Shown here one piece after another: positions 1 to 64,000 of a stretch of DNA of 64,000 nt (positions within the stretch are counted from its first letter, which is position 1; each line of letters opens with the position of its first letter). The position numbers and the translations under genes are program-made. Under the pieces are notes generated by a model. It was not told the DNA's origin and did no database searches. It saw only the letters and a list, made by a program, of their open reading frames with translations. The stretch lies in contig NW_024881506.1 of the NCBI RefSeq assembly GCF_019059575.1, forward strand, positions 1,054,001 through 1,118,000. The letters are read 5' to 3'. The DNA comes from Amphibalanus amphitrite (taxonomy: Eukaryota; Arthropoda; Thecostraca; Balanomorpha; Balanidae).

Positions 1-843
1 AAATACGTCCGAGTGTACCCAGTCAGACGGCAGGATGCCGAAACCGTAACCACGGTGCTGTTGGATTGGGTTTACGACATGGGGGTGCCAGACAGGATTC
101 ACTCGGACCAAGGAGGCCAATTTGAGTCTGCGTTGTTCCAGTGCATGTGCAAGCGACTGGGCATCCAGAAAACGCGTACAACGCCCTATCACCCCGAGAG
201 TGATGGTATGGTAGAGCGTTTTATGAGAACACTCAAGGACATGGTCGCCAAATACGTTGACCCTCAAGGAACGAACTGGGACGCTGACATCAAGGCGTAC
301 TGCATGGCTTACAACACCTCTGTGCACAGCGTCACCGGATATTCCCCGTTCTTTCTGCTGCACGGATTCCACCCGAAAACGCCACTCGATGCGGTCATCA
401 ACCCTCCGGATCGGGCGGTAAATATCCGGTGCTACCTTGAAGACCGTCTAAAGGCCATTTCAGAGGCTTATCAGACGACTATCAGGAAAACCCGGGCCAG
501 TGCTACGGAGGCTGCGACCCGATTCAACCAGCGCGCGAGCGGAAAAGGGTTCGAGGCTGGTGACCGGGTATGGATTCGGGATAATAGGGTCTCGGTCGGC
601 GGGAAGCCGAAGCTGGGACTGTACTACAAAGGCCCGGGCACCATCATCGGCCGCCTCGGAGGAGAGAGAGGAGTAACGTACCTCGTCCGTGACGACAAGG
701 GCAAGGAAAAGGCTCTGCACTTCAACCAGCTAAAGCCAGCTGTGGAACGGGAGTCCCACAAACAGGAAACGTCTGGAAGCACCCGGAAGGACGACGCATC
801 GGACACAGCCACAGAAACGCGTCCCAGGAAGAGAGAGGAGTAA
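1..843 (+). CDS. Ty3/Gypsy integrase, C-terminal part (fossil element)
   Basis: The reading frame enters from the left edge. It carries the second half of a retroviral-type integrase core: a 'SDQGGQF' block followed by 'TPYHPESDGMVERF' are the conserved neighbourhoods of the second Asp and the Glu of the DDE triad. Downstream, 'GDRVWIRD' and 'KGPGTII' fit the GPY/F-like C-terminal module of Ty3/Gypsy integrases, which binds DNA. In this family integrase inserts the cDNA copy into chromosomes. It belongs to the element ending in the LTR at 1291-1545. The upstream pol domains are outside the window, and no statement is made about activity. Confidence 0.88.
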   Translation, partial: KYVRVYPVRRQDAETVTTVLLDWVYDMGVPDRIHSDQGGQFESALFQCMCKRLGIQKTRTTPYHPESDGMVERFMRTLKDMVAKYVDPQGTNWDADIKAYCMAYNTSVHSVTGYSPFFLLHGFHPKTPLDAVINPPDRAVNIRCYLEDRLKAISEAYQTTIRKTRASATEAATRFNQRASGKGFEAGDRVWIRDNRVSVGGKPKLGLYYKGPGTIIGRLGGERGVTYLVRDDKGKEKALHFNQLKPAVERESHKQETSGSTRKDDASDTATETRPRKREE

Positions 844-1290
844 CGTACCTCGTCCGTGACGACAAGGGCAAGGAAAAGGCTCTGCACTTCAACCAGCTAA
901 AGCCAGCTGTGGAACGGGAGTCCCACAAACAGGAAACGTCTGGAAGCACCCGGAAGGACGACGCATCGGACACAGCCACAGAAACGCGTCCCAGGAAGCA
1001 GACGGGGTCCGAGGAGACTGGATCGGATCCACTGGCGTTGTACTACCTCTGCCGGCGGGCCCGAGATCAGGTGGGGAATGGGGGCACATCTGTGCGGGGC
1101 GCGTATGTGACCAGGTCTGGCAGAGTGTCGCTCCCCCCAGATCGCTTTCAATCCTAGGCCTCGGATGCTCTCGATGTGCATCACCAGTGTCTGAATCAGT
1201 TTGTATTTCCGGTCGCGTTCCGGTCGCGTAGTGTGTCGCGTTTCGTTGTTACTTGACCAAGTGGAAACGTTTCTTTTATGGGGGGAGGAG

Positions 1291-1545
1291 TGTTGGGATA
1301 TTGTGACCGCGCACCGGCCGTGTGGGGCCGTGGAACAGGATGGGTCGGCGGCCCGGCCGTCCGGCCGGCGAGCCGCCTGACCGCCGCGCGGTCACCGCGC
1401 ATGCGCTCTGTGCCGTGGTTATATAAGGGCGCGACCGTGACCGGACTGGGTCAGTCGGCGGGTCGCCGTGTCCGTGCTTGGTCTTCGGTCGCTGGAAGCA
1501 CAATACACCGTGTCGTGGTATATGCAGCTTTACTTGGCCCTAACA
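1291..1545 (+). repeat. 3' LTR of the Gypsy element
   Basis: The 255-bp repeat starts TGTTGGG directly after a purine-rich tract and ends CCCTAACA, giving the short inverted TG...CA termini typical of LTRs. A TATA-like box (TTATATAAG, about 1419-1427) sits inside, as expected for the LTR promoter. The matching 5' LTR is not in the window. Confidence 0.8.
1419..1427 (+). promoter_or_regulatory. TATA-like box inside the LTR
   Basis: TTATATAAG lies about 120 bp before the LTR end, in GC-rich surroundings that make it stand out. In Gypsy elements the LTR promoter directs transcription of the downstream copy; here it is only a positional match. Confidence 0.5.
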
Positions 1546-2046
1546 CATTCAGATGATCAGACGGCTGTGCAGTGTGCTGTGCGTGCACACGCAACGGTGA
1601 TGATGGAGAGTTTGAGAAATTGATGTAGCTGCACCCCCTGCTGCCGAAGTATAGCACCGCGGACCCCTCTCCGACCCGGTACCCCCCCCCCCCTGCTTCG
1701 GGCGTTGCGGACCACCCGCGCGGCCACCCCAGAAGGAGAAGGAGCTGTCTGCGCGCCCGGGGACGGGGACGGGACAGAGTTTACCGGCCACAAATCGGCC
1801 AGCGCAGACGTCGGACGGCCGTCAGCTGTGACATCCCGGCCCGGAATAGCGCCGCCAACAGAGCCGGTGCCGTCCAGCAGTCCGGCGCGACGCTCCCGAC
1901 TGCCAGAACACCAGCTCGGCAGGTCAACGGACGCCTTCATCAACGTGCCGCGTCGCTGTTTCTGGCTTATTTACTGAATTATTCACTGAATGTTGAAAAT
2001 TGACAATTTTAATAGAACTATCAGCAAAAAATAATCGATAGTAAGA
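1546..2046. other. Non-coding flank of the Gypsy element
   Basis: GC-rich DNA with a C homopolymer near 1682-1692. Overlapping reading frames on both strands share no recognisable domain and look like chance frames of GC-rich sequence. I see no gene. Confidence 0.5.
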
Positions 2047-2050
2047 TTAA

Positions 2051-2517
2051 AGGGACCCTCCCACCTTCAAAAAAGTTTATGAATTGGCATGAAAGTGATG
2101 TCGCTCGGTTCAGAAAGAGCAAAAACGAATATCTACCAAATTTCATCGAAAAATATTCACCGGTTTTCAAGATATTAGACTTTTACATTTGTTTACTTTT
2201 TGGGATCTCCGCTGTTCCTAGCGACTTTATTTGAAAGTGCGGCATTTGTTGCGCGCAAAGCAGCATATACCACCGCGTGCTACAAAACGTTTTAGTCAAA
2301 CATTTAACGGACGTTCGAAAGCCTGATGACGTCATCAGATTCCCGTAATGGTTAAGAGATAGGGACCACGCTGGTCCCACCCTGCAAGTAAAGGGAAGAA
2401 ATTTCTTGAACACCATAAAGCTGCGGGGGTTGCGACCAGGATAAATGGTGGTTTCTGAGCCTGGCCGCAAACTTGGCTATCTCAACTCAAAACTAATGTT
2501 AAGGTGGGAGGGTCCCT
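2051..2517. mobile_element. Short inverted-repeat element with TTAA target (family J, copy 1)
   Basis: A 467-bp element has inverted ends AGGGACCCTCCCACCTT and is flanked on both sides by TTAA (2047-2050 and 2518-2521). TTAA duplication is the hallmark of piggyBac-type insertion, so a non-autonomous piggyBac-like MITE is the best reading. It has no coding capacity. A diverged relative starts at 3673. Confidence 0.8.
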
Positions 2518-2694
2518 TTAAGTAAGCAAATAGCGTTAGAAAATTAACCTTAGCCCTTAAAGTTATCATCTTCACATTTAAAACTTACTGAAGTTTTCTA
2601 AAAAATATAATTCGGGAATATGTTTTTCCAACAGGTCCAGCAAGAATGTCTTTCCTGACTCCTTAAAGCGTTGGAAAATGATGATGAAAAATCT

Positions 2695-3455
2695 CCCTTT
2701 ATTTTCGTCCAAACACATCAGTTGGGGAAAATACGAGGAGCCAAACAAAAATTGGATTAGCCAATCAACGGCTGGAGTGGGCGGAGCGATGACCATATAT
2801 GGTCATAAAATCAGACAACTTCATCTTTTCAATGCATCCTAGCATTCAAATGAAAAAATAAGGCATAAGAATGTTTTTTAACCACACACGGCCCACACTC
2901 ACTCGGTGCACAATTAACTGGCGGCTCTAAATTGCAGAGTTACAACACAAGGTCAATCAATGATTGGCAAATATGGCGGATTGAAACAGTTGCGCCAAAA
3001 AATGTAAGCAGTACCGTAGTTAAAAATATCATTATTTTTATTATTTTGTGTATTGTTTTTCTAATTGTGGTTAAGTTATTATTTTAAAATTAAATATCTT
3101 TGTTTATTGTGATTGAATTAAATCTTTTAACAATTTTCTTTCAAAACACCAGTCCATTTATTGAATTGGTCAGCTGATGGTGACGCCCAGAATCTGCAGA
3201 AAAGCCGTTTTCCTATCGCCATTTTCGAGTCAATTCGCCGAATTTAATCAAATCACGCTAATTCCTAGTGGAAAATGGAAGCCTTTTCTCTCCGATAAGT
3301 GGACGCGATACCGCAAGTACCGGCTTGTTATACCGTTTTTTCACCCTTAGTAGCGGGGGCTGCATTTATGCCCATATATGGTCATCAAAAGTCCATTTAT
3401 TGACCAATCAATTTTTTATTTTCGCCTCGTAGTTTCCCCAACTGACATTCAATGG
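2695..3455. repeat. Diverged inverted repeat pair (fold-back)
   Basis: The segment around 2700-2812 reappears inverted at about 3365-3455. Both arms share a CCATATATGG-type palindrome and a block reading CAGTTGGGGAAA. About 550 bp of AT-rich DNA lies between. It is probably an old palindromic element with eroded ends; no terminal duplication could be identified. Confidence 0.5.
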
Positions 3456-3672
3456 TGTCACTTTGCCTGTTGTCCATTATTCAAAGAATATATTTTCCTA
3501 TTGTACGATTACCTCTTACATCTCAATTTGAAGTTTGTATTACATTCCTATCACAAGTGGCGATCGGAATTCAGATCTCAGGAATTCCGATGTTGTCCAA
3601 TGTCCAAATCGGAATTCGGTTGGACAAAACAAAATCAGACAATCACGTATCACGCTAAAACACATTTATTAA

Positions 3673-4045
3673 AGGAACCCTTCCACCTTCAAAAAGTCAA
3701 TGAATTGGCGTGAAAATGATGTCCCATGGTTCAGAAAGAGCACAAATGAATATCTACCGAATTTCGCTGAAAAATATTCACCGGTTTTTGAGATATTAGA
3801 CTTTTACTTTTTTACTTTTTGGGGCCTATGCTGTTCCATATGACACCATTTGGAAGCAATAATTTGGCATCTTAAAAGTGCAGCAGATGTTGAGCACAAA
3901 GCCACAGCAACCGTTTTCTTTAAGTATCTTTAAAAATCGCTAGACCTGCGCTGACGTCACAAATACTAGGGGTGATACGCATAAGCCCCTTAGAATCTGA
4001 AAACTGCAACTTTGAACTTAACTATCTCCGAATTTTAATGCGTAC
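3673..4045 (+). mobile_element. Family J element, copy 2 (eroded)
   Basis: Starts after TTAA (3669-3672) with AGGAACCCTTCCACCTTC and follows copy 1 at 2051 closely for about 170 bp, then more loosely to about 4045. A matching right terminus was not found, so the copy looks truncated or decayed. Confidence 0.6.
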
Positions 4046-4265
4046 CTATTGGAAGTTACCTGAGTCACGTGCATCACTATAACTGTTGCATTTTCAATCC
4101 GTTCTTTCTTAGCTTTGTCAGACCAACTTAGCTTAGCTTTGTTCTTAGCTTCTTGTCTCACCAACGTCCACCAGTTTCAAATGATAAATATCCGATAACA
4201 ACTATTTTATTGTAGTTATCTGTGATAATACTTGATTGCTTACGACGTATTTCATTTTTTTTCAG

Positions 4266-4300
4266 CGCCCGGCCCCTGACCCAGTCATGGCGGAGTTCCT
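4266..4300 (+). CDS. Candidate short host exon with start codon
   Basis: A 35-nt stretch is bounded by a strong acceptor (eight T then CAG, ending at 4265) and a strong donor (GTAAGC at 4301). It contains ATG at 4287 followed by codons for M-A-E-F and a two-base phase at the donor. This could be a first coding exon of a host gene whose other exons are not recognisable nearby. It is inferred only from splice-site quality; chance pairing of sites is possible. Confidence 0.3.
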
Positions 4301-5925
4301 GTAAGCAGAAAAAAAATCACCTCTAATTTTGCGCGTGGCACGTACCGTGTCCGTGACGGTCATCCACACGCATCATAAGTAGTTAAATTAGGTAATGTTT
4401 AAAGGGATATTGGATGTAAAACTAAAATTATGGTAGAATATCGAGTTGATTGTTCCTTAAAAGAAAGAGAATCAAGACATTCCTAGGGAACGGGGAACAG
4501 CCCCGAGGCTAGCCGGCTTGAGAGACATCTAAAAATAATTGGAAAATTAATGAGCTGATTCGCTTCTCAGATAATGCTTCTCAAAGCTCTGTACAGGTCA
4601 GGGTTGCAAGATCAGATTCCATTTGGCTGTTGCATTCTGTCTCAGTTTCGGCTATCGGCTTGCAATTTGAGATACATATCAGACAGATGATCAGATTTAG
4701 TTCATGAATTCGGTGTACCTTGTCAACCTTGTTGTCCTTACAGGACAGCAGTAACTTTACACCGAAAGATCTGCCAAGTTTCCCATAGCTCTGCGGCCGG
4801 TCTACTTGTATGTGCCAATCGGGAAAACCAGCAACTATCGCAGCCCAGCACAGCATCGGTTCACTGGCCAAACCTGAACAGTGAACAGCCTCATGATCAC
4901 TGGCTGATTAGTGAAAACGAGCGATACATGCGCTGCAGACAGCATTCTAGCGTTCAATATTAAAAACTAAATGCTTGTAAGATCGTGAAATTTAATGCGA
5001 AATGATGTAAATACATCATAGATAACACCGTTCAATGCCACATTTCTCAACTCAGGTCTCAAATATATATATATGAACCTGTGTGATTTACACAACTTTA
5101 TTATCTGAATCTTGTACAACATACGACGAGTGATTTGGAAGCGAAGAGCAGTTTAATAAGAAGTGGGGTTTGGTCTTGGCTTGATTCCTTAATCTTGCGA
5201 TATAAATATCTTTTTTTTTCTAACCTAGCATGATTGCATTGACGGCAAAAATGATTTACACCTAAGCCAGCCGTGACACAAGACTCTGTGTCAATGGCCG
5301 TTGCCATGAAGCCGCTGATTGCATCACCCAATTATTACTAGATAAAATAATCCAGGATAAATTATAACCATTTATGATATTCGCAAAAATATGACAGGTT
5401 TTCTGGTTTTCTGGTTTCTGGTTTTTGCTGGTTTATTCCAGGATATCGCGCACCATGATCGCGTTCGCAACGCATTCGCATTTGTAATGCGATCAAGGGG
5501 GCGTGCTGACAGGGACGGTATTGATCACCCAGCCACATCAGAGTTTTTCGCGAGTGCACTGTGAGCTGTTTGCTATTTTACATTTTGTGTTTTATGCCTT
5601 ATGTTCATTATAATCCATTCACACAACGGTAAAGTTGACAGCTAGGTTTGTGATCTTTGCTGCTGTCGCAAAATCAATATCCAGTGCTTTCATAGGTGGT
5701 AGTTTTTCTTAGGGGCAATTTTGTAGTTATGTGCGCGTTCCAGGAAGTGCGCACCAGGAACCTAGCTTGGGAACTGCAGGAACTGCGTGGGGAAACTGCG
5801 ACATAAGCATTAGGCATATTCGGGTACGTCACGATCGCGTAACATTCATTTGCTCTAAGCGCGTGAGTGTATAACTGAAGCACTGAGCGGAGAAAACCAC
5901 TCCCATTATGTGTGTCGGTTCATCC
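4301..5925. other. AT-rich non-coding stretch
   Basis: No reading frame with recognisable content. A short run of TTTTCTGG-type repeats sits at about 5395-5432. Nothing else stands out. Confidence 0.5.
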
Positions 5926-6760
5926 GTGTTGGGCGCGTGTAACCGATAGGCCGGGCCCGCGACCGGCGCTGTGCGGCTGAGCCTCCGCGGCGCCGCTCCG
6001 GCCGCACGCGGCGCGTGGCCGGCCGGCGCCGCTTTTGTCCGGCCGTCCCCGCCAGGCCGCCGGACCCATCGCACAAACAAAGACAGAAACCAGATTAAGC
6101 CCAATAAAAGCCATGCCGTCAATCAATAGCGGCGGTGCGGCGGCGGCGTACCTGGTCGGTCGGGTGGCACTGGCCGCCACTCACAGGGCGCCGCGCCGCC
6201 GGCCGACCGGCCCCCGGCCGCCGCACCGGCAGCTCCTGCCATCTATCGGCCGGAGCCGGAACTGACGCCGCTGCGGGCCGATTCCGTATGCAGCGTGCGG
6301 TCGGAGCGCGGCAGATCGCATCAGCGAGAGCCGGAATCTGACTGCGGCGCCGTCACTATTTTACCGTCCGCTGTCGGGGCTCCATAAACTGACCGGAGAC
6401 GCCTCACGTTACCGGCCGGTGTCACCCGACTTCGCCGCACATTTGCATTCTAATTCATGGGCCCGGCGAGTTCATAAGGCAGACGCTAAGAACAATACCC
6501 GCATACGAACAGGGCGCCGCCGCCGCTGTGACGGCCGCCGTTCGGAGAAGCCGGCCCGAAGGACGGATGGCGGTGCCAATAAACCACTCGGTGCAATCTC
6601 GCTGCTAATCCGCCGGGACGGATCATCCGGCCGTCAGGGTGGGCCGGGACAGAGCGGAGACAATGCCGAGACACGACGGAGACATGGCGGCGAGGCACCG
6701 CCTGGGACCGACCATCAGATACAGACCGAAAATAAAACAAGATTAACGTTCTAGCTGCAG
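5926..6760. other. CpG-rich block
   Basis: About 830 bp is sharply richer in G, C and CpG than its flanks, with many CCGGCC and GCCGCC runs. Reading frames of up to 111 codons exist on both strands but overlap each other and have the composition of chance frames. It could be a promoter or first-exon island of a host gene, but no transcription signal decides this. Confidence 0.4.
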
Positions 6761-7149
6761 TGCAATGTTCGTCATGCAGAGAAGATTCAATCGGCACTGA
6801 GACCACGGCCTTCCTGGGTCGAGTGATGGCATATCAGACAGAAGTGTTTGGTAATGGAGCGTCCCAGCCTGTAAATCACTGCGGGCGATCATGCTAACAT
6901 ACTAAATCATTTCGACCTCTGATAGTATCCATCGAATACCACGACGGCATCTCATGCCTATAGTCGCCAGAAAACGTCCTTTGCCATTTTTGGAAAGGAC
7001 ATTACAGAGACTGGTTTTCAGGTTTTCATTTTTGATCGTTAGACTCGGTCGCAGTGTGACTAGTCAGAAGGACACCAGATTTTGTCCGGCAGTCAGACCC
7101 GAGAGCAGCAGACCATGTTTGTTTGGTTATCGGAGGAGCACATAGGGCC
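6761..7149. other. Non-coding stretch between CpG-rich block and minisatellite
   Basis: No recognisable gene or repeat. The composition returns to near-neutral GC. Confidence 0.4.
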
Positions 7150-7510
7150 AGTAGTCACACCCAGGCCTGGGTATGGCCAGTAGTCATACCGGGGTCTGTT
7201 AGTAGTCACACCCGGGTCTGGGTCTGGCCAGTAGTCACACCCGGGTCTGGGTCTGGCCAGTAGTCACACCCGGGTCTGGGTCTGGCCAGTAGTCACACCC
7301 GGGCCCGGGTCTGGCCGGCAGTCACACGGGGGTCTGGGTCTGACCAATAGTCACACCGGGGTCTGGGTCTGGCCAGTAGTCATACCGGGTCTGTTAGTAG
7401 TCACACCCGGGTCTGGGTCTGTCCAGTAATCACACCCGGGTCTGGGTCTGGCCAGTAGTCACACCGGGGTCTGCGTCTAGCCGGCAGTCACACCCGGGTC
7501 TGTCAGTCAG
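7150..7510. repeat. 29-bp minisatellite
   Basis: About twelve imperfect head-to-tail copies of a 29-bp unit containing AGTCACACCCGGGTCTGG. Copies are contiguous, with no spacers. It is followed to about 7720 by looser GGACCACGG-type repeats. Confidence 0.85.
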
Positions 7511-8059
7511 CAGTCAGAGCACCAGTATACCAGGCTGTCCGAGGCTGTCCGAGCGTGGATCTCCCTTTGATTACCTAACAAAGACGATGGACCACTGAAC
7601 CAGGACACATAGCACGGATCATGGTTCACTCCACGGACTACGTGCCAAGATCATAGACCAAGGGCGCGAACCTTGGACACACGGACCACGGTCAATGGTC
7701 CCGGACCAAGGACCACGGACTTTGACTACTAACTCCTCGATGTTGCAGCGAACAGCTCTCAGTCATCATTGGCATTGTATCCTTTACTGCAACTTTGAAT
7801 ATGAAAGTGTTAACGATTAAATAATTTAACTAGATAAACATAATACGGTACCGATACGAGACGCCATGTAATACAACCCTCCAGTAATTGTCGAGATGCA
7901 GATACTGTGCAAAATGACCTTTAGGCCATTACGGATGACACTGAGGTAGCAATGTGCAGCAACTATCACAATGCACTGCAGCTCGCAAAGAGCACTTCAC
8001 GTCAGTCACTATGCTATGTATCAACTGTCGACCACGATAAATAGAGCAGAGGTTGACCG
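7511..8059. other. Non-coding stretch after the minisatellite
   Basis: Degenerate GGACCAC-type repeats to about 7720, then AT-rich sequence. No gene seen. Confidence 0.4.
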
Positions 8060-8722
8060 ATAGAGTGTCGTAAAGTGTAGCTGCTATAAGATTTTTCGGG
8101 GTGTCGATCACGAATATCATTAAGTTTTGATCACAGATGATGTCTTCCTGCATTTAGGCCAGGTCGGGTCAGGCCAGTTCAGGTTAACCAGAGGGCCCCC
8201 CCCCCCCCCGGGTATTCATAGAAGGTGTCAACCGCCTCTAGTTTTGGTGCCTTCGTAACCTATTACGAAGGCACCAAAACTACTTCGTAAATTTCAAAAT
8301 AATTGCTAAATTCGAATTCAGCTAAAAAACTAGCCTAGAAACATGTAGAACTCAAAAAGGGGACCGAGGTCATCAAAGGTCAATGACCTGACCTGACCTT
8401 CAGGTGACCTTGACACCCAACCTAATGCATGGGACCAACATCAAATCATATGTTTGAACGCTTGAAACCACGAAAAGACTGCAAAACGAGCGGCTAATGC
8501 GAGCCGACATGGCTGAATCGCGATTCCGGCTAAACATGGTCTCAAAAAGTAGGTCACAGGTCAAAGGTCATTTGGGTTAGGGTCATGGAATTTTCAGGGT
8601 AGGTGTAAAATTGATGAACGCGAGGGTATTGAAAGGTTCGTCGTGATCGGCCGCTTTTTACGCGAGTTATTTGCGAAAAACCTAAGGGGGGTTCGTTCAC
8701 CCCCCCCCCCCATAGGGCACTA
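8060..8722 (+). mobile_element. Family H element, copy 1 (partial)
   Basis: Matches the complete family H copy at 47122-48018 from its interior to the C-run near the end. It includes the GGTCGGGTCAGG block, a perfect hairpin at about 8240-8280 (GTGCCTTCGTAA and its inverse) and the conserved subterminal motif on the minus strand (8590-8690). The terminal CCCTCGCCCG repeats are missing on both sides, so this is a fragment. Non-coding. Confidence 0.75.
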
Positions 8723-10796
8723 CCTAAATCTAACCAAAACCAAGGCACTTGAAGTGTACCAAAATCAGAAAAACGCCGCTTGGTTCCGCTCGCAGAGGCG
8801 CCGCTTGGTTCCACCGACCGAGTCGGAAGGAACCACAATTTAGATGGCATTTAGCAACGCTGACTGCTGATGAAGAATGGGCGGCAGACGGGCAAACGCA
8901 CTGGGACTATCTGAGTCGAGCCCTAACCACCCCCGGTTTGCACCACAATCCACACTTCTTTCAGCTCGGTCTATTTCGCAATGGGTTGAACACGACCGGT
9001 AGGCCAGCTCTACTGACTTGGGTTGAGGGACTACTGACCCATTGTAACTCACCTCTTGGTAATTATTACTCTCAAGGCGGTCTTCGCCACGTTTGGGGAA
9101 GAAGTATCTCTCACTAGGGCCGGCGTTGGAAGTCAAAAAGCCCAGCACCATTGGGTGACTGCGGTGAAGGTTTCGTGCCACACCCGCCGGTGTTACGGGT
9201 GAATTGTCCGCTGAAACACCGTCCGACACGGGCACAAAGCCACACCAATGCCGGGCAGCAGACTCCCTGGGCGACTGCTATAGGTGAGTACTTGTTATGG
9301 CAGCCGGCCTCTGAGCGTCTGCTTTACGCTGCCGTGCGCCCCTTCCGGGATATGGGTCTGCGCGGCGGGGCTTTCCACGCCAAACACTGTCTGAGCCACG
9401 TGCACCGTACCAGCGCGGCATGAATGGCTCGTGAGCGTAACGGTCCGGCCAGGAAAGCCAGATTAGCATGGTCCGAAAACAGAAACGGCGATACCATCTA
9501 GCCATCGCCTTACATCCACTGCAAGCACGCGAGGAATGGCAGCTTCGACCTAAACTCGCAAATAAGAACGTCTTAAAGCTAGTTAGAGTCAAGACCAGGG
9601 AAGCTTCTTTCTCGGATGAACTGTTAGGAAGACACGATTTGGAACATTCTCAGACATTGTTTTCAGGATGGCACCCAGCCAGGCACAACTACACACGTGT
9701 AGAACAGTTATAAACCGTTAGAGGTTGCGACTCCGCGGCACCACAACATCCGCGCTGCAGTGGTAACCGTTTTATCGTTAATAACCGCTGTTCTTGCAGC
9801 GTCGCGATTTGCCCACACTTATCTATGGCCATCTGTCCCCTGCACCTGCCCTCGCGATCTTCCGTCGCCCTGGCCCTCGCGATCTCCCCCGCTCGACCGC
9901 CGCCCTGCAGGCAGTGCAGGCCGCCTCGTTAGCGGCAGTGTCCGAGTGGACCGCGGTGTGTGCAGCAGGCTCACCACTCGTCCGGCCGGCGTCTCAATAC
10001 GCTGCTCTCTTCAGGTGACGCGCGGCGCCGCCCACCGCGCGCCGATGACGGCCCGCCGAGAGGTCAACAATGCGCGCCCGGCACGCAGCGCTCCTCCCAG
10101 CTGATCAGCACCCGCTCCTCCCACCTGATCAGCACCGCCGGCCGGCCACCCGAACAATGCCGCGCCGGATCAGACCTGGCCGACAAATAGTGGCGCCGCT
10201 GGCGCGTCATCCCAGTGGGGCACTCGACAGGAAAACTCCGCCGAGGCACTCCGTCGAGGTACTCAGTAAGGGCATTGTTCGCCGGGGCACTCGGCAGGCA
10301 AACTCACCAGGCTCACTCCTGAGTACTCCGGTGCGGCACTCAGCCGAAGCACTCCGTTGACGCACCCGGTAGGGACCCTTCGAGGTCAGCAGATAGACTG
10401 GACCGGGGGGCGGGGGACAGGTGAATTTCCGATACTGGAAATTGATCAAGGTGCTATGGAATACGAAACGGGCCGTACAGGAGGGGCGATATGGAATAAA
10501 TCTATAACTATACCAAATAGGGTTCCAGCCGCGTTCTGCACTCGTCTTGCAGCGGCCGCTGTGCAAATGCAATTAGGCGGCGCGCGGGGCGGGAGCCGTA
10601 TTTCAGCGGCGGACTGACGGACTGGCTTCGTTACAGGTGTGGCCGCCGCCGGAATGCAGCGGGAGCGGCGGTGGACGCCGCACGGCGCCGGTCACACGGA
10701 GGCCGCTGATCGGTCCGATACAGGCGCCCGCCGGGGGCACCGGCTGACCGAGACCAGCGCGTCGGCTGCAGCGGTCCACCAGACAGAGGAGCCAGT
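8723..10796. other. Unassigned stretch, GC-rich from about 9830
   Basis: Frames of up to 131 codons occur on both strands, but none shows a recognisable domain and they overlap one another. Loose GGCACTC-type repeats are present at about 10210-10370. I cannot support a gene here. Confidence 0.4.
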
Positions 10797-10926
10797 GAGC
10801 CGGCCAGCTGCAGCTGTCCAGGACAGCCAGTGAGCCGGCCAGCTGCAGCTATCCAGGACAGCCAGTGAGCCGGCCAGCTGCAGCTGTCCAGGACAGCCAG
10901 TGAGCCGGCCAGCTGCAGCTGACAGG
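10797..10926. repeat. 35-bp minisatellite at the start of unit 1
   Basis: About four copies of a 35-bp unit containing GAGCCGGCCAGCTGCAGCTG. The array runs directly into palindrome P at CCAGTTCTTG. The same array opens unit 2 at 26925, so it marks the left boundary of the duplicated unit. Confidence 0.85.
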
Positions 10927-11464
10927 ACACCAGTTCTTGCATTTGGAATCCCTAATGCTCTCTGAATGATAAATGCGGTATCGCCACATAGCCGTGAGTA
11001 TTTGGCCGGCGTACCGGCGCCGTGGCATGCCATTGGCTCTGCTCAGCCACGGAATATCCAGCACAGCGGCGAGGCAATATTGGCGAATGACGTGGGCTGT
11101 GCGGTCAGGGGCGCACGATCATACTGCCGACCGAAACCACAGAAATGCTAATCCAGGGATATGATGCGATTGGGATCAGTGCTGCATGATTTGGCCAATC
11201 ACGGGCGCGTGCCACGTTGTGAAAATATATCCGGCAAAAATGAGCCCCGGTTCAACGGAGCCCTGGTTGAACCAGGCCACTTTGGAATAGAAAGTTAAAT
11301 TAGCGGAATTCAGCTGAAGTAAGCTGATCTAGCGACGCACAGTTCGAGTCCTGTTCTACTCCAAGCAGCCGGTTCGTGTAGACTCCTCCGTTGCGTGTCG
11401 TTTCCCAGATGACCGCCTATCTGGTACACCACTACACTGAGGTGACGGGCAGTGCTATTGTGTC
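10927..11464 (+). mobile_element. Palindrome P of unit 1, outer arm piece
   Basis: 538 bp nearly identical to 27295-27832 in unit 2. It ends at ATTGTGTC (11457-11464), where in unit 2 the sequence continues into the interior of P. Here it is cut exactly against the terminus of hAT-type element B. The missing interior lies inverted at 20355-24521. It contains a tRNA-like stretch (see 11268-11371). Confidence 0.9.
11268..11371 (+). other. tRNA-like relic inside P (four copies in window)
   Basis: The stretch has a 7-bp acceptor-like pair with one mismatch (GGAATAG with CTACTCC), a 5-bp CAGCT/AGCTG stem and a T-arm-like block containing a B-box match (AGTTCGAGTCC). The T stem looks one base short and loop sizes are off, so this is at best a decayed tRNA or tRNA-derived piece. 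Other copies lie near 20871-20974, 27635-27738 (plus) and 33015-33120 (minus). Confidence 0.3.
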
Positions 11465-12320
11465 CAAGGGCGGATCCAGCCGGCCGTCTTGGGGGGGGGG
11501 GGGCAACCCGTTGGGACTAGCCAAACCTAGGGTACCCCCAAATCTAGTTTTCTCACCGGTTTTAGGCCACTTATTTTTCACACTTCGCCTTTTCATCGAA
11601 AAAAAAAACGAAACGAAAACATTTGCAAAAAGTGAGATATTTTGTCTCAGCTGAGTCAAGGAACTACCTTTTTGGTAACGTAGAATAAAGGCTTAAATCT
11701 TCCACATGAGCTGTCAAGCCAGGTAAAGAGGGAGATTTTTTCTTAAATGTTTTCTTCCCTTTAGTTTTCCTTTGTGACCCACAACCGCTAATTCAGGGAG
11801 GGCAAGCTGCCCCGACGGTTCCTAGCCCTATGAAAAGTTGTAGGGCAGCGCCCCCACGGCCCCAGAGTTATGGGGGCAGGCTGCCCCCACTGACCCCCAG
11901 CTCCCGCGCCCATGACCACAAAGTTCAGGCCCATGGCCCGGCGTCGAGCTCAAATTCAGACTCGGCAATGTTGATGGTGTGTCCGAGTTCAGACAAGCTG
12001 AGCTTATGCTGGGTTCAGGCTTCAGCAGTCAGCTAGGACGGTTGAAGAGGTATCCTGTTGGGCTAAATGCCGGACAATCTCAAGCTCTAATTTTGCATTT
12101 AATGCTTAATTATCCTACTATGTTGAGTGAAAACTACCCATGTGTCAGTTTTCGAGTATAACTTCAAATAGTGGGTTTAGTTAGTGACATATGGTGGAGC
12201 ATTAGGGGTTTTAGGGGTGCACATGCACCCCCTAACTGAATAAAGCACCTTCTCAAAATGACGCTTGAAACACTTCAAAAACAAGTACAGGTAAGGGGAA
12301 ATTGTGTCTTCCTCTGTTCA

Positions 12321-13195
12321 CCCTCCCCCGTATAGGGGGAGGGGTCGAACAGACCCCACCCCCTCGGTTTTTCGCGAATAACTAGCGTAAAAACGGCTAA
12401 TCGCAACGGAACTTTCAGTACCCTCGAGTTAATCAATTTTGCATCTACCCTGAAATTTTAATTACCCTGACCCAAGTGACCTTTGACCTGTGACCTATTT
12501 CTCGCGACCATGTTTGGCCGGGATCGCGATTCGGCGTATGTTGGCTCGCATTAGCCGCGCGTTTGCAGTCTTTTCGTGGTTTCAAGCGTTCAAACATGTG
12601 ATATGATGTTGGTCCCATGCATTTGGATGGGTGTGAAGGTCACCTGAAGGTGAGGTCAGGTCATTGACCTTTGATGACCTCAGTTCACTTTTTCGAGTTT
12701 TACATGTTTCTAGGCTAGTTTTTGGAACTGAACTCGAATTCAGCAACCACTTGAACATTTACGAAGTACTTTTGGTGCCTTCGTAACATGTTACGAAGCT
12801 GTTAGAGGCGGTTGACACGTACTACGAATACCCGGCAGGACCACTACTGGTTGACCTGACCCGACCTGGCCTAAATGCATGAAGACATCTTCTGGGATCA
12901 ACACTAACACGATATTCGTGATCAGCACCCCGGAAAAGCTCAGCCACACTTACGACGCTCTAACAGGTCCCAATTTTCCCGACTTTTGGGTCATTGCCCT
13001 GACCTGGAAGGTCAACCATGAACCAATGACCTAAGACCTTAAATTGGGTATCATCGTCTTACTCTCGTCACGGGCATCACGCTCGTTTTTTTTTTCGCGA
13101 AGCTCTAGCTCGATCAGCGGCCAAACGGCAATGGGGGCAACGCCCCCCCCCCCCCTATACGTTCGCGGCTGACAAAACGCCAATACGGGCGAGGT
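12321..13195 (-). mobile_element. Family H element nested in B (unit 1)
   Basis: Reverse-oriented copy of the TTAA family complete at 47122-48018. One flank is TTAA (13196-13199); the other reads TTCA (12317-12320), a one-base change. It carries the subterminal motif at 12370-12450 and a CTTCGTAACATGTTACGAAG palindrome. Present in both units, so it inserted before the duplication. Confidence 0.82.
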
Positions 13196-13528
13196 TTAAA
13201 TCCATATACATTCAGGCATGAGACAAGAAAGCTCCTGTTTAATAGTGTTAATGAACTATGAAGAAGCTTCAGCTATTAAGAAGCTTCTGAAATCTCTCAA
13301 GCTGAAGTTGATTATACTCAGTGTTTTTATGATCATTCCTCAGTTTTCTGACAAGAATCACACATTTGGCCATGGCAAACGTTGAAAATACCTTTTTCTT
13401 TAAAAAAGTGCCCAATGACAATCTTATTTTCCAACAAATTTGCAATTAAAACCAACCAGTACACAATACAGAACACGTGCCTATGAATGCGAATAACAAT
13501 GTGATATCATGTCAATTTCTCCTACATG

Positions 13529-13560
13529 TTAACCTTCGCCGGCACAGGCCATTTTGACTC
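13529..13560 (+). repeat. TTAA-adjacent terminus shared with 48127
   Basis: TTAACCTTCGCCGGCACAGG matches TTAACCCTCGCCGGCACAGG at 48127 almost exactly, and both sit after a TTAA. It is probably one end of another TTAA element family; no partner end was found here. Confidence 0.45.
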
Positions 13561-13767
13561 TGGTTGGCAGAGTTTTTCACGTTTGCCCCAAGGTCACTCA
13601 ATCATCAAAGCAATATTTCACTTTCAGCATAGGAACTTTGAGAATGTTTATTTTTTAGTTTTCTTGACTTATGTCTTGGGGGGGGGGGCAAAAGATAGTA
13701 TGGCCCCCCTTTGACCGTCTTGGGGGGGCATGGCCCCGTTGGCCCCCCCCCCTTGGATCCGCCCTTG

Positions 13768-13900
13768 GTTATCACATTTCCACAGCCAGTCCGTGTGCCA
13801 GTGCGCAGTCGCGCCCGCGTGCTTGCTAGTGACCCCGCGACGTTAATCCCATCAAACTCCTAAGCTGTGCTCCCGGCTGTTGTCTGGTATTAAGTCTCCT
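13768..13900. other. Original unit DNA between elements B and F
   Basis: About 130 bp of unique sequence that also separates B and F in unit 2 (39671-39803). It starts with the GTTATCAC target duplication of B. Confidence 0.7.
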
Positions 13901-16900
13901 GGGCCCAATCTTATAAAGGTTGTGCTACCAAATGGCGTACTATCATTCCACCCCACTCTATTTACGGCACCCTATTCACGCAATCTTATAAAGAGAATAG
14001 CATGGTAATTCTATTCACGCCATTTTGCCCACAGTACAAATCAACGCCAGCAGGAAACACGCAACGTGATTGGTCAATGTCTTGTCGCCGTCGCTATTGG
14101 AAATTATGCGTACTGTTTGCGAACAGCAAAAGTTATGTGTTTTAATTTTTATTGGGCATTTATTTCTTTTAGAGACACACACATGTGTAATAAACAAATT
14201 ATTTATGGAAAACGTGATAGCAAAGTATGGAAAACACCAACATGCTTGAAGAATTCTCCTGAAAAGTGGATTGCCGACCAAATAAATTTCAGCGAGGGCA
14301 TTCTCGCGCTCAGAAAATCGAGTGAATAAAGTGTTTCTTCAACTTATCATTTGCATTTATTTGCTGTTAAGGCATTGCAATAGATTTGTTAAAGAATTAT
14401 TTAAATAATCATTTAATCATAGCTCGGCTACTCTTTCAGTAATTGAAGTAACGCCGTTGACAATGAAGCTCCTACAATTTGAGCATCAGGATACGTACAT
14501 TAGCTGGATCAATTCAAAATATAGCTTATTTTCCTTCTTGTCTTCATGAAGATAAAGCTACTAAAATTCGAAGATTACGTACATGAACTGAATTAGGTCA
14601 AGTTACAGCTTATTTTCCTTCCTATTCAAGCATAGGTACCTATTACCTAGCCTAAAGCTAAAGAGCAATTCCTCAAAAGATTTAAGTAACCAGTCTACAT
14701 ATCAAAGCTATATCAAGAAAAATACTTGGTTCAGAAGTCAGATCGAGATGCAGGAAGAGAAACAACAGATTGATCACTGATCAGTGACTGTGCCAAACAG
14801 AAAGTGAGGAAATACGAATAGTGAGGAGGCATTTATAATTTTTTGACAAACTAAGATATATCATCATTAATTTAAATATCTAATCAGAAGCCATGAAGTG
14901 CCCGTTATTTGTGTCATACGTGAGACGTGAGAATAGGCTAAAGACCCATACCGATTCTATAATGCAGTGGCTGCCAAAAATCTAAGACGGTTACTAATGC
15001 TAAAATCCTCTTAAAAATCCCCTTTTTATTTGAAAAATAAAGCCATATAACGATGAACACTCGTTTTTATGTGTTTTAGTGTGCATTTAGTTCCTGGAAA
15101 TACATATTTTGAAATTGATCGTTGTCTGTATAATTAAGCATCATTATAGTAAATTATGAGTTAATATGTGGAGGATGTTTTAATCTTAGAAATATCATAA
15201 TGTAAAATATTGCATACTTATATCATAAAAACATGGAATTTATCTTAAATCAATTAAACTGTCTGAGAAGCTCGTCAAAGTACGCCACAAATTCTGGCGT
15301 GAAATGGACGCCGCTGAAACCGCAAACAGCTGATGATTGTCGGTGTTTTGAGATGTGCACAGCTGCTCACGGTTAAAATCAGTTTACGGAATCCTCAAAA
15401 CCAGCGGCTACCAATACCGTAAAGAGCGTGCCGTGTTTTCGATTTCACAGAGTTTTATACAGTTTAATTGATTTAAGATAAATTCCATGTTTTTATGATA
15501 TAAGTATGCAATATTTTACATTATGATATTTCTAAGAAACATGCTCCACATATTAACTCATGATTTATTATAATGATGCTTAAATTATACAGACAACGAT
15601 CAATTTCAAAATATGTATTTCCAGGAACTAAATGCACACTAAAACACATAAAAACGAGTGTTCATCGTTATATGGCTTTATTTTTCAAATTAAAAGGGAT
15701 TTTTAAGAGGATTTTAGCACCAGTAACCGTTCTTAGATTTTCGGCAGCCACTGCATTATAGAATCGGTATGGGTCTTTAGCCTATTCTCACGTCTCACGT
15801 ATGACACAAATAACGGGCACTTCATTGCTTCTGATTAGATATTTAAATTAATGATGATAAACCTTAGTTTGTCAAAAATTTATAAATGCCTACTCACTAT
15901 TCGTATTTCCTCACTTTCTGTTTGGCACAGTTACTGATCAGTGATCAATCTGTTGTTTCTCCTCCTGCATCTCGATCTGACTTCTGAACCAAGTATTTTT
16001 CTTGATATAGCTTTGATATGTAGACTGGGTACTTCAATCTTTTGAGGAATTGCTTTTTAGCTTTAGGCTAGGTAATAGGTACCTATGCTTGAATAAGAAG
16101 GAAAATAAGCTGTAACTTGACCTAATTCAGTTCATGTACGTAGTCTTCGAATTTTAGTAGCTTTATCTTCAAGAAGGAAAATTTTAAGAGCTTATGACAA
16201 GAAGGAAAATAAGCTATATCTTGAATTGATTCAGTTAATGTACGTATCCTGATGCTCAAATTGTAGGAGCTTCATTGTCAACGGCATTACTTCAATTACT
16301 GAAAGAGTAGCCGAGCTATAATTAAATGATTATTTAAATAATTCTTTAACAAATTTATTGCAATGCCTTAACAGCAAATAAATGCAAATGATAAGTTGAA
16401 GAAACACTTTATTCACTCGATTTTCTGAGCGCGAGAATGCCCTCGCTGAAATTTATTTGGTCGGCAATCCACTTTTCAGGAGAATTCTTCAAGCATGTTT
16501 GTGTTTTCCATAGTTTGCTATCACGTTTTCCATAAATAACTTATTCATTACACATATGTGTGTCTCTAAAAGAAATAAATGCCCCATAAAAATCAAAACA
16601 CATAACTTTTGCTGTTCGCAAACAGTACGCATAATTTCCAATAGCGACGGCGACAAGACATTGACCAATCACGTTGCGTGTTTCCTGCTGGCGTTGATTT
16701 GTACTGTGGGCAAAATGGCGTGAATAGAATCTATATTACTATTTGAGGAGGGTGCGTCTGTCCGTTACCGAGGTCCCGACTTGGTGGTGCTTTGCGTGGA
16801 CTACAGGCCAGGCCGTTGCACCTAGCCCGGTGAAATTTGCACAACTTATAGATCAAGGATGCGCGACGTGCCTTTGAGGGGTCTCAGCTCGATCGGATTG

Positions 16901-17874
16901 ATAGGGAGCGCGTGGCGCGTGCTCAAAAAGTGCAAATTCGCGTCATAGACTTTACATGTATAAATCGGCGTGCGAAATCGGGCGAAAACGGCTAATTTTG
17001 GCCGACACGGGTCCAGTTCCCGTGCAATATCTTGGTGACCAGGGGTCCGACCGGCACGGGGAAAACAGCATCGTGTACAGAATTGAACGGGCTATTAAAT
17101 GGTGTGCAATGCAGAGGATAGCACGCGCCACGTGCACCGGAGAGGGCACTTTTATTTGAAAAATTGCGGTTTTTGAGGGATTTTGGAATTAATTTTATTT
17201 TTAGGTGACCGTTAAATGGAGCGAGTTGAATCAACGCCTATTTGCAAGAGAAAGGTACCGCCTCTCATATAAAAATTGTGAAAAGCTGATTGATCCAAAT
17301 CAAGGTGGTGCAAATCACAGGAGAAAATGGTGTTTGTCAATTTTGTGCCACTTTATTAATCACACGGGGTTTGCTGCATAACCTGATGCCTTTGGCAATT
17401 GAATATGGTACCATTGGATAGAGCATTCAATTCTGTCCAATATTCACTCTTCATTTTTGTATGATGAGCAACAGTATTCTTAAAAATGTAAATGTTCCAA
17501 ACCATTACATTGTCATTTTTAGCGAAATTCATCGATGGCCCCCAAAAGATTTCACGCCAGTTTTCGAATCATTCTAAAGTAGAACGCATGATAATACGAC
17601 ACGGGCACCTCGATACGATGTATCCTTTTGTTTTCTTACAAAATGCTTGGCCGTCAAAAAGCAATCGAACGAAATGGATATCTACCAACCAAATCGACAC
17701 AGACCAACCCAATACCCACGGGTCAAAAAATCCCCCCTTCGCGTTGCGGAGCACGCGGGTAACCCTAGTTACCATACTATTCTCTTTAAGATTGCGTGAA
17801 TAGGGTGCCGTAAATAGAGTGGGGTGGAATGATAGTACGCCATTTGGTAGCACAACCTTTATAAGATTGGGCCC
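13901..17874. mobile_element. Large palindromic element F, unit 1 copy
   Basis: Ends are inverted GGGCCCAATCTTATAAAGG, and the inverted arms, about 1.36 kb each, flank a central spacer of about 215 bp (15260-15475). Removing the nested Helitron leaves 2935 bp, the same net length as the unit 2 copy. The flanks fit a 5-bp CCTGG or 3-bp CTG duplication; the palindromic ends make this ambiguous, so the superfamily is open. There is no transposase frame. F was in place before the unit was duplicated. Confidence 0.82.
16730..17768 (+). mobile_element. Non-autonomous Helitron, copy 1 (nested in F)
   Basis: 1039 bp starting TCTATATTACTATTTG and ending ACCCTAG. A hairpin CGCGT/ACGCG (17740-17757) sits about 7 bp before the terminal CTAG. 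It lies between A and T, and the same site in unit 2 (around 36210) is empty and reads GAATAGAATTACCAT, showing precise insertion into an AT dinucleotide without duplication. No Rep/helicase frame is present, so it depends on an autonomous partner. A second copy of identical length is at 62870. Confidence 0.95.
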
Positions 17875-18664
17875 TGGTGTCCCACGGCAGTCATTCTAAC
17901 CAAACATTAGCCAAACATTGTCATTTGTCTAACATTCTTACTTAACATTATTGCTCTCGGATACTTAATGAAATAATTTTTATATATTTTTGTCCAGCTG
18001 ATCAAGACAAAGCAATATTTGTCGAAATATATGGACTTGTATGCTATTAATTTTCATCCCAGTGAATTCCGATAAATACTTATCATCTACTATCGCATAC
18101 TTGTCCTGGGAGCAGGTATTCGTTAACACATACAGTGCTCATCTTTATGCAGTTTATTTTCCAACGACTTTGGAAAAACGCTGTGTGAACGCGAACGATC
18201 GCGAGTTCACTCAACAGAACGATTGCCACACGACTGTCGCAGCAGAACTATGAAAACACGCTGTGAACGGTTGCCGATTGCGGGGACAAGGTACAGTCCA
18301 CAGCAGAAGTAATGTGTGGTTTCAGTCATGGGTATGTTCTGCTTCTGAAGCTTAGGAACGATTAGCCAGACTACAATGGAACTTTTAATGTAGCTTATAT
18401 GTATCGTCACCCTTGCAGCTGCAACTTTAGCTATTGACATCAATTCTTTTCGATCACTCCGCATTAAACAATCGCCAGTCAAAGCCAACTGTTGAGATCG
18501 GTAAAACCCTACATTACTTTAGCGGTGGGCTGTACACCTCATAACTGACAGAACGATTGCCATACGACTGTCGCAGCAGAACTTGAAAAAAAACGCTGTG
18601 AACGGTTGACAATTGCGGGGGCACCCCTCACAACAGAGCGATTACCACACGGCTGTCCGTGAAA
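17875..18664. repeat. Downstream flank of the recombinase gene with direct repeats
   Basis: Contains two ~76-bp direct repeats (18214-18290 and 18549-18624) sharing CGACTGTCGCAGCAGAAC and CGCTGTGAACGGTTG, and a partial third at 18632-18657. They are preserved in unit 2 (35324-35400 and 35680-35765). They could be terminal or regulatory repeats of the recombinase-bearing element; this is inference. Confidence 0.6.
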
Positions 18665-19972
18665 CTACCGCCTGCGCGACCGTCCTCCCCTCTCATCAGC
18701 ATACCGGTCCCACCGCCCCTTCTCACGAGCACTCTGTAGCATTGCCCTAAGTTTGTTCTCGACGCACTTAAGTGATCGTAAGTCAAACAAAGGGCTGTTC
18801 CTTGACATCATAGTAAGTGCCAGCCTGCTAGACACAAACGTACCATCACTGATCATCTTGCGCACTTGCTTCTCCAAGACTGCCACTTCTTCTGAGCTGA
18901 AGGCCACAGCAGCTGGACGAGGCTCAGATTCTTCGGTGTCTGTCGTCTCATCACAGCCATACAGCACCTGCTTCATCTTTTGCACCGTTTTGGTCGCCTC
19001 CGCCCGCCTGTTTTTTGCTGAATAGGCGCGGAACTGCGTAGCCGACCTGTGTGTCATGTGGTCCGCCAGTTTACGGCGCTCGCTGTCCGTCAGGTCGTCA
19101 TACGCGGCGGTGGAGGCAGCCTTCCTGATCATCGTAGGCGTCAGCTTAAAGTCTACCTGGAATCCACGGCAGACTTCGGCGATGTCGTCCGCCGGGTCCG
19201 ATGAGGGGAACAGCAGGTCCACCTTATCTTCTGTTACCAGGAACGACCTGAAGTGTTCGACGTACACCTCGAGATGTTTCACCAGACCGCGAACGACCAA
19301 GTTCGCGGATCCGTACGTTGCGTTACTCTTGTGGTCCTTCACTCGCAGAACTTCGTTCTTCATTTTAGCATACTCGTCCAGTCTTGCATTTTTGATAACC
19401 CCAGACCTCTGGAAGTTCTGAAGGAGGATCGCAGAAGTTAGAAGCCGTCTCATCTTTACGGCGTCCGTCCGCCGAATGTCGGAAGCCACCGCGCACATCT
19501 TTGGGAGCTCGGCTTCAACTAGTTTCCGTAGCTCATTCAGCTGTTCTCGGGTGGGCAGGTAACCGTCTTCTCCGAGTTTATCTTGGAGTTGCGCCTCTCT
19601 ATGTAGGTCCAGAGACGATGCATCGCGCTTCCAAGTCTGTAAGCGCCGTCGGGCGGCATCCCACTGCACAGCGTGCTCTGGCTCACGTACGCTGGCGAAC
19701 CTTTCGAATTCCAAAAGGGCGATAACTGCCGATTTCACCGAAGCAGTTTGTGTGGCCCTCTGACCGACCAGGGCCTTCTGACCGACCAGGACCCTCTGAT
19801 CGACCGGGTTCGGGGCCCTCTGGCGGACCAGGGCCCTCTGACCGACCAGGGCCCTCTGACGGACAAGGGCCAGGGCCATCTGGCCGACCAGGACCCTCTG
19901 GCCGACCAAGGCCTTCTGAGCTCTGACCGACCAGGGTCCTCTGTGCTTTGGCCGACCAGGACCCTCTGACAT
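18665..19972 (-). CDS. Tyrosine recombinase (Crypton-like), unit 1 copy
   Basis: The 435-residue frame is a probable site-specific DNA recombinase of a Crypton-like mobile element. Residues 1-75 are built from an 18-bp minisatellite and are low-complexity (VGQRAL-type repeats). A tyrosine-recombinase catalytic domain follows at about 165-320: Arg189 in 'NFQRSGVIKN', Lys215 in 'VKDHKS', Arg283 in 'TPTMIRKA', His308 in 'HMTHRS' and the candidate nucleophile Tyr317. The nine-residue His-Tyr spacing matches the lambda Int and Cre family. The usual His three residues before the second Arg is Thr here. A C-terminal module (about 358-412) resembles the small DNA-binding-like domain that follows such recombinases in other animals. 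The start codon is uncertain because the frame begins inside the minisatellite; a real N-terminus may lie in upstream exons. Both copies are open. Confidence 0.75.
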   Translation of the reverse strand: MSEGPGRPKHRGPWSVRAQKALVGQRVLVGQMALALVRQRALVGQRALVRQRAPNPVDQRVLVGQKALVGQRATQTASVKSAVIALLEFERFASVREPEHAVQWDAARRRLQTWKRDASSLDLHREAQLQDKLGEDGYLPTREQLNELRKLVEAELPKMCAVASDIRRTDAVKMRRLLTSAILLQNFQRSGVIKNARLDEYAKMKNEVLRVKDHKSNATYGSANLVVRGLVKHLEVYVEHFRSFLVTEDKVDLLFPSSDPADDIAEVCRGFQVDFKLTPTMIRKAASTAAYDDLTDSERRKLADHMTHRSATQFRAYSAKNRRAEATKTVQKMKQVLYGCDETTDTEESEPRPAAVAFSSEEVAVLEKQVRKMISDGTFVSSRLALTMMSRNSPLFDLRSLKCVENKLRAMLQSAREKGRWDRYADERGGRSRRR

Positions 19973-20105
19973 AGCAGGGCACTCTGATTGACCAGGGCCA
20001 TCTGGTCAACCAGGGCCCTCTGACTAACCAGGGCCCTCTGGCCGACCAAGGCCCTCTGACTGAAAAGGGCCCTCTAGCCGACCAGGGCCCTCTAGCTGAG
20101 CACTG
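19745..20105. repeat. 18-bp minisatellite at the recombinase 5' end
   Basis: Imperfect copies of an 18-bp unit (CTCTGACCGACCAGGGCC) run from within the coding frame into its upstream flank. Since 18 is a multiple of three, copy-number changes keep the frame open. Unit 2 has one unit fewer inside the frame, giving a six-residue shorter protein. Confidence 0.88.
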
Positions 20106-20354
20106 ATCAGGGCCCTCCGACCGAGAAGTGGTCTCCGATCGAATTCAGGTGCATAAATTGGCCATTAGGTACCTCTTGCCTCCAAATGCACGTTCCTGCA
20201 TTTTTTTAAAGGGCCCGGCTGGCAGCTGGGGGGGGGGGCAGCTGCCCCCCCCCTGTGGCGCCGGCCCTGCCCCTGTTCCGGGCCTATTCCTGCCATGGAG
20301 GGAACTCTTGCCAGAGGTGCTGCTAGGCCATGAGCACAGATGGCCTGGCCTTGG
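20106..20354. other. G/C snapback between minisatellite and P
   Basis: Non-coding; contains GCTGGCAGCTGGG followed by a long G run and then C run (about 20216-20252), able to fold on itself. Also present in unit 2. Confidence 0.5.
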
Positions 20355-20667
20355 AGTTCTTGAGGCCGGCTACATGTCTGTCTCTGCATGACACACAACC
20401 GTACGCAGAAAACTTTTCCCAGAGTCTATGCACAGTGTTCTGCATTCCCTCATAAGTGTATGTACAGGCATATCTTTCTAGTTGAGGTTTATTTGCCATT
20501 GGGTCTACAGTGCAGGGAGGCTGGCGCCGCAACCAGTTCTTGCATTTGGAATCCCTAATGCTCTCTGAATGATAAATGCGGTATCGCCACATAGCCGTGA
20601 GTATTTGGCCGGCGTACCGGCGCCGTGGCATGCCATTGGCTCTGCTCAGCCACGGAATATCCAGCAC
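20323..20667 (-). CDS. Outward-facing hypothetical frame in P (unit 1)
   Basis: A 114-codon frame with no recognised domain lies 350 bp upstream of the recombinase and on the same strand. Its C-terminal half has several Cys and His ('YGCVSCRDRH'). Copies are open at 33322-33666 and within 26939-27430. It could be a lost or upstream exon of the recombinase, or a chance frame in GC-rich DNA kept open only because the copies are recent. Confidence 0.2.
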   Translation of the reverse strand: MLDIPWLSRANGMPRRRYAGQILTAMWRYRIYHSESIRDSKCKNWLRRQPPCTVDPMANKPQLERYACTYTYEGMQNTVHRLWEKFSAYGCVSCRDRHVAGLKNSKARPSVLMA

Positions 20668-23600
20668 AGCGGCGAGGCAATATTGGCGAATGACGTGGGC
20701 TGTGCGGTCAGGGGCGCACGATCATACTGCCGACCGAAACCACAGAAATGCTAATCCAGGGATATGATGCGATTGGGATCAGTGCTGCATGATTTGGCCA
20801 ATCACGGGCGCGTGCCACGTTGTGAAAATATATCCGGCAAAAATGAGCCCCGGTTCAACGGAGCCCTGGTTGAACCAGGCCACTTTGGAATAGAAAGTTA
20901 AATTAGCGGAATTCAGCTGAAGTAAGCTGATCTAGCGACGCACAGTTCGAGTCCTGTTCTACTCCAAGCAGCCGGTTCGTGTAGACTCCTCCGTTGCGTG
21001 TCGTTTCCCAGATGACCGCCTATCTGGTACACCACTACACTGAGGTGACGGGCAGTGCTATTGTGTCGGCGATGACCAGCCGCTCTTCCCGAGATGACTG
21101 GTGCGAGCGCGTCGGGTAGCTGTTTTCTGGCCATTAACACATAACCGGCATACCACACGGCGGTAGATGATGGGGCTAGCGGAAAATCCAGCGCGCGGCA
21201 CGGGTCCACAGCACGATGGGTGGGACGGGGTGGGGCAGGTCGGGACAGCATTGTTTTGGGTAGACTGCGACTGGACGCATTTACCCGCGCCCAGGTGGGG
21301 GGGGGGGATTTTTTGCCCCCCCCCTCTAGACTTTTCGATATATCTCCAGAACCGCTGCGCCGATCGTCACCAAACTTTCAGTACCCTCCCGGGCATCAAT
21401 TTTACACATTGTGACCAATTTTTTTCCAACGGCCATGATAGGTTATCCGCAAATGACGTCAGAGTGACGTCATGTTCTGCCGTTTTCGCCCCCCCCCCCC
21501 AAAAAAAAAGGTTTCGCGGGAAGAGCTTTCAGGCCTATAGCTTTGAAGATACAGAAAAACGTTCTCGACATAAAAAATGTAGAATTATTAGGGCTACAAA
21601 ACTGCTATCTCGCAATTTTGAATTTTGAAAGAAAGCGCGGTTTTAAGGCTCATGATTAATGATTATATAGATAAATGCAATGAAAACCCTAAGCCTCATG
21701 CTAATAATTGTATTCAAAATAGGGCCAAGAAAATGAGATTTCTTTTCTCAAATCTCATTTTCTTGGCCCTATTTTGAATACAATTATTAGCATGAGGCTT
21801 AGGGTTTTCATTGAATTTTGAATTTGTCGAATTTTGACCCCCCCCCCTAAAAAAATGAATATAATTGCCGACAAATCCAAAAAGTTTTTCGATTTTCGAA
21901 AACCGAATATATGTGATAGTCCCTACCAATTTCTATTCACATATCAAATTTTAGATCGATAACTCTTTTTTTGCCAAGTTATAGCGAAAAATCTGTTCAA
22001 AATCAATGACGTTTAATTTTTAAACTCAATTTTTAGCGATTCTAGACCACGTAGCGCAAAACAAAGGCCACCATTAGACTCGCCGTGACGAGCTGCATCG
22101 ATTTGATACCCATTTTATGCAAAAATATCAACTTTAAAATTTGACCTTTTTTGACCTGACATTGACCTGACCTCCACCAGGAAGTGACCTAAACCGTTCC
22201 TGATGTTCTTATAACCAACACCATTGAGTTTGAAATGAAAAATTGGCCATAAAACATGCATCACACAGCCCTAGTGAAATTGGGTTAATGTGCTGACCCT
22301 TCAGGTGACCTGACCTGTGACCTGACCTGGTATTATCAGTGACCTCTAATAGCGACGTATGTACTAAGCAACTGACACCCTATCGCTGATTTTCGATAAA
22401 ATGCGCTTTACTCGATGTTGTAGGCTGTAGCGCATTCCCTAGAAGACCCGTGAACGGCAAAACATTTTATCTTTGACCTGACCTGTGACGTCATCGGTGA
22501 CCCTGAGGTCAATGAAATTGAAGTTCCTCCGACAAATTTGACAGGGCTTCCGAACGCCGTTTGAATTTTTCGGACCCGTTCAGTAGTTTCGGAGATACGG
22601 GGGGGGCAAAAATAGCCCCCCCCCCCCCACCAGGTCGCGGCCCGGACGGGGGATTCCGGTTGAAGCGCAGTCACGTGACCTGCGATATCTCGGTGCGCTC
22701 TAAGCGGAAGGGGTGTGCCCTTATAGGTTCGCGTATTTTCCAGTCAAAATATACATATTCGTAATGCTTTTTCAATTCTCTGTCCATCGACGATTGAAAT
22801 TATTTGCAATCGTTACGACACAAATAAATAGGCTCAAAAGTTAACGAACCTATAAGGGCACACCCCTTCCGCTTAGAGCGCACCGAGATATCGCAGGTCA
22901 CGTGACTGCGCTTCAACCGGAATCCCCCGTCCGGGCCGCGACCTGGTGGGGGGGGGGGGGCTATTTTTGCCCCCCCCCCCCCGTATCTCCGAAACTACTG
23001 AACGGGTCCGAAAAATTCAAACGGCGTTCGGAAGCCCTGTCAAATTTGTCGGAGGAACTTCAATTTCATTGACCTCAGGGTCACCGATGACGTCACAGGT
23101 CAGGTCAAAGATAAAATGTTTTGCCGTTCACGGGTCTTCTAGGGAATGCGCTACAGCCTACAACATCGAGTAAAGCGCATTTTATCGAAAATCAGCGATA
23201 GGGCGTCAGTTGCTTAGTACATACGTCGCTATTAGAGGTCACTGATAATACCAGGTCAGGTCACAGGTCAGGTCACCTGAAGGGTCAGCACATTAACCCA
23301 ATTTCACTAGGGCTGTGTGATGCATGTTTTATGGCCAATTTTTCATTTCAAACTCAATGGTGTTGGTTATAAGAACATCAGGAACGGTTTAGGTCACTTC
23401 CTGGTGGAGGTCAGGTCAATGTCAGGTCAAAAAAGGTCAAATTTTAAAGTTGATATTTTTGCATAAAATGGGTATCAAATCGATGCAGCTCGTCACGGCG
23501 AGTCTAATGGTGGCCTTTGTTTTGCGCTACGTGGTCTAGAATCGCTAAAAATTGAGTTTAAAAATTAAACGTCATTGATTTTGAACAGATTTTTCGCTAT

Positions 23601-24521
23601 AACTTGGCAAAAAAAGAGTTATCGATCTAAAATTTGATATGTGAATAGAAATTGGTAGGGACTATCACATATATTCGGTTTTCGAAAATCGAAAAACTTT
23701 TTGGATTTGTCGGCAATTATATTCATTTTTTTAGGGGGGGGGGGTCAAAATTCGACAAATTCAAAATTCAATGAAAACCCTAAGCCTCATGCTAATAATT
23801 GTATTCAAAATAGGGCCAAGAAAATGAGATTTGAGAAAAGAAATCTCATTTTCTTGGCCCTATTTTGAATACAATTATTAGCATGAGGCTTAGGGTTTTC
23901 ATTGCATTTATCTATATAATCATTAATCATGAGCCTTAAAACCGCGCTTTCTTTCAAAATTCAAAATTGCGAGATAGCAGTTTTGTAGCCCTAATAATTC
24001 TACATTTTTTATGTCGAGAACGTTTTTCTGTATCTTCAAAGCTATAGGCCTGAAAGCTCTTCCCGCGAAACCTTTTTTTTTGGGGGGGGGCGAAAACGGC
24101 AGAACATGACGTCACTCTGACGTCATTTGCGGATAACCTATCATGGCCGTTGGAAAAAAATTGGTCACAATGTGTAAAATTGATGCCCGGGAGGGTACTG
24201 AAAGTTTGGTGACGATCGGCGCAGCGGTTCTGGAGATATATCGAAAAGTCTAGAGGGGGGGGGGGGGGCAAAAAATCCCCCCCCACCTGGGCGCGGGTAA
24301 ATGCGTCCAGTCGCAGTCTACCCAAAACAATGCTGTCCCGACCTGCCCCACCCCGTCCCACCCATCGTGCTGTGGACCCGTGCCGCGCGCTGGATTTTCC
24401 GCTAGCCCCATCATCTACCGCCGTGTGGTATGCCGGTTATGTGTTAATGGCCAGAAAACAGCTACCCGACGCGCTCGCACCAGTCATCTCGGGAAGAGCG
24501 GCTGGTCATCGCCGACACAAT
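20355..24521. mobile_element. Palindrome P of unit 1, main part
   Basis: The right arm (20355-22731), a 113-bp central spacer (22732-22844) and the inner left arm (22845-24521) form a near-perfect palindrome of about 4.2 kb. The remaining outer arm piece is at 10927-11464, separated by the inversion. The right end, GACACAAT (24514-24521), is the reverse complement of the ATTGTGTC that ends the other piece. The spacer is in the opposite orientation to unit 2, which independently supports inversion of this whole block. Each arm contains a perfect 64-bp hairpin, a G/C homopolymer snapback and GGTCA clusters. Confidence 0.88.
21678..21813. repeat. Perfect 64-bp-stem hairpin in P
   Basis: Arms 21678-21741 and 21750-21813 are exact reverse complements around an 8-nt loop. 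Equivalent hairpins lie near 23776-23911, 28437-28572 (one mismatch) and 32182-32317. RNA across this would form a long double-stranded stem. Confidence 0.9.
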
Positions 24522-25074
24522 CAGTGGCGGATCCTGGGGGGGGTCCACGGGGTCATGACCCCCCCCAAAAGGTCTGAGAGGGTCATTTGACCCCCCCCAA
24601 AAGCCGAAGACCTAAATGCGCTATAGACGCCGTCTTGCATGCTCAAAATCACATGTCAAACACTTCTGAGCTAATACCTTTGTTTTTCTGGATCGTGTTG
24701 CGTGAAAAGGCGTATTGAAGGCCAGAATCTTACTCATTTTTGTCTCAACCGTGCGAGCACCAGGGGATGATCCAGGAAAACTCCAAGGGGATGGTCATGA
24801 ATTTAATTCGTGGTGCCCCTACCTATACGCAAAATTAAAAACTCAACGGATTTCGGCCACTTAATTTTGGTGATGTCCTATTTCCATTTTTTTATTTTGT
24901 TTGTTTTATTTTTAGTGCCCCTGGGCCCTGGCAGGTCAAAATCACGTCGGAGGCGAAAGAAATTCACGGGAATCCCAAAAATCACGTCAGGACATTCAGG
25001 GCACTCTGACCAGCCTGACAGCTAGGGCCCTTCTTACTTCCTGGGGCCTCCAGTGAATAACCGCTAGTGTCTGT

Positions 25075-25445
25075 GTCGGCCCCTCTGACTCCTCAGTAGG
25101 TAGGAGGCCCTCTGTAGAGGAGACCCTCTGTGGAAAGGAGACCGCCTGAATGCAGAAGGCCCTCTGAAGAGAGGAGACCCGCTGTAGAGAGAAGGCCCTC
25201 TGAAGAAAGGAGGCTCTCTGTAGAGAAGAGGCCCTCTGAAGAGAGGAAGCCCTTTGCAGAGATGAGGTCCTCTGGCTCTTTGAAGAGAGGAGGTCCTCTG
25301 TAAAGGAGGCCCTCTGAAAGGGAGAGACCCTCAGTAGAGAGGAAGCCCTCTGTAGAGAGGAAGCCTTCTGTAGTTAAGAGGCCCTGTGAAAAGAGGAGGC
25401 CCGCAGTAGAGATCGGTGGTCCTCTGTAGAGAGGAGACCCCCTCT
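25075..25445. repeat. Minisatellite in E (about 18-20 bp)
   Basis: Degenerate repeats of GAGGCCCTCTGAAGAGAG-type units, roughly eighteen copies. Non-coding. Confidence 0.8.
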
Positions 25446-25448
25446 GTG

Positions 25449-25930
25449 TTTTGACAAATGTTTTTGCAAATTTTTCGCGGCGCTTCGCGCCGCCGATTCA
25501 TGTACATACGTACAGGTCAATATGAAATCGTGACTGTAATTACATAAACCAACCGTGTCAAATTGAATCAGAATTCATATGTGTACTGTGAAGAAACTCC
25601 GGCTTGTACTGCCATGCTAAAAGGGTGGTAAAATTTGTGTTTTGGAGCGGAGCTGTGTTTTGACACATTCTTTTGCAAATGTTCTCGGCGCTTCGCGCCG
25701 CCGATTTATACACCAATCAATAAGAGAGATCGTGACTGTAATAACACCAACCGTGTCAAATTGAATCGGAATTCATATGTGCACTGTGAAGGAACTCCGG
25801 CTTGTACTAGCATGCTAAAAGGGTTGTAATATTTGTGTTTTAGAGCTGTGTTTTGACAACTTTTTTCAAATTTTTGCGGCGCTTCGCGCCGCCGATTCAT
25901 ACACAGGTCAATAAGAGAGATCGTGACTGT
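25449..25930. repeat. About 200-bp tandem repeat in E
   Basis: Three copies start near 25449, 25652 and 25850 (the last partial). Each begins TGTTTTGACA and contains the hairpin CGGCGCTTCGCGCCG. Non-coding. Confidence 0.85.
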
Positions 25931-26394
25931 ATGCTACTAATGCATTGGGCATTAGACTAATGCATAAGTGAGGTAACTATATCTACTACTTCTGGGTTTT
26001 TAAGTCGGTCGATCCGCCCCCCCCCCCCCAGTAAAAAAATCCGTGGCGACGCTCCTCTATAGGTGGGTTTCACTAACTAAAACTACTGAGCCGAGTGACT
26101 TACGATAAAACTTCAACTCAGAAACGACGAAGATCAAATGTCATTGGATCTCGACATACTCGCTCCCTACCCCCCCCCCCCCCCCGGTCGTCAGAATTCA
26201 TTCATCAGACCTGGCATGTCGGCCGACTGGTGACCCCCCCCAAAACGTTCCCCTAGATCCGCCCTTGAACATATGTACACTACGCGATCGGGCACAGCTC
26301 GTCACTACAGGCCGCTCGACGGCCGGTGACTTAGCGCCGACAGCTGGGGACTGTGTGTGGGGGGGGGGCGGCCCCCGGCCCCCGCACTCCGCCC

Positions 26395-26790
26395 GGCCAA
26401 CTCGGGAGTGTGGGACGGCCACTCTGCGCGGCCAACTCGGGAGTGTGGCACGGCCACTCTGCGCGGCCAACTCGGGAGTGTGGCACGGCCACTCTGCGCG
26501 GCCACAACTCGGGAGTGTGGGACGATTACTCCGCGCGGCCAACTTAGGAGTGTGGGACGGCCACTCTGCGCGGCCAACTCGGGAATGTGGGACGGCCATA
26601 TGCGCGGCCAACTCGGGAGTGTGGGACGGCCACTCTGCGCGGCAAACTCAGGAGTGTGAGAGGAGTGGCCGTCCCCGCACTCCGCCCGGCAAACTCGGGA
26701 GAGTTCACACTTCACACTCCACCCAGCTAACTCGAGAGCTCACACTCCGCCCGGCCAACTCGGGAGTGTGGTCGGAGTGGCTAGTCTCAT
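26395..26790. repeat. 35-bp minisatellite between the units
   Basis: About eight to ten copies of a 35-bp unit containing GGCCAACTCGGGAGTGTGG, degrading towards the right. It shares its period, but not its sequence, with the arrays at 10797 and 26925. Confidence 0.85.
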
Positions 26791-26924
26791 CCACCTGCAC
26801 CTGGTCGCACTGCGTGGGTAACTACTAACTCCAACGGACCGTTCTCAGTTCAGAGCGAAGGATAAGTCTACGCCAATATTTTCTTTTGTCGTAGATCATA
26901 GAAAAACTTAGGGCTTCCTGCATG

Positions 26925-27115
26925 TCCAGGACAGCCAGTCAGCCGGCCAGCTGCAGCTGTCCAGGACAGCCGGTGAGCCGGCCAGCTGCAGCTGTCCAGG
27001 ACAGCCGGTGAGCCGGCCAGCTGCAGCTGTCCAGGACAGCCAGTGAGCCGGCCAGCTGCAGCTGTCCAGGACAGCCGGTCAGCGGGCCAGCTGCAGCTGT
27101 CCAGCACAGCCCCAG
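26925..27115. repeat. 35-bp minisatellite at the start of unit 2
   Basis: About five copies of the same unit as at 10797, running into P at CCAGTTCTTG. Its left flank is unrelated to that of the unit 1 array, so the duplication boundary lies at or in the array. Confidence 0.88.
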
Positions 27116-29821
27116 CCAGTTCTTGAGGCCGGCTACATGTCTGTCTCTGCATGACACACAACCGTACGCAGAAAACTTTTCCCAGAGTCTATGCACAGTG
27201 TTCTGCATTCCCTCATAAGTGTATGTACAGGCATATCTTTCTAGTTGAGGTTTATTTGCCATTGGGTCTACAGTGCAGGGAGGCTGGCGCCGCAACCAGT
27301 TCTTGCATTTGGAATCCCTAATGCTCTCTGAATGATAAATGCGGTATCGCCACATAGCCGTGAGTATTTGGCCGGCGTACCGGCGCCGTGGCATGCCATT
27401 GGCTCTGCTCAGCCACGGAATATCCAGCACAGCGGCGAGGCAATATTGGCGAATGACGTGGGCTGTGCGGTCAGGGGCGCACGATCATACTGCCGACCGA
27501 AACCACAGAAATGCTAATCCAGGGATATGATGCGATTGGGATCAGTGCTGCATGATTTGGCCAATCACGGGCGCGTGCCACGTTGTGAAAATATATCCGG
27601 CAAAAATGAGCCCCGGTTCAACGGAGCCCTGGTTGAACCAGGCCACTTTGGAATAGAAAGTTAAATTAGTGGAATTCAGCTGAAGTAAGCTGATCTAGCG
27701 ACGCACAGTTCGAGTCCTGTTCTACTCCAAGCAGCCGGTTCGTGTAGACTCCTCCGTTGCGTGTCGTTTCCCAGATGACCGCCTATCTGGTACACCACTA
27801 CACTGAGGTGACGGGCAGTGCTATTGTGTCGGCGATGACCAGCCGCTCTTCCCGAGATGACTGGTGCGAGCGCGTCGGGTAGCTGTTTTCTGGCCATTAA
27901 CACATAACCGGCATACCACACGGCGGTAGATGATGGGGCTAGCGGAAAATCCAGCGCGCGGCACGGGTCCACAGCACGATGGGTGGGACGGGGTGGGGCA
28001 GGTCGGGACAGCATTGTTTTGGGTAGACTGCGACTGGACGCATTTACCCGCGCCCAGGTGGGGGGGGGGATTTTTTGCCCCCCCCTCTAGACTTTTCGAT
28101 ATATCTCCAGAACCGCTGCGCCGATCGTCACCAAACTTTCAGTACCCTCCCGGGCATCAATTTTACACATTGTGACCAATTTTTTTCCAACGGCCATGAT
28201 AGGTTATCCGCAAATGACGTCAGAGTGACGTCATGTTCTGCCGTTTTCGCCCCCCCCCCAAAAAAAAAAGGTTTCGCGGGAAGAGCTTTCAGGCCTATAG
28301 CTTTGAAGATACAGAAAAACGTTCTCGACATAAAAAATGTAGAATTATTAGGGCTACAAAACTGCTATCTCGCAATTTTGAATTTTGAAAGAAAGCGCGG
28401 TTTTAAGGCTCATGATTAATGATTATATAGATAAATGCAATGAAAACCCTAAGCCTCATGCTAATAATTGTATTCAAAATAGGGCCAAGAAAATGAGATT
28501 TCTTTTCTCAAATCTCATTTTCTTGACCCTATTTTGAATACAATTATTAGCATGAGGCTTAGGGTTTTCATTGAATTTTGAATTTGTCGAATTTTGACCC
28601 CCCCCCCCTAAAAAAATGAATATAATTGCCGACAAATCCAAAAAGTTTTTCGATTTTCGAAAACCGAATATATGTGATAGTCCCTACCAATTTCTATTCA
28701 CATATCAAATTTTAGATCGATAACTCTTTTTTTGCCAAGTTATAGCGAAAAATCTGTTCAAAATCAATGACGTTTAATTTTTAAACTCAATTTTTAGCGA
28801 TTCTAGACCACGTAGCGCAAAACAAAGGCCACCATTAGACTCGCCGTGACGAGCTGCATCGATTTGATACCCATTTTATGCAAAAATATCAACTTTAAAA
28901 TTTGACCTTTTTTGACCTGACATTGACCTGACCTCCACCAGGAAGTGACCTAAACCGTTCCTGATGTTCTTATAACCAACACCATTGAGTTTGAAATGAA
29001 AAATTGGCCATAAAACATGCATCACACAGCCCTAGTGAAATTGGGTTAATGTGCTGACCCTTCAGGTGACCTGACCTGTGACCTGACCTGGTATTATCAG
29101 TGACCTCTAATAGCGACGTATGTACACTCGGGGGCAGATTGATGTTCCACAACTCTTTATCCACCGGGTTCCTATGGCTCAGCATTGGCAGCAGCCGCCT
29201 GGTACCGGTAGACTGTGCCGCTTCACTTACTTGTCAAGCGGCACAGCCTACCCACACCGTATGCCACCGGTCTGGGTCGGTGGCTGGAAGGCGATGTGGG
29301 CCGCCTGTGACGTCAGCGCAGCGGCGAGGGCCGAGCCCGGAGGCATGGCTCGGGTCGGCGCGGCGCGGCGGCTGGCGAGGGCTGGGGAGTGAGGTGGGGT
29401 GGGAGCACGGACCATCGCGCGGCTGAGCGAGTGTAGTTAGCTTTCGCGTCTCAAGGCGCCAATTATTCTACCCAACAATTGTGCTAAAGCAGAACTTAAA
29501 ATGTCCTATCCCCAAGACAGCGCCTATCATCATACTTGCCATGCACATTACGGCACACTTAAACGTGGCATTGGGACAGCCGATAGAATTTATATCACAC
29601 GTGCATCGAGGTGCGGAGCTACATTTTTTTTTTTTTTAACAGATGAGTATTAAGGCCTTGATTGAGCTCATTGATGTCTATTATTTCGCACAGCTATCGT
29701 CCAGAGACGTGGGAACTGGGGTTTTTGGATAGCGCGGCGTCCCAACTTTAAGCAACTCTTACTGTTCCTCTAATGTGTGGTCGCAGCCACCAATAGCAAA
29801 CCGTTCCATCTAGGAACAAAT

Positions 29822-29907
29822 AAGTCACGCACCCGGGACGGTTCGAACCGGGTTTCTCCAACCGGTCACCCTACGACGTTAGCGTGTATCCACTGAGCTG
29901 CCGAAAC
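29822..29907 (-). ncRNA. tRNA-like sequence in D, left
   Basis: On the minus strand it carries an A-box-like GCAGCTCAGTGG and a B-box GGTTCGAACC at tRNA-like spacing. Stems do not pair fully, so it is a tRNA-derived (SINE-like) relic rather than a working tRNA. It is divergent from the one at 30008. Confidence 0.45.
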
Positions 29908-30007
29908 CAGCGACCACCCGCCGCGGTCAAACGCGATCAAATGTCACAATACTGTCGTTGGCGGTCAGCGGGTGAATGTAGTTTTGTTTTGTGCAGACGA
30001 GGACCAT

Positions 30008-30090
30008 TCTCGGTAGCTCAGTGGATGAACGCTCGTGTCGTGAATTGGCCGGTGGGAGAAGCCCGGTTCGAACCCCCCTGAGTGGCCGAC
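30008..30090 (+). ncRNA. tRNA-like sequence in D, right
   Basis: A-box-like GTAGCTCAGTGG and B-box GGTTCGAACC, with a 5-bp CTCGG/CTGAG acceptor-like pairing but a poor T stem. It is roughly 75% similar to its inverted partner at 29822. It could serve as a Pol III promoter. Confidence 0.45.
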
Positions 30091-33000
30091 TTTTTGGCTC
30101 CTAGTTGCAACGGTTTGCTATTGGGGGCTGCGACCACATATTAGAGCAACAGTAATAATCGCTTTAAATTGGGGCGTTGGCTGCGGCACTACTCATAACC
30201 CCCAGTTCCCACGTCTCTGGATGATTGCCGTGCGAAACAATAGACACCAATCTGCTCAATCAAGGCCTTAATACTGATATGTTATACAAAATATAGCTCC
30301 GCAGCTCGATGCACGAGTGACATAAGTTCTATCGGCTGTCCCATTGCCACGCGTGCATTGCAAGTATGATGATAGGCGCTGTCTTGGGGATAGGACATTT
30401 TAACAACTGCTTTAGCACAATTATTAGGTAGAATAATTGGCGCCTTGAGACGCGAAAGTTAGCTACACTCGCGTCAGCAGCGCGATGTCCGTGCTCCCAC
30501 CCCACCTCACTCTCCAGCCCTCGCCAGCCGCCGCGCCGCGACGACCCGAGCCATGCCTCCGGGCTCGGCACTCACCGCTGCGCTGACGTCACAGGCGGCC
30601 CACATCGCCTTCCAGCCACCGACCCAGACCGGTGGCATACGGTGTGGGTAGGCTGTGCCGCTTGACAAGTAAGTGAAGCGGCACAGTCTACCGGTACCAG
30701 GCGGCTGCTGCCAATGCTGAGCCATAGGAACCCGGTGGATAAAGAGTTGTAGAACATCAATCTGCCCCCGAGTGTACTAAGCAACTGACGCCCTATCGCT
30801 GATTTTCGATAAAATGCGCTTTACTCGATGTTGTAGGCTGTAGCGCATTCCCTAGAAGACCCGTGAACGGCAAAACATTTTATCTTTGACCTGACCTGTG
30901 ACGTCATCGGTGACCCTGAGGTCAATGAAATTGAAGTTCCTCCGACAAATTTGACAGGGCTTCCGAACGCCGTTTGAATTTTTCGGACCCGTTCAGTAGT
31001 TTCGGAGATACGGGGGGGGGGCAAAAATAGCCCCCCCCCCCCCACCAGGTCGCGGCCCGGACGGGGGATTCCGGTTGAAGCGCAGTCACGTGACCTGCGA
31101 TATCTCGGTGCGCTCTAAGCGGAAGGGGTGTGCCCTTATAGGTTCGTTAACTTTTGAGCCTATTTATTTGTGTCGTAACGATTGCAAATAATTTCAATCG
31201 TCGATGGACAGAGAATTGAAAAAGCATTACGAATATGTATATTTTGACTGGAAAATACGCGAACCTATAAGGGCACACCCCTTCCGCTTAGAGCGCACCG
31301 AGATATCGCAGGTCACGTGACTGCGCTTCAACCGGAATCCCCCGTCCGGGCCGCGACCTGGTGGGGGGGGGGGGCTATTTTTGCCCCCCCCCCGTATCTC
31401 CGAAACTACTGAACGGGTCCGAAAAATTCAAACGGCGTTCGGAAGCCCTGTCAAATTTGTCGGAGGAACTTCAATTTCATTGACCTCAGGGTCACCGATG
31501 ACGTCACAGGTCAGGTCAAAGATAAAATGTTTTGCCGTTCACGGGTCTTCTAGGGAATGCGCTACAGCCTACAACATCGAGTAAAGCGCATTTTATCGAA
31601 AATCAGCGATAGGGCGTCAGTTGCTTAGTACATACGTCGCTATTAGAGGTCACTGATAATACCAGGTCAGGTCACAGGTCAGGTCACCTGAAGGGTCAGC
31701 ACATTAACCCAATTTCACTAGGGCTGTGTGATGCATGTTTTATGGCCAATTTTTCATTTCAAACTCAATGGTGTTGGTTATAAGAACATCAGGAACGGTT
31801 TAGGTCACTTCCTGGTGGAGGTCAGGTCAATGTCAGGTCAAAAAAGGTCAAATTTTAAAGTTGATATTTTTGCATAAAATGGGTATCAAATCGATGCAGC
31901 TCGTCACGGCGAGTCTAATGGTGGCCTTTGTTTTGCGCTACGTGGTCTAGAATCGCTAAAAATTGAGTTTAAAAATTAAACGTCATTGATTTTGAACAGA
32001 TTTTTCGCTATAACTTGGCAAAAAAAGAGTTATCGATCTAAAATTTGATATGTGAATAGAAATTGGTAGGGACTATCACATATATTCGGTTTTCGAAAAT
32101 CGAAAAACTTTTTGGATTTGTCGGCAATTATATTCATTTTTTTAGGGGGGGGGGGGTCAAAATTCGACAAATTCAAAATTCAATGAAAACCCTAAGCCTC
32201 ATGCTAATAATTGTATTCAAAATAGGGCCAAGAAAATGAGATTTGAGAAAAGAAATCTCATTTTCTTGGCCCTATTTTGAATACAATTATTAGCATGAGG
32301 CTTAGGGTTTTCATTGCATTTATCTATATAATCATTAATCATGAGCCTTAAAACCGCGCTTTCTTTCAAAATTCAAAATTGCGAGATAGCAGTTTTGTAG
32401 CCCTAATAATTCTACATTTTTTATGTCGAGAACGTTTTTCTGTATCTTCAAAGCTATAGGCCTGAAAGCTCTTCCCGCGAAACCTTTTTTTGGGGGGGGC
32501 GAAAACGGCAGAACATGACGTCACTCTGACGTCATTTGCGGATAACCTATCATGGCCGTTGGAAAAAAATTGGTCACAATGTGTAAAATTGATGCCCGGG
32601 AGGGTACTGAAAGTTTGGTGACGATCGGCGCAGCGGTTCTGGAGATATATCGAAAAGTCTAGAGGGGGGGGGCAAAAAATCCCCCCCCCCCCACCTGGGC
32701 GCGGGTAAATGCGTCCAGTCGCAGTCTACCCAAAACAATGCTGTCCCGACCTGCCCCACCCCGTCCCACCCATCGTGCTGTGGACCCGTGCCGCGCGCTG
32801 GATTTTCCGCTAGCCCCATCATCTACCGCCGTGTGGGATGCCGGTTATGTGTTAATGGCCAGAAAACAGCTACCCGACGCGCTCGCACCAGTCATCTCGG
32901 GAAGAGCGGCTGGTCATCGCCGACACAATAGCACTGCCCGTCACCTCAGTGTAGTGGTGTACCAGATAGGCGGTCATCTGGGAAACGACACGCAACGGAG

Positions 33001-33321
33001 GAGTCTACACGAACCGGCTGCTTGGAGTAGAACAGGACTCGAACTGTGCGTCGCTAGATCAGCTTACTTCAGCTGAATTCCGCTAATTTAACTTTCTATT
33101 CCAAAGTGGCCTGGTTCAACCAGGGCTCCGTTGAACCGGGGCTCATTTTTGCCGGATATATTTTCACAACGTGGCACGCGCCCGTGATTGGCCAAATCAT
33201 GCAGCACTGATCCCAATCGCATCATATCCCTGGATTAGCATTTCTGTGGTTTCGGTCGGCAGTATGATCGTGCGCCCCTGACCGCACAGCCCACGTCATT
33301 CGCCAATATTGCCTCGCCGCT

Positions 33322-33666
33322 GTGCTGGATATTCCGTGGCTGAGCAGAGCCAATGGCATGCCACGGCGCCGGTACGCCGACCAAATACTCACGGCTATGT
33401 GGCGATACCGCATTTATCATTCAGAGAGCATTAGGGATTCCAAATGCAAGAACTGGTTGCGGCGCCAGCCTCCCTGCACTGTAGACCCAATGGCAAATAA
33501 ACCTCAACTAGAAAGATATGCCTGTACATACACTTATGAGGGAATGCAGAACACTGTGCATAGACTCTGGGAAAAGTTTTCTGCGTACGGTTGTGTGTCA
33601 TGCAGAGACAGACATGTAGCCGGCCTCAAGAACTCCAAGGCCAGGCCATCTGTGCTCATGGCCTAG
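33322..33666 (+). CDS. Outward-facing hypothetical frame in P (unit 2)
   Basis: 114 codons, nearly identical to the unit 1 frame at 20323-20667, on the same strand as the recombinase 355 bp downstream. No domain recognised; see the unit 1 entry for doubts. Confidence 0.2.
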   Translation: MLDIPWLSRANGMPRRRYADQILTAMWRYRIYHSESIRDSKCKNWLRRQPPCTVDPMANKPQLERYACTYTYEGMQNTVHRLWEKFSAYGCVSCRDRHVAGLKNSKARPSVLMA

Positions 33667-33884
33667 CAGCACCTCTGGCAAGAGTTCCCTCCATGGCAGG
33701 AATAGGCCCGGAACAGGGGCAGGGCCGGCGCCACAGGGGGGGGGGGCAGCTGCCCCCCCCCCCCCAGCTGCCAGCCGGGCCCTTTAAAAAAATGCAGGAA
33801 CGTGCATTTGGAGGCAAGAGGTACCTAATGGCCAATTTATGCACCTGAATTCGATCGGAGACCACTTCTCGGTCGGAGGGCCCT

Positions 33885-34230
33885 GATCAGTGCTCAGCTA
33901 GAGGGCCCTGGTCGGCTAGAGGGCCCTTTTCAGTCAGAGGGCCTTGGTCGGCCAGAGGGCCCTGGTTAGTCAGAGGGCCCTGGTTGACCAGATGGCCCTG
34001 GTCAATCAGAGTGCCCTGCTATGTCAGAGGGTCCTGGTCGGCCAAAGCACAGAGGACCCTGGTCGGTCAGAGCTCAGAAGGCCTTGGTCGGCCAGAGGGT
34101 CCTGGTCGGCCAGATGGCCCTGGCCCTTGTCCGTCAGAGGGCCCTGGTCGGTCAGAGGGCCCTGGTCCGCCAGAGGGCCCCGAACCCGGTCGATCAGAGG
34201 GTCCTGGTCGGTCAGAGGGCCACACAAACT
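33885..34230. repeat. 18-bp minisatellite at the unit 2 recombinase 5' end
   Basis: Reverse complement of the array at 19745-20105, one unit shorter in the coding part. Confidence 0.88.
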
Positions 34231-35310
34231 GCTTCGGTGAAATCGGCAGTTATCGCCCTTTTGGAATTCGAAAGGTTCGCCAGCGTACGTGAGCCAGAGC
34301 ACGCTGTGCAGTGGGATGCCGCCCGACGGCGCTTACAGACTTGGAAGCGCGATGCATCGTCTCTGGACCTACATAGAGAGGCGCAACTCCAAGATAAACT
34401 CGGAGAAGACGGTTACCTGCCCACCCGAGAACAGCTGAATGAGCTACGGAAACTAGTTGAAGCCGAGCTCCCAAAGATGTGCGCGGTGGCTTCCGACATT
34501 CGGCGGACGGACGCCGTAAAGATGAGACGGCTTCTAACTTCTGCGATCCTCCTTCAGAACTTCCAGAGGTCTGGGGTTATCAAAAATGCAAGACTGGACG
34601 AGTATGCTAAAATGAAGAACGAAGTTCTGCGAGTGAAGGACCACAAGAGTAACGCAACGTACGGATCCGCGAACTTGGTCGTTCGCGGTCTGGTGAAACA
34701 TCTCGAGGTGTACGTCGAACACTTCAGGTCGTTCCTGGTAACAGAAGATAAGGTGGACCTGCTGTTCCCCTCATCGGACCCGGCGGACGACATCGCCGAA
34801 GTCTGCCGTGGATTCCAGGTAGACTTTAAGCTGACGCCTACGATGATCAGGAAGGCTGCCTCCACCGCCGCGTATGACGACCTGACGGACAGCGAGCGCC
34901 GTAAACTGGCGGACCACATGACACACAGGTCGGCTACGCAGTTCCGCGCCTATTCAGCAAAAAACAGGCGGGCGGAGGCGACCAAAACGGTGCAAAAGAT
35001 GAAGCAGGTGCTGTATGGCTGTGATGAGACGACAGACACCGAAGAATCTGAGCCTCGTCCAGCTGCTGTGGCCTTCAGCTCAGAAGAAGTGGCAGTCTTG
35101 GAGAAGCACGTGCGCAAGATGATCAGTGATGGTACGTTTGTGTCTAGCAGGCTGGCACTTACTATGATGTCAAGGAACAGCCCTTTGTTTGACTTACGAT
35201 CACCTAAGTGCGTCGAGAACAAACTTAGGGCAATGCTACAGAGTGCTCGTGAGAAGGGGCGGTGGGACCGGTATGCTGATGAGAGGGGAGGACGGTCGCG
35301 CAGGCGGTAG
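34021..35310 (+). CDS. Tyrosine recombinase (Crypton-like), unit 2 copy
   Basis: The 429-residue frame is the second copy of the protein at 18665-19972. It differs by one missing six-residue minisatellite unit and two substitutions outside it (Gln to His in 'VLEKHVRK', Leu to Pro in 'LRSPKC'). All five catalytic-type residues are kept: Arg183, Lys209, Arg277, His302 and Tyr311 in this numbering. Tyrosine recombinases of this kind cut and rejoin DNA through a covalent phosphotyrosine and move circular intermediates. The gene lies between palindrome P and palindrome F. As in unit 1, the N-terminus is doubtful. Alternative reading: a relic kept open only because the duplication is recent. Confidence 0.75.
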   Translation: MSEGPGRPKHRGPWSVRAQKALVGQRVLVGQMALALVRQRALVGQRALVRQRAPNPVDQRVLVGQRATQTASVKSAVIALLEFERFASVREPEHAVQWDAARRRLQTWKRDASSLDLHREAQLQDKLGEDGYLPTREQLNELRKLVEAELPKMCAVASDIRRTDAVKMRRLLTSAILLQNFQRSGVIKNARLDEYAKMKNEVLRVKDHKSNATYGSANLVVRGLVKHLEVYVEHFRSFLVTEDKVDLLFPSSDPADDIAEVCRGFQVDFKLTPTMIRKAASTAAYDDLTDSERRKLADHMTHRSATQFRAYSAKNRRAEATKTVQKMKQVLYGCDETTDTEESEPRPAAVAFSSEEVAVLEKHVRKMISDGTFVSSRLALTMMSRNSPLFDLRSPKCVENKLRAMLQSAREKGRWDRYADERGGRSRRR

Positions 35311-36103
35311 TTTCACGGACAGCCGTGTGGTAATCGCTCTGTTGTGAGGGGTGCCCCCGCAATTGTCAACCGTTCACAGCGTTTTTTTTTTTCAAGTTCT
35401 GCTGCGACAGTCGTATGGCAATCGTTCTGTCAGTTATGAGGTGTACAGCCCACCGCTAAAGTAATGTAGGGTTTTACCGATCTCAACAGTTGGCTTTGAC
35501 TGGCGATTGTTTAATGCGGAGTGATCGAAAAGAATTGATGTCAATAGCTAAAGTTGCAGCTGCAAGGGTGACGATACATATAAGCTACATTAAAAGTTCC
35601 ATTGTAGTCTGGCTAATCGTTCCTAAGCTTCAGAAGCAGAACATACCCATGACTGAAACCACACATTACTTCTGCTGTGGACTGTACCTTGTCCCCGCAA
35701 TCGGCAACCGTTCACAGCGTGTTTTCATAGTTCTGCTGCGACAGTCGTGTGGCAATCGTTCTGTTGAGTGAACTCGCGATCGTTCGCGTTCACACAGCGT
35801 TTTTCCAAAGTCGTTGGAAAATACACTGCATAAAGATGAGCACTGTATGTGTTAACGAATACCTGCTCCCAGGACAAGTATGCGATAGTAGATGATAAGT
35901 ATTTATCGGAATTCACTGGGATGAAAATTAATAGCATACAAGTCCATATATTTCGACAAATATTGCTTTGTCTTGATCAGCTGGACAAAAATATATAAAA
36001 ATTATTTCATTAAGTATCCGAGAGCAATAATGTTAAGTAAGAATGTTAGACAAATGACAATGTTTGGCTAATGTTTGGTTAGAATGACTGCCGTGGGACA
36101 CCA
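35311..36103. repeat. Downstream flank of the unit 2 recombinase with direct repeats
   Basis: Reverse complement of 17875-18664, with the same ~76-bp direct repeats. Non-coding. Confidence 0.6.
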
Positions 36104-39100
36104 GGGCCCAATCTTATAAAGGTTGTGCTACCAAATGGCGTACTATCATTCCACCCCACTCTATTTACGGCACCCTATTCACGCAATCTTAAAGAGAATA
36201 GTATGGTAATTCTATTCACGCCATTTTGCCCACAGTACAAATCAACGCCAGCAGGAAACACGCAACGTGATTGGTCAATGTCTTGTCGCCGTCGCTATTG
36301 GAAATTATGCGTACTGTTTGCGAACAGCAAAAGTTATGTGTTTTGATTTTTATGGGGCATTTATTTCTTTTAGAGACACACATATGTGTAATGAATAAGT
36401 TATTTATGGAAAACGTGATAGCAAACTATGGAAAACACAAACATGCTTGAAGAATTCTCCTGAAAAGTGGATTGCCGACCAAATAAATTTCAGCGAGGGC
36501 ATTCTCGCGCTCAGAAAATCGAGTGAATAAAGTGTTTCTTCAACTTATCATTTGCATTTATTTGCTGTTAAGGCATTGCAATAAATTTGCTAAAGAATTA
36601 TTTAAATAATCATTTAATTATAGCTCGGCTACTCTTTCAGTAATTGAAGTAATGCCGTTGACAATGAAGCTCCTACAATTTGAGCATCAGGATACGTACA
36701 TTAACTGAATCAATTCAAGATATAGCTTATTTTCCTTCTTGTCATAAGCTCTTAAAATTTTCCTTCTTGAAGATAAAGCTACTAAAATTCGAAGACTACG
36801 TACATGAACTGAATTAGGTCAAGTTACAGCTTATTTTCCTTCTTATTCAAGCATAGGTACCTATTACCTAGCCTAAAGCTAAAAAGCAATTCCTCAAAAG
36901 ATTGAAGTACCCAGTCTACATATCAAAGCTATATCAAGAAAAATACTTGGTTCAGAAGTCAGATCGAGATGCAGGAGGAGAAACAACAGATTGATCACTG
37001 ATCAGTAACTGTGCCAAACAGAAAGTGAGGAAATACGAATAGTGAGTAGGCATTTATAAATTTTTGACAAACTAAGGTTTATCATCATTAATTTAAATAT
37101 CTAATCAGAAGCAATGAAGTGCCCGTTATTTGTGTTATACGTGAGACGTGAGAATAGGCTAAAGACCCATACCGATTCTATAATGCAGTGGCTGCCGAAA
37201 ATCTAAGAACGGTTACTGGTGCTAAAATCCTCTTAAAAATCCCTTTTAATTTGAAAAATAAAGCCATATAACGATGAACACTCGTTTTTATGTGTTTTAG
37301 TGTGCATTTAGTTCCTGGAAATACATATTTTGAAATTGATCGTTGTCTGTATAATTTAAGCATCATTATAATAAATCATGAGTTAATATGTGGAGCATGT
37401 TTCTTAGAAATATCATAATGTAAAATATTGCATACTTATATCATAAAAACATGGAATTTATCTTAAATCAATTAAACTGTATAAAACTCTGTGAAATCGA
37501 AAACACGGCACGCTCTTTACGGTATTGGTAGCCGCTGGTTTTGAGGATTCCGTAAACTGATTTTAACCGTGAGCAGCTGTGCACATCTCAAAACACCGAC
37601 AATCATCAGCTGTTTGCGGTTTCAGCGGCGTCCATTTCACGCCAGAATTTGTGGCGTACTTTGACGAGCTTCTCAGACAGTTTAATTGATTTAAGATAAA
37701 TTCCATGTTTTTATGATATAAGTATGCAATATTTTACATTATGATATTTCTAAGATTAAAACATCCTCCACATATTAACTCATAATTTACTATAATGATG
37801 CTTAATTATACAGACAACGATCAATTTCAAAATATGTATTTCCAGGAACTAAATGCACACTTAAGCTCAGGCTACACTATCAGCGTTTTTTCGGTTTCTG
37901 CGTGATTTCGGTTTCCACGTTTTTACGGTTTCTGCGTTTTTTCGTTCCGGGCGGCCGCCGCGTGGACGGTGTTGTTTATAGCATAGTGATGGATAAGTGA
38001 TCAAATTAATTAATTATTCATGTTAAATGTTATCGTGTTTTGACAAAATCATAATTAAATAATTGTTTTAAAGATTTTACAACTAACAAGAATATATTTT
38101 CGATCATAATCATTTGTAAGCTTAATTACAATTATCATAATTGTAAGTAGAATGATGAGTTTTGAAACACATCTTGTCTTCTTTAATCATGAGTTACACC
38201 ATTTTCATTATTTACACTTGAAACTGTTCCATCGTCACACTATTATTAGCAACAATCACTTCTAATCATTCATCACTAAAACGAAATCCCGCAGAAACCG
38301 AAAAAAAGTTCACAGCTCTGAACTTTTTTTCGGTTCCGACTCGTCGGTTTTTGCGGGTTTTCGTTCCACGGGACGCCAGACTGGCAGTGTAGCTTGCGCA
38401 ATGCATTCGCTATGAGGCGAACTTGACGACGCGAACCGAAATCGCGCAGAAACCGAAAAAACGTCGGAATTCATGCTAGTGTAGCTTAGGCTTTAAACAC
38501 ATAAAAACGAGTGTTCATCGTTATATGGCTTTATTTTTCAAATAAAAAGGGGATTTTTAAGAGGATTTTAGCATTAGTAACCGTCTTAGATTTTTGGCAG
38601 CCACTGCATTATAGAATCGGTATGGGTCTTTAGCCTATTCTCACGTCTCACGTATGACACAAATAACGGGCACTTCATGGCTTCTGATTAGATATTTAAA
38701 TTAATGATGATATATCTTAGTTTGTCAAAAAATTATAAATGCCTCCTCACTATTCGTATTTCCTCACTTTCTGTTTGGCACAGTCACTGATCAGTGATCA
38801 ATCTGTTGTTTCTCTTCCTGCATCTCGATCTGACTTCTGAACCAAGTATTTTTCTTGATATAGCTTTGATATGTAGACTGGTTACTTAAATCTTTTGAGG
38901 AATTGCTTTTTAGCTTTAGGCTAGGTAATAGGTACCTATGCTTGAATAGGAAGGAAAATAAGCTGTAACTTGACCTAATTCAGTTCATGTACGTAATCTT
39001 CGAATTTTAGTAGCTTTATCTTCATGAAGACAAGAAGGAAAATAAGCTATATTTTGAATTGATCCAGCTAATGTACGTATCCTGATGCTCAAATTGTAGG

Positions 39101-39670
39101 AGCTTCATTGTCAACGGCGTTACTTCAATTACTGAAAGAGTAGCCGAGCTATGATTAAATGATTATTTAAATAATTCTTTAACAAATCTATTGCAATGCC
39201 TTAACAGCAAATAAATGCAAATGATAAGTTGAAGAAACACTTTATTCACTCGATTTTCTGAGCGCGAGAATGCCCTCGCTGAAATTTATTTGGTCGGCAA
39301 TCCACTTTTCAGGAGAATTCTTCAAGCATGTTGGTGTTTTCCATACTTTGCTATCACGTTTTCCATAAATAATTTGTTTATTACACATGTGTGTGTCTCT
39401 AAAAGAAATAAATGCCCAATAAAAATTAAAACACATAACTTTTGCTGTTCGCAAACAGTACGCATAATTTCCAATAGCGACGGCGACAAGACATTGACCA
39501 ATCACGTTGCGTGTTTCCTGCTGGCGTTGATTTGTACTGTGGGCAAAATGGCGTGAATAGAATTACCATGCTATTCTCTTTATAAGATTGCGTGAATAGG
39601 GTGCCGTAAATAGAGTGGGGTGGAATGATAGTACGCCATTTGGTAGCACAACCTTTATAAGATTGGGCCC
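36104..39670. mobile_element. Large palindromic element F, unit 2 copy
   Basis: Reverse complement of 13901-17874 without the Helitron but with nested element G. The net length without G is 2935 bp, equal to the unit 1 copy without its Helitron. It contains the empty Helitron target. Confidence 0.82.
37865..38492. mobile_element. TTAA element G nested in F (unit 2 only)
   Basis: 628 bp flanked by TTAA (37861-37864 and 38493-38496). Ends are GCTCAGGCTACACTA and, inverted, AGCCTAAGCTACACTAGCA, followed by CGTTTTTTCGGTTTCTGCG in both. The corresponding unit 1 site (near 15080) lacks it and reads TAAA at the target. It is a non-autonomous piggyBac-like MITE by its target and structure. No coding frame. 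Confidence 0.88.
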
Positions 39671-39803
39671 AGGAGACTTAATACCAGACAACAGCCGGGA
39701 GCACAGCTTAGGAGTTTGATGGGATTAACGTCGCGGGGTCACTAGCAAGCACGCGGGCGCGACTGCGCACTGGCACACGGACTGGCTGTGGAAATGTGAT
39801 AAC

Positions 39804-42101
39804 CAAGGGCGGATCCAAGGGGGGGGGGCCAACGGGGCCATGCCCCCCCAAGACGGTCAAAGGGGGGCCATACTATCTTTTGCCCCCCCAAGACATAAGT
39901 CAAGAAAACTAAAAAATAAACATTCTCAAAGTTCCTATGCTGAAAGTGAAATATTGCTTTGATGATTGAGTGACCTTGGGGCAAACGTGAAAAACTCTGC
40001 CAACCAGAGTCAAAATGGCCTGTGCCGGCGAAGGTTAACATGTAGGAGAAATTGACATGATATCACATTGTTATTCGCATTCATAGGCACGTGTTCTGTA
40101 TTGTGTACTGGTTGGTTTTAATTGCAAATTTGTTGGAAAATAAGATTGTCATTGGGCACTTTTTTAAAGAAAAAGGTATTTTCAACGTTTGCCATGGCCA
40201 AATGTGTGATTCTTGTCAGAAAACTGAGGAATGATCATAAAAACACTGAGTATAATCAACTTCAGCTTGAGAGATTTCAGAAGCTTCTTAATAGCTGAAG
40301 CTTCTTCATAGTTCATTAACACTATTAAACAGGAGCTTTCTTGTCTCATGCCTGAATGTATATGGATTTAAACCTCGCCCGTATTGGCGTTTTGTCAGCC
40401 GCGAACGTATAGGGGGGGGGGGGGGCGTTGCCCCCATTGCCGTTTGGCCGCTGATCGAGCTAGAGCTTCGCGAAAAAAAAACGAGCGTGATGCCCGTGAC
40501 GAGAGTAAGACGATGATACCCAATTTAAGGTCTTAGGTCATTGGTTCATGGTTGACCTTCCAGGTCAGGGCAATGACCCAAAAGTCGGGAAAATTGGGAC
40601 CTGTTAGAGCGTCGTAAGTGTGGCTGAGCTTTTCCGGGGTGCTGATCACGAATATCGTGTTAGTGTTGATCCCAGAAGATGTCTTCATGCATTTAGGCCA
40701 GGTCGGGTCAGGTCAACCAGTAGTGGTCCTGCCGGGTATTCGTAGTACGTGTCAACCGCCTCTAACAGCTTCGTAACATGTTACGAAGGCACCAAAAGTA
40801 CTTCGTAAATGTTCAAGTGGTTGCTGAATTCGAGTTCAGTTCCAAAAACTAGCCTAGAAACATGTAAAACTCGAAAAAGTGAACTGAGGTCATCAAAGGT
40901 CAATGACCTGACCTCACCTTCAGGTGACCTTCACACCCATCCAAATGCATGGGACCAACATCATATCACATGTTTGAACGCTTGAAACCACGAAAAGACT
41001 GCAAACGCGCGGCTAATGCGAGCCAACATACGCCGAATCGCGATCCCGGCCAAACATGGTCGCGAGAAATAGGTCACAGGTCAAAGGTCACTTGGGTCAG
41101 GGTAATTAAAATTTCAGGGTAGATGCAAAATTGATTAACTCGAGGGTACTGAAAGTTCCGTTGCGATTAGCCGTTTTTACGCTAGTTATTCGCGAAAAAC
41201 CGAGGGGGTGGGGTCTGTTCGACCCCTCCCCCTATACGGGGGAGGGTGAACAGAGGAAGACACAATTTCCCCTTACCTGTACTTGTTTTTGAAGTGTTTC
41301 AAGCGTCATTTTGAGAAGGTGCTTTATTCAGTTAGGGGGTGCATGTGCACCCCTAAAACCCCTAATGCTCCACCATATGTCACTAACTAAACCCACTATT
41401 TGAAGTTATACTCGAAAACTGACACATGGGTAGTTTTCACTCAACATAGTAGGATAATTAAGCATTAAATGCAAAATTAGAGCTTGAGATTGTCCGGCAT
41501 TTAGCCCAACAGGATACCTCTTCAACCGTCCTAGCTGACTGCTGAAGCCTGAACCCAGCATAAGCTCAGCTTGTCTGAACTCGGACACACCATCAACATT
41601 GCCGAGTCTGAATTTGAGCTCGACGCCGGGCCATGGGCCTGAACTTTGTGGTCATGGGCGCGGGAGCTGGGGGTCAGTGGGGGCAGCCTGCCCCCACAAC
41701 TCTGGGGCCGTGGGGGCGCTGCCCTACAACTTTTCATAGGGCTAGGAACCGTCGGGGCAGCTTGCCCTCCCTGAATTAGCGGTTGTGGGTCACAAAGGAA
41801 AACTAAAGGGAAGAAAACATTTAAGAAAAAATCTCCCTCTTTACCTGGCTTGACAGCTCATGTGGAAGATTTAAGCCTTTATTCTACGTTACCAAAAAGG
41901 TAGTTCCTTGACTCAGCTGAGACAAAATATCTCACTTTTTGCAAATGTTTTCGTTTCGTTTTTTTTTCGATGAAAAGGCGAAGTGTGAAAAATAAGTGGC
42001 CTAAAACCGGTGAGAAAACTAGATTTGGGGGTACCCTAGGTTTGGCTAGTCCCAACGGGTTGCCCCCCCCCCCCCAAGACGGCCGGCTGGATCCGCCCTT
42101 G
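39804..42101 (-). mobile_element. hAT-type non-autonomous element B, unit 2 copy with intact target duplication
   Basis: 2298 bp, inverted ends CAAGGGCGGATCCA, with a perfect 8-bp duplication GTGATAAC on both sides (39796-39803 and 42102-42109). Eight-base duplications and these termini fit the hAT superfamily. It carries the nested family H copy 40372-41246. It serves as the unrearranged reference for the unit 1 copy. Confidence 0.9.
40372..41246 (+). mobile_element. Family H element nested in B (unit 2)
   Basis: Same insertion as 12321-13195, flanked by TTAA (40368-40371) and TGAA (41247-41250). Non-coding. Confidence 0.8.
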
Positions 42102-42109
42102 GTGATAAC

Positions 42110-44284
42110 AGCTACAAACGTAAGTTACACAGGAAATGTCGAATTTCACTGCGGTTTTGATGTCACCAGTCAACTATTCGCCGGACGCTGTATCTGTTAT
42201 CACGTCATCACTCCGCCACCTAGCATGACCCGGTTAAATTTATTTTACCAAACGATGGACAATGATGCCCCAACATGTGTGAGAAGTTTCATTATGATCC
42301 TTGGACTGTGGATCCTTTGATCCTTAAGACTTTGGGTACCAGCGTAAGAAAACCTCTAGACTTTGGCACACACCCCGGAAGAACCGGTCAGAGGCTGTAC
42401 CTCTTTGGCATCAAGAACTCATTGACCTGACATTTAGCGTCCGTCTAGGATAAAACTTGGAAGGGTCGATACGACCCACCTGCCTGTGCGAGGGTTAATT
42501 CACCATACTTGACCCGTTTTCGAAATGTATTCCGCTAGCCGCTTGTGGTCAGTAGTGGGAAACGTCCCCCCCCCCCCCCACACACACACACACATGCAAT
42601 TATAAACACCGACAGTACAGGGTGGATTAAGACTCGTAATACGTCACAAATCCATACACCCCTTAAGACCCTTAATTACACTTAAATAGCTGAGTAGCTG
42701 AATCAAGACCAGTGTGAAACATTAGGACATGATGTGAATATCACATTTCAGGAAGTGTTATATGCTATGTAATGCTAAAGATCAATCAAATATACAGAAT
42801 AAACAACGCAACATATAAATCATTAATAAAGTTTTTTTCCTGAAATGCGCTTAAATCGTCATTTTTTCCTTCATGCGCTTAAACACGCAATTTATTTGTC
42901 ATTTTTCGGCGCACTGCGCCGACAAGGGACAAATTTCTGGGACTTAAAAGCGCACATAGGCAAAAGTGCGCCAGAACTGAACCAGCCCAAAATATAAAAC
43001 TTATTTTTTAGGAAAAGTATGACGAAGTTCTTATTTATTGAAGTGTTTTATGATGTTTTAAGATGAGACGAGTAATATCCAAACACTCGTTCTTCAATTT
43101 AACCGTTTTTTTTTTGTTAAAACACTTTTCACAAATTCAGCTTAAAAATCGAGTGGGGCTGCATGAGTTTAACATTGTCCATACAGCCAGATGGGGTGCA
43201 ATTTTCCTGAAGTGCGAATAGCTGCTAGCCGAGACCAAAATCTTGATCCGCGCATAAAACACTGGTAAATATGATGAAAAGCATCATATTGTGTACAGTA
43301 ACGGGTAATTTATCAGCTATATATTAAGGAAATTCATATTTTTAAAATGTCCACTAGTATTGAGGGAAATTGCTGATTTTCCACTCACGGCGCATTTTGG
43401 TCAGTATAAGCGCACTTAAAAACATGAGCGAATTTCGACGCTGTGTTTGCTCAAATTTAATGCATTTAAGTCATATTACCTATTACTTTGCCATGTTCCT
43501 GAGCATAATACATGCATATTTCATTCAGTGGCATCGAGCGTTTGAAGATTATGCGGCATTTTACTTTCTTTCCAGTCCAGGCGCATTTTCCTGTGCAAAA
43601 ACGCAGGAAAAGCGCAGTCCAATCTAAGCGCACCGTGTACCTACATCGGCGGCGCACTCGTTTCCTCGTAAAGCGCAATCCGATTCCCGTTATAAACCGA
43701 CCCCACCAGGGCGCGGGTTAAATGGGGCGGGTTGTCTGGAAAGTCGTGGGGCAGACCTGCAGGGAACTGCAGTGTGAGACACGGGCCGAATGGCGAGGGG
43801 CCAACAGTCCTTTGGTTAACAACGCCCCACAGCCCCGTATGTCTGTCATTAATACATACTTTACTTACGGTGTGTTCAGTGGACAAAAACCATGCGTTAT
43901 TTCAAAGGAATCCGTCAAGTGTCAACAAACCTTAATTGGTGCATGTGCGTAACAGGATATTTTTTTTTACTGTTTTTCCTTTGTAAGAGTCATTAATTCG
44001 ATTGATTCACAGCTTGTTATGGTTCTGCGAAACCTGAGCAAGCTTCATTTGAGCGGACAACATTTGAGCGGAAACTTTTCAGAGATTGTCAATTTAAGCA
44101 ATTGACTTTTTGACTGATTGATTTGGACTTTTTAGACTTTTTGATTCAGCGAATTACTATGTGAATAATCATTTTACTGTGAATGATGTTAGAAGTTAGT
44201 GCGAATGCCACCTCGACCTTATCCGTATTCCGATTTGCGTAGCCGTCATAGATATCCCGCGGCCCACTGGGATCTGCGTAAAAC
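42110..44284. other. Non-coding stretch after unit 2
   Basis: Contains a C run followed by CA repeats (42566-42595) and many GCGCTTAA-type motifs between about 42840 and 43690, perhaps an eroded element. Frames of up to about 116 codons have no recognised content. Confidence 0.4.
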
Positions 44285-44440
44285 ACGCCCTACTGGGGGG
44301 GGGGGGCTAACCCGGAAACTACTGGGCCGATTGTCAAAATTCAAACGGCTTCTGATAGCCCCGGAAAAAAATGTCGAGCGAAACCTAATTTCATTGACCT
44401 TGAGGTCACCGATGACGTCCCAGGTCAGGTCAAAGTAAAA
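44285..44440 (-). repeat. Fragment related to the P interior
   Basis: A G run followed by AACCCGGAAACTACTGGGCC, an AAATTCAAACGGC block and GGTCACCGATGACGTC, matching the centre-proximal part of P (about 22480-22620). It is a partial relic. Confidence 0.6.
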
Positions 44441-45030
44441 ATTATCGATGTTTGCCTTGTTCACATTGTGGGCTCTGGCCGCTGGCTTACAAGTAAGATC
44501 AGGCTCATTTTTTGTTTACACACTCGTGAATAGATACTTATGATAGCCTGAGGGTACCAAACGTGTACATGGCAGACTAAACTTGGTATGCAATCATGAC
44601 GCGGTAGTGACGATCGGCAACGCATTTTCAATGCTGTTTACACGGAAACATGTATGGTGCGGTGCCGTTTTCCACTCAATTTTACCTCTATTGAAGATTC
44701 CCAACCCTCCTAAGATTCCTAAGCCCCATCAAGTGGATATCATGAAAAATTACCTTTTATTTTTTTACAGCACAACCATCTTTATGTTGTAGGAAATCTC
44801 AAATGGCATTCTTCGTTTCAAGAAAATGTGTTCAGCTGCAATGATTCAGTTATTTTCAGGCTCTACTAGGTCACTGTTTGAGATGTGTCGCTCAAGCCTG
44901 ATAATGATGATGATTCATGTTTTTAGATGACACTGACGGTTAAAGGAATGCATGTGATGAAAGATAGATGAGTGCTTACTTTATAAACGGGGGTGCATGT
45001 TTAACATTTTATTGATATTTCTATGTTTAG

Positions 45031-47004
<1,974 letters not shown>

Positions 47005-47121
47005 GTAAGGAAAACCTCTTCTTCATTGATGTTTCCGCTAACATCGATCATTTACATGTTTTCTCTTTATGGAGGTTGCCGTTTGCTTGAACTCAACACT
47101 AAGAGATGGTAGTATTATTAA

Positions 47122-48018
47122 CCCTCGCCCGTATTGGTGTTTTTCCAGCCGCGAACGTATAAGGGGGGGGGGGGTTCCGTTGGACCCCCCCCCCTCTTGC
47201 CGTTTCGCCCCTGATCGAGCTAGAGCTTCGCGGAAAAAAAAAACGAGCGTGTTGCCCGTGACGAGAGGAAGTCGATGATACCCAATTTTAAGGTCCTAGG
47301 TCATTGGTTGACCTTGCAGGTCAGGTCAATGACCCAAAAGTCGGGAAAATCGGGACCTGTTAGAACGTCGTAAAGTGTGGCTGCTATGGGGTTTTTCGGG
47401 GTGCTGATCACGAATATCATGTTAGTTTTGATCACAGATGATGTCTTCATGCATTTAGGCCAGGTCGGGTCAGGTCAGGTCAGGTCAACCAGTAAGGGTA
47501 TTCGTAGTAGGTGGCAACCGCCTCTGACAGCTTCGTAACATGTTACGAAGGCACCAAAACTACTTCATTAATGTTCATATGGTTGCTAAATTCGAATTCA
47601 GCTCCAAAAACTGGCATAGAAACATGTAAAACTCGAAAAAGTGAACCGAGGCCATCAAAGGTCAATGACCTGACCTGACCTTCAGGTGACCTTGACATTC
47701 ACCCTAATGCATGGGGGCAACATCATATGATATGTTTGAACGCTTGAAACCACGAAAAGACTGCAAACTAATAATGCGATGTCGGCTAATGCGAGCCGAC
47801 ATACGCCGAATCGCGATTCCGGCCAAACATGGTCTCGAAAAGTAGGTCACAGTTCAAAGGTCATTTGGGTCAGGGTCATGAAATTTTCAGGGTAGGTGTA
47901 AAATTGATAAACGCGAGGGTACTGAAAGTTTCGTCGCGATCGGCCGCTTTTTACGCGAGTTATTCGCGAAAAAACATGGGGGGGTCCGTTCGACCCCCCC
48001 CCCCTATACGGGCGAGGG
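47122..48018 (+). mobile_element. Family H element, complete reference copy
   Basis: 897 bp flanked by TTAA on both sides (47118-47121 and 48019-48022) with 13-bp inverted ends CCCTCGCCCGTAT. Next to each end lies a G-run/C-run snapback. The interior has tandem GGTCA (about 47462-47490), a CTTCGTAACATGTTACGAAG palindrome and the shared subterminal motif (47895-47975, minus). It has no coding frame and is piggyBac-like by target. It lies just 3' of the last proposed host exon, possibly in an intron. Confidence 0.9.
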
Positions 48019-48126
48019 TTAAAGTTGCCAGTATTTTTAACATGTAATTGCATGTTGACGGGTGTAAGGTTTCCGTATAATGTTATTTTGCCAACCAATT
48101 TTTTCCCGTGAATAGGAAGTCTAATA

Positions 48127-48160
48127 TTAACCCTCGCCGGCACAGGGATGTTGATGCACC
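48127..48160 (+). repeat. TTAA-adjacent terminus matching 13529
   Basis: TTAACCCTCGCCGGCACAGG, the partner of the terminus at 13529. The rest of the element could not be delimited before the LINE at 48810. Confidence 0.4.
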
Positions 48161-48809
48161 CCCAAGGCTTTTCGAAGGTAGCGCAAAAACGCGCTGGCCG
48201 AGCTGGCTGAAAGTTGGCAGAGCTTTGCATCCATTATTTGTACACCTCAAGGCCATATATAGAAGGTACAGTCACTCCCCCGCCGACCAATCAGAGACAG
48301 ATCCTGGGTGACGTCACCCCTGATGCTCGCAAGGGGTACTCCATTCCTTTGCAACGTAAAAATGACTAACTTAATTTGAAGATTATTGACACTTTACACA
48401 TACAGCTCAACCGTTGATGTCAATGGAAAGCCCAACTAATTTTCTAGCGACAAAAAAGAGCAGCAATATGCTAAGAAATGGCCTGTTTTGAAGATATAGA
48501 CGATTTAAAAACCCTCTGCAGCAGCAGGAAAGCAACGTAAAAACGCATCGAGCTTAAATTTTTACAATGAATAAATCATTTTTCAATAAGTTTTTAGATA
48601 TGGTATGGTTTTAAGTTACAACTTTATTACAACATTTTCATTATTTGAAACTTTATTTCAAAATAATATTTTCAAAAATGGCAGCTGTTGGCAAGAAGCT
48701 TGGGAGCGATTATGGCGCACCGCGCCATTATTGTCCTGAGGCCCCCTTATGATGTCATGAAAAGTGGAGTGACATGGGCCTGGTACACCTACCCTTAAAC
48801 CAGAACACA

Positions 48810-50275
48810 GCATAAGGTCAAGGCATCTGTCGGGCCATTGAAGAATAAACATGGGGAGCTTACCAAGACGGACCAGGAAGTGGCTGATACATTTCAGGAG
48901 TTTTTCACGATGGTGTACGCAGAGGAAGGGAGTGCAGAGATGCCCACGTTCCCTGAGCAATTGGATCCAACAATGGCTCTGTCAGACATTCAAGTCACAG
49001 AAGAACAAGTTCTGAAAGAGTTGGAAGGTCTGAAAGCAGAGAAGGCACCGGGACCTGACAGCTTGGCCTCAGCTGTAATGAAGGGTTGTGCTGAGCAACC
49101 AGCCAGACCTTTCTGCTGTCTCTTGAGCAAGACTTTGACCTCAGGCCAGATGCCCCAAGACTGGAAGAAAGCAACCATAACACCTATCTACAAGAAAGGC
49201 GCTAGGAGTGAGGCATGCAACTACAGGCCAGTGAGCCTCACTTCCCAGGCCTGTAAGGTCATGGAGAGAATCGTTAAGAAACAGATTGTACAACACCTAG
49301 AAGTGCATAGATTGGTAAGCAAGCATCAACATGGATTTGTCAAGATGAAGTCATGCCAAACAATCCTATTGGAAGCCCTAGAGGACTGACTGGACAAGGA
49401 TTTTGGATGAAAGGAGGGTTGGACATCATATACTTGGACTATCAAAAAACATTTGATAAAGTTCCTCACAGAAGACTATTAAGCAAGATGAGTGCATATG
49501 GAATAAAAGGGAACTTACTCAGATGGCTTAAATAATTTCTCGTTGAAAGACAGCAACAAGTCGGAGTCTGTGATAGCCGGTCAAAGTGGGTGAAAGTTAT
49601 AAGTGGGGTGCCTCAGGGCTCGGTTTTGGGACCCATTCTGTTTTTGATTTATGTGAACGAGATTCCCACACCGGGGCAAAGTCAAGTCAAGATGTTTGCA
49701 GATGACTTGAAAGTATACCGGGATATCACCTCCGAACAAGACATGCAAGAACTTCAGCGAGACTTAGACATATTGGCTGGATGGTCAAGCACTTGGTTGT
49801 TAGGCTTCAATATCTCGAAATGCATGGTTATGCATTGTGGTGAAAACAATCCAAAAGGGAAATACTACATGAAACAAGGTCAGGATTACAATGCACTACA
49901 GGAAACAAACCAAGAAAAGGACCTAGGAGTAGTGAATGACACCACTTTGAAGCCAACTACCCAGTGTGCAAGGGCTGCAAGTAAGGGAACTTTTGCTCTG
50001 AAGCAGCTCAAAATGGCATTTGGGGCCATAAGCAGACAGAATTTCAATGTACTTTACAAAACCTATATCAGGCCACACCTTGAGTACTGTATTCAAGCAG
50101 TGGGTCCCTATATGGTGCAAAACTTTCAGACTTTGGAAGAAGTTCAACGTAAGGCCACCAAGATGGTTCACGGTATGAAGAATATTCCGTATCAAGAACG
50201 GCCCAACAGGCTCGGGCTTACAAGCATGAAACAATCCTGAGAGGAGACATTATCATGACATATAAGGTGTGGTAA
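48810..50275 (+). mobile_element. Broken CR1/Jockey-type LINE, reverse transcriptase part
   Basis: The 5'-truncated non-LTR retrotransposon fragment covers most of the reverse-transcriptase domain. The first piece (48810-49389) has 'EKAPGPDS', 'DWKKATITPIYKKG' and 'NYRPVSLTS'. The second (to about 49535) has 'IIYLDYQKTFDKVPHRRLL'. The third (49590-50240) has 'SGVPQGSVLGP', the catalytic 'FADDLKVY' and the thumb-like 'YIRPHLEYCIQ'. Coding is broken by a 4-bp TGAC duplication near 49387, another shift near 49415, a TAA stop near 49531 and a shift near 50235. No endonuclease domain, poly-A tail or target duplication was recognised. It is inactive. Confidence 0.9.
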
Positions 50276-50286
50276 CTCTACTCAAG

Positions 50287-50965
50287 GCCATTATGGGGGT
50301 GGGGAGCCGCCGCTGGCACAACACCCTGTCGGTGGAGAAGATGCGGCCAGGGCAGCTCACGTATCCTGAGTTTGAAAACCTCTGCAGCCTCCGCCGCCAC
50401 TCGGCCCCGACCGCTCAGCGGGATTATAGCATGGAGTCCCGCCGCGAGCGGGACATCGAGGGCGTGAAGCAGTAGTTCGTGGCCATGGCAGGCGTCGACC
50501 GTGACCCCCGCTCCAGCGTGGAGCCATTTGTCTTGGCGGAAGAACCAGTCCCCCACGACTCACCCGAAGACGCCTCTCGCCAAGAAGACGACTCTCCAGG
50601 AGCTGAATCCTCGCCTCCCCCACCGAGCCTCGCACCTCCGGCTGCAGACGTGGTCCCGCCAAACCCCGCTCCTCCGGCTACGGACGTGGCCCCACCGAGG
50701 GAGCATTTTGAAGTCATACACGCCCGGCTGACCACGGCGCCCGCTATGCCCTCCAGGGGCAGGGGGCGCAGCTCCAACCGCCCGTGGAGCCTTTCTGAGC
50801 TCGCATATGCTAAAATGCTACTTGAGAGGGGAGTTCCGTCAACGACAACGGCTATTACTCACTGGATGCAAGAAAACGACTTCCAATGGAGCGAGGTCAG
50901 TGGGCGACAATCACTGCCCTCTGCCTCAAGCTCAAGGACCTACAGAAAAAGTGATGAGTGTAGAG
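50287..50965 (+). CDS. Unrecognised proline-rich reading frame
   Basis: Two frames in phase, 50269-50475 and 50479-51177, are separated by a single TAG codon (50473-50475); the region starts right after the LINE and is cut at 50966 by a hAT insertion. The second part begins MAGVDRDPRSS, has a Pro/Ala-rich middle ('SPPPPSLAPPAAD') and a better-ordered end ('RPWSLSELAYAKMLLERG', 'ITHWMQENDFQW'). A one-frame switch near 50890 would end in a Lys-rich tail before a stop at about 50952. It could be a host exon or a pseudogene. No domain recognised. Confidence 0.35.
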
Positions 50966-52223
50966 CAGTGGTCGGCAGGTCATTCGGGGTCGTGCCCCCT
51001 TTTTGGGCGCCAGGCAGGGCCATTACCCCCACCAACCAGACCCCATTGCTGACACAACTAAGTTTACTGAAATTCCATACCGTCCTGGAACTCTTTGGGT
51101 ATTTGTGCATTTCCAATGCATCAAATTTAAAACATGACACTTCCTCCACAAAACATTTAATGCCTATATCCCAGTAGCGGCGGAACACCTTCAATTAAGG
51201 GGGAGGGGGGGGGAGCACTGCCGACTTTTGGTCCCATTCTTTCCATGCAACGCCCATAGGGCTAATGTTAAAATGCAAAAATCAAAGGGTGCACGGTGCC
51301 CCGGTGCCCTCCCCGTTCTGCCGCCTATGGTATATCCCATTTAACCCTTGTACGTATAGGGGCGGCGGGTGGTTTTTCGTTAAAAGCTCACGTAAAAGGC
51401 ATTGGATCACGACCAAATTGTACCCTCGAACCCATCATTTTTTTCACCAGCCCGGAAAATATCATGCCCTGAGACCAGTTTTACCAACAGAAAAATAACC
51501 GCCTGCCGGAATTTTTGCCTCAAGACCGCTTCACATACGGAGCGTAAACGCGATGGGCTTAAGCGGATAGGGCTTTACCGTTTACGCTCCATATGTGAAA
51601 CGATCTTTAGACAAAAATTCCGGCAGGCGGCTATTTTTCTGTTGGTAAAACTGGCCTCTGGACCCATAATGACCGTTGGCTTATGAGCTTTTTCTGGAGA
51701 TCATCTTGAGCCATAAAATCTCACTTCAAGAAGTTATAGCGGGTCTCGATTTTCTCGACACTTATCATTGCCCTCTTGAATGAGACGGAATGACCAAGGA
51801 CCTTAAAAATGGGCAGCAGCGGCTTCCTATGGTCACGGGTAGCACGCTCGTCTTTTTTATGCACAGCTCTATATCAGAGTCCGAGAGGCCGCGGGGGTCC
51901 GATCGACTCCTCCCCCTTACGTTAGCGGCTGTTGAAACGCCAACAGACGGGCGACGGTTAAAAGTTGCAGCTGCTTTTGAACGATTGTACGGAGGGGTGA
52001 GATGGTGAGGCGAGCAGGTACGTGAAAATTGGTATCTAATCAATGTGTGCTGTGCCTTTGGCCTGGGCTAATCTTTGAACCCTGGGATGCAACAGTCACG
52101 ATGGCTTCATCACTGGAGCTACAAACTCTAAAAAGATAGGCTTTCTCAGAATCCCTCATTACCCCCACCGAAAGGGCTCCATTACCCCCAAAGGGGGCAT
52201 GCCCCACCATTTGCCGACCCCTG
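50966..52223 (+). mobile_element. Non-autonomous hAT element L with target duplication
   Basis: 1258 bp with ends CAGTGGTCGGCA and, inverted, CAGGGGTCGGCA, flanked by a perfect 8-bp duplication GTGTAGAG (50958-50965 and 52224-52231). The termini match the CAGGGGTCGGCA type common in hAT (Charlie-like) elements. It carries a nested TTAA element (51345-51957) and no transposase. Confidence 0.92.
51345..51957 (+). mobile_element. Family H relative (H4) nested in hAT element L
   Basis: 613 bp flanked by TTAA (51341-51344 and 51958-51961). The inverted ends are related to family H (CCGTCGCCCGTCTGTTGGCG at the right end). The centre is an inverted repeat of about 80-bp arms (51476-51555 and 51580-51657) sharing CAACAGAAAAATA and GCCTGCCGGAATTTTTG. 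Non-coding. Confidence 0.85.
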
Positions 52224-52289
52224 GTGTAGAGGACTGATCAGTGTAGCACTGTAGAGGACTGATGTCCCGTCCTGGGCGCCCTGCCGCAG

Positions 52290-52913
52290 GTGCCCGGGAA
52301 CCGGGCCCATGTTTGTCGGGCCTGGTGGGCCTACCCTGGCCCACCAGGCCACCTGGGTGTGTATCTGGGTTGGTGTTTGTGTGCATTTCGGAGGCTCCGA
52401 AATGAACGTTGCCTCGCGACGGCGCTCCGACACCAAAAGACCTCAAGAATCCGCAAGGCTGCACTTACGGGGGAGTCTCCTGAGGTTGACAGAGGAACAG
52501 GTTGTGCAAAACGAGGCTCCCTTTCTGATGAGCAGGTGGCGATGGTTGATGGCTCGTCATCGGAGGTGGTAGCGGAGTGCGCGGGCTGGTACGATGGTGC
52601 AGGAACTGGAAAGTGGAACGGACCGCTCCTGGTTCAGGTTGGCAAGGTAACGTGTGCCAATGGCACTGCTGTCACTGACAACTGCAGCACTTGTGGTGCA
52701 GGTATCACACCACCCCGAGCAGCGTCTGGCGCGGCTCTGTGCCACCTGTCCCGTCACTCGGCAGACGCTCATGGTCCGACCACAGCTCACTGCGCTATAA
52801 ACCATCGAGTCAGCGTGAGTCGAGCAGATGCAAATAGTTCCCAGCCCAGAGAAATATTCCCTCTGTCACAAATAGCTCAGCGGGAAAACGTCGGTTTATG
52901 GATAGTAAGTTAA
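52290..52913 (+). CDS. Hypothetical frame of 207 codons
   Basis: Open frame just right of element L with no recognised domain. The middle ('ALTGESPEVDRGTGCAKRGSLSDEQVAMVDG') looks more protein-like than the ends, and potential splice sites lie inside it. It may be an exon of the locus interrupted by L or a chance frame. Confidence 0.2.
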   Translation: MPGNRAHVCRAWWAYPGPPGHLGVYLGWCLCAFRRLRNERCLATALRHQKTSRIRKAALTGESPEVDRGTGCAKRGSLSDEQVAMVDGSSSEVVAECAGWYDGAGTGKWNGPLLVQVGKVTCANGTAVTDNCSTCGAGITPPRAASGAALCHLSRHSADAHGPTTAHCAINHRVSVSRADANSSQPREIFPLSQIAQRENVGLWIVS

Positions 52914-53308
52914 CGCGCTGTACCCAGATAATAAATGATGTTAATTGTTTTTTCAGCTGCCCATTGCTCAGATCAATTGCATAATTACAGACTCCTGCAC
53001 GTTACAGACTAATTACAGTACTTAATTATCCATAAAGACACTTTCTCACAATAATCACGCAATTGCAAAACAAATCAAAGCTGGGGATTGTTAATAGACC
53101 GAGAATAATTTAGATATCGTCATAAAATCATGCACATTACCTGCTTTTCATGACTACGGGCGAATGTGTAACTACAGCTCGGCTATACCTGATTGACCTC
53201 TATACCGCAGCGTTTAGCGAAACTTTTCAAATATCTTCATAATATTTCACAAATATTTAAATGGTATTTCATATCGCTGGCGTTATGAAAGTTAGGTTAC
53301 TACACACA
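52914..53308. other. AT-rich non-coding stretch
   Basis: No frame, repeat or RNA gene recognised. Confidence 0.5.
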
Positions 53309-54441
53309 ACTTCGCCCTAGTGGAGGGGGGGGGGGATATGTTACCACCCACCTCTAACTAAAATACTAAGAGGGCTAGAAAGACGCGGTAAAAAGCAGTC
53401 GATAGCTCTCAATGCGTAAGTTAAAAAGTATTCCAGCCATTTTTCATCTTAGAGCAATATTTGGGTCAGCAGAGGTCATCAAAGGTCAAAATTTGCGAAT
53501 GTCATATTTTCAGAAAACGTGCCATTATCTCAGGCACTATGATAGCTAAAAAAAAAACGCCTGGAAACGCAATCGATAGCTTTTGAACTCCTCTTTTGAT
53601 AAGGTCATCATGAAAAATGACCTCAGGTCAACGGTTTAGCCTCCAGAGGGCAAAAACTCCAAAAATGGCTTTTTACGAAAAGTGTCTTTCGACAATAACT
53701 TTTGACTAAAAAAAAGCCACGACATTTCTATTGCCAGAATCGTGTTCCTCTCGCCGAAACGCGTCGAATAAACTATAATTTGACCTTGAAAGGTCAACTT
53801 GAAAATTTGACCTCAGGTCATGACCTGACTGGAAGAGGTCATATTGCTTATCAGTCGATGCGTCTCAAAAAGACAAACACAATGAGGCCATCCCCAGCGT
53901 TCTATCTCTTTTCAATCGAGAGTTATTGGCAAAAATATGTTTGTAGCCTCAAATGACCTCGGATGACCTTTCTAGAGGCTATCAGCAAACACGACACCTT
54001 GGTCGTCACGGGTGGTTCAAAGCATTGTGATTCTGAAATATTTGGACTGTTCTTATGCGTACACACGGATCTAGAGGCATTTTCGTTTTTCTCCATTGAC
54101 TTATAAAGGAAAGGTCACGCCACAGGCCACACTTATCTTAGATCTTATCATTTATCTTAGATCACAGATAAAAAATTAAGAGATTTACAAATTATAAGGC
54201 GCCCATAACATCATGCAATCCACCAAGCTTGAAACCTGACGAAACACTGCAGGCTGGACATGATTGCAAACTTTTTTAGGCTTGGTCAGTTAACTTGACC
54301 TGGTGACCTGACCTGACATGATCAGGGGTAAAAAATTTCACACATTGTCCAAAATTGATGTTTCGCCGCGGTTTTTTATTCACACGCAAAAAACGCGACA
54401 GGGTGGTAACATATGCCCCCCCCCCCCACTAGGGCGAAAGT
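53309..54441. mobile_element. G-run-ended inverted-repeat element I
   Basis: About 1.13 kb with long inverted ends: CTTCGCCCTAGTGG, a G run, then ATATGTTACCACCC. The right end abuts TTAA (as GTTAAT), while the left reads ACAA, so an eroded TTAA target is likely. The interior carries scattered TGACCT/AGGTCA blocks. It is related in layout to families H and P. Non-coding. Confidence 0.75.
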
Positions 54442-55427
54442 TAATATCAAGATTGATGCAGCAGGCAAGTTGACGCAACAGTTGACAGGCAGCTGAGAAG
54501 GAAAATCTTTTTTGGGAGTGGAACACCATAAGACTATGCGCTTCATAAACAACGCTTCGTATCACAGGCTAAGTTTTTTATCTATTTCCGACTGGGAAGA
54601 ACATTTTGATCTTCCCTGGCATATACTTTCGGATATAGCTGTCACAACAGACGGATCCTTTGATCCCTTCGTCGGATAGCGAGTGAAGCGAGTAATACAT
54701 CTAACCATGAAATTTTCGAAAATGGATTAAGAACAACTGATGCGCTTAGAACAAGGCACCGCGACAGCCGAGAAGTGGGCAACGCAAAACCAAACTAGAT
54801 AAGAAAAGACGACTTCAATGTAAGTAGGCTTGGCAACCGTTGAAAAGGCGTTGTGGAGAAAATATTGAATATGAGCTATTTTAATTTAAAAAATATAAAT
54901 ACTCTAATAAGAATTCATAAAATTAAAATAAATACTTTCAAAGAATTTATGCTTATTATCTGAATTTTTAAAGATATATTTCTAATATAACTTCTTATTC
55001 CTTGACCCCCTAGATATTCAAGTCAGCCTATATCTCCAAATTGGCTATGAGATGGCTAGAGAAACAAACTACACTCATGGATCCCAATTCCATGCACTTG
55101 TAACCGCGTAAGAACAGAGATACGAGGCACAGGACAGCTGAGAATAGATGTACACATGGTGAACGATAACAAGAGTTCACACGCGTGAGCAAGCTTCTGA
55201 ACTCAGCACTTGGAGTGTCGGCATGCCAGCAAAGTAACTGACGGGGCGAAACGACGAGACAGCGGAACTGTTAGTGCCGCAAGATGAAGAACCACAATTG
55301 CGTTAAGTCCAGTATCCAGCGGCTTTGCAGCAATAACCCCTCGTGAAAATGTAAATGTCGAGCTAAACGAATTCCGTGAGAATTCAGAGACAAGAAAGTA
55401 TAGAAGAAAATTTTGAAATGGTTTGAA
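54442..55427. other. Non-coding stretch
   Basis: AT-rich, no gene or repeat recognised. Confidence 0.45.
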
Positions 55428-56484
55428 CTAGGGTGACCCGCGTGCTCCGCAACGGGAGAAGGGATATTTTCGATCGGCGGGTGTTCGGATGTTCTTGTGT
55501 CGGTTGGGTTATCTATCCATTTTGGTCGATTGTTTTTTGACGGCTAAACGTTTTGGTTTGTGGAAAAAATATCCACCGCATCGAGGTGCCTGTGTCTGAT
55601 AAGCATGCTTTCCACTTCAGAATCTGTCAAATGTGCTTTATAATTTAGGCGCGTAGTTTTATGACAAATTAAAGGCGTAGATAATTTGCACTAAAAATCG
55701 TTTTGCAGAGGTTTGAAACATTTATATTTTTTAAGAATACTGTTGCTTTTCATGCAAACGTAATGATTCGATCTTGGAGAGAATTGAATGCTCTTTCCAA
55801 TGATAGCATTTTCAATTGTCAAAGTATCAGGTTAAGCAGCAAAATCCGTGTAATTATTTAGTGGCACATTTTGGACAAATACCATTTAATTCAGCGATTT
55901 TTTTCCACATTGTTTTTGATCAATTAGCTTTTCACAATTTTTCCATGAGAGACGGTACATTTTATTGCTAATAGGCGCTGTTTCAACTCATTCCGTCTGA
56001 CGATCACCTGAAATTAATATAAATTCCAAAATCCGTCCAAAACGTCCATTTTTCAAAAGAAAGTGTCCTCCCCAGTGCACGTGGCGCGTGCCAACCCCTG
56101 CACCGCACACCATTCGATAGCCCGTTCGATTCTCTACACGATGCTGTTTTCCCCGTACCGGTCGGGCCCACGGTTACCGAGATATTGCACCGGGACCGGA
56201 CCCGTGTCGGGCAAATTTGGCTGTTTTCGCCCGTTTTTGCCAGCCGATTAATACATGTAAAGTCTATGACGCGAATTTGCACTTTTTGGGCACGCGCCAC
56301 GCGGTCGCTATCGATCCGATCGAGCTGAGACCCATCAAAGGCACGTTGTCTATCCTTGTTCTATGAGTTGCGCAAACTTCAGCGCGGTAGGTGCAACGGT
56401 GTGACCTGTAACCCGCGCTACGTACCACCATGTCGCGACCTTCGTAATAGACAGAAACTACGTCACCACAAATAGTAATATAGA
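55428..56484 (-). mobile_element. Non-autonomous Helitron, copy 3 (older, inverted)
   Basis: On the minus strand it starts TCTATATTACTATTTG (56484 leftwards) and ends CTAG at 55428-55431. It lies between A and T. Length is about 1057 bp, and it is clearly more diverged from copies 1 and 2 than they are from each other, so it is an older insertion or another subfamily. No Rep/helicase frame. Confidence 0.9.
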
Positions 56485-57043
56485 TGGTAAACCTTGAAAC
56501 GATAAATATAATATAGGAAAACGAAACAAACCAGAGCAACACTAAAAATTGTGAAGTAAAACGAAGAAATAAGAAACGAAAAGAATGAAACAAAACGAAA
56601 GAAATAACGAAACGAAATGAAAGTGATAACTAAACCAGCGTATCGGCATGTGCCATGTAAATCTCATCTCATCTCATCTCATCTGTATTTCACATACATA
56701 CAACATATATAGACATGACAAACGCCCTGGGATTGGCGCACAGCCCTTGCGCCAATCCCATAAGCCCTAAATCACTTGCGATGTTAAATATAAGTGAAAA
56801 TACTATTAAGTTGATATCGTATCGAACTACTGGCTATTTGATGCCAACGGCACTAACAATAACCAGACCTACAGAAAACAGCAGTTTACTCATCTCAAGA
56901 GCGGATTAGCACGCCATTTGATCACCCAGGGTTGAAAGATCCAAGCCGTCTAGTTTGACCTTTTCCACAATTCGCGGAAGGGATGCGCCGGCAGTTTCAG
57001 AAGAAGGGTACTTGCCTCCCATATGACCATGTCGGCAAGAAGC
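56485..57043. other. Non-coding stretch with a short hairpin
   Basis: A CATCT run at about 56665-56688 and a perfect 13-bp-stem hairpin TGGGATTGGCGCA at about 56730-56762. No gene. Confidence 0.5.
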
Positions 57044-58740
57044 ATTTTACCCAGCGTTACCGCTGCTAGGGAAATTTCCCTTTTCTATGGAAATCAGCGA
57101 AGATCTAGGGATCTATGGATTTCACACGAAATCTAGGGAAATGCCACAAACCCCCAAAAAGTTTTTTTTTCAACAACAAAAATAAATATTGTCATAAAAT
57201 ATTCTTCAGTATGTCATATCAAATAAATATGAGAACAATTTTCAGAAAATTCAGGTTTGATGCTTTCGTTTTAAAGATATTAAATAAAGGCAATTGCATA
57301 TGTATGTATTTATATATAATTCTTGATATCATTTCAAAACAAACTGCTTCTGCTTCTCTCCTAATAGGTATACGGCCTTGATCGGACTGGGGCGTCCGCG
57401 TAAGCGTAACTTGGAAGTTGGATACCCTTGTCTCAGGGTATATTGATTGAGTGGACCCTTGCCTTGCCCTTGTCCCTTGCAGTAGTTGGTGCGTATGTTG
57501 TGCATTTACTATTATAATTATTCGTTTATTTGTGAGAGGTATACCTAGTATGTGGATTAGTTTGATACAACTCTGGTGATGAGTGATGATTGATAACAAT
57601 ACAAATAGCCAAATAGGTGATGGAGTAAAATTAAGTTGAATTAGTGCGTGTTTTTTTTTCTGTGGAAGAAATCTGTGAATTTATTTTCTTCAACTTGAAC
57701 TTCCTTTACAATCTGTGATTGCCTATCAGTATTGCCTCTTTAAGGCATTTATTTCATTGTGTGTTCAAGCGAGCTTTAAGTCATAGCTGAAAAGTACTCA
57801 ATTAATTTGAGCATTTAGGCTGCACATGGCTGTGGTCGAGCTTGTCAAATACGTACCTAAATGTCTCGCTAGGAAATTGTTTGATTTATCGATTCCTTGA
57901 GTTTCACTGCACCTCAACCTTAGAAAGATTCAAGGTTGTCTTCTTTGGCGTTACTAATCCATGTTTTAAACCTCAATATGGTTTCATATGGAATGTCATG
58001 CTGAAAAATCAAAACTATGAAATGTTGCCAGCAGTTGAATTGACTTTGGAATCAGAAACAGGCATACATGGATTGTTGCTTTTTTTGCAAATTGCTTTAT
58101 TCTTCGCTGTCATTTCATAATTTGTATTTACCTATTCAATCTTGATATAGGAACAGGTTAAATTAAAATGATCTTTTGATCAATGCTTTGCAAAACTGCA
58201 TTAAAAATGTAAGATAATTTTGCAATTTTAAAGGCCTTGTCTGGCGTACACTGTAAGATTGTGTGAAATTCTACTTTCTGGCTTGTCTGCCTGGTGTCAG
58301 TATATCGTAATAACGAATCTTACCACATAAAACGTAAGGGGCAGCTTTATGACCATCCCCCTCACCTCCCAGCGGTTCGTGGGTTAAAACGGCGGTATCC
58401 TGCATATTTAAGGTTTAATTTAGAATGCACGGTCATATGCCCGGTCACATTCTGCCCAGTCACATCTTCTGCATGTGACGTTGCATATTTAGTTGTGTGA
58501 TAGTGAAGGCCAAATAAGACGAAATCAGTCCAAAAGATCTGAGCTCGCTTATTTTTAACATACATATTGCAATTGAACGTACTACGGGAGCTATAGGTAC
58601 ACTAATTGGTGCTAACATTAATCATTATTTATAAAAATGATAATTCGCGAATATAGAAAACAATTGCAAGTCAGGCAAGTCAGGCAGTTAATCCAAGTCA
58701 ATTGCCCTGGTCCTAGCCTAATAGTAATATTTTTTCTCTC

Positions 58741-58742
58741 AG
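58741..58742 (+). promoter_or_regulatory. Candidate 3' splice site just before the hAT start codon
   Basis: A T-rich run followed by CTCTCAG ends three bases before the ATG at 58746. An intron in the 1.7-kb leader of the transposon is therefore likely; the matching donor was not identified. Confidence 0.5.
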
Positions 58743-58745
58743 GTC

Positions 58746-60830
58746 ATGGCATCACACTCCCCTTCCTCATCCGGATGTGAGACGCCACCTAAGAAGAAGC
58801 CGAAAAGCTACCCACAATCCTTTCGAGCAGAATGGCTGAAGGATCCAGAATTTAAGGACTGGCTCATACAGGACACTGAGGACTGCTCCAAATGCCTCTG
58901 CCAACCCTGTCGCTTCCTCTTTAAGGACCCCAACAAAACCGCCCTCAAACGACATATGCTAAGCAGGGGACACAATGCAGCTATATCTTCCTCTGCTGGA
59001 ACGAAGCTGACTCAATTTTTTGCTCCGAAAGAAGAACCAGTCACTGCAAAAGACACCAAGGTGGCCCGCTGCGAGACCATAGTCGCTGCGTTCTTCGCCG
59101 AGCACGACCTGCCATTCATCCTGGGGGACCACTTCTGGGATATGATAAGACACGCGGCCCCTGATTCAGAAATTCTTAAGACTGCATCGGCAAAAAGAAC
59201 AAAGATGTCCTACCTAACAGTCCATGGGCTCGGTGAACACGAGGCCCGTCGTGTGGCAGAACTGTGCAAAAACCGAAAGTACAGCATCATGATTGATGAG
59301 TCGACTGATGTTTCCGTCCGTCAGGTCATGGCACTGGTTGTCAGGCTGTACGTGAAAGATGATATGGCCACAAGAGACTTCATGCTAGACCTTGTGGAGC
59401 CGTTCGATGGAACCGCTCGAGGACTTTTTGACGCCGTGATGAAGTCACTTGAAGCTGCAGGCATGGACAAGAACAGCATCATTGGCTTTGGTGCAGATAA
59501 CTGCTCTACAATGATGGGAGGAAATGCTGGATTCCAAAAGCTTTTGAAAGATGTCGTGCCGGATGTCTTCGTTATGGGCTGCAGTTGCCATTCATTAGCA
59601 CTCTGTGCTGGGCACGCGGCAAGATGCCTGCCCGACTGGCTGGAAACGCTCATCAAAGATATCGCAAGCTACCTCTCCCGAAGCCCCAAAAGACAAGAAA
59701 CGCTCTCGCTGCTTCAAGAGGCTGTCAAAGCGCCATGCCACAGCATTCCGAAGGTGGCCATGACACGCTGGCTGTCGCGAGGCGCTGTCATCCACAGGAT
59801 CCTCGAGCAGTGGGAGCCTCTGCTGCTCTTCTTCTCCGCCGAAGCCCAGACAAGGGAAGGGAAGGTAGACCGAGCAACGGAGATCGCGAAAAGGATGAAG
59901 GAGCCTGGCACCAAGCACATGCTGCTCTTCGTAAGCTTTGTGCTCAAGAAGGTCGACCAACTAAATTTGATCTTCCAGTCTGAAGACTTCCAGTTGCATC
60001 GTCTGTATCAGGACATGAGTGACGGATACCGCTTACTGCTCGCCATGTACGTGAAGCCCGCGGTGCTGTCATCGGTTCCGCTTCACGAGATCAACCCGAC
60101 GGAAGCTGATATCGCGATGAGCCTGGACCGCATCAACCTCGGCGGTCGCTGCGAAACCCACCTGATGGTGGAGCCGCTGGGCTCCGGCGAAAAAGTGCTT
60201 CGAACGGACGCGCAATCCTTCCTAAAGGACCTATGCAGTCAGATTCGGAAGCGGTTTGACCTAGACCGCAACAGCATTTTGGCAGAGCTGAAAGTGCTCT
60301 CGCCGCGGGTCGCCATGCTACCGGCAGAGGACGAGGAGCGTCCTCGCACACTGGCACCGCTCCTAGCCAGATTCAAACACCTGGTAAAGGATGCTGACAG
60401 AGATGATGTCTGTGATGAGTGGCGTGACCTCCCAGCAGCGCTGGCGACTGCGCCCGTGGCGGTGAAGGAGGAAACACCGCCAGTGTTCTGGGCCAAAGTG
60501 GCTGAACTGAAGAACGCTGTGGGACAGCCTAGATTTCAACATCTGTGTGAGCTGATGGGGAATATGATGTCTCTGCCTCACTCGACGGCCTCTGTGGAAC
60601 GCACGTTCTCGCAAATGAACAGGGTTAAAACCAACCAAACGAATCGCCTGCTGGTGGCAACAACAAAAGGACGCATGCTCGCCTCTCAGGCGATTAAAGA
60701 GAGTGGCAACGCTGGCTGCACTATGTTCGAGCCGTCCGCTTCCCTGCTGCAGGACGTGATGAAAAATGGCCCACGCCACCGCAGCCAGTCGAAGGAAGTG
60801 GCCGGTGTGACTCTCGGTGTGGTCGACTGA
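58746..60830 (+). CDS. hAT transposase, intact, 694 residues
   Basis: This single-exon enzyme would cut the 14-bp inverted ends and paste the element elsewhere. The N-terminus has a Lys-rich stretch (16-20) and a BED/TTF-type zinc finger (Cys47, Cys50, with Cys52/Cys55 nearby; His70, His76) for DNA binding. The RNase H-like core follows: 'IDESTDVS' with Asp174, 'GADNCSTMMGG' with Asp241, and the hAT-typical 'CSCHSLALC' and 'TRW' (330-332) landmarks. The C-terminal dimerisation region is 'LPHSTASVERTFSQMNRVK' at about 600-618, with Glu608 in the position conserved across hAT. Length is normal for animal SCAND3/ZBED-like hAT proteins. The ATG chosen directly follows a splice acceptor. No stops or shifts. 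Domestication is unlikely because ends and target duplication are intact. Confidence 0.92.
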   Translation: MASHSPSSSGCETPPKKKPKSYPQSFRAEWLKDPEFKDWLIQDTEDCSKCLCQPCRFLFKDPNKTALKRHMLSRGHNAAISSSAGTKLTQFFAPKEEPVTAKDTKVARCETIVAAFFAEHDLPFILGDHFWDMIRHAAPDSEILKTASAKRTKMSYLTVHGLGEHEARRVAELCKNRKYSIMIDESTDVSVRQVMALVVRLYVKDDMATRDFMLDLVEPFDGTARGLFDAVMKSLEAAGMDKNSIIGFGADNCSTMMGGNAGFQKLLKDVVPDVFVMGCSCHSLALCAGHAARCLPDWLETLIKDIASYLSRSPKRQETLSLLQEAVKAPCHSIPKVAMTRWLSRGAVIHRILEQWEPLLLFFSAEAQTREGKVDRATEIAKRMKEPGTKHMLLFVSFVLKKVDQLNLIFQSEDFQLHRLYQDMSDGYRLLLAMYVKPAVLSSVPLHEINPTEADIAMSLDRINLGGRCETHLMVEPLGSGEKVLRTDAQSFLKDLCSQIRKRFDLDRNSILAELKVLSPRVAMLPAEDEERPRTLAPLLARFKHLVKDADRDDVCDEWRDLPAALATAPVAVKEETPPVFWAKVAELKNAVGQPRFQHLCELMGNMMSLPHSTASVERTFSQMNRVKTNQTNRLLVATTKGRMLASQAIKESGNAGCTMFEPSASLLQDVMKNGPRHRSQSKEVAGVTLGVVD

Positions 60831-62294
60831 ACGGTGTGGGTGAGTAGCGGTGGCTAGCGAAGCCAGGCCAGGCCGGGCCACGAAGGCAATACCTATGTAT
60901 GTCTCAGACTCTCAACTCTTGTTTTCGTTTCATGAGACGCATATGTGTGTCAACTGTCACATGTATTTCAAAATGCATATCCTGGATATACTTGTCTGTT
61001 TTGTGTCAAAACCCAGTCACAAATAACAATATTGCGTTACTGGGAGACTGCAATGGCGTTGCAACGATAATGTTAAAACGAGCGAGCGAGATAGTGAGCC
61101 CTGCACGTGTGGAAAGGCGAGAGGGTACCTCCAACGGGCTTGTCCAAAGCACCCTTCTAACCGGTCGCTAGCGGTGTGCCAAATTTGAACGCAATCGGCC
61201 CAGCCGTTCCTGAGATCTGGAATCGGCATTCTGCACGTGCGCACGTGCAAACGGGGTCCAAACTGACTTTTGCACGGCACCCTACTAACCGGTCCCCAGC
61301 CGTGTACCAAATTTGAGCACAATCGGCCCAGCCGTTCTCGAGATCTGGAAACGCCCCCTGCACGTGCGCACGTGCAGTAGCACCCTAACCGCAACACATG
61401 GGAATGCATTGCCTGGTGGGTGCCTACCTGTATGCCAATTTTCAGCGAAATCGCCCCAGTAATTACCGAGTTATTAAAATGGGAACACATTTGACACCTC
61501 TTATTGTTGTATTTTGCACGTGCACTGGGAGTGACCCACATGCATAGAGAGTATCCTATTTTTGGTAGAAGGGATGCAGCTACCCTACAAAAATTACCGC
61601 AAGACAATCGCCCAAGCCGCTGCTGAGATATGGGCCTCTCAAAATCATTACTTTTGCAAAACTGCTTGAACACCCTTGACTTTTCACGTGGCACGTGCCA
61701 CAACGGTCACTGAGATGTATCAAAAGTAGTCAATTACGGGGTAGAAGGGATGGGGCTACCCAGCAAAAAAGACCGCAGGCCAATCGGTCCAGCAGTTGCT
61801 GAGATATAAGCCTCTCAAAAGCGTTACAGGCCGGGCCGGGCCGGGCCGGGCTGGGCCGGGCCGGGCCGGGCCGCTCATACTGAGATTTTTCCGTTATATT
61901 GAAAAGACTCACTTCGCTCGCTGCGCTCGCTCGCTCGTAATAATGCATCGACTCGTCTCTTACGCCAGCACTACTACTACTCATACGGAAGTTTCCCGCG
62001 TCCCGCAGCGGCAGCACACCACAATTTGCGATATACCACGCAATTATATTATACCTACCACACGATGGTACGGTGATTTGCGATATACCACGCATTTTCA
62101 TGAGAATCCCCTACATTAACGTTACAGAATGTAGTTTGTTGCTGTTTTTGGACGCAGCGGCTATAAACGCGAAGGGTTAAAATGAAGAGAGTACGGCAAA
62201 TTCCATGAAAAACCGCATCTAGGGAAATGGTTTTTGAAATAGGGAAATTTTCGTGAGAATCTGGGGAAACCAGCGAGACGCCAGCGGTAACGCT
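60831..62294. repeat. 3' non-coding part of the hAT with degenerate repeats
   Basis: Between about 61160 and 61800, four or five loose repeats of roughly 130-170 bp recur, each with an AATCGGCCCAGCCGTTC-like core followed by GAGAT. Some add a GCACGTGCGCACGTGC block. A GGGCC run lies at 61828-61872. Function unknown. Confidence 0.7.
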
Positions 62295-62303
62295 GATTTT
62301 ACC

Positions 62304-62869
62304 AGACCATGGCGTCGAGAGAAATCACCCTAGTGGGCTGACGAAATTGAACGATCCATGCGCTTGGTTCTTTGAACGGCAGAAGTCCCGAATGAGGTCC
62401 GATGGTTCGAAATCAAGTTCAGCAGTTAGCAAATTTGCACACAACTGCCCAGAAAGGCCTTTGTTAGTACACCATTCCATGCATGATGAGCGGATTTTTC
62501 TGCATACGATAATTATTGAATACTTAGCCAGCACACTTTGCAAGTCTTAAATTAAATTAAGGGAGAACACCATGAAACCGCTCAAAACCACACGCCGCCT
62601 TGTGAATGAATATTAAGCGCAAGGTATTGAAACGCGAGCGCCGGCTGCGCCATTGAAACGCGTGCGCCGCGTTAGAGCGCAGCCATATCCTAGGATAATT
62701 TTAAGTATACAGTAAGCTCTCAGGTTTAGTTGTTTTTCTAGATGATAAAGTTTAATCCTAGAATATACTAGGAACAAGGAACTTGACTTTCTAGTGTGGT
62801 AAAATAACTAGCGTAGCGGCGTAAGGTACTAATAATGAGTAGAATGTACCTATGGAGCAATTTCTAGTA
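62304..62869. other. Non-coding flank between hAT and Helitron
   Basis: No gene recognised. Two AAACGCG(A/T)GCGCC motifs lie near 62630-62670. Confidence 0.45.
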
Positions 62870-63908
62870 TCTATATTACTATTTGAGGAGGGTGCGTCTG
62901 TCCGTTACCGAGGTCCCGACTTGGTGGTGCTTTGCGTGGACTACAGGCCAGACCGTTGCACCTAGCCCGGTGAAATTTGCACAACTCATAGATCAAGGAT
63001 GCGCGACGTGCCTTTGAGGGGTCTCAGATCGATCGGATTGATAGGGAGCGCGTAGCGCGTGCCCAAAAAGTGCAAAATCGCGTCATAGACTTTACATGTA
63101 TAAATCGGCGTGCGAAATCGGGCGAAAACGGCTAATTTTGGCCGACACGGGTCCGGTCCAGGTGCGATATCTTGGTGACCAGGGGTCCGATCGGCACGGG
63201 GAAAACAGCATCGTGTACAGAATTGAACGGGCTATTGAATGGTGTGCAATGCAGAGGATAGCACGCGCCACGTGCACCGGAGAGGGCACTTTTATTTGAA
63301 AAATTGCGGTTTTTGAGGGATTTTGGAATTAATTTTATTTTTAGGTGACCGTTAAATGGAGCGAGTTGAGTCAACGCCTATTTGCAAGAGAAATGTACCG
63401 CCTCTCATATAAAAATTGTGAAAAGCTGATTGATTCAAATCAAGGTGGTGCAAATCACGGGAGAAAATGGTGTTTGTCAATTTTGTGCCACTTTATTAAT
63501 CACACGGGGTTTGCTGCATAACCTGATACCTTTGGCAATTGAATATGGTACCATTGGATAGAGCATTCAATTCTGTCCAATATACACTCTTCATTTTTGC
63601 ATGGTGAGCAACAGTATCCTTAAAAATGTAAATGTTCCAAACCATTACATTGTCATTTTTAGCGAAATTCATCGATGGCCCTCAAAAGACTTCACGCCAG
63701 TTTTCGAATCATTCTAAAGTAGAACGCATGATAATACGACACGGGCACCTCGATGCGATGTATCTTTTTGTTTTCTTACAAAATGCTTGGCCGTCAAAAA
63801 GCAATCGAACGAAATGGATATCTACCAACCAAATCGACACAGACCAACCCAATACCCACGGGTCAAAAAATCCCCCCTTCGCGTTGCGGAGCACGCGGGT
63901 AACCCTAG
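62870..63908 (+). mobile_element. Non-autonomous Helitron, copy 2
   Basis: 1039 bp, identical in length and nearly identical in sequence to 16730-17768. Starts TCTATATTACTATTTG, ends with the CGCGT/ACGCG hairpin and CTAG, and lies between A (62869) and T (63909). No coding frame. Confidence 0.95.
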
Positions 63909-64000
63909 TAGCTGCTATAAACCCTACCTATATTATTGCAATGACCCTATATATATGGTCGGGAACGGGGAAAGGTTCTTTTCAAAACTAGGATATGGCA

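Follow-up and report, generated by a model that had tools for sequence, protein, structure and literature searches.

The closest described systems come from maize. In the Ac/fAc alleles at p1-p2, the reversed-ends configuration consists of the facing ends of elements that lie in direct orientation (PMC8225341). The inversions obtained from these alleles share with the barnacle locus described here 8-bp repeats at both junctions, located precisely at the transposon termini. They also share the placement of one element inside the inverted segment and one just outside it, and the loss of the DNA between the elements (PMC8225341). The maize inversions were recovered by phenotype and involve Ac and a fractured Ac (PMC8225341), whereas the barnacle event is natural and involves two different but related hAT elements.

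Other systems resemble the locus in part. In hybrid element insertion by the Drosophila P element, the ends of two element copies act together and inversions are among the outcomes (PMC2775673, PMC3744419). The P element, however, belongs to another superfamily, and the participating ends lie on sister chromatids or homologues. The Galileo inversions of Drosophila buzzatii are also natural and have a DNA transposon at both breakpoints; in that case the duplications are exchanged and the elements are chimeric, hence recombination, which is the opposite of the barnacle pattern (PMC2775673). The 2Rj inversion of Anopheles gambiae has a putative 8-bp duplication in inverse orientation at its breakpoints, and alternative transposition was discussed for it. 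Its breakpoints, however, carry 14.6-kb repeats and no hAT elements, and the authors were undecided between mechanisms (PMC1952172). For a hAT case in an aphid, alternative transposition is one of two suggestions made (PMC7202869). As far as it was accessible, the literature on the topic deals with alternative transposition in maize and rice and with Drosophila inversions formed by recombination. A literature search, with subscription papers mostly outside its reach, found no animal with a natural reversed-ends inversion that is documented in full.

Units 1 and 2 and the junctions of the inverted segment

The window, the 64,000-bp stretch of Amphibalanus amphitrite DNA that was analysed (C9:1054001-1118000), contains two near-identical units, 1 and 2, each with a palindrome P and a copy of a hAT element, B. 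A further hAT element, E, adjoins unit 1. Genome searches covered the 807.55-Mb assembly (2,644 contigs). The sequence-only reading had claimed a 13-kb inversion of unit 1 relative to unit 2. Reverse alignment to unit 2 confirmed the inversion, while its extent had to be amended to 11465-24521. The segment, the pieces of P and the reverse alignment blocks are as follows.

11465..24521, minus strand: inverted segment, 13,057 bp (window self-comparison and junction reading)
10929..11464, plus strand: left piece of P in unit 1, still in place (window self-comparison)
20355..24521, minus strand: remainder of P of unit 1, carried within the inverted segment (window self-comparison)
11464-15076 of unit 1 against 42102-38495 of unit 2: reverse alignment block
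15078-16743 of unit 1 against 37861-36197 of unit 2: reverse alignment block
17769-23221 of unit 1 against 36209-30773 of unit 2: reverse alignment block
23217-24521 of unit 1 against 29125-27823 of unit 2: reverse alignment block

The P portion of the segment also matches in the forward direction (20355-22364 with 27118-29125), because P is a palindrome. Just outside the left piece of unit 1, about 180 bp of P arm are absent between two copies of CCAGTTCTTG; unit 2 has both copies, at 27116 and 27296. Three aligned blocks, 10,697 bases in all, contain 13 substitutions between the units, and two smaller blocks with one substitution each stand outside that sum. When the inversion was undone in silico, the order of unit 1 became that of unit 2, namely tandem repeat, P, the rest and B. 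The tandem repeat of unit 1 (approximately 10765-10939) matches 26950-27125. Comparison of the left flanks of the two units gave no match beyond this repeat. For an open frame of the unit (33991-35310), a 96% identical protein is named from Amphibalanus amphitrite.

Both junctions of unit 1 were read directly. At the left junction, positions 11457-11464 are ATTGTGTC, followed from 11465 by B, which opens with CAAGGGCGGATCC. At the right junction, positions 24514-24521 are GACACAAT, followed from 24522 by E, which opens with CAGTGGCGGATCC. The GACACAAT beside E is the reverse complement of the ATTGTGTC beside B. These readings agree base for base with two earlier claims: that a P site whole in unit 2 is split in unit 1 at the termini of B and E, and that its 8 bp are duplicated in inverted orientation at the ends of two hAT elements, with ATTGTGTC against B and GACACAAT against E. 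The copies of the site are listed below.

11457..11464, plus strand: target copy 1, ATTGTGTC, adjoining B (direct reading)
24514..24521, minus strand: target copy 2, GACACAAT, in inverted orientation, adjoining E (direct reading)
27820..27834, plus strand: target site unbroken in the left P arm of unit 2 (window self-comparison)
32918..32932, minus strand: target site unbroken in the right P arm of unit 2 (window self-comparison)

Window self-comparison found the target site, GCTATTGTGTCGGCG, unbroken in three other copies of the P arm, at 21057 (+), 27820 (+) and 32918 (-). The 536 bp to the left of B (10929-11464) are P-arm sequence, 100% identical to 20532-21067 and 99.8% identical to 27295-27830. 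The P match of this left piece ends at the first base of B and the right-hand P ends at the first base of E; the two P pieces of unit 1 overlap by exactly 8 bp. Counted on both strands, the window contains the octamer eight times, five of these being copies of one P site and three lying elsewhere, while simple arithmetic predicts about two occurrences by chance. Chance is not a plausible source of an exact 8-bp overlap in which each cut falls on the first base of a hAT terminus. Five genome matches of GCTATTGTGTCGGCG lie outside the window, in 3-kb loci in which P homology is absent.

The hAT elements and the ends probably used

B and E are complete hAT elements, related but different, with short terminal inverted repeats and 8-bp target duplications. 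The copies in the window and their flanks are the following.

11465..13767, minus strand: hAT element B of unit 1, inverted, 2,303 bp; its outer end, at 11465, is presumed to have been mobilised
13768..13775, plus strand: GTTATCAC, original 8-bp duplication of B, on the inner side only (direct reading)
39804..42101, plus strand: hAT element B of unit 2, 2,298 bp, with GTGATAAC flanking both ends (39796-39803 and 42102-42109)
42102..43689, plus strand: outer neighbour of B, kept in unit 2 and missing from unit 1, part of the presumed lost stretch X between B and E
24522..26267, plus strand: hAT element E, 1,746 bp; its left end is presumed to have been mobilised
26268..26309, plus strand: original right flank of E, AACATATG and the terminal 42 bp of an LTR that is otherwise absent

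Forty copies of E were scored among 2,220 candidates. Besides the window copy, 38 match positions 1-1746 and one matches 1-1744, at 99-100%, and the E family has therefore moved recently. Perfect 8-bp target duplications were found in 37 of the 38 scorable other copies (39 were fetched); the copy on C1019 was left out of this scoring because its right end is damaged. The window copy is mismatched: GACACAAT precedes it and AACATATG follows it. The sequence-only reading had made no use of the latter flank. A simple insertion of E is ruled out, since the right flank is AACATATG instead of GACACAAT. Among E left ends with a flanking octamer that starts with a base other than G, 70 were listed. An E-like sequence in locus L036 was set aside, being a diverged relative whose right end is degraded and whose left part differs.

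The right flank of E (26268-26309) matches 38 other short stretches at 98-100%, including seven same-strand pairs approximately 5.05 kb apart. One such pair that was fetched is identical over 538 bp and then different, and the flank is therefore read as LTR. In all five fetched LTR copies the site is empty of E, with AACATATG intact. The part of the LTR expected to the left of E had no match in the window or in the 10 kb on either side.

For B, 40 copies were scored among 11,377 candidates; in eight others the match covers 1-2298, and in one more it covers 5-2298, at 94-97%. Seven of the nine copies fetched have perfect target duplications and one has a duplication with a single mismatch. The script scored seven mismatches in the ninth; by eye, allowing for a 1-bp deletion in the terminal repeat, this copy has a perfect GACAGGGG at either end. 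The DNA around B belongs to a repeat family. Among 19 loci that were inspected (L010-L028), nine were scored for the B site; all nine are empty, with a single GTGATAAC, and six of these are near-identical. The B elements of units 1 and 2 differ by one substitution and seven gap bases. In the flank reading, B of unit 1 has ATTGTGTC on its outer side and GTTATCAC on its inner side. Reading the flanks directly thus bore out the claim that B has matching flanks on both sides in unit 2 and on the inner side only in unit 1. The outer neighbour of B (42102-43689) was not found beside unit 1 in the window self-comparison. B and E each lack the old neighbour on the side that touches P, and each has kept its old flank on the unused side only.

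We also compared the ends of the two elements. Beyond the 13-bp terminal repeat, the inner end of B and the left end of E align with a score of 71; the shuffle mean is 23.8 and none of 500 shuffles reaches this score. The outer end of B has no significant subterminal match to the right end of E, as 131 of 500 shuffles reach the score. The remaining pairs are weak as well, the score being reached by 152 of 500 shuffles (B outer with E left), 122 of 500 (B inner with E right), 86 of 500 (B outer with B inner) and 14 of 500 (E left with E right). When whole 80-bp ends were compared, terminal repeat included, B outer scored 48 with E right versus 27 with E left. The inner end of B is of the E-left type, and the outer end would by exclusion be right-type. 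By the same exclusion, the pair used would be the left end of E together with a right-type end of B. With the inversion undone, B and E have the same orientation and the two used ends are face to face. A hAT-like frame is present at 58728-60830, and a terminus of the B/E type was not found within 57501-62500.

Proposed reaction and alternative explanations

We believe that the 13,057-bp inversion was probably produced by reversed-ends (alternative) transposition, using the ends of two different, related hAT elements. The sequence-only reading had proposed reversed-ends hAT transposition, and the proposal is supported by the inverted 8-bp duplication, the presence of one element inside and one outside, the old flanks on the unused sides and the disappearance of the intervening DNA. 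The placement is that required, with B (11465-13767) inside the inversion and E (24522-26267) just outside its other end. The DNA formerly beside the used ends, namely the outer neighbour of B and the LTR part to the left of E, is gone from unit 1. The pattern at unit 1 matches the maize criteria for reversed-ends inversions, as given for the Ac/fAc alleles (PMC8225341).

According to this model, unit 1 would initially have been arranged as unit 2 is, running from the tandem repeat through P and the middle to B. Stretch X would have come next and E after it, oriented the same way as B. We infer that the lost neighbours formed one stretch, so that X lay between B and E. A transposase would have paired the outer end of B with the left end of E, the two facing each other across X, and both ends would then have been cut off from X. 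In the strict reversed-ends form both used ends would lie on one chromatid. Insertion of the two ends at ATTGTGTC in the left arm of P, with the usual 8-bp stagger, would join the left side of the target to the end of B and the right side to the end of E. The outcome would be that the 13 kb between the target and B are flipped, the 8 bp are doubled in inverted orientation and X is lost. A search of the assembly for the ancestral junction of X and E gave 0 hits. A composite transposon carrying 11465-24521 is ruled out, as its duplication would be direct and the one found here is inverted.

The same chemistry might also have operated in trans, with the B end and the E end on different chromatids or homologues, by hybrid element insertion or by transposition into the sister chromatid. 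We consider this unlikely but worth keeping in view. It is expected to give the same product as the cis reaction or a similar one. Events of this kind with ends at separate sites invert a segment and in addition delete or duplicate DNA (PMC2775673, legend of Figure S1). A single event could also bring in the second unit, with which the near-identity of units 1 and 2 (13 substitutions in 10,697 aligned bases) is consistent. If, however, E had stood to the left of a single unit on the sister chromatid, E and its flank would be predicted to the left of unit 1, and they are absent there. The flanks to the left of units 1 and 2 also do not match, though the partners may have been non-allelic. It is very improbable that the junctions or the two-unit order result from misjoined haplotypes or repeats in the assembly, even though the region combines a palindrome and minisatellites with two long inverted copies that are nearly identical, and other loci were found on two contigs (C499 and C304). 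A misjoin would not hit two transposon termini exactly and leave an 8-bp duplication, and the window contains no N. Alleles of a related barnacle are several per cent apart (PMC8270832), far above the difference between units 1 and 2, and the units are therefore less likely to be two haplotypes laid end to end; even that case would still need real inversion junctions in one haplotype.

Two readings invoke other processes. One requires two independent events: E would have inserted into P in the ordinary way, with a later deletion ending exactly at the right end of E, and a separate break would have joined P to B. The GACACAAT beside E could indeed be an ordinary target site, but the right flank of E is an intact LTR target site. 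Further breaks would have been needed exactly at the right end of E within the LTR and at the first base of the outer end of B, as well as a chance joining to the same octamer of P; we regard such a history as very improbable. The other reading, homologous recombination between two inverted hAT copies, has a precedent in the Drosophila inversions made by Galileo (PMC2775673), and hAT copies do lie at both breakpoints. B and E are, however, different elements, and recombination predicts exchanged duplications and chimeric elements, neither of which is present. The far flank of E is AACATATG and not the GTTATCAC or GTGATAAC of B; E matches 39 other copies end to end, and the B elements of the two units are separated by only the one substitution and seven gap bases given above. 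A second B copy at 24,522 with the B duplication on its far side would speak for recombination, and none is there; we regard recombination as extremely improbable.

A possible second product and the meaning of the inversion

The E copy at C499:420476-422220 is the only one among the 38 scorable others that lacks a target duplication, and it is directly flanked on each side by one copy of a perfect tandem duplication of 1,441 bp. Over 1,758 bp on the near side and 601 bp on the far side, contig C304 has the identical sequence, and E is absent from it. The coordinates on C304 fit one copy of the 1,441-bp stretch, with about 1 kb in mid-copy unread. The second 1,441-bp copy does not end in an excision scar, since C304 shows that the sequence there is native. 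The base beside the left end of E at C499 is C, while the native site has T. Because the second copy ends in native sequence and the base beside E differs, another origin by repair is possible, and the case is weaker than that of the window inversion.

Maize again offers a comparison. Alternative transposition into the sister chromatid is the same reaction (PMC3744419), and E at C499 is a possible parallel to it. Alternative transposition in maize has been described as yielding small tandem duplications next to hAT elements, and three small natural duplications beside maize hAT elements have been reported (PMC3744419). The product in the window differs in being an inversion, and the C499 parallel is only a candidate. 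The C499 tandem duplication may thus be a second product of alternative transposition. It is conceivable, though doubtful, that the B/E group of hAT elements repeatedly remodels the genome by joint use of ends, with the window inversion as one product and C499 possibly as a second.

In maize, reversed-ends transposition was established with selected alleles, and the animal cases that we found in the accessible literature are attributed to recombination or left undecided. Here, one assembly holds both empty sites, the intact target and an uninverted sister copy, so that the reaction can be read without a screen. The locus suggests the joint use of ends from two different hAT elements. If that reading is true, two different hAT families cooperate in one synapsis. 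Since E is young and has many copies, the flanks by themselves could serve to count how often such rearrangements occur.

Sequences specific to one unit and a repeat found in both

The two near-identical copies in the window, units 1 and 2, each contain the palindrome P. Unit 1 alone carries a 1,039-bp insertion (16730-17768), which begins with TC, ends with CTAG, is located between A and T and has no target duplication at its ends. In these respects it resembles a non-autonomous Helitron. A second copy, 97.4% identical, is found in the window at 62870-63908. In unit 2, P has at its centre a 1.65-kb segment (29125-30773) whose inverted arms match at 87%; this segment is absent from unit 1.

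Both units also include a large repeat (33638-43689; loci L010-L041). The end of this repeat has about 20 other long matches, and the aligned copies terminate near 43689. A piece of the core of P (approximately 31045-31259) recurs in the large repeat in several copies, 1-3 kb ahead of 33638.

DNA to the right of element E and a hAT-like open frame

The DNA to the right of the LTR that adjoins the hAT element E (26310-26923) has one further long match in the genome, at L042:3206-3590. The two lie on one contig, the match being 33 kb upstream and showing 91-93% identity in its two main blocks; the LTR is absent from it, as are the tandem repeat and P. Elsewhere in the window, an open frame of 700 codons (58728-60830) contains a hAT dimerisation domain scoring above the cut-off for that domain, and an unnamed protein with 96% identity to its product exists. 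No terminus of the type found in E and the related element B was detected around this frame within 57501-62500.

Other copies of E and their surroundings

On contig C499, one copy of E without a target duplication sits where the two halves of a perfect tandem duplication of 1,441 bp meet. On contig C304, E is absent and the coordinates are compatible with a single copy of the 1,441-bp stretch.

Loci for the comparison of C499 and C304
L102, L103, L122, L123, L147 and L148: C499:417476-425220, with the E copy; C304:400937-402936 and 404100-404300, the ranges read on C304

At C365:251788-255285 one E is nested inside another E, with the duplication GTCAAACA. The flank ATGAATAA is common to 10 of 70 left ends of E in a genome-wide list (octamer beside the end not beginning with G). 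Because this flanking sequence is shared, E may be carried within another repeat.
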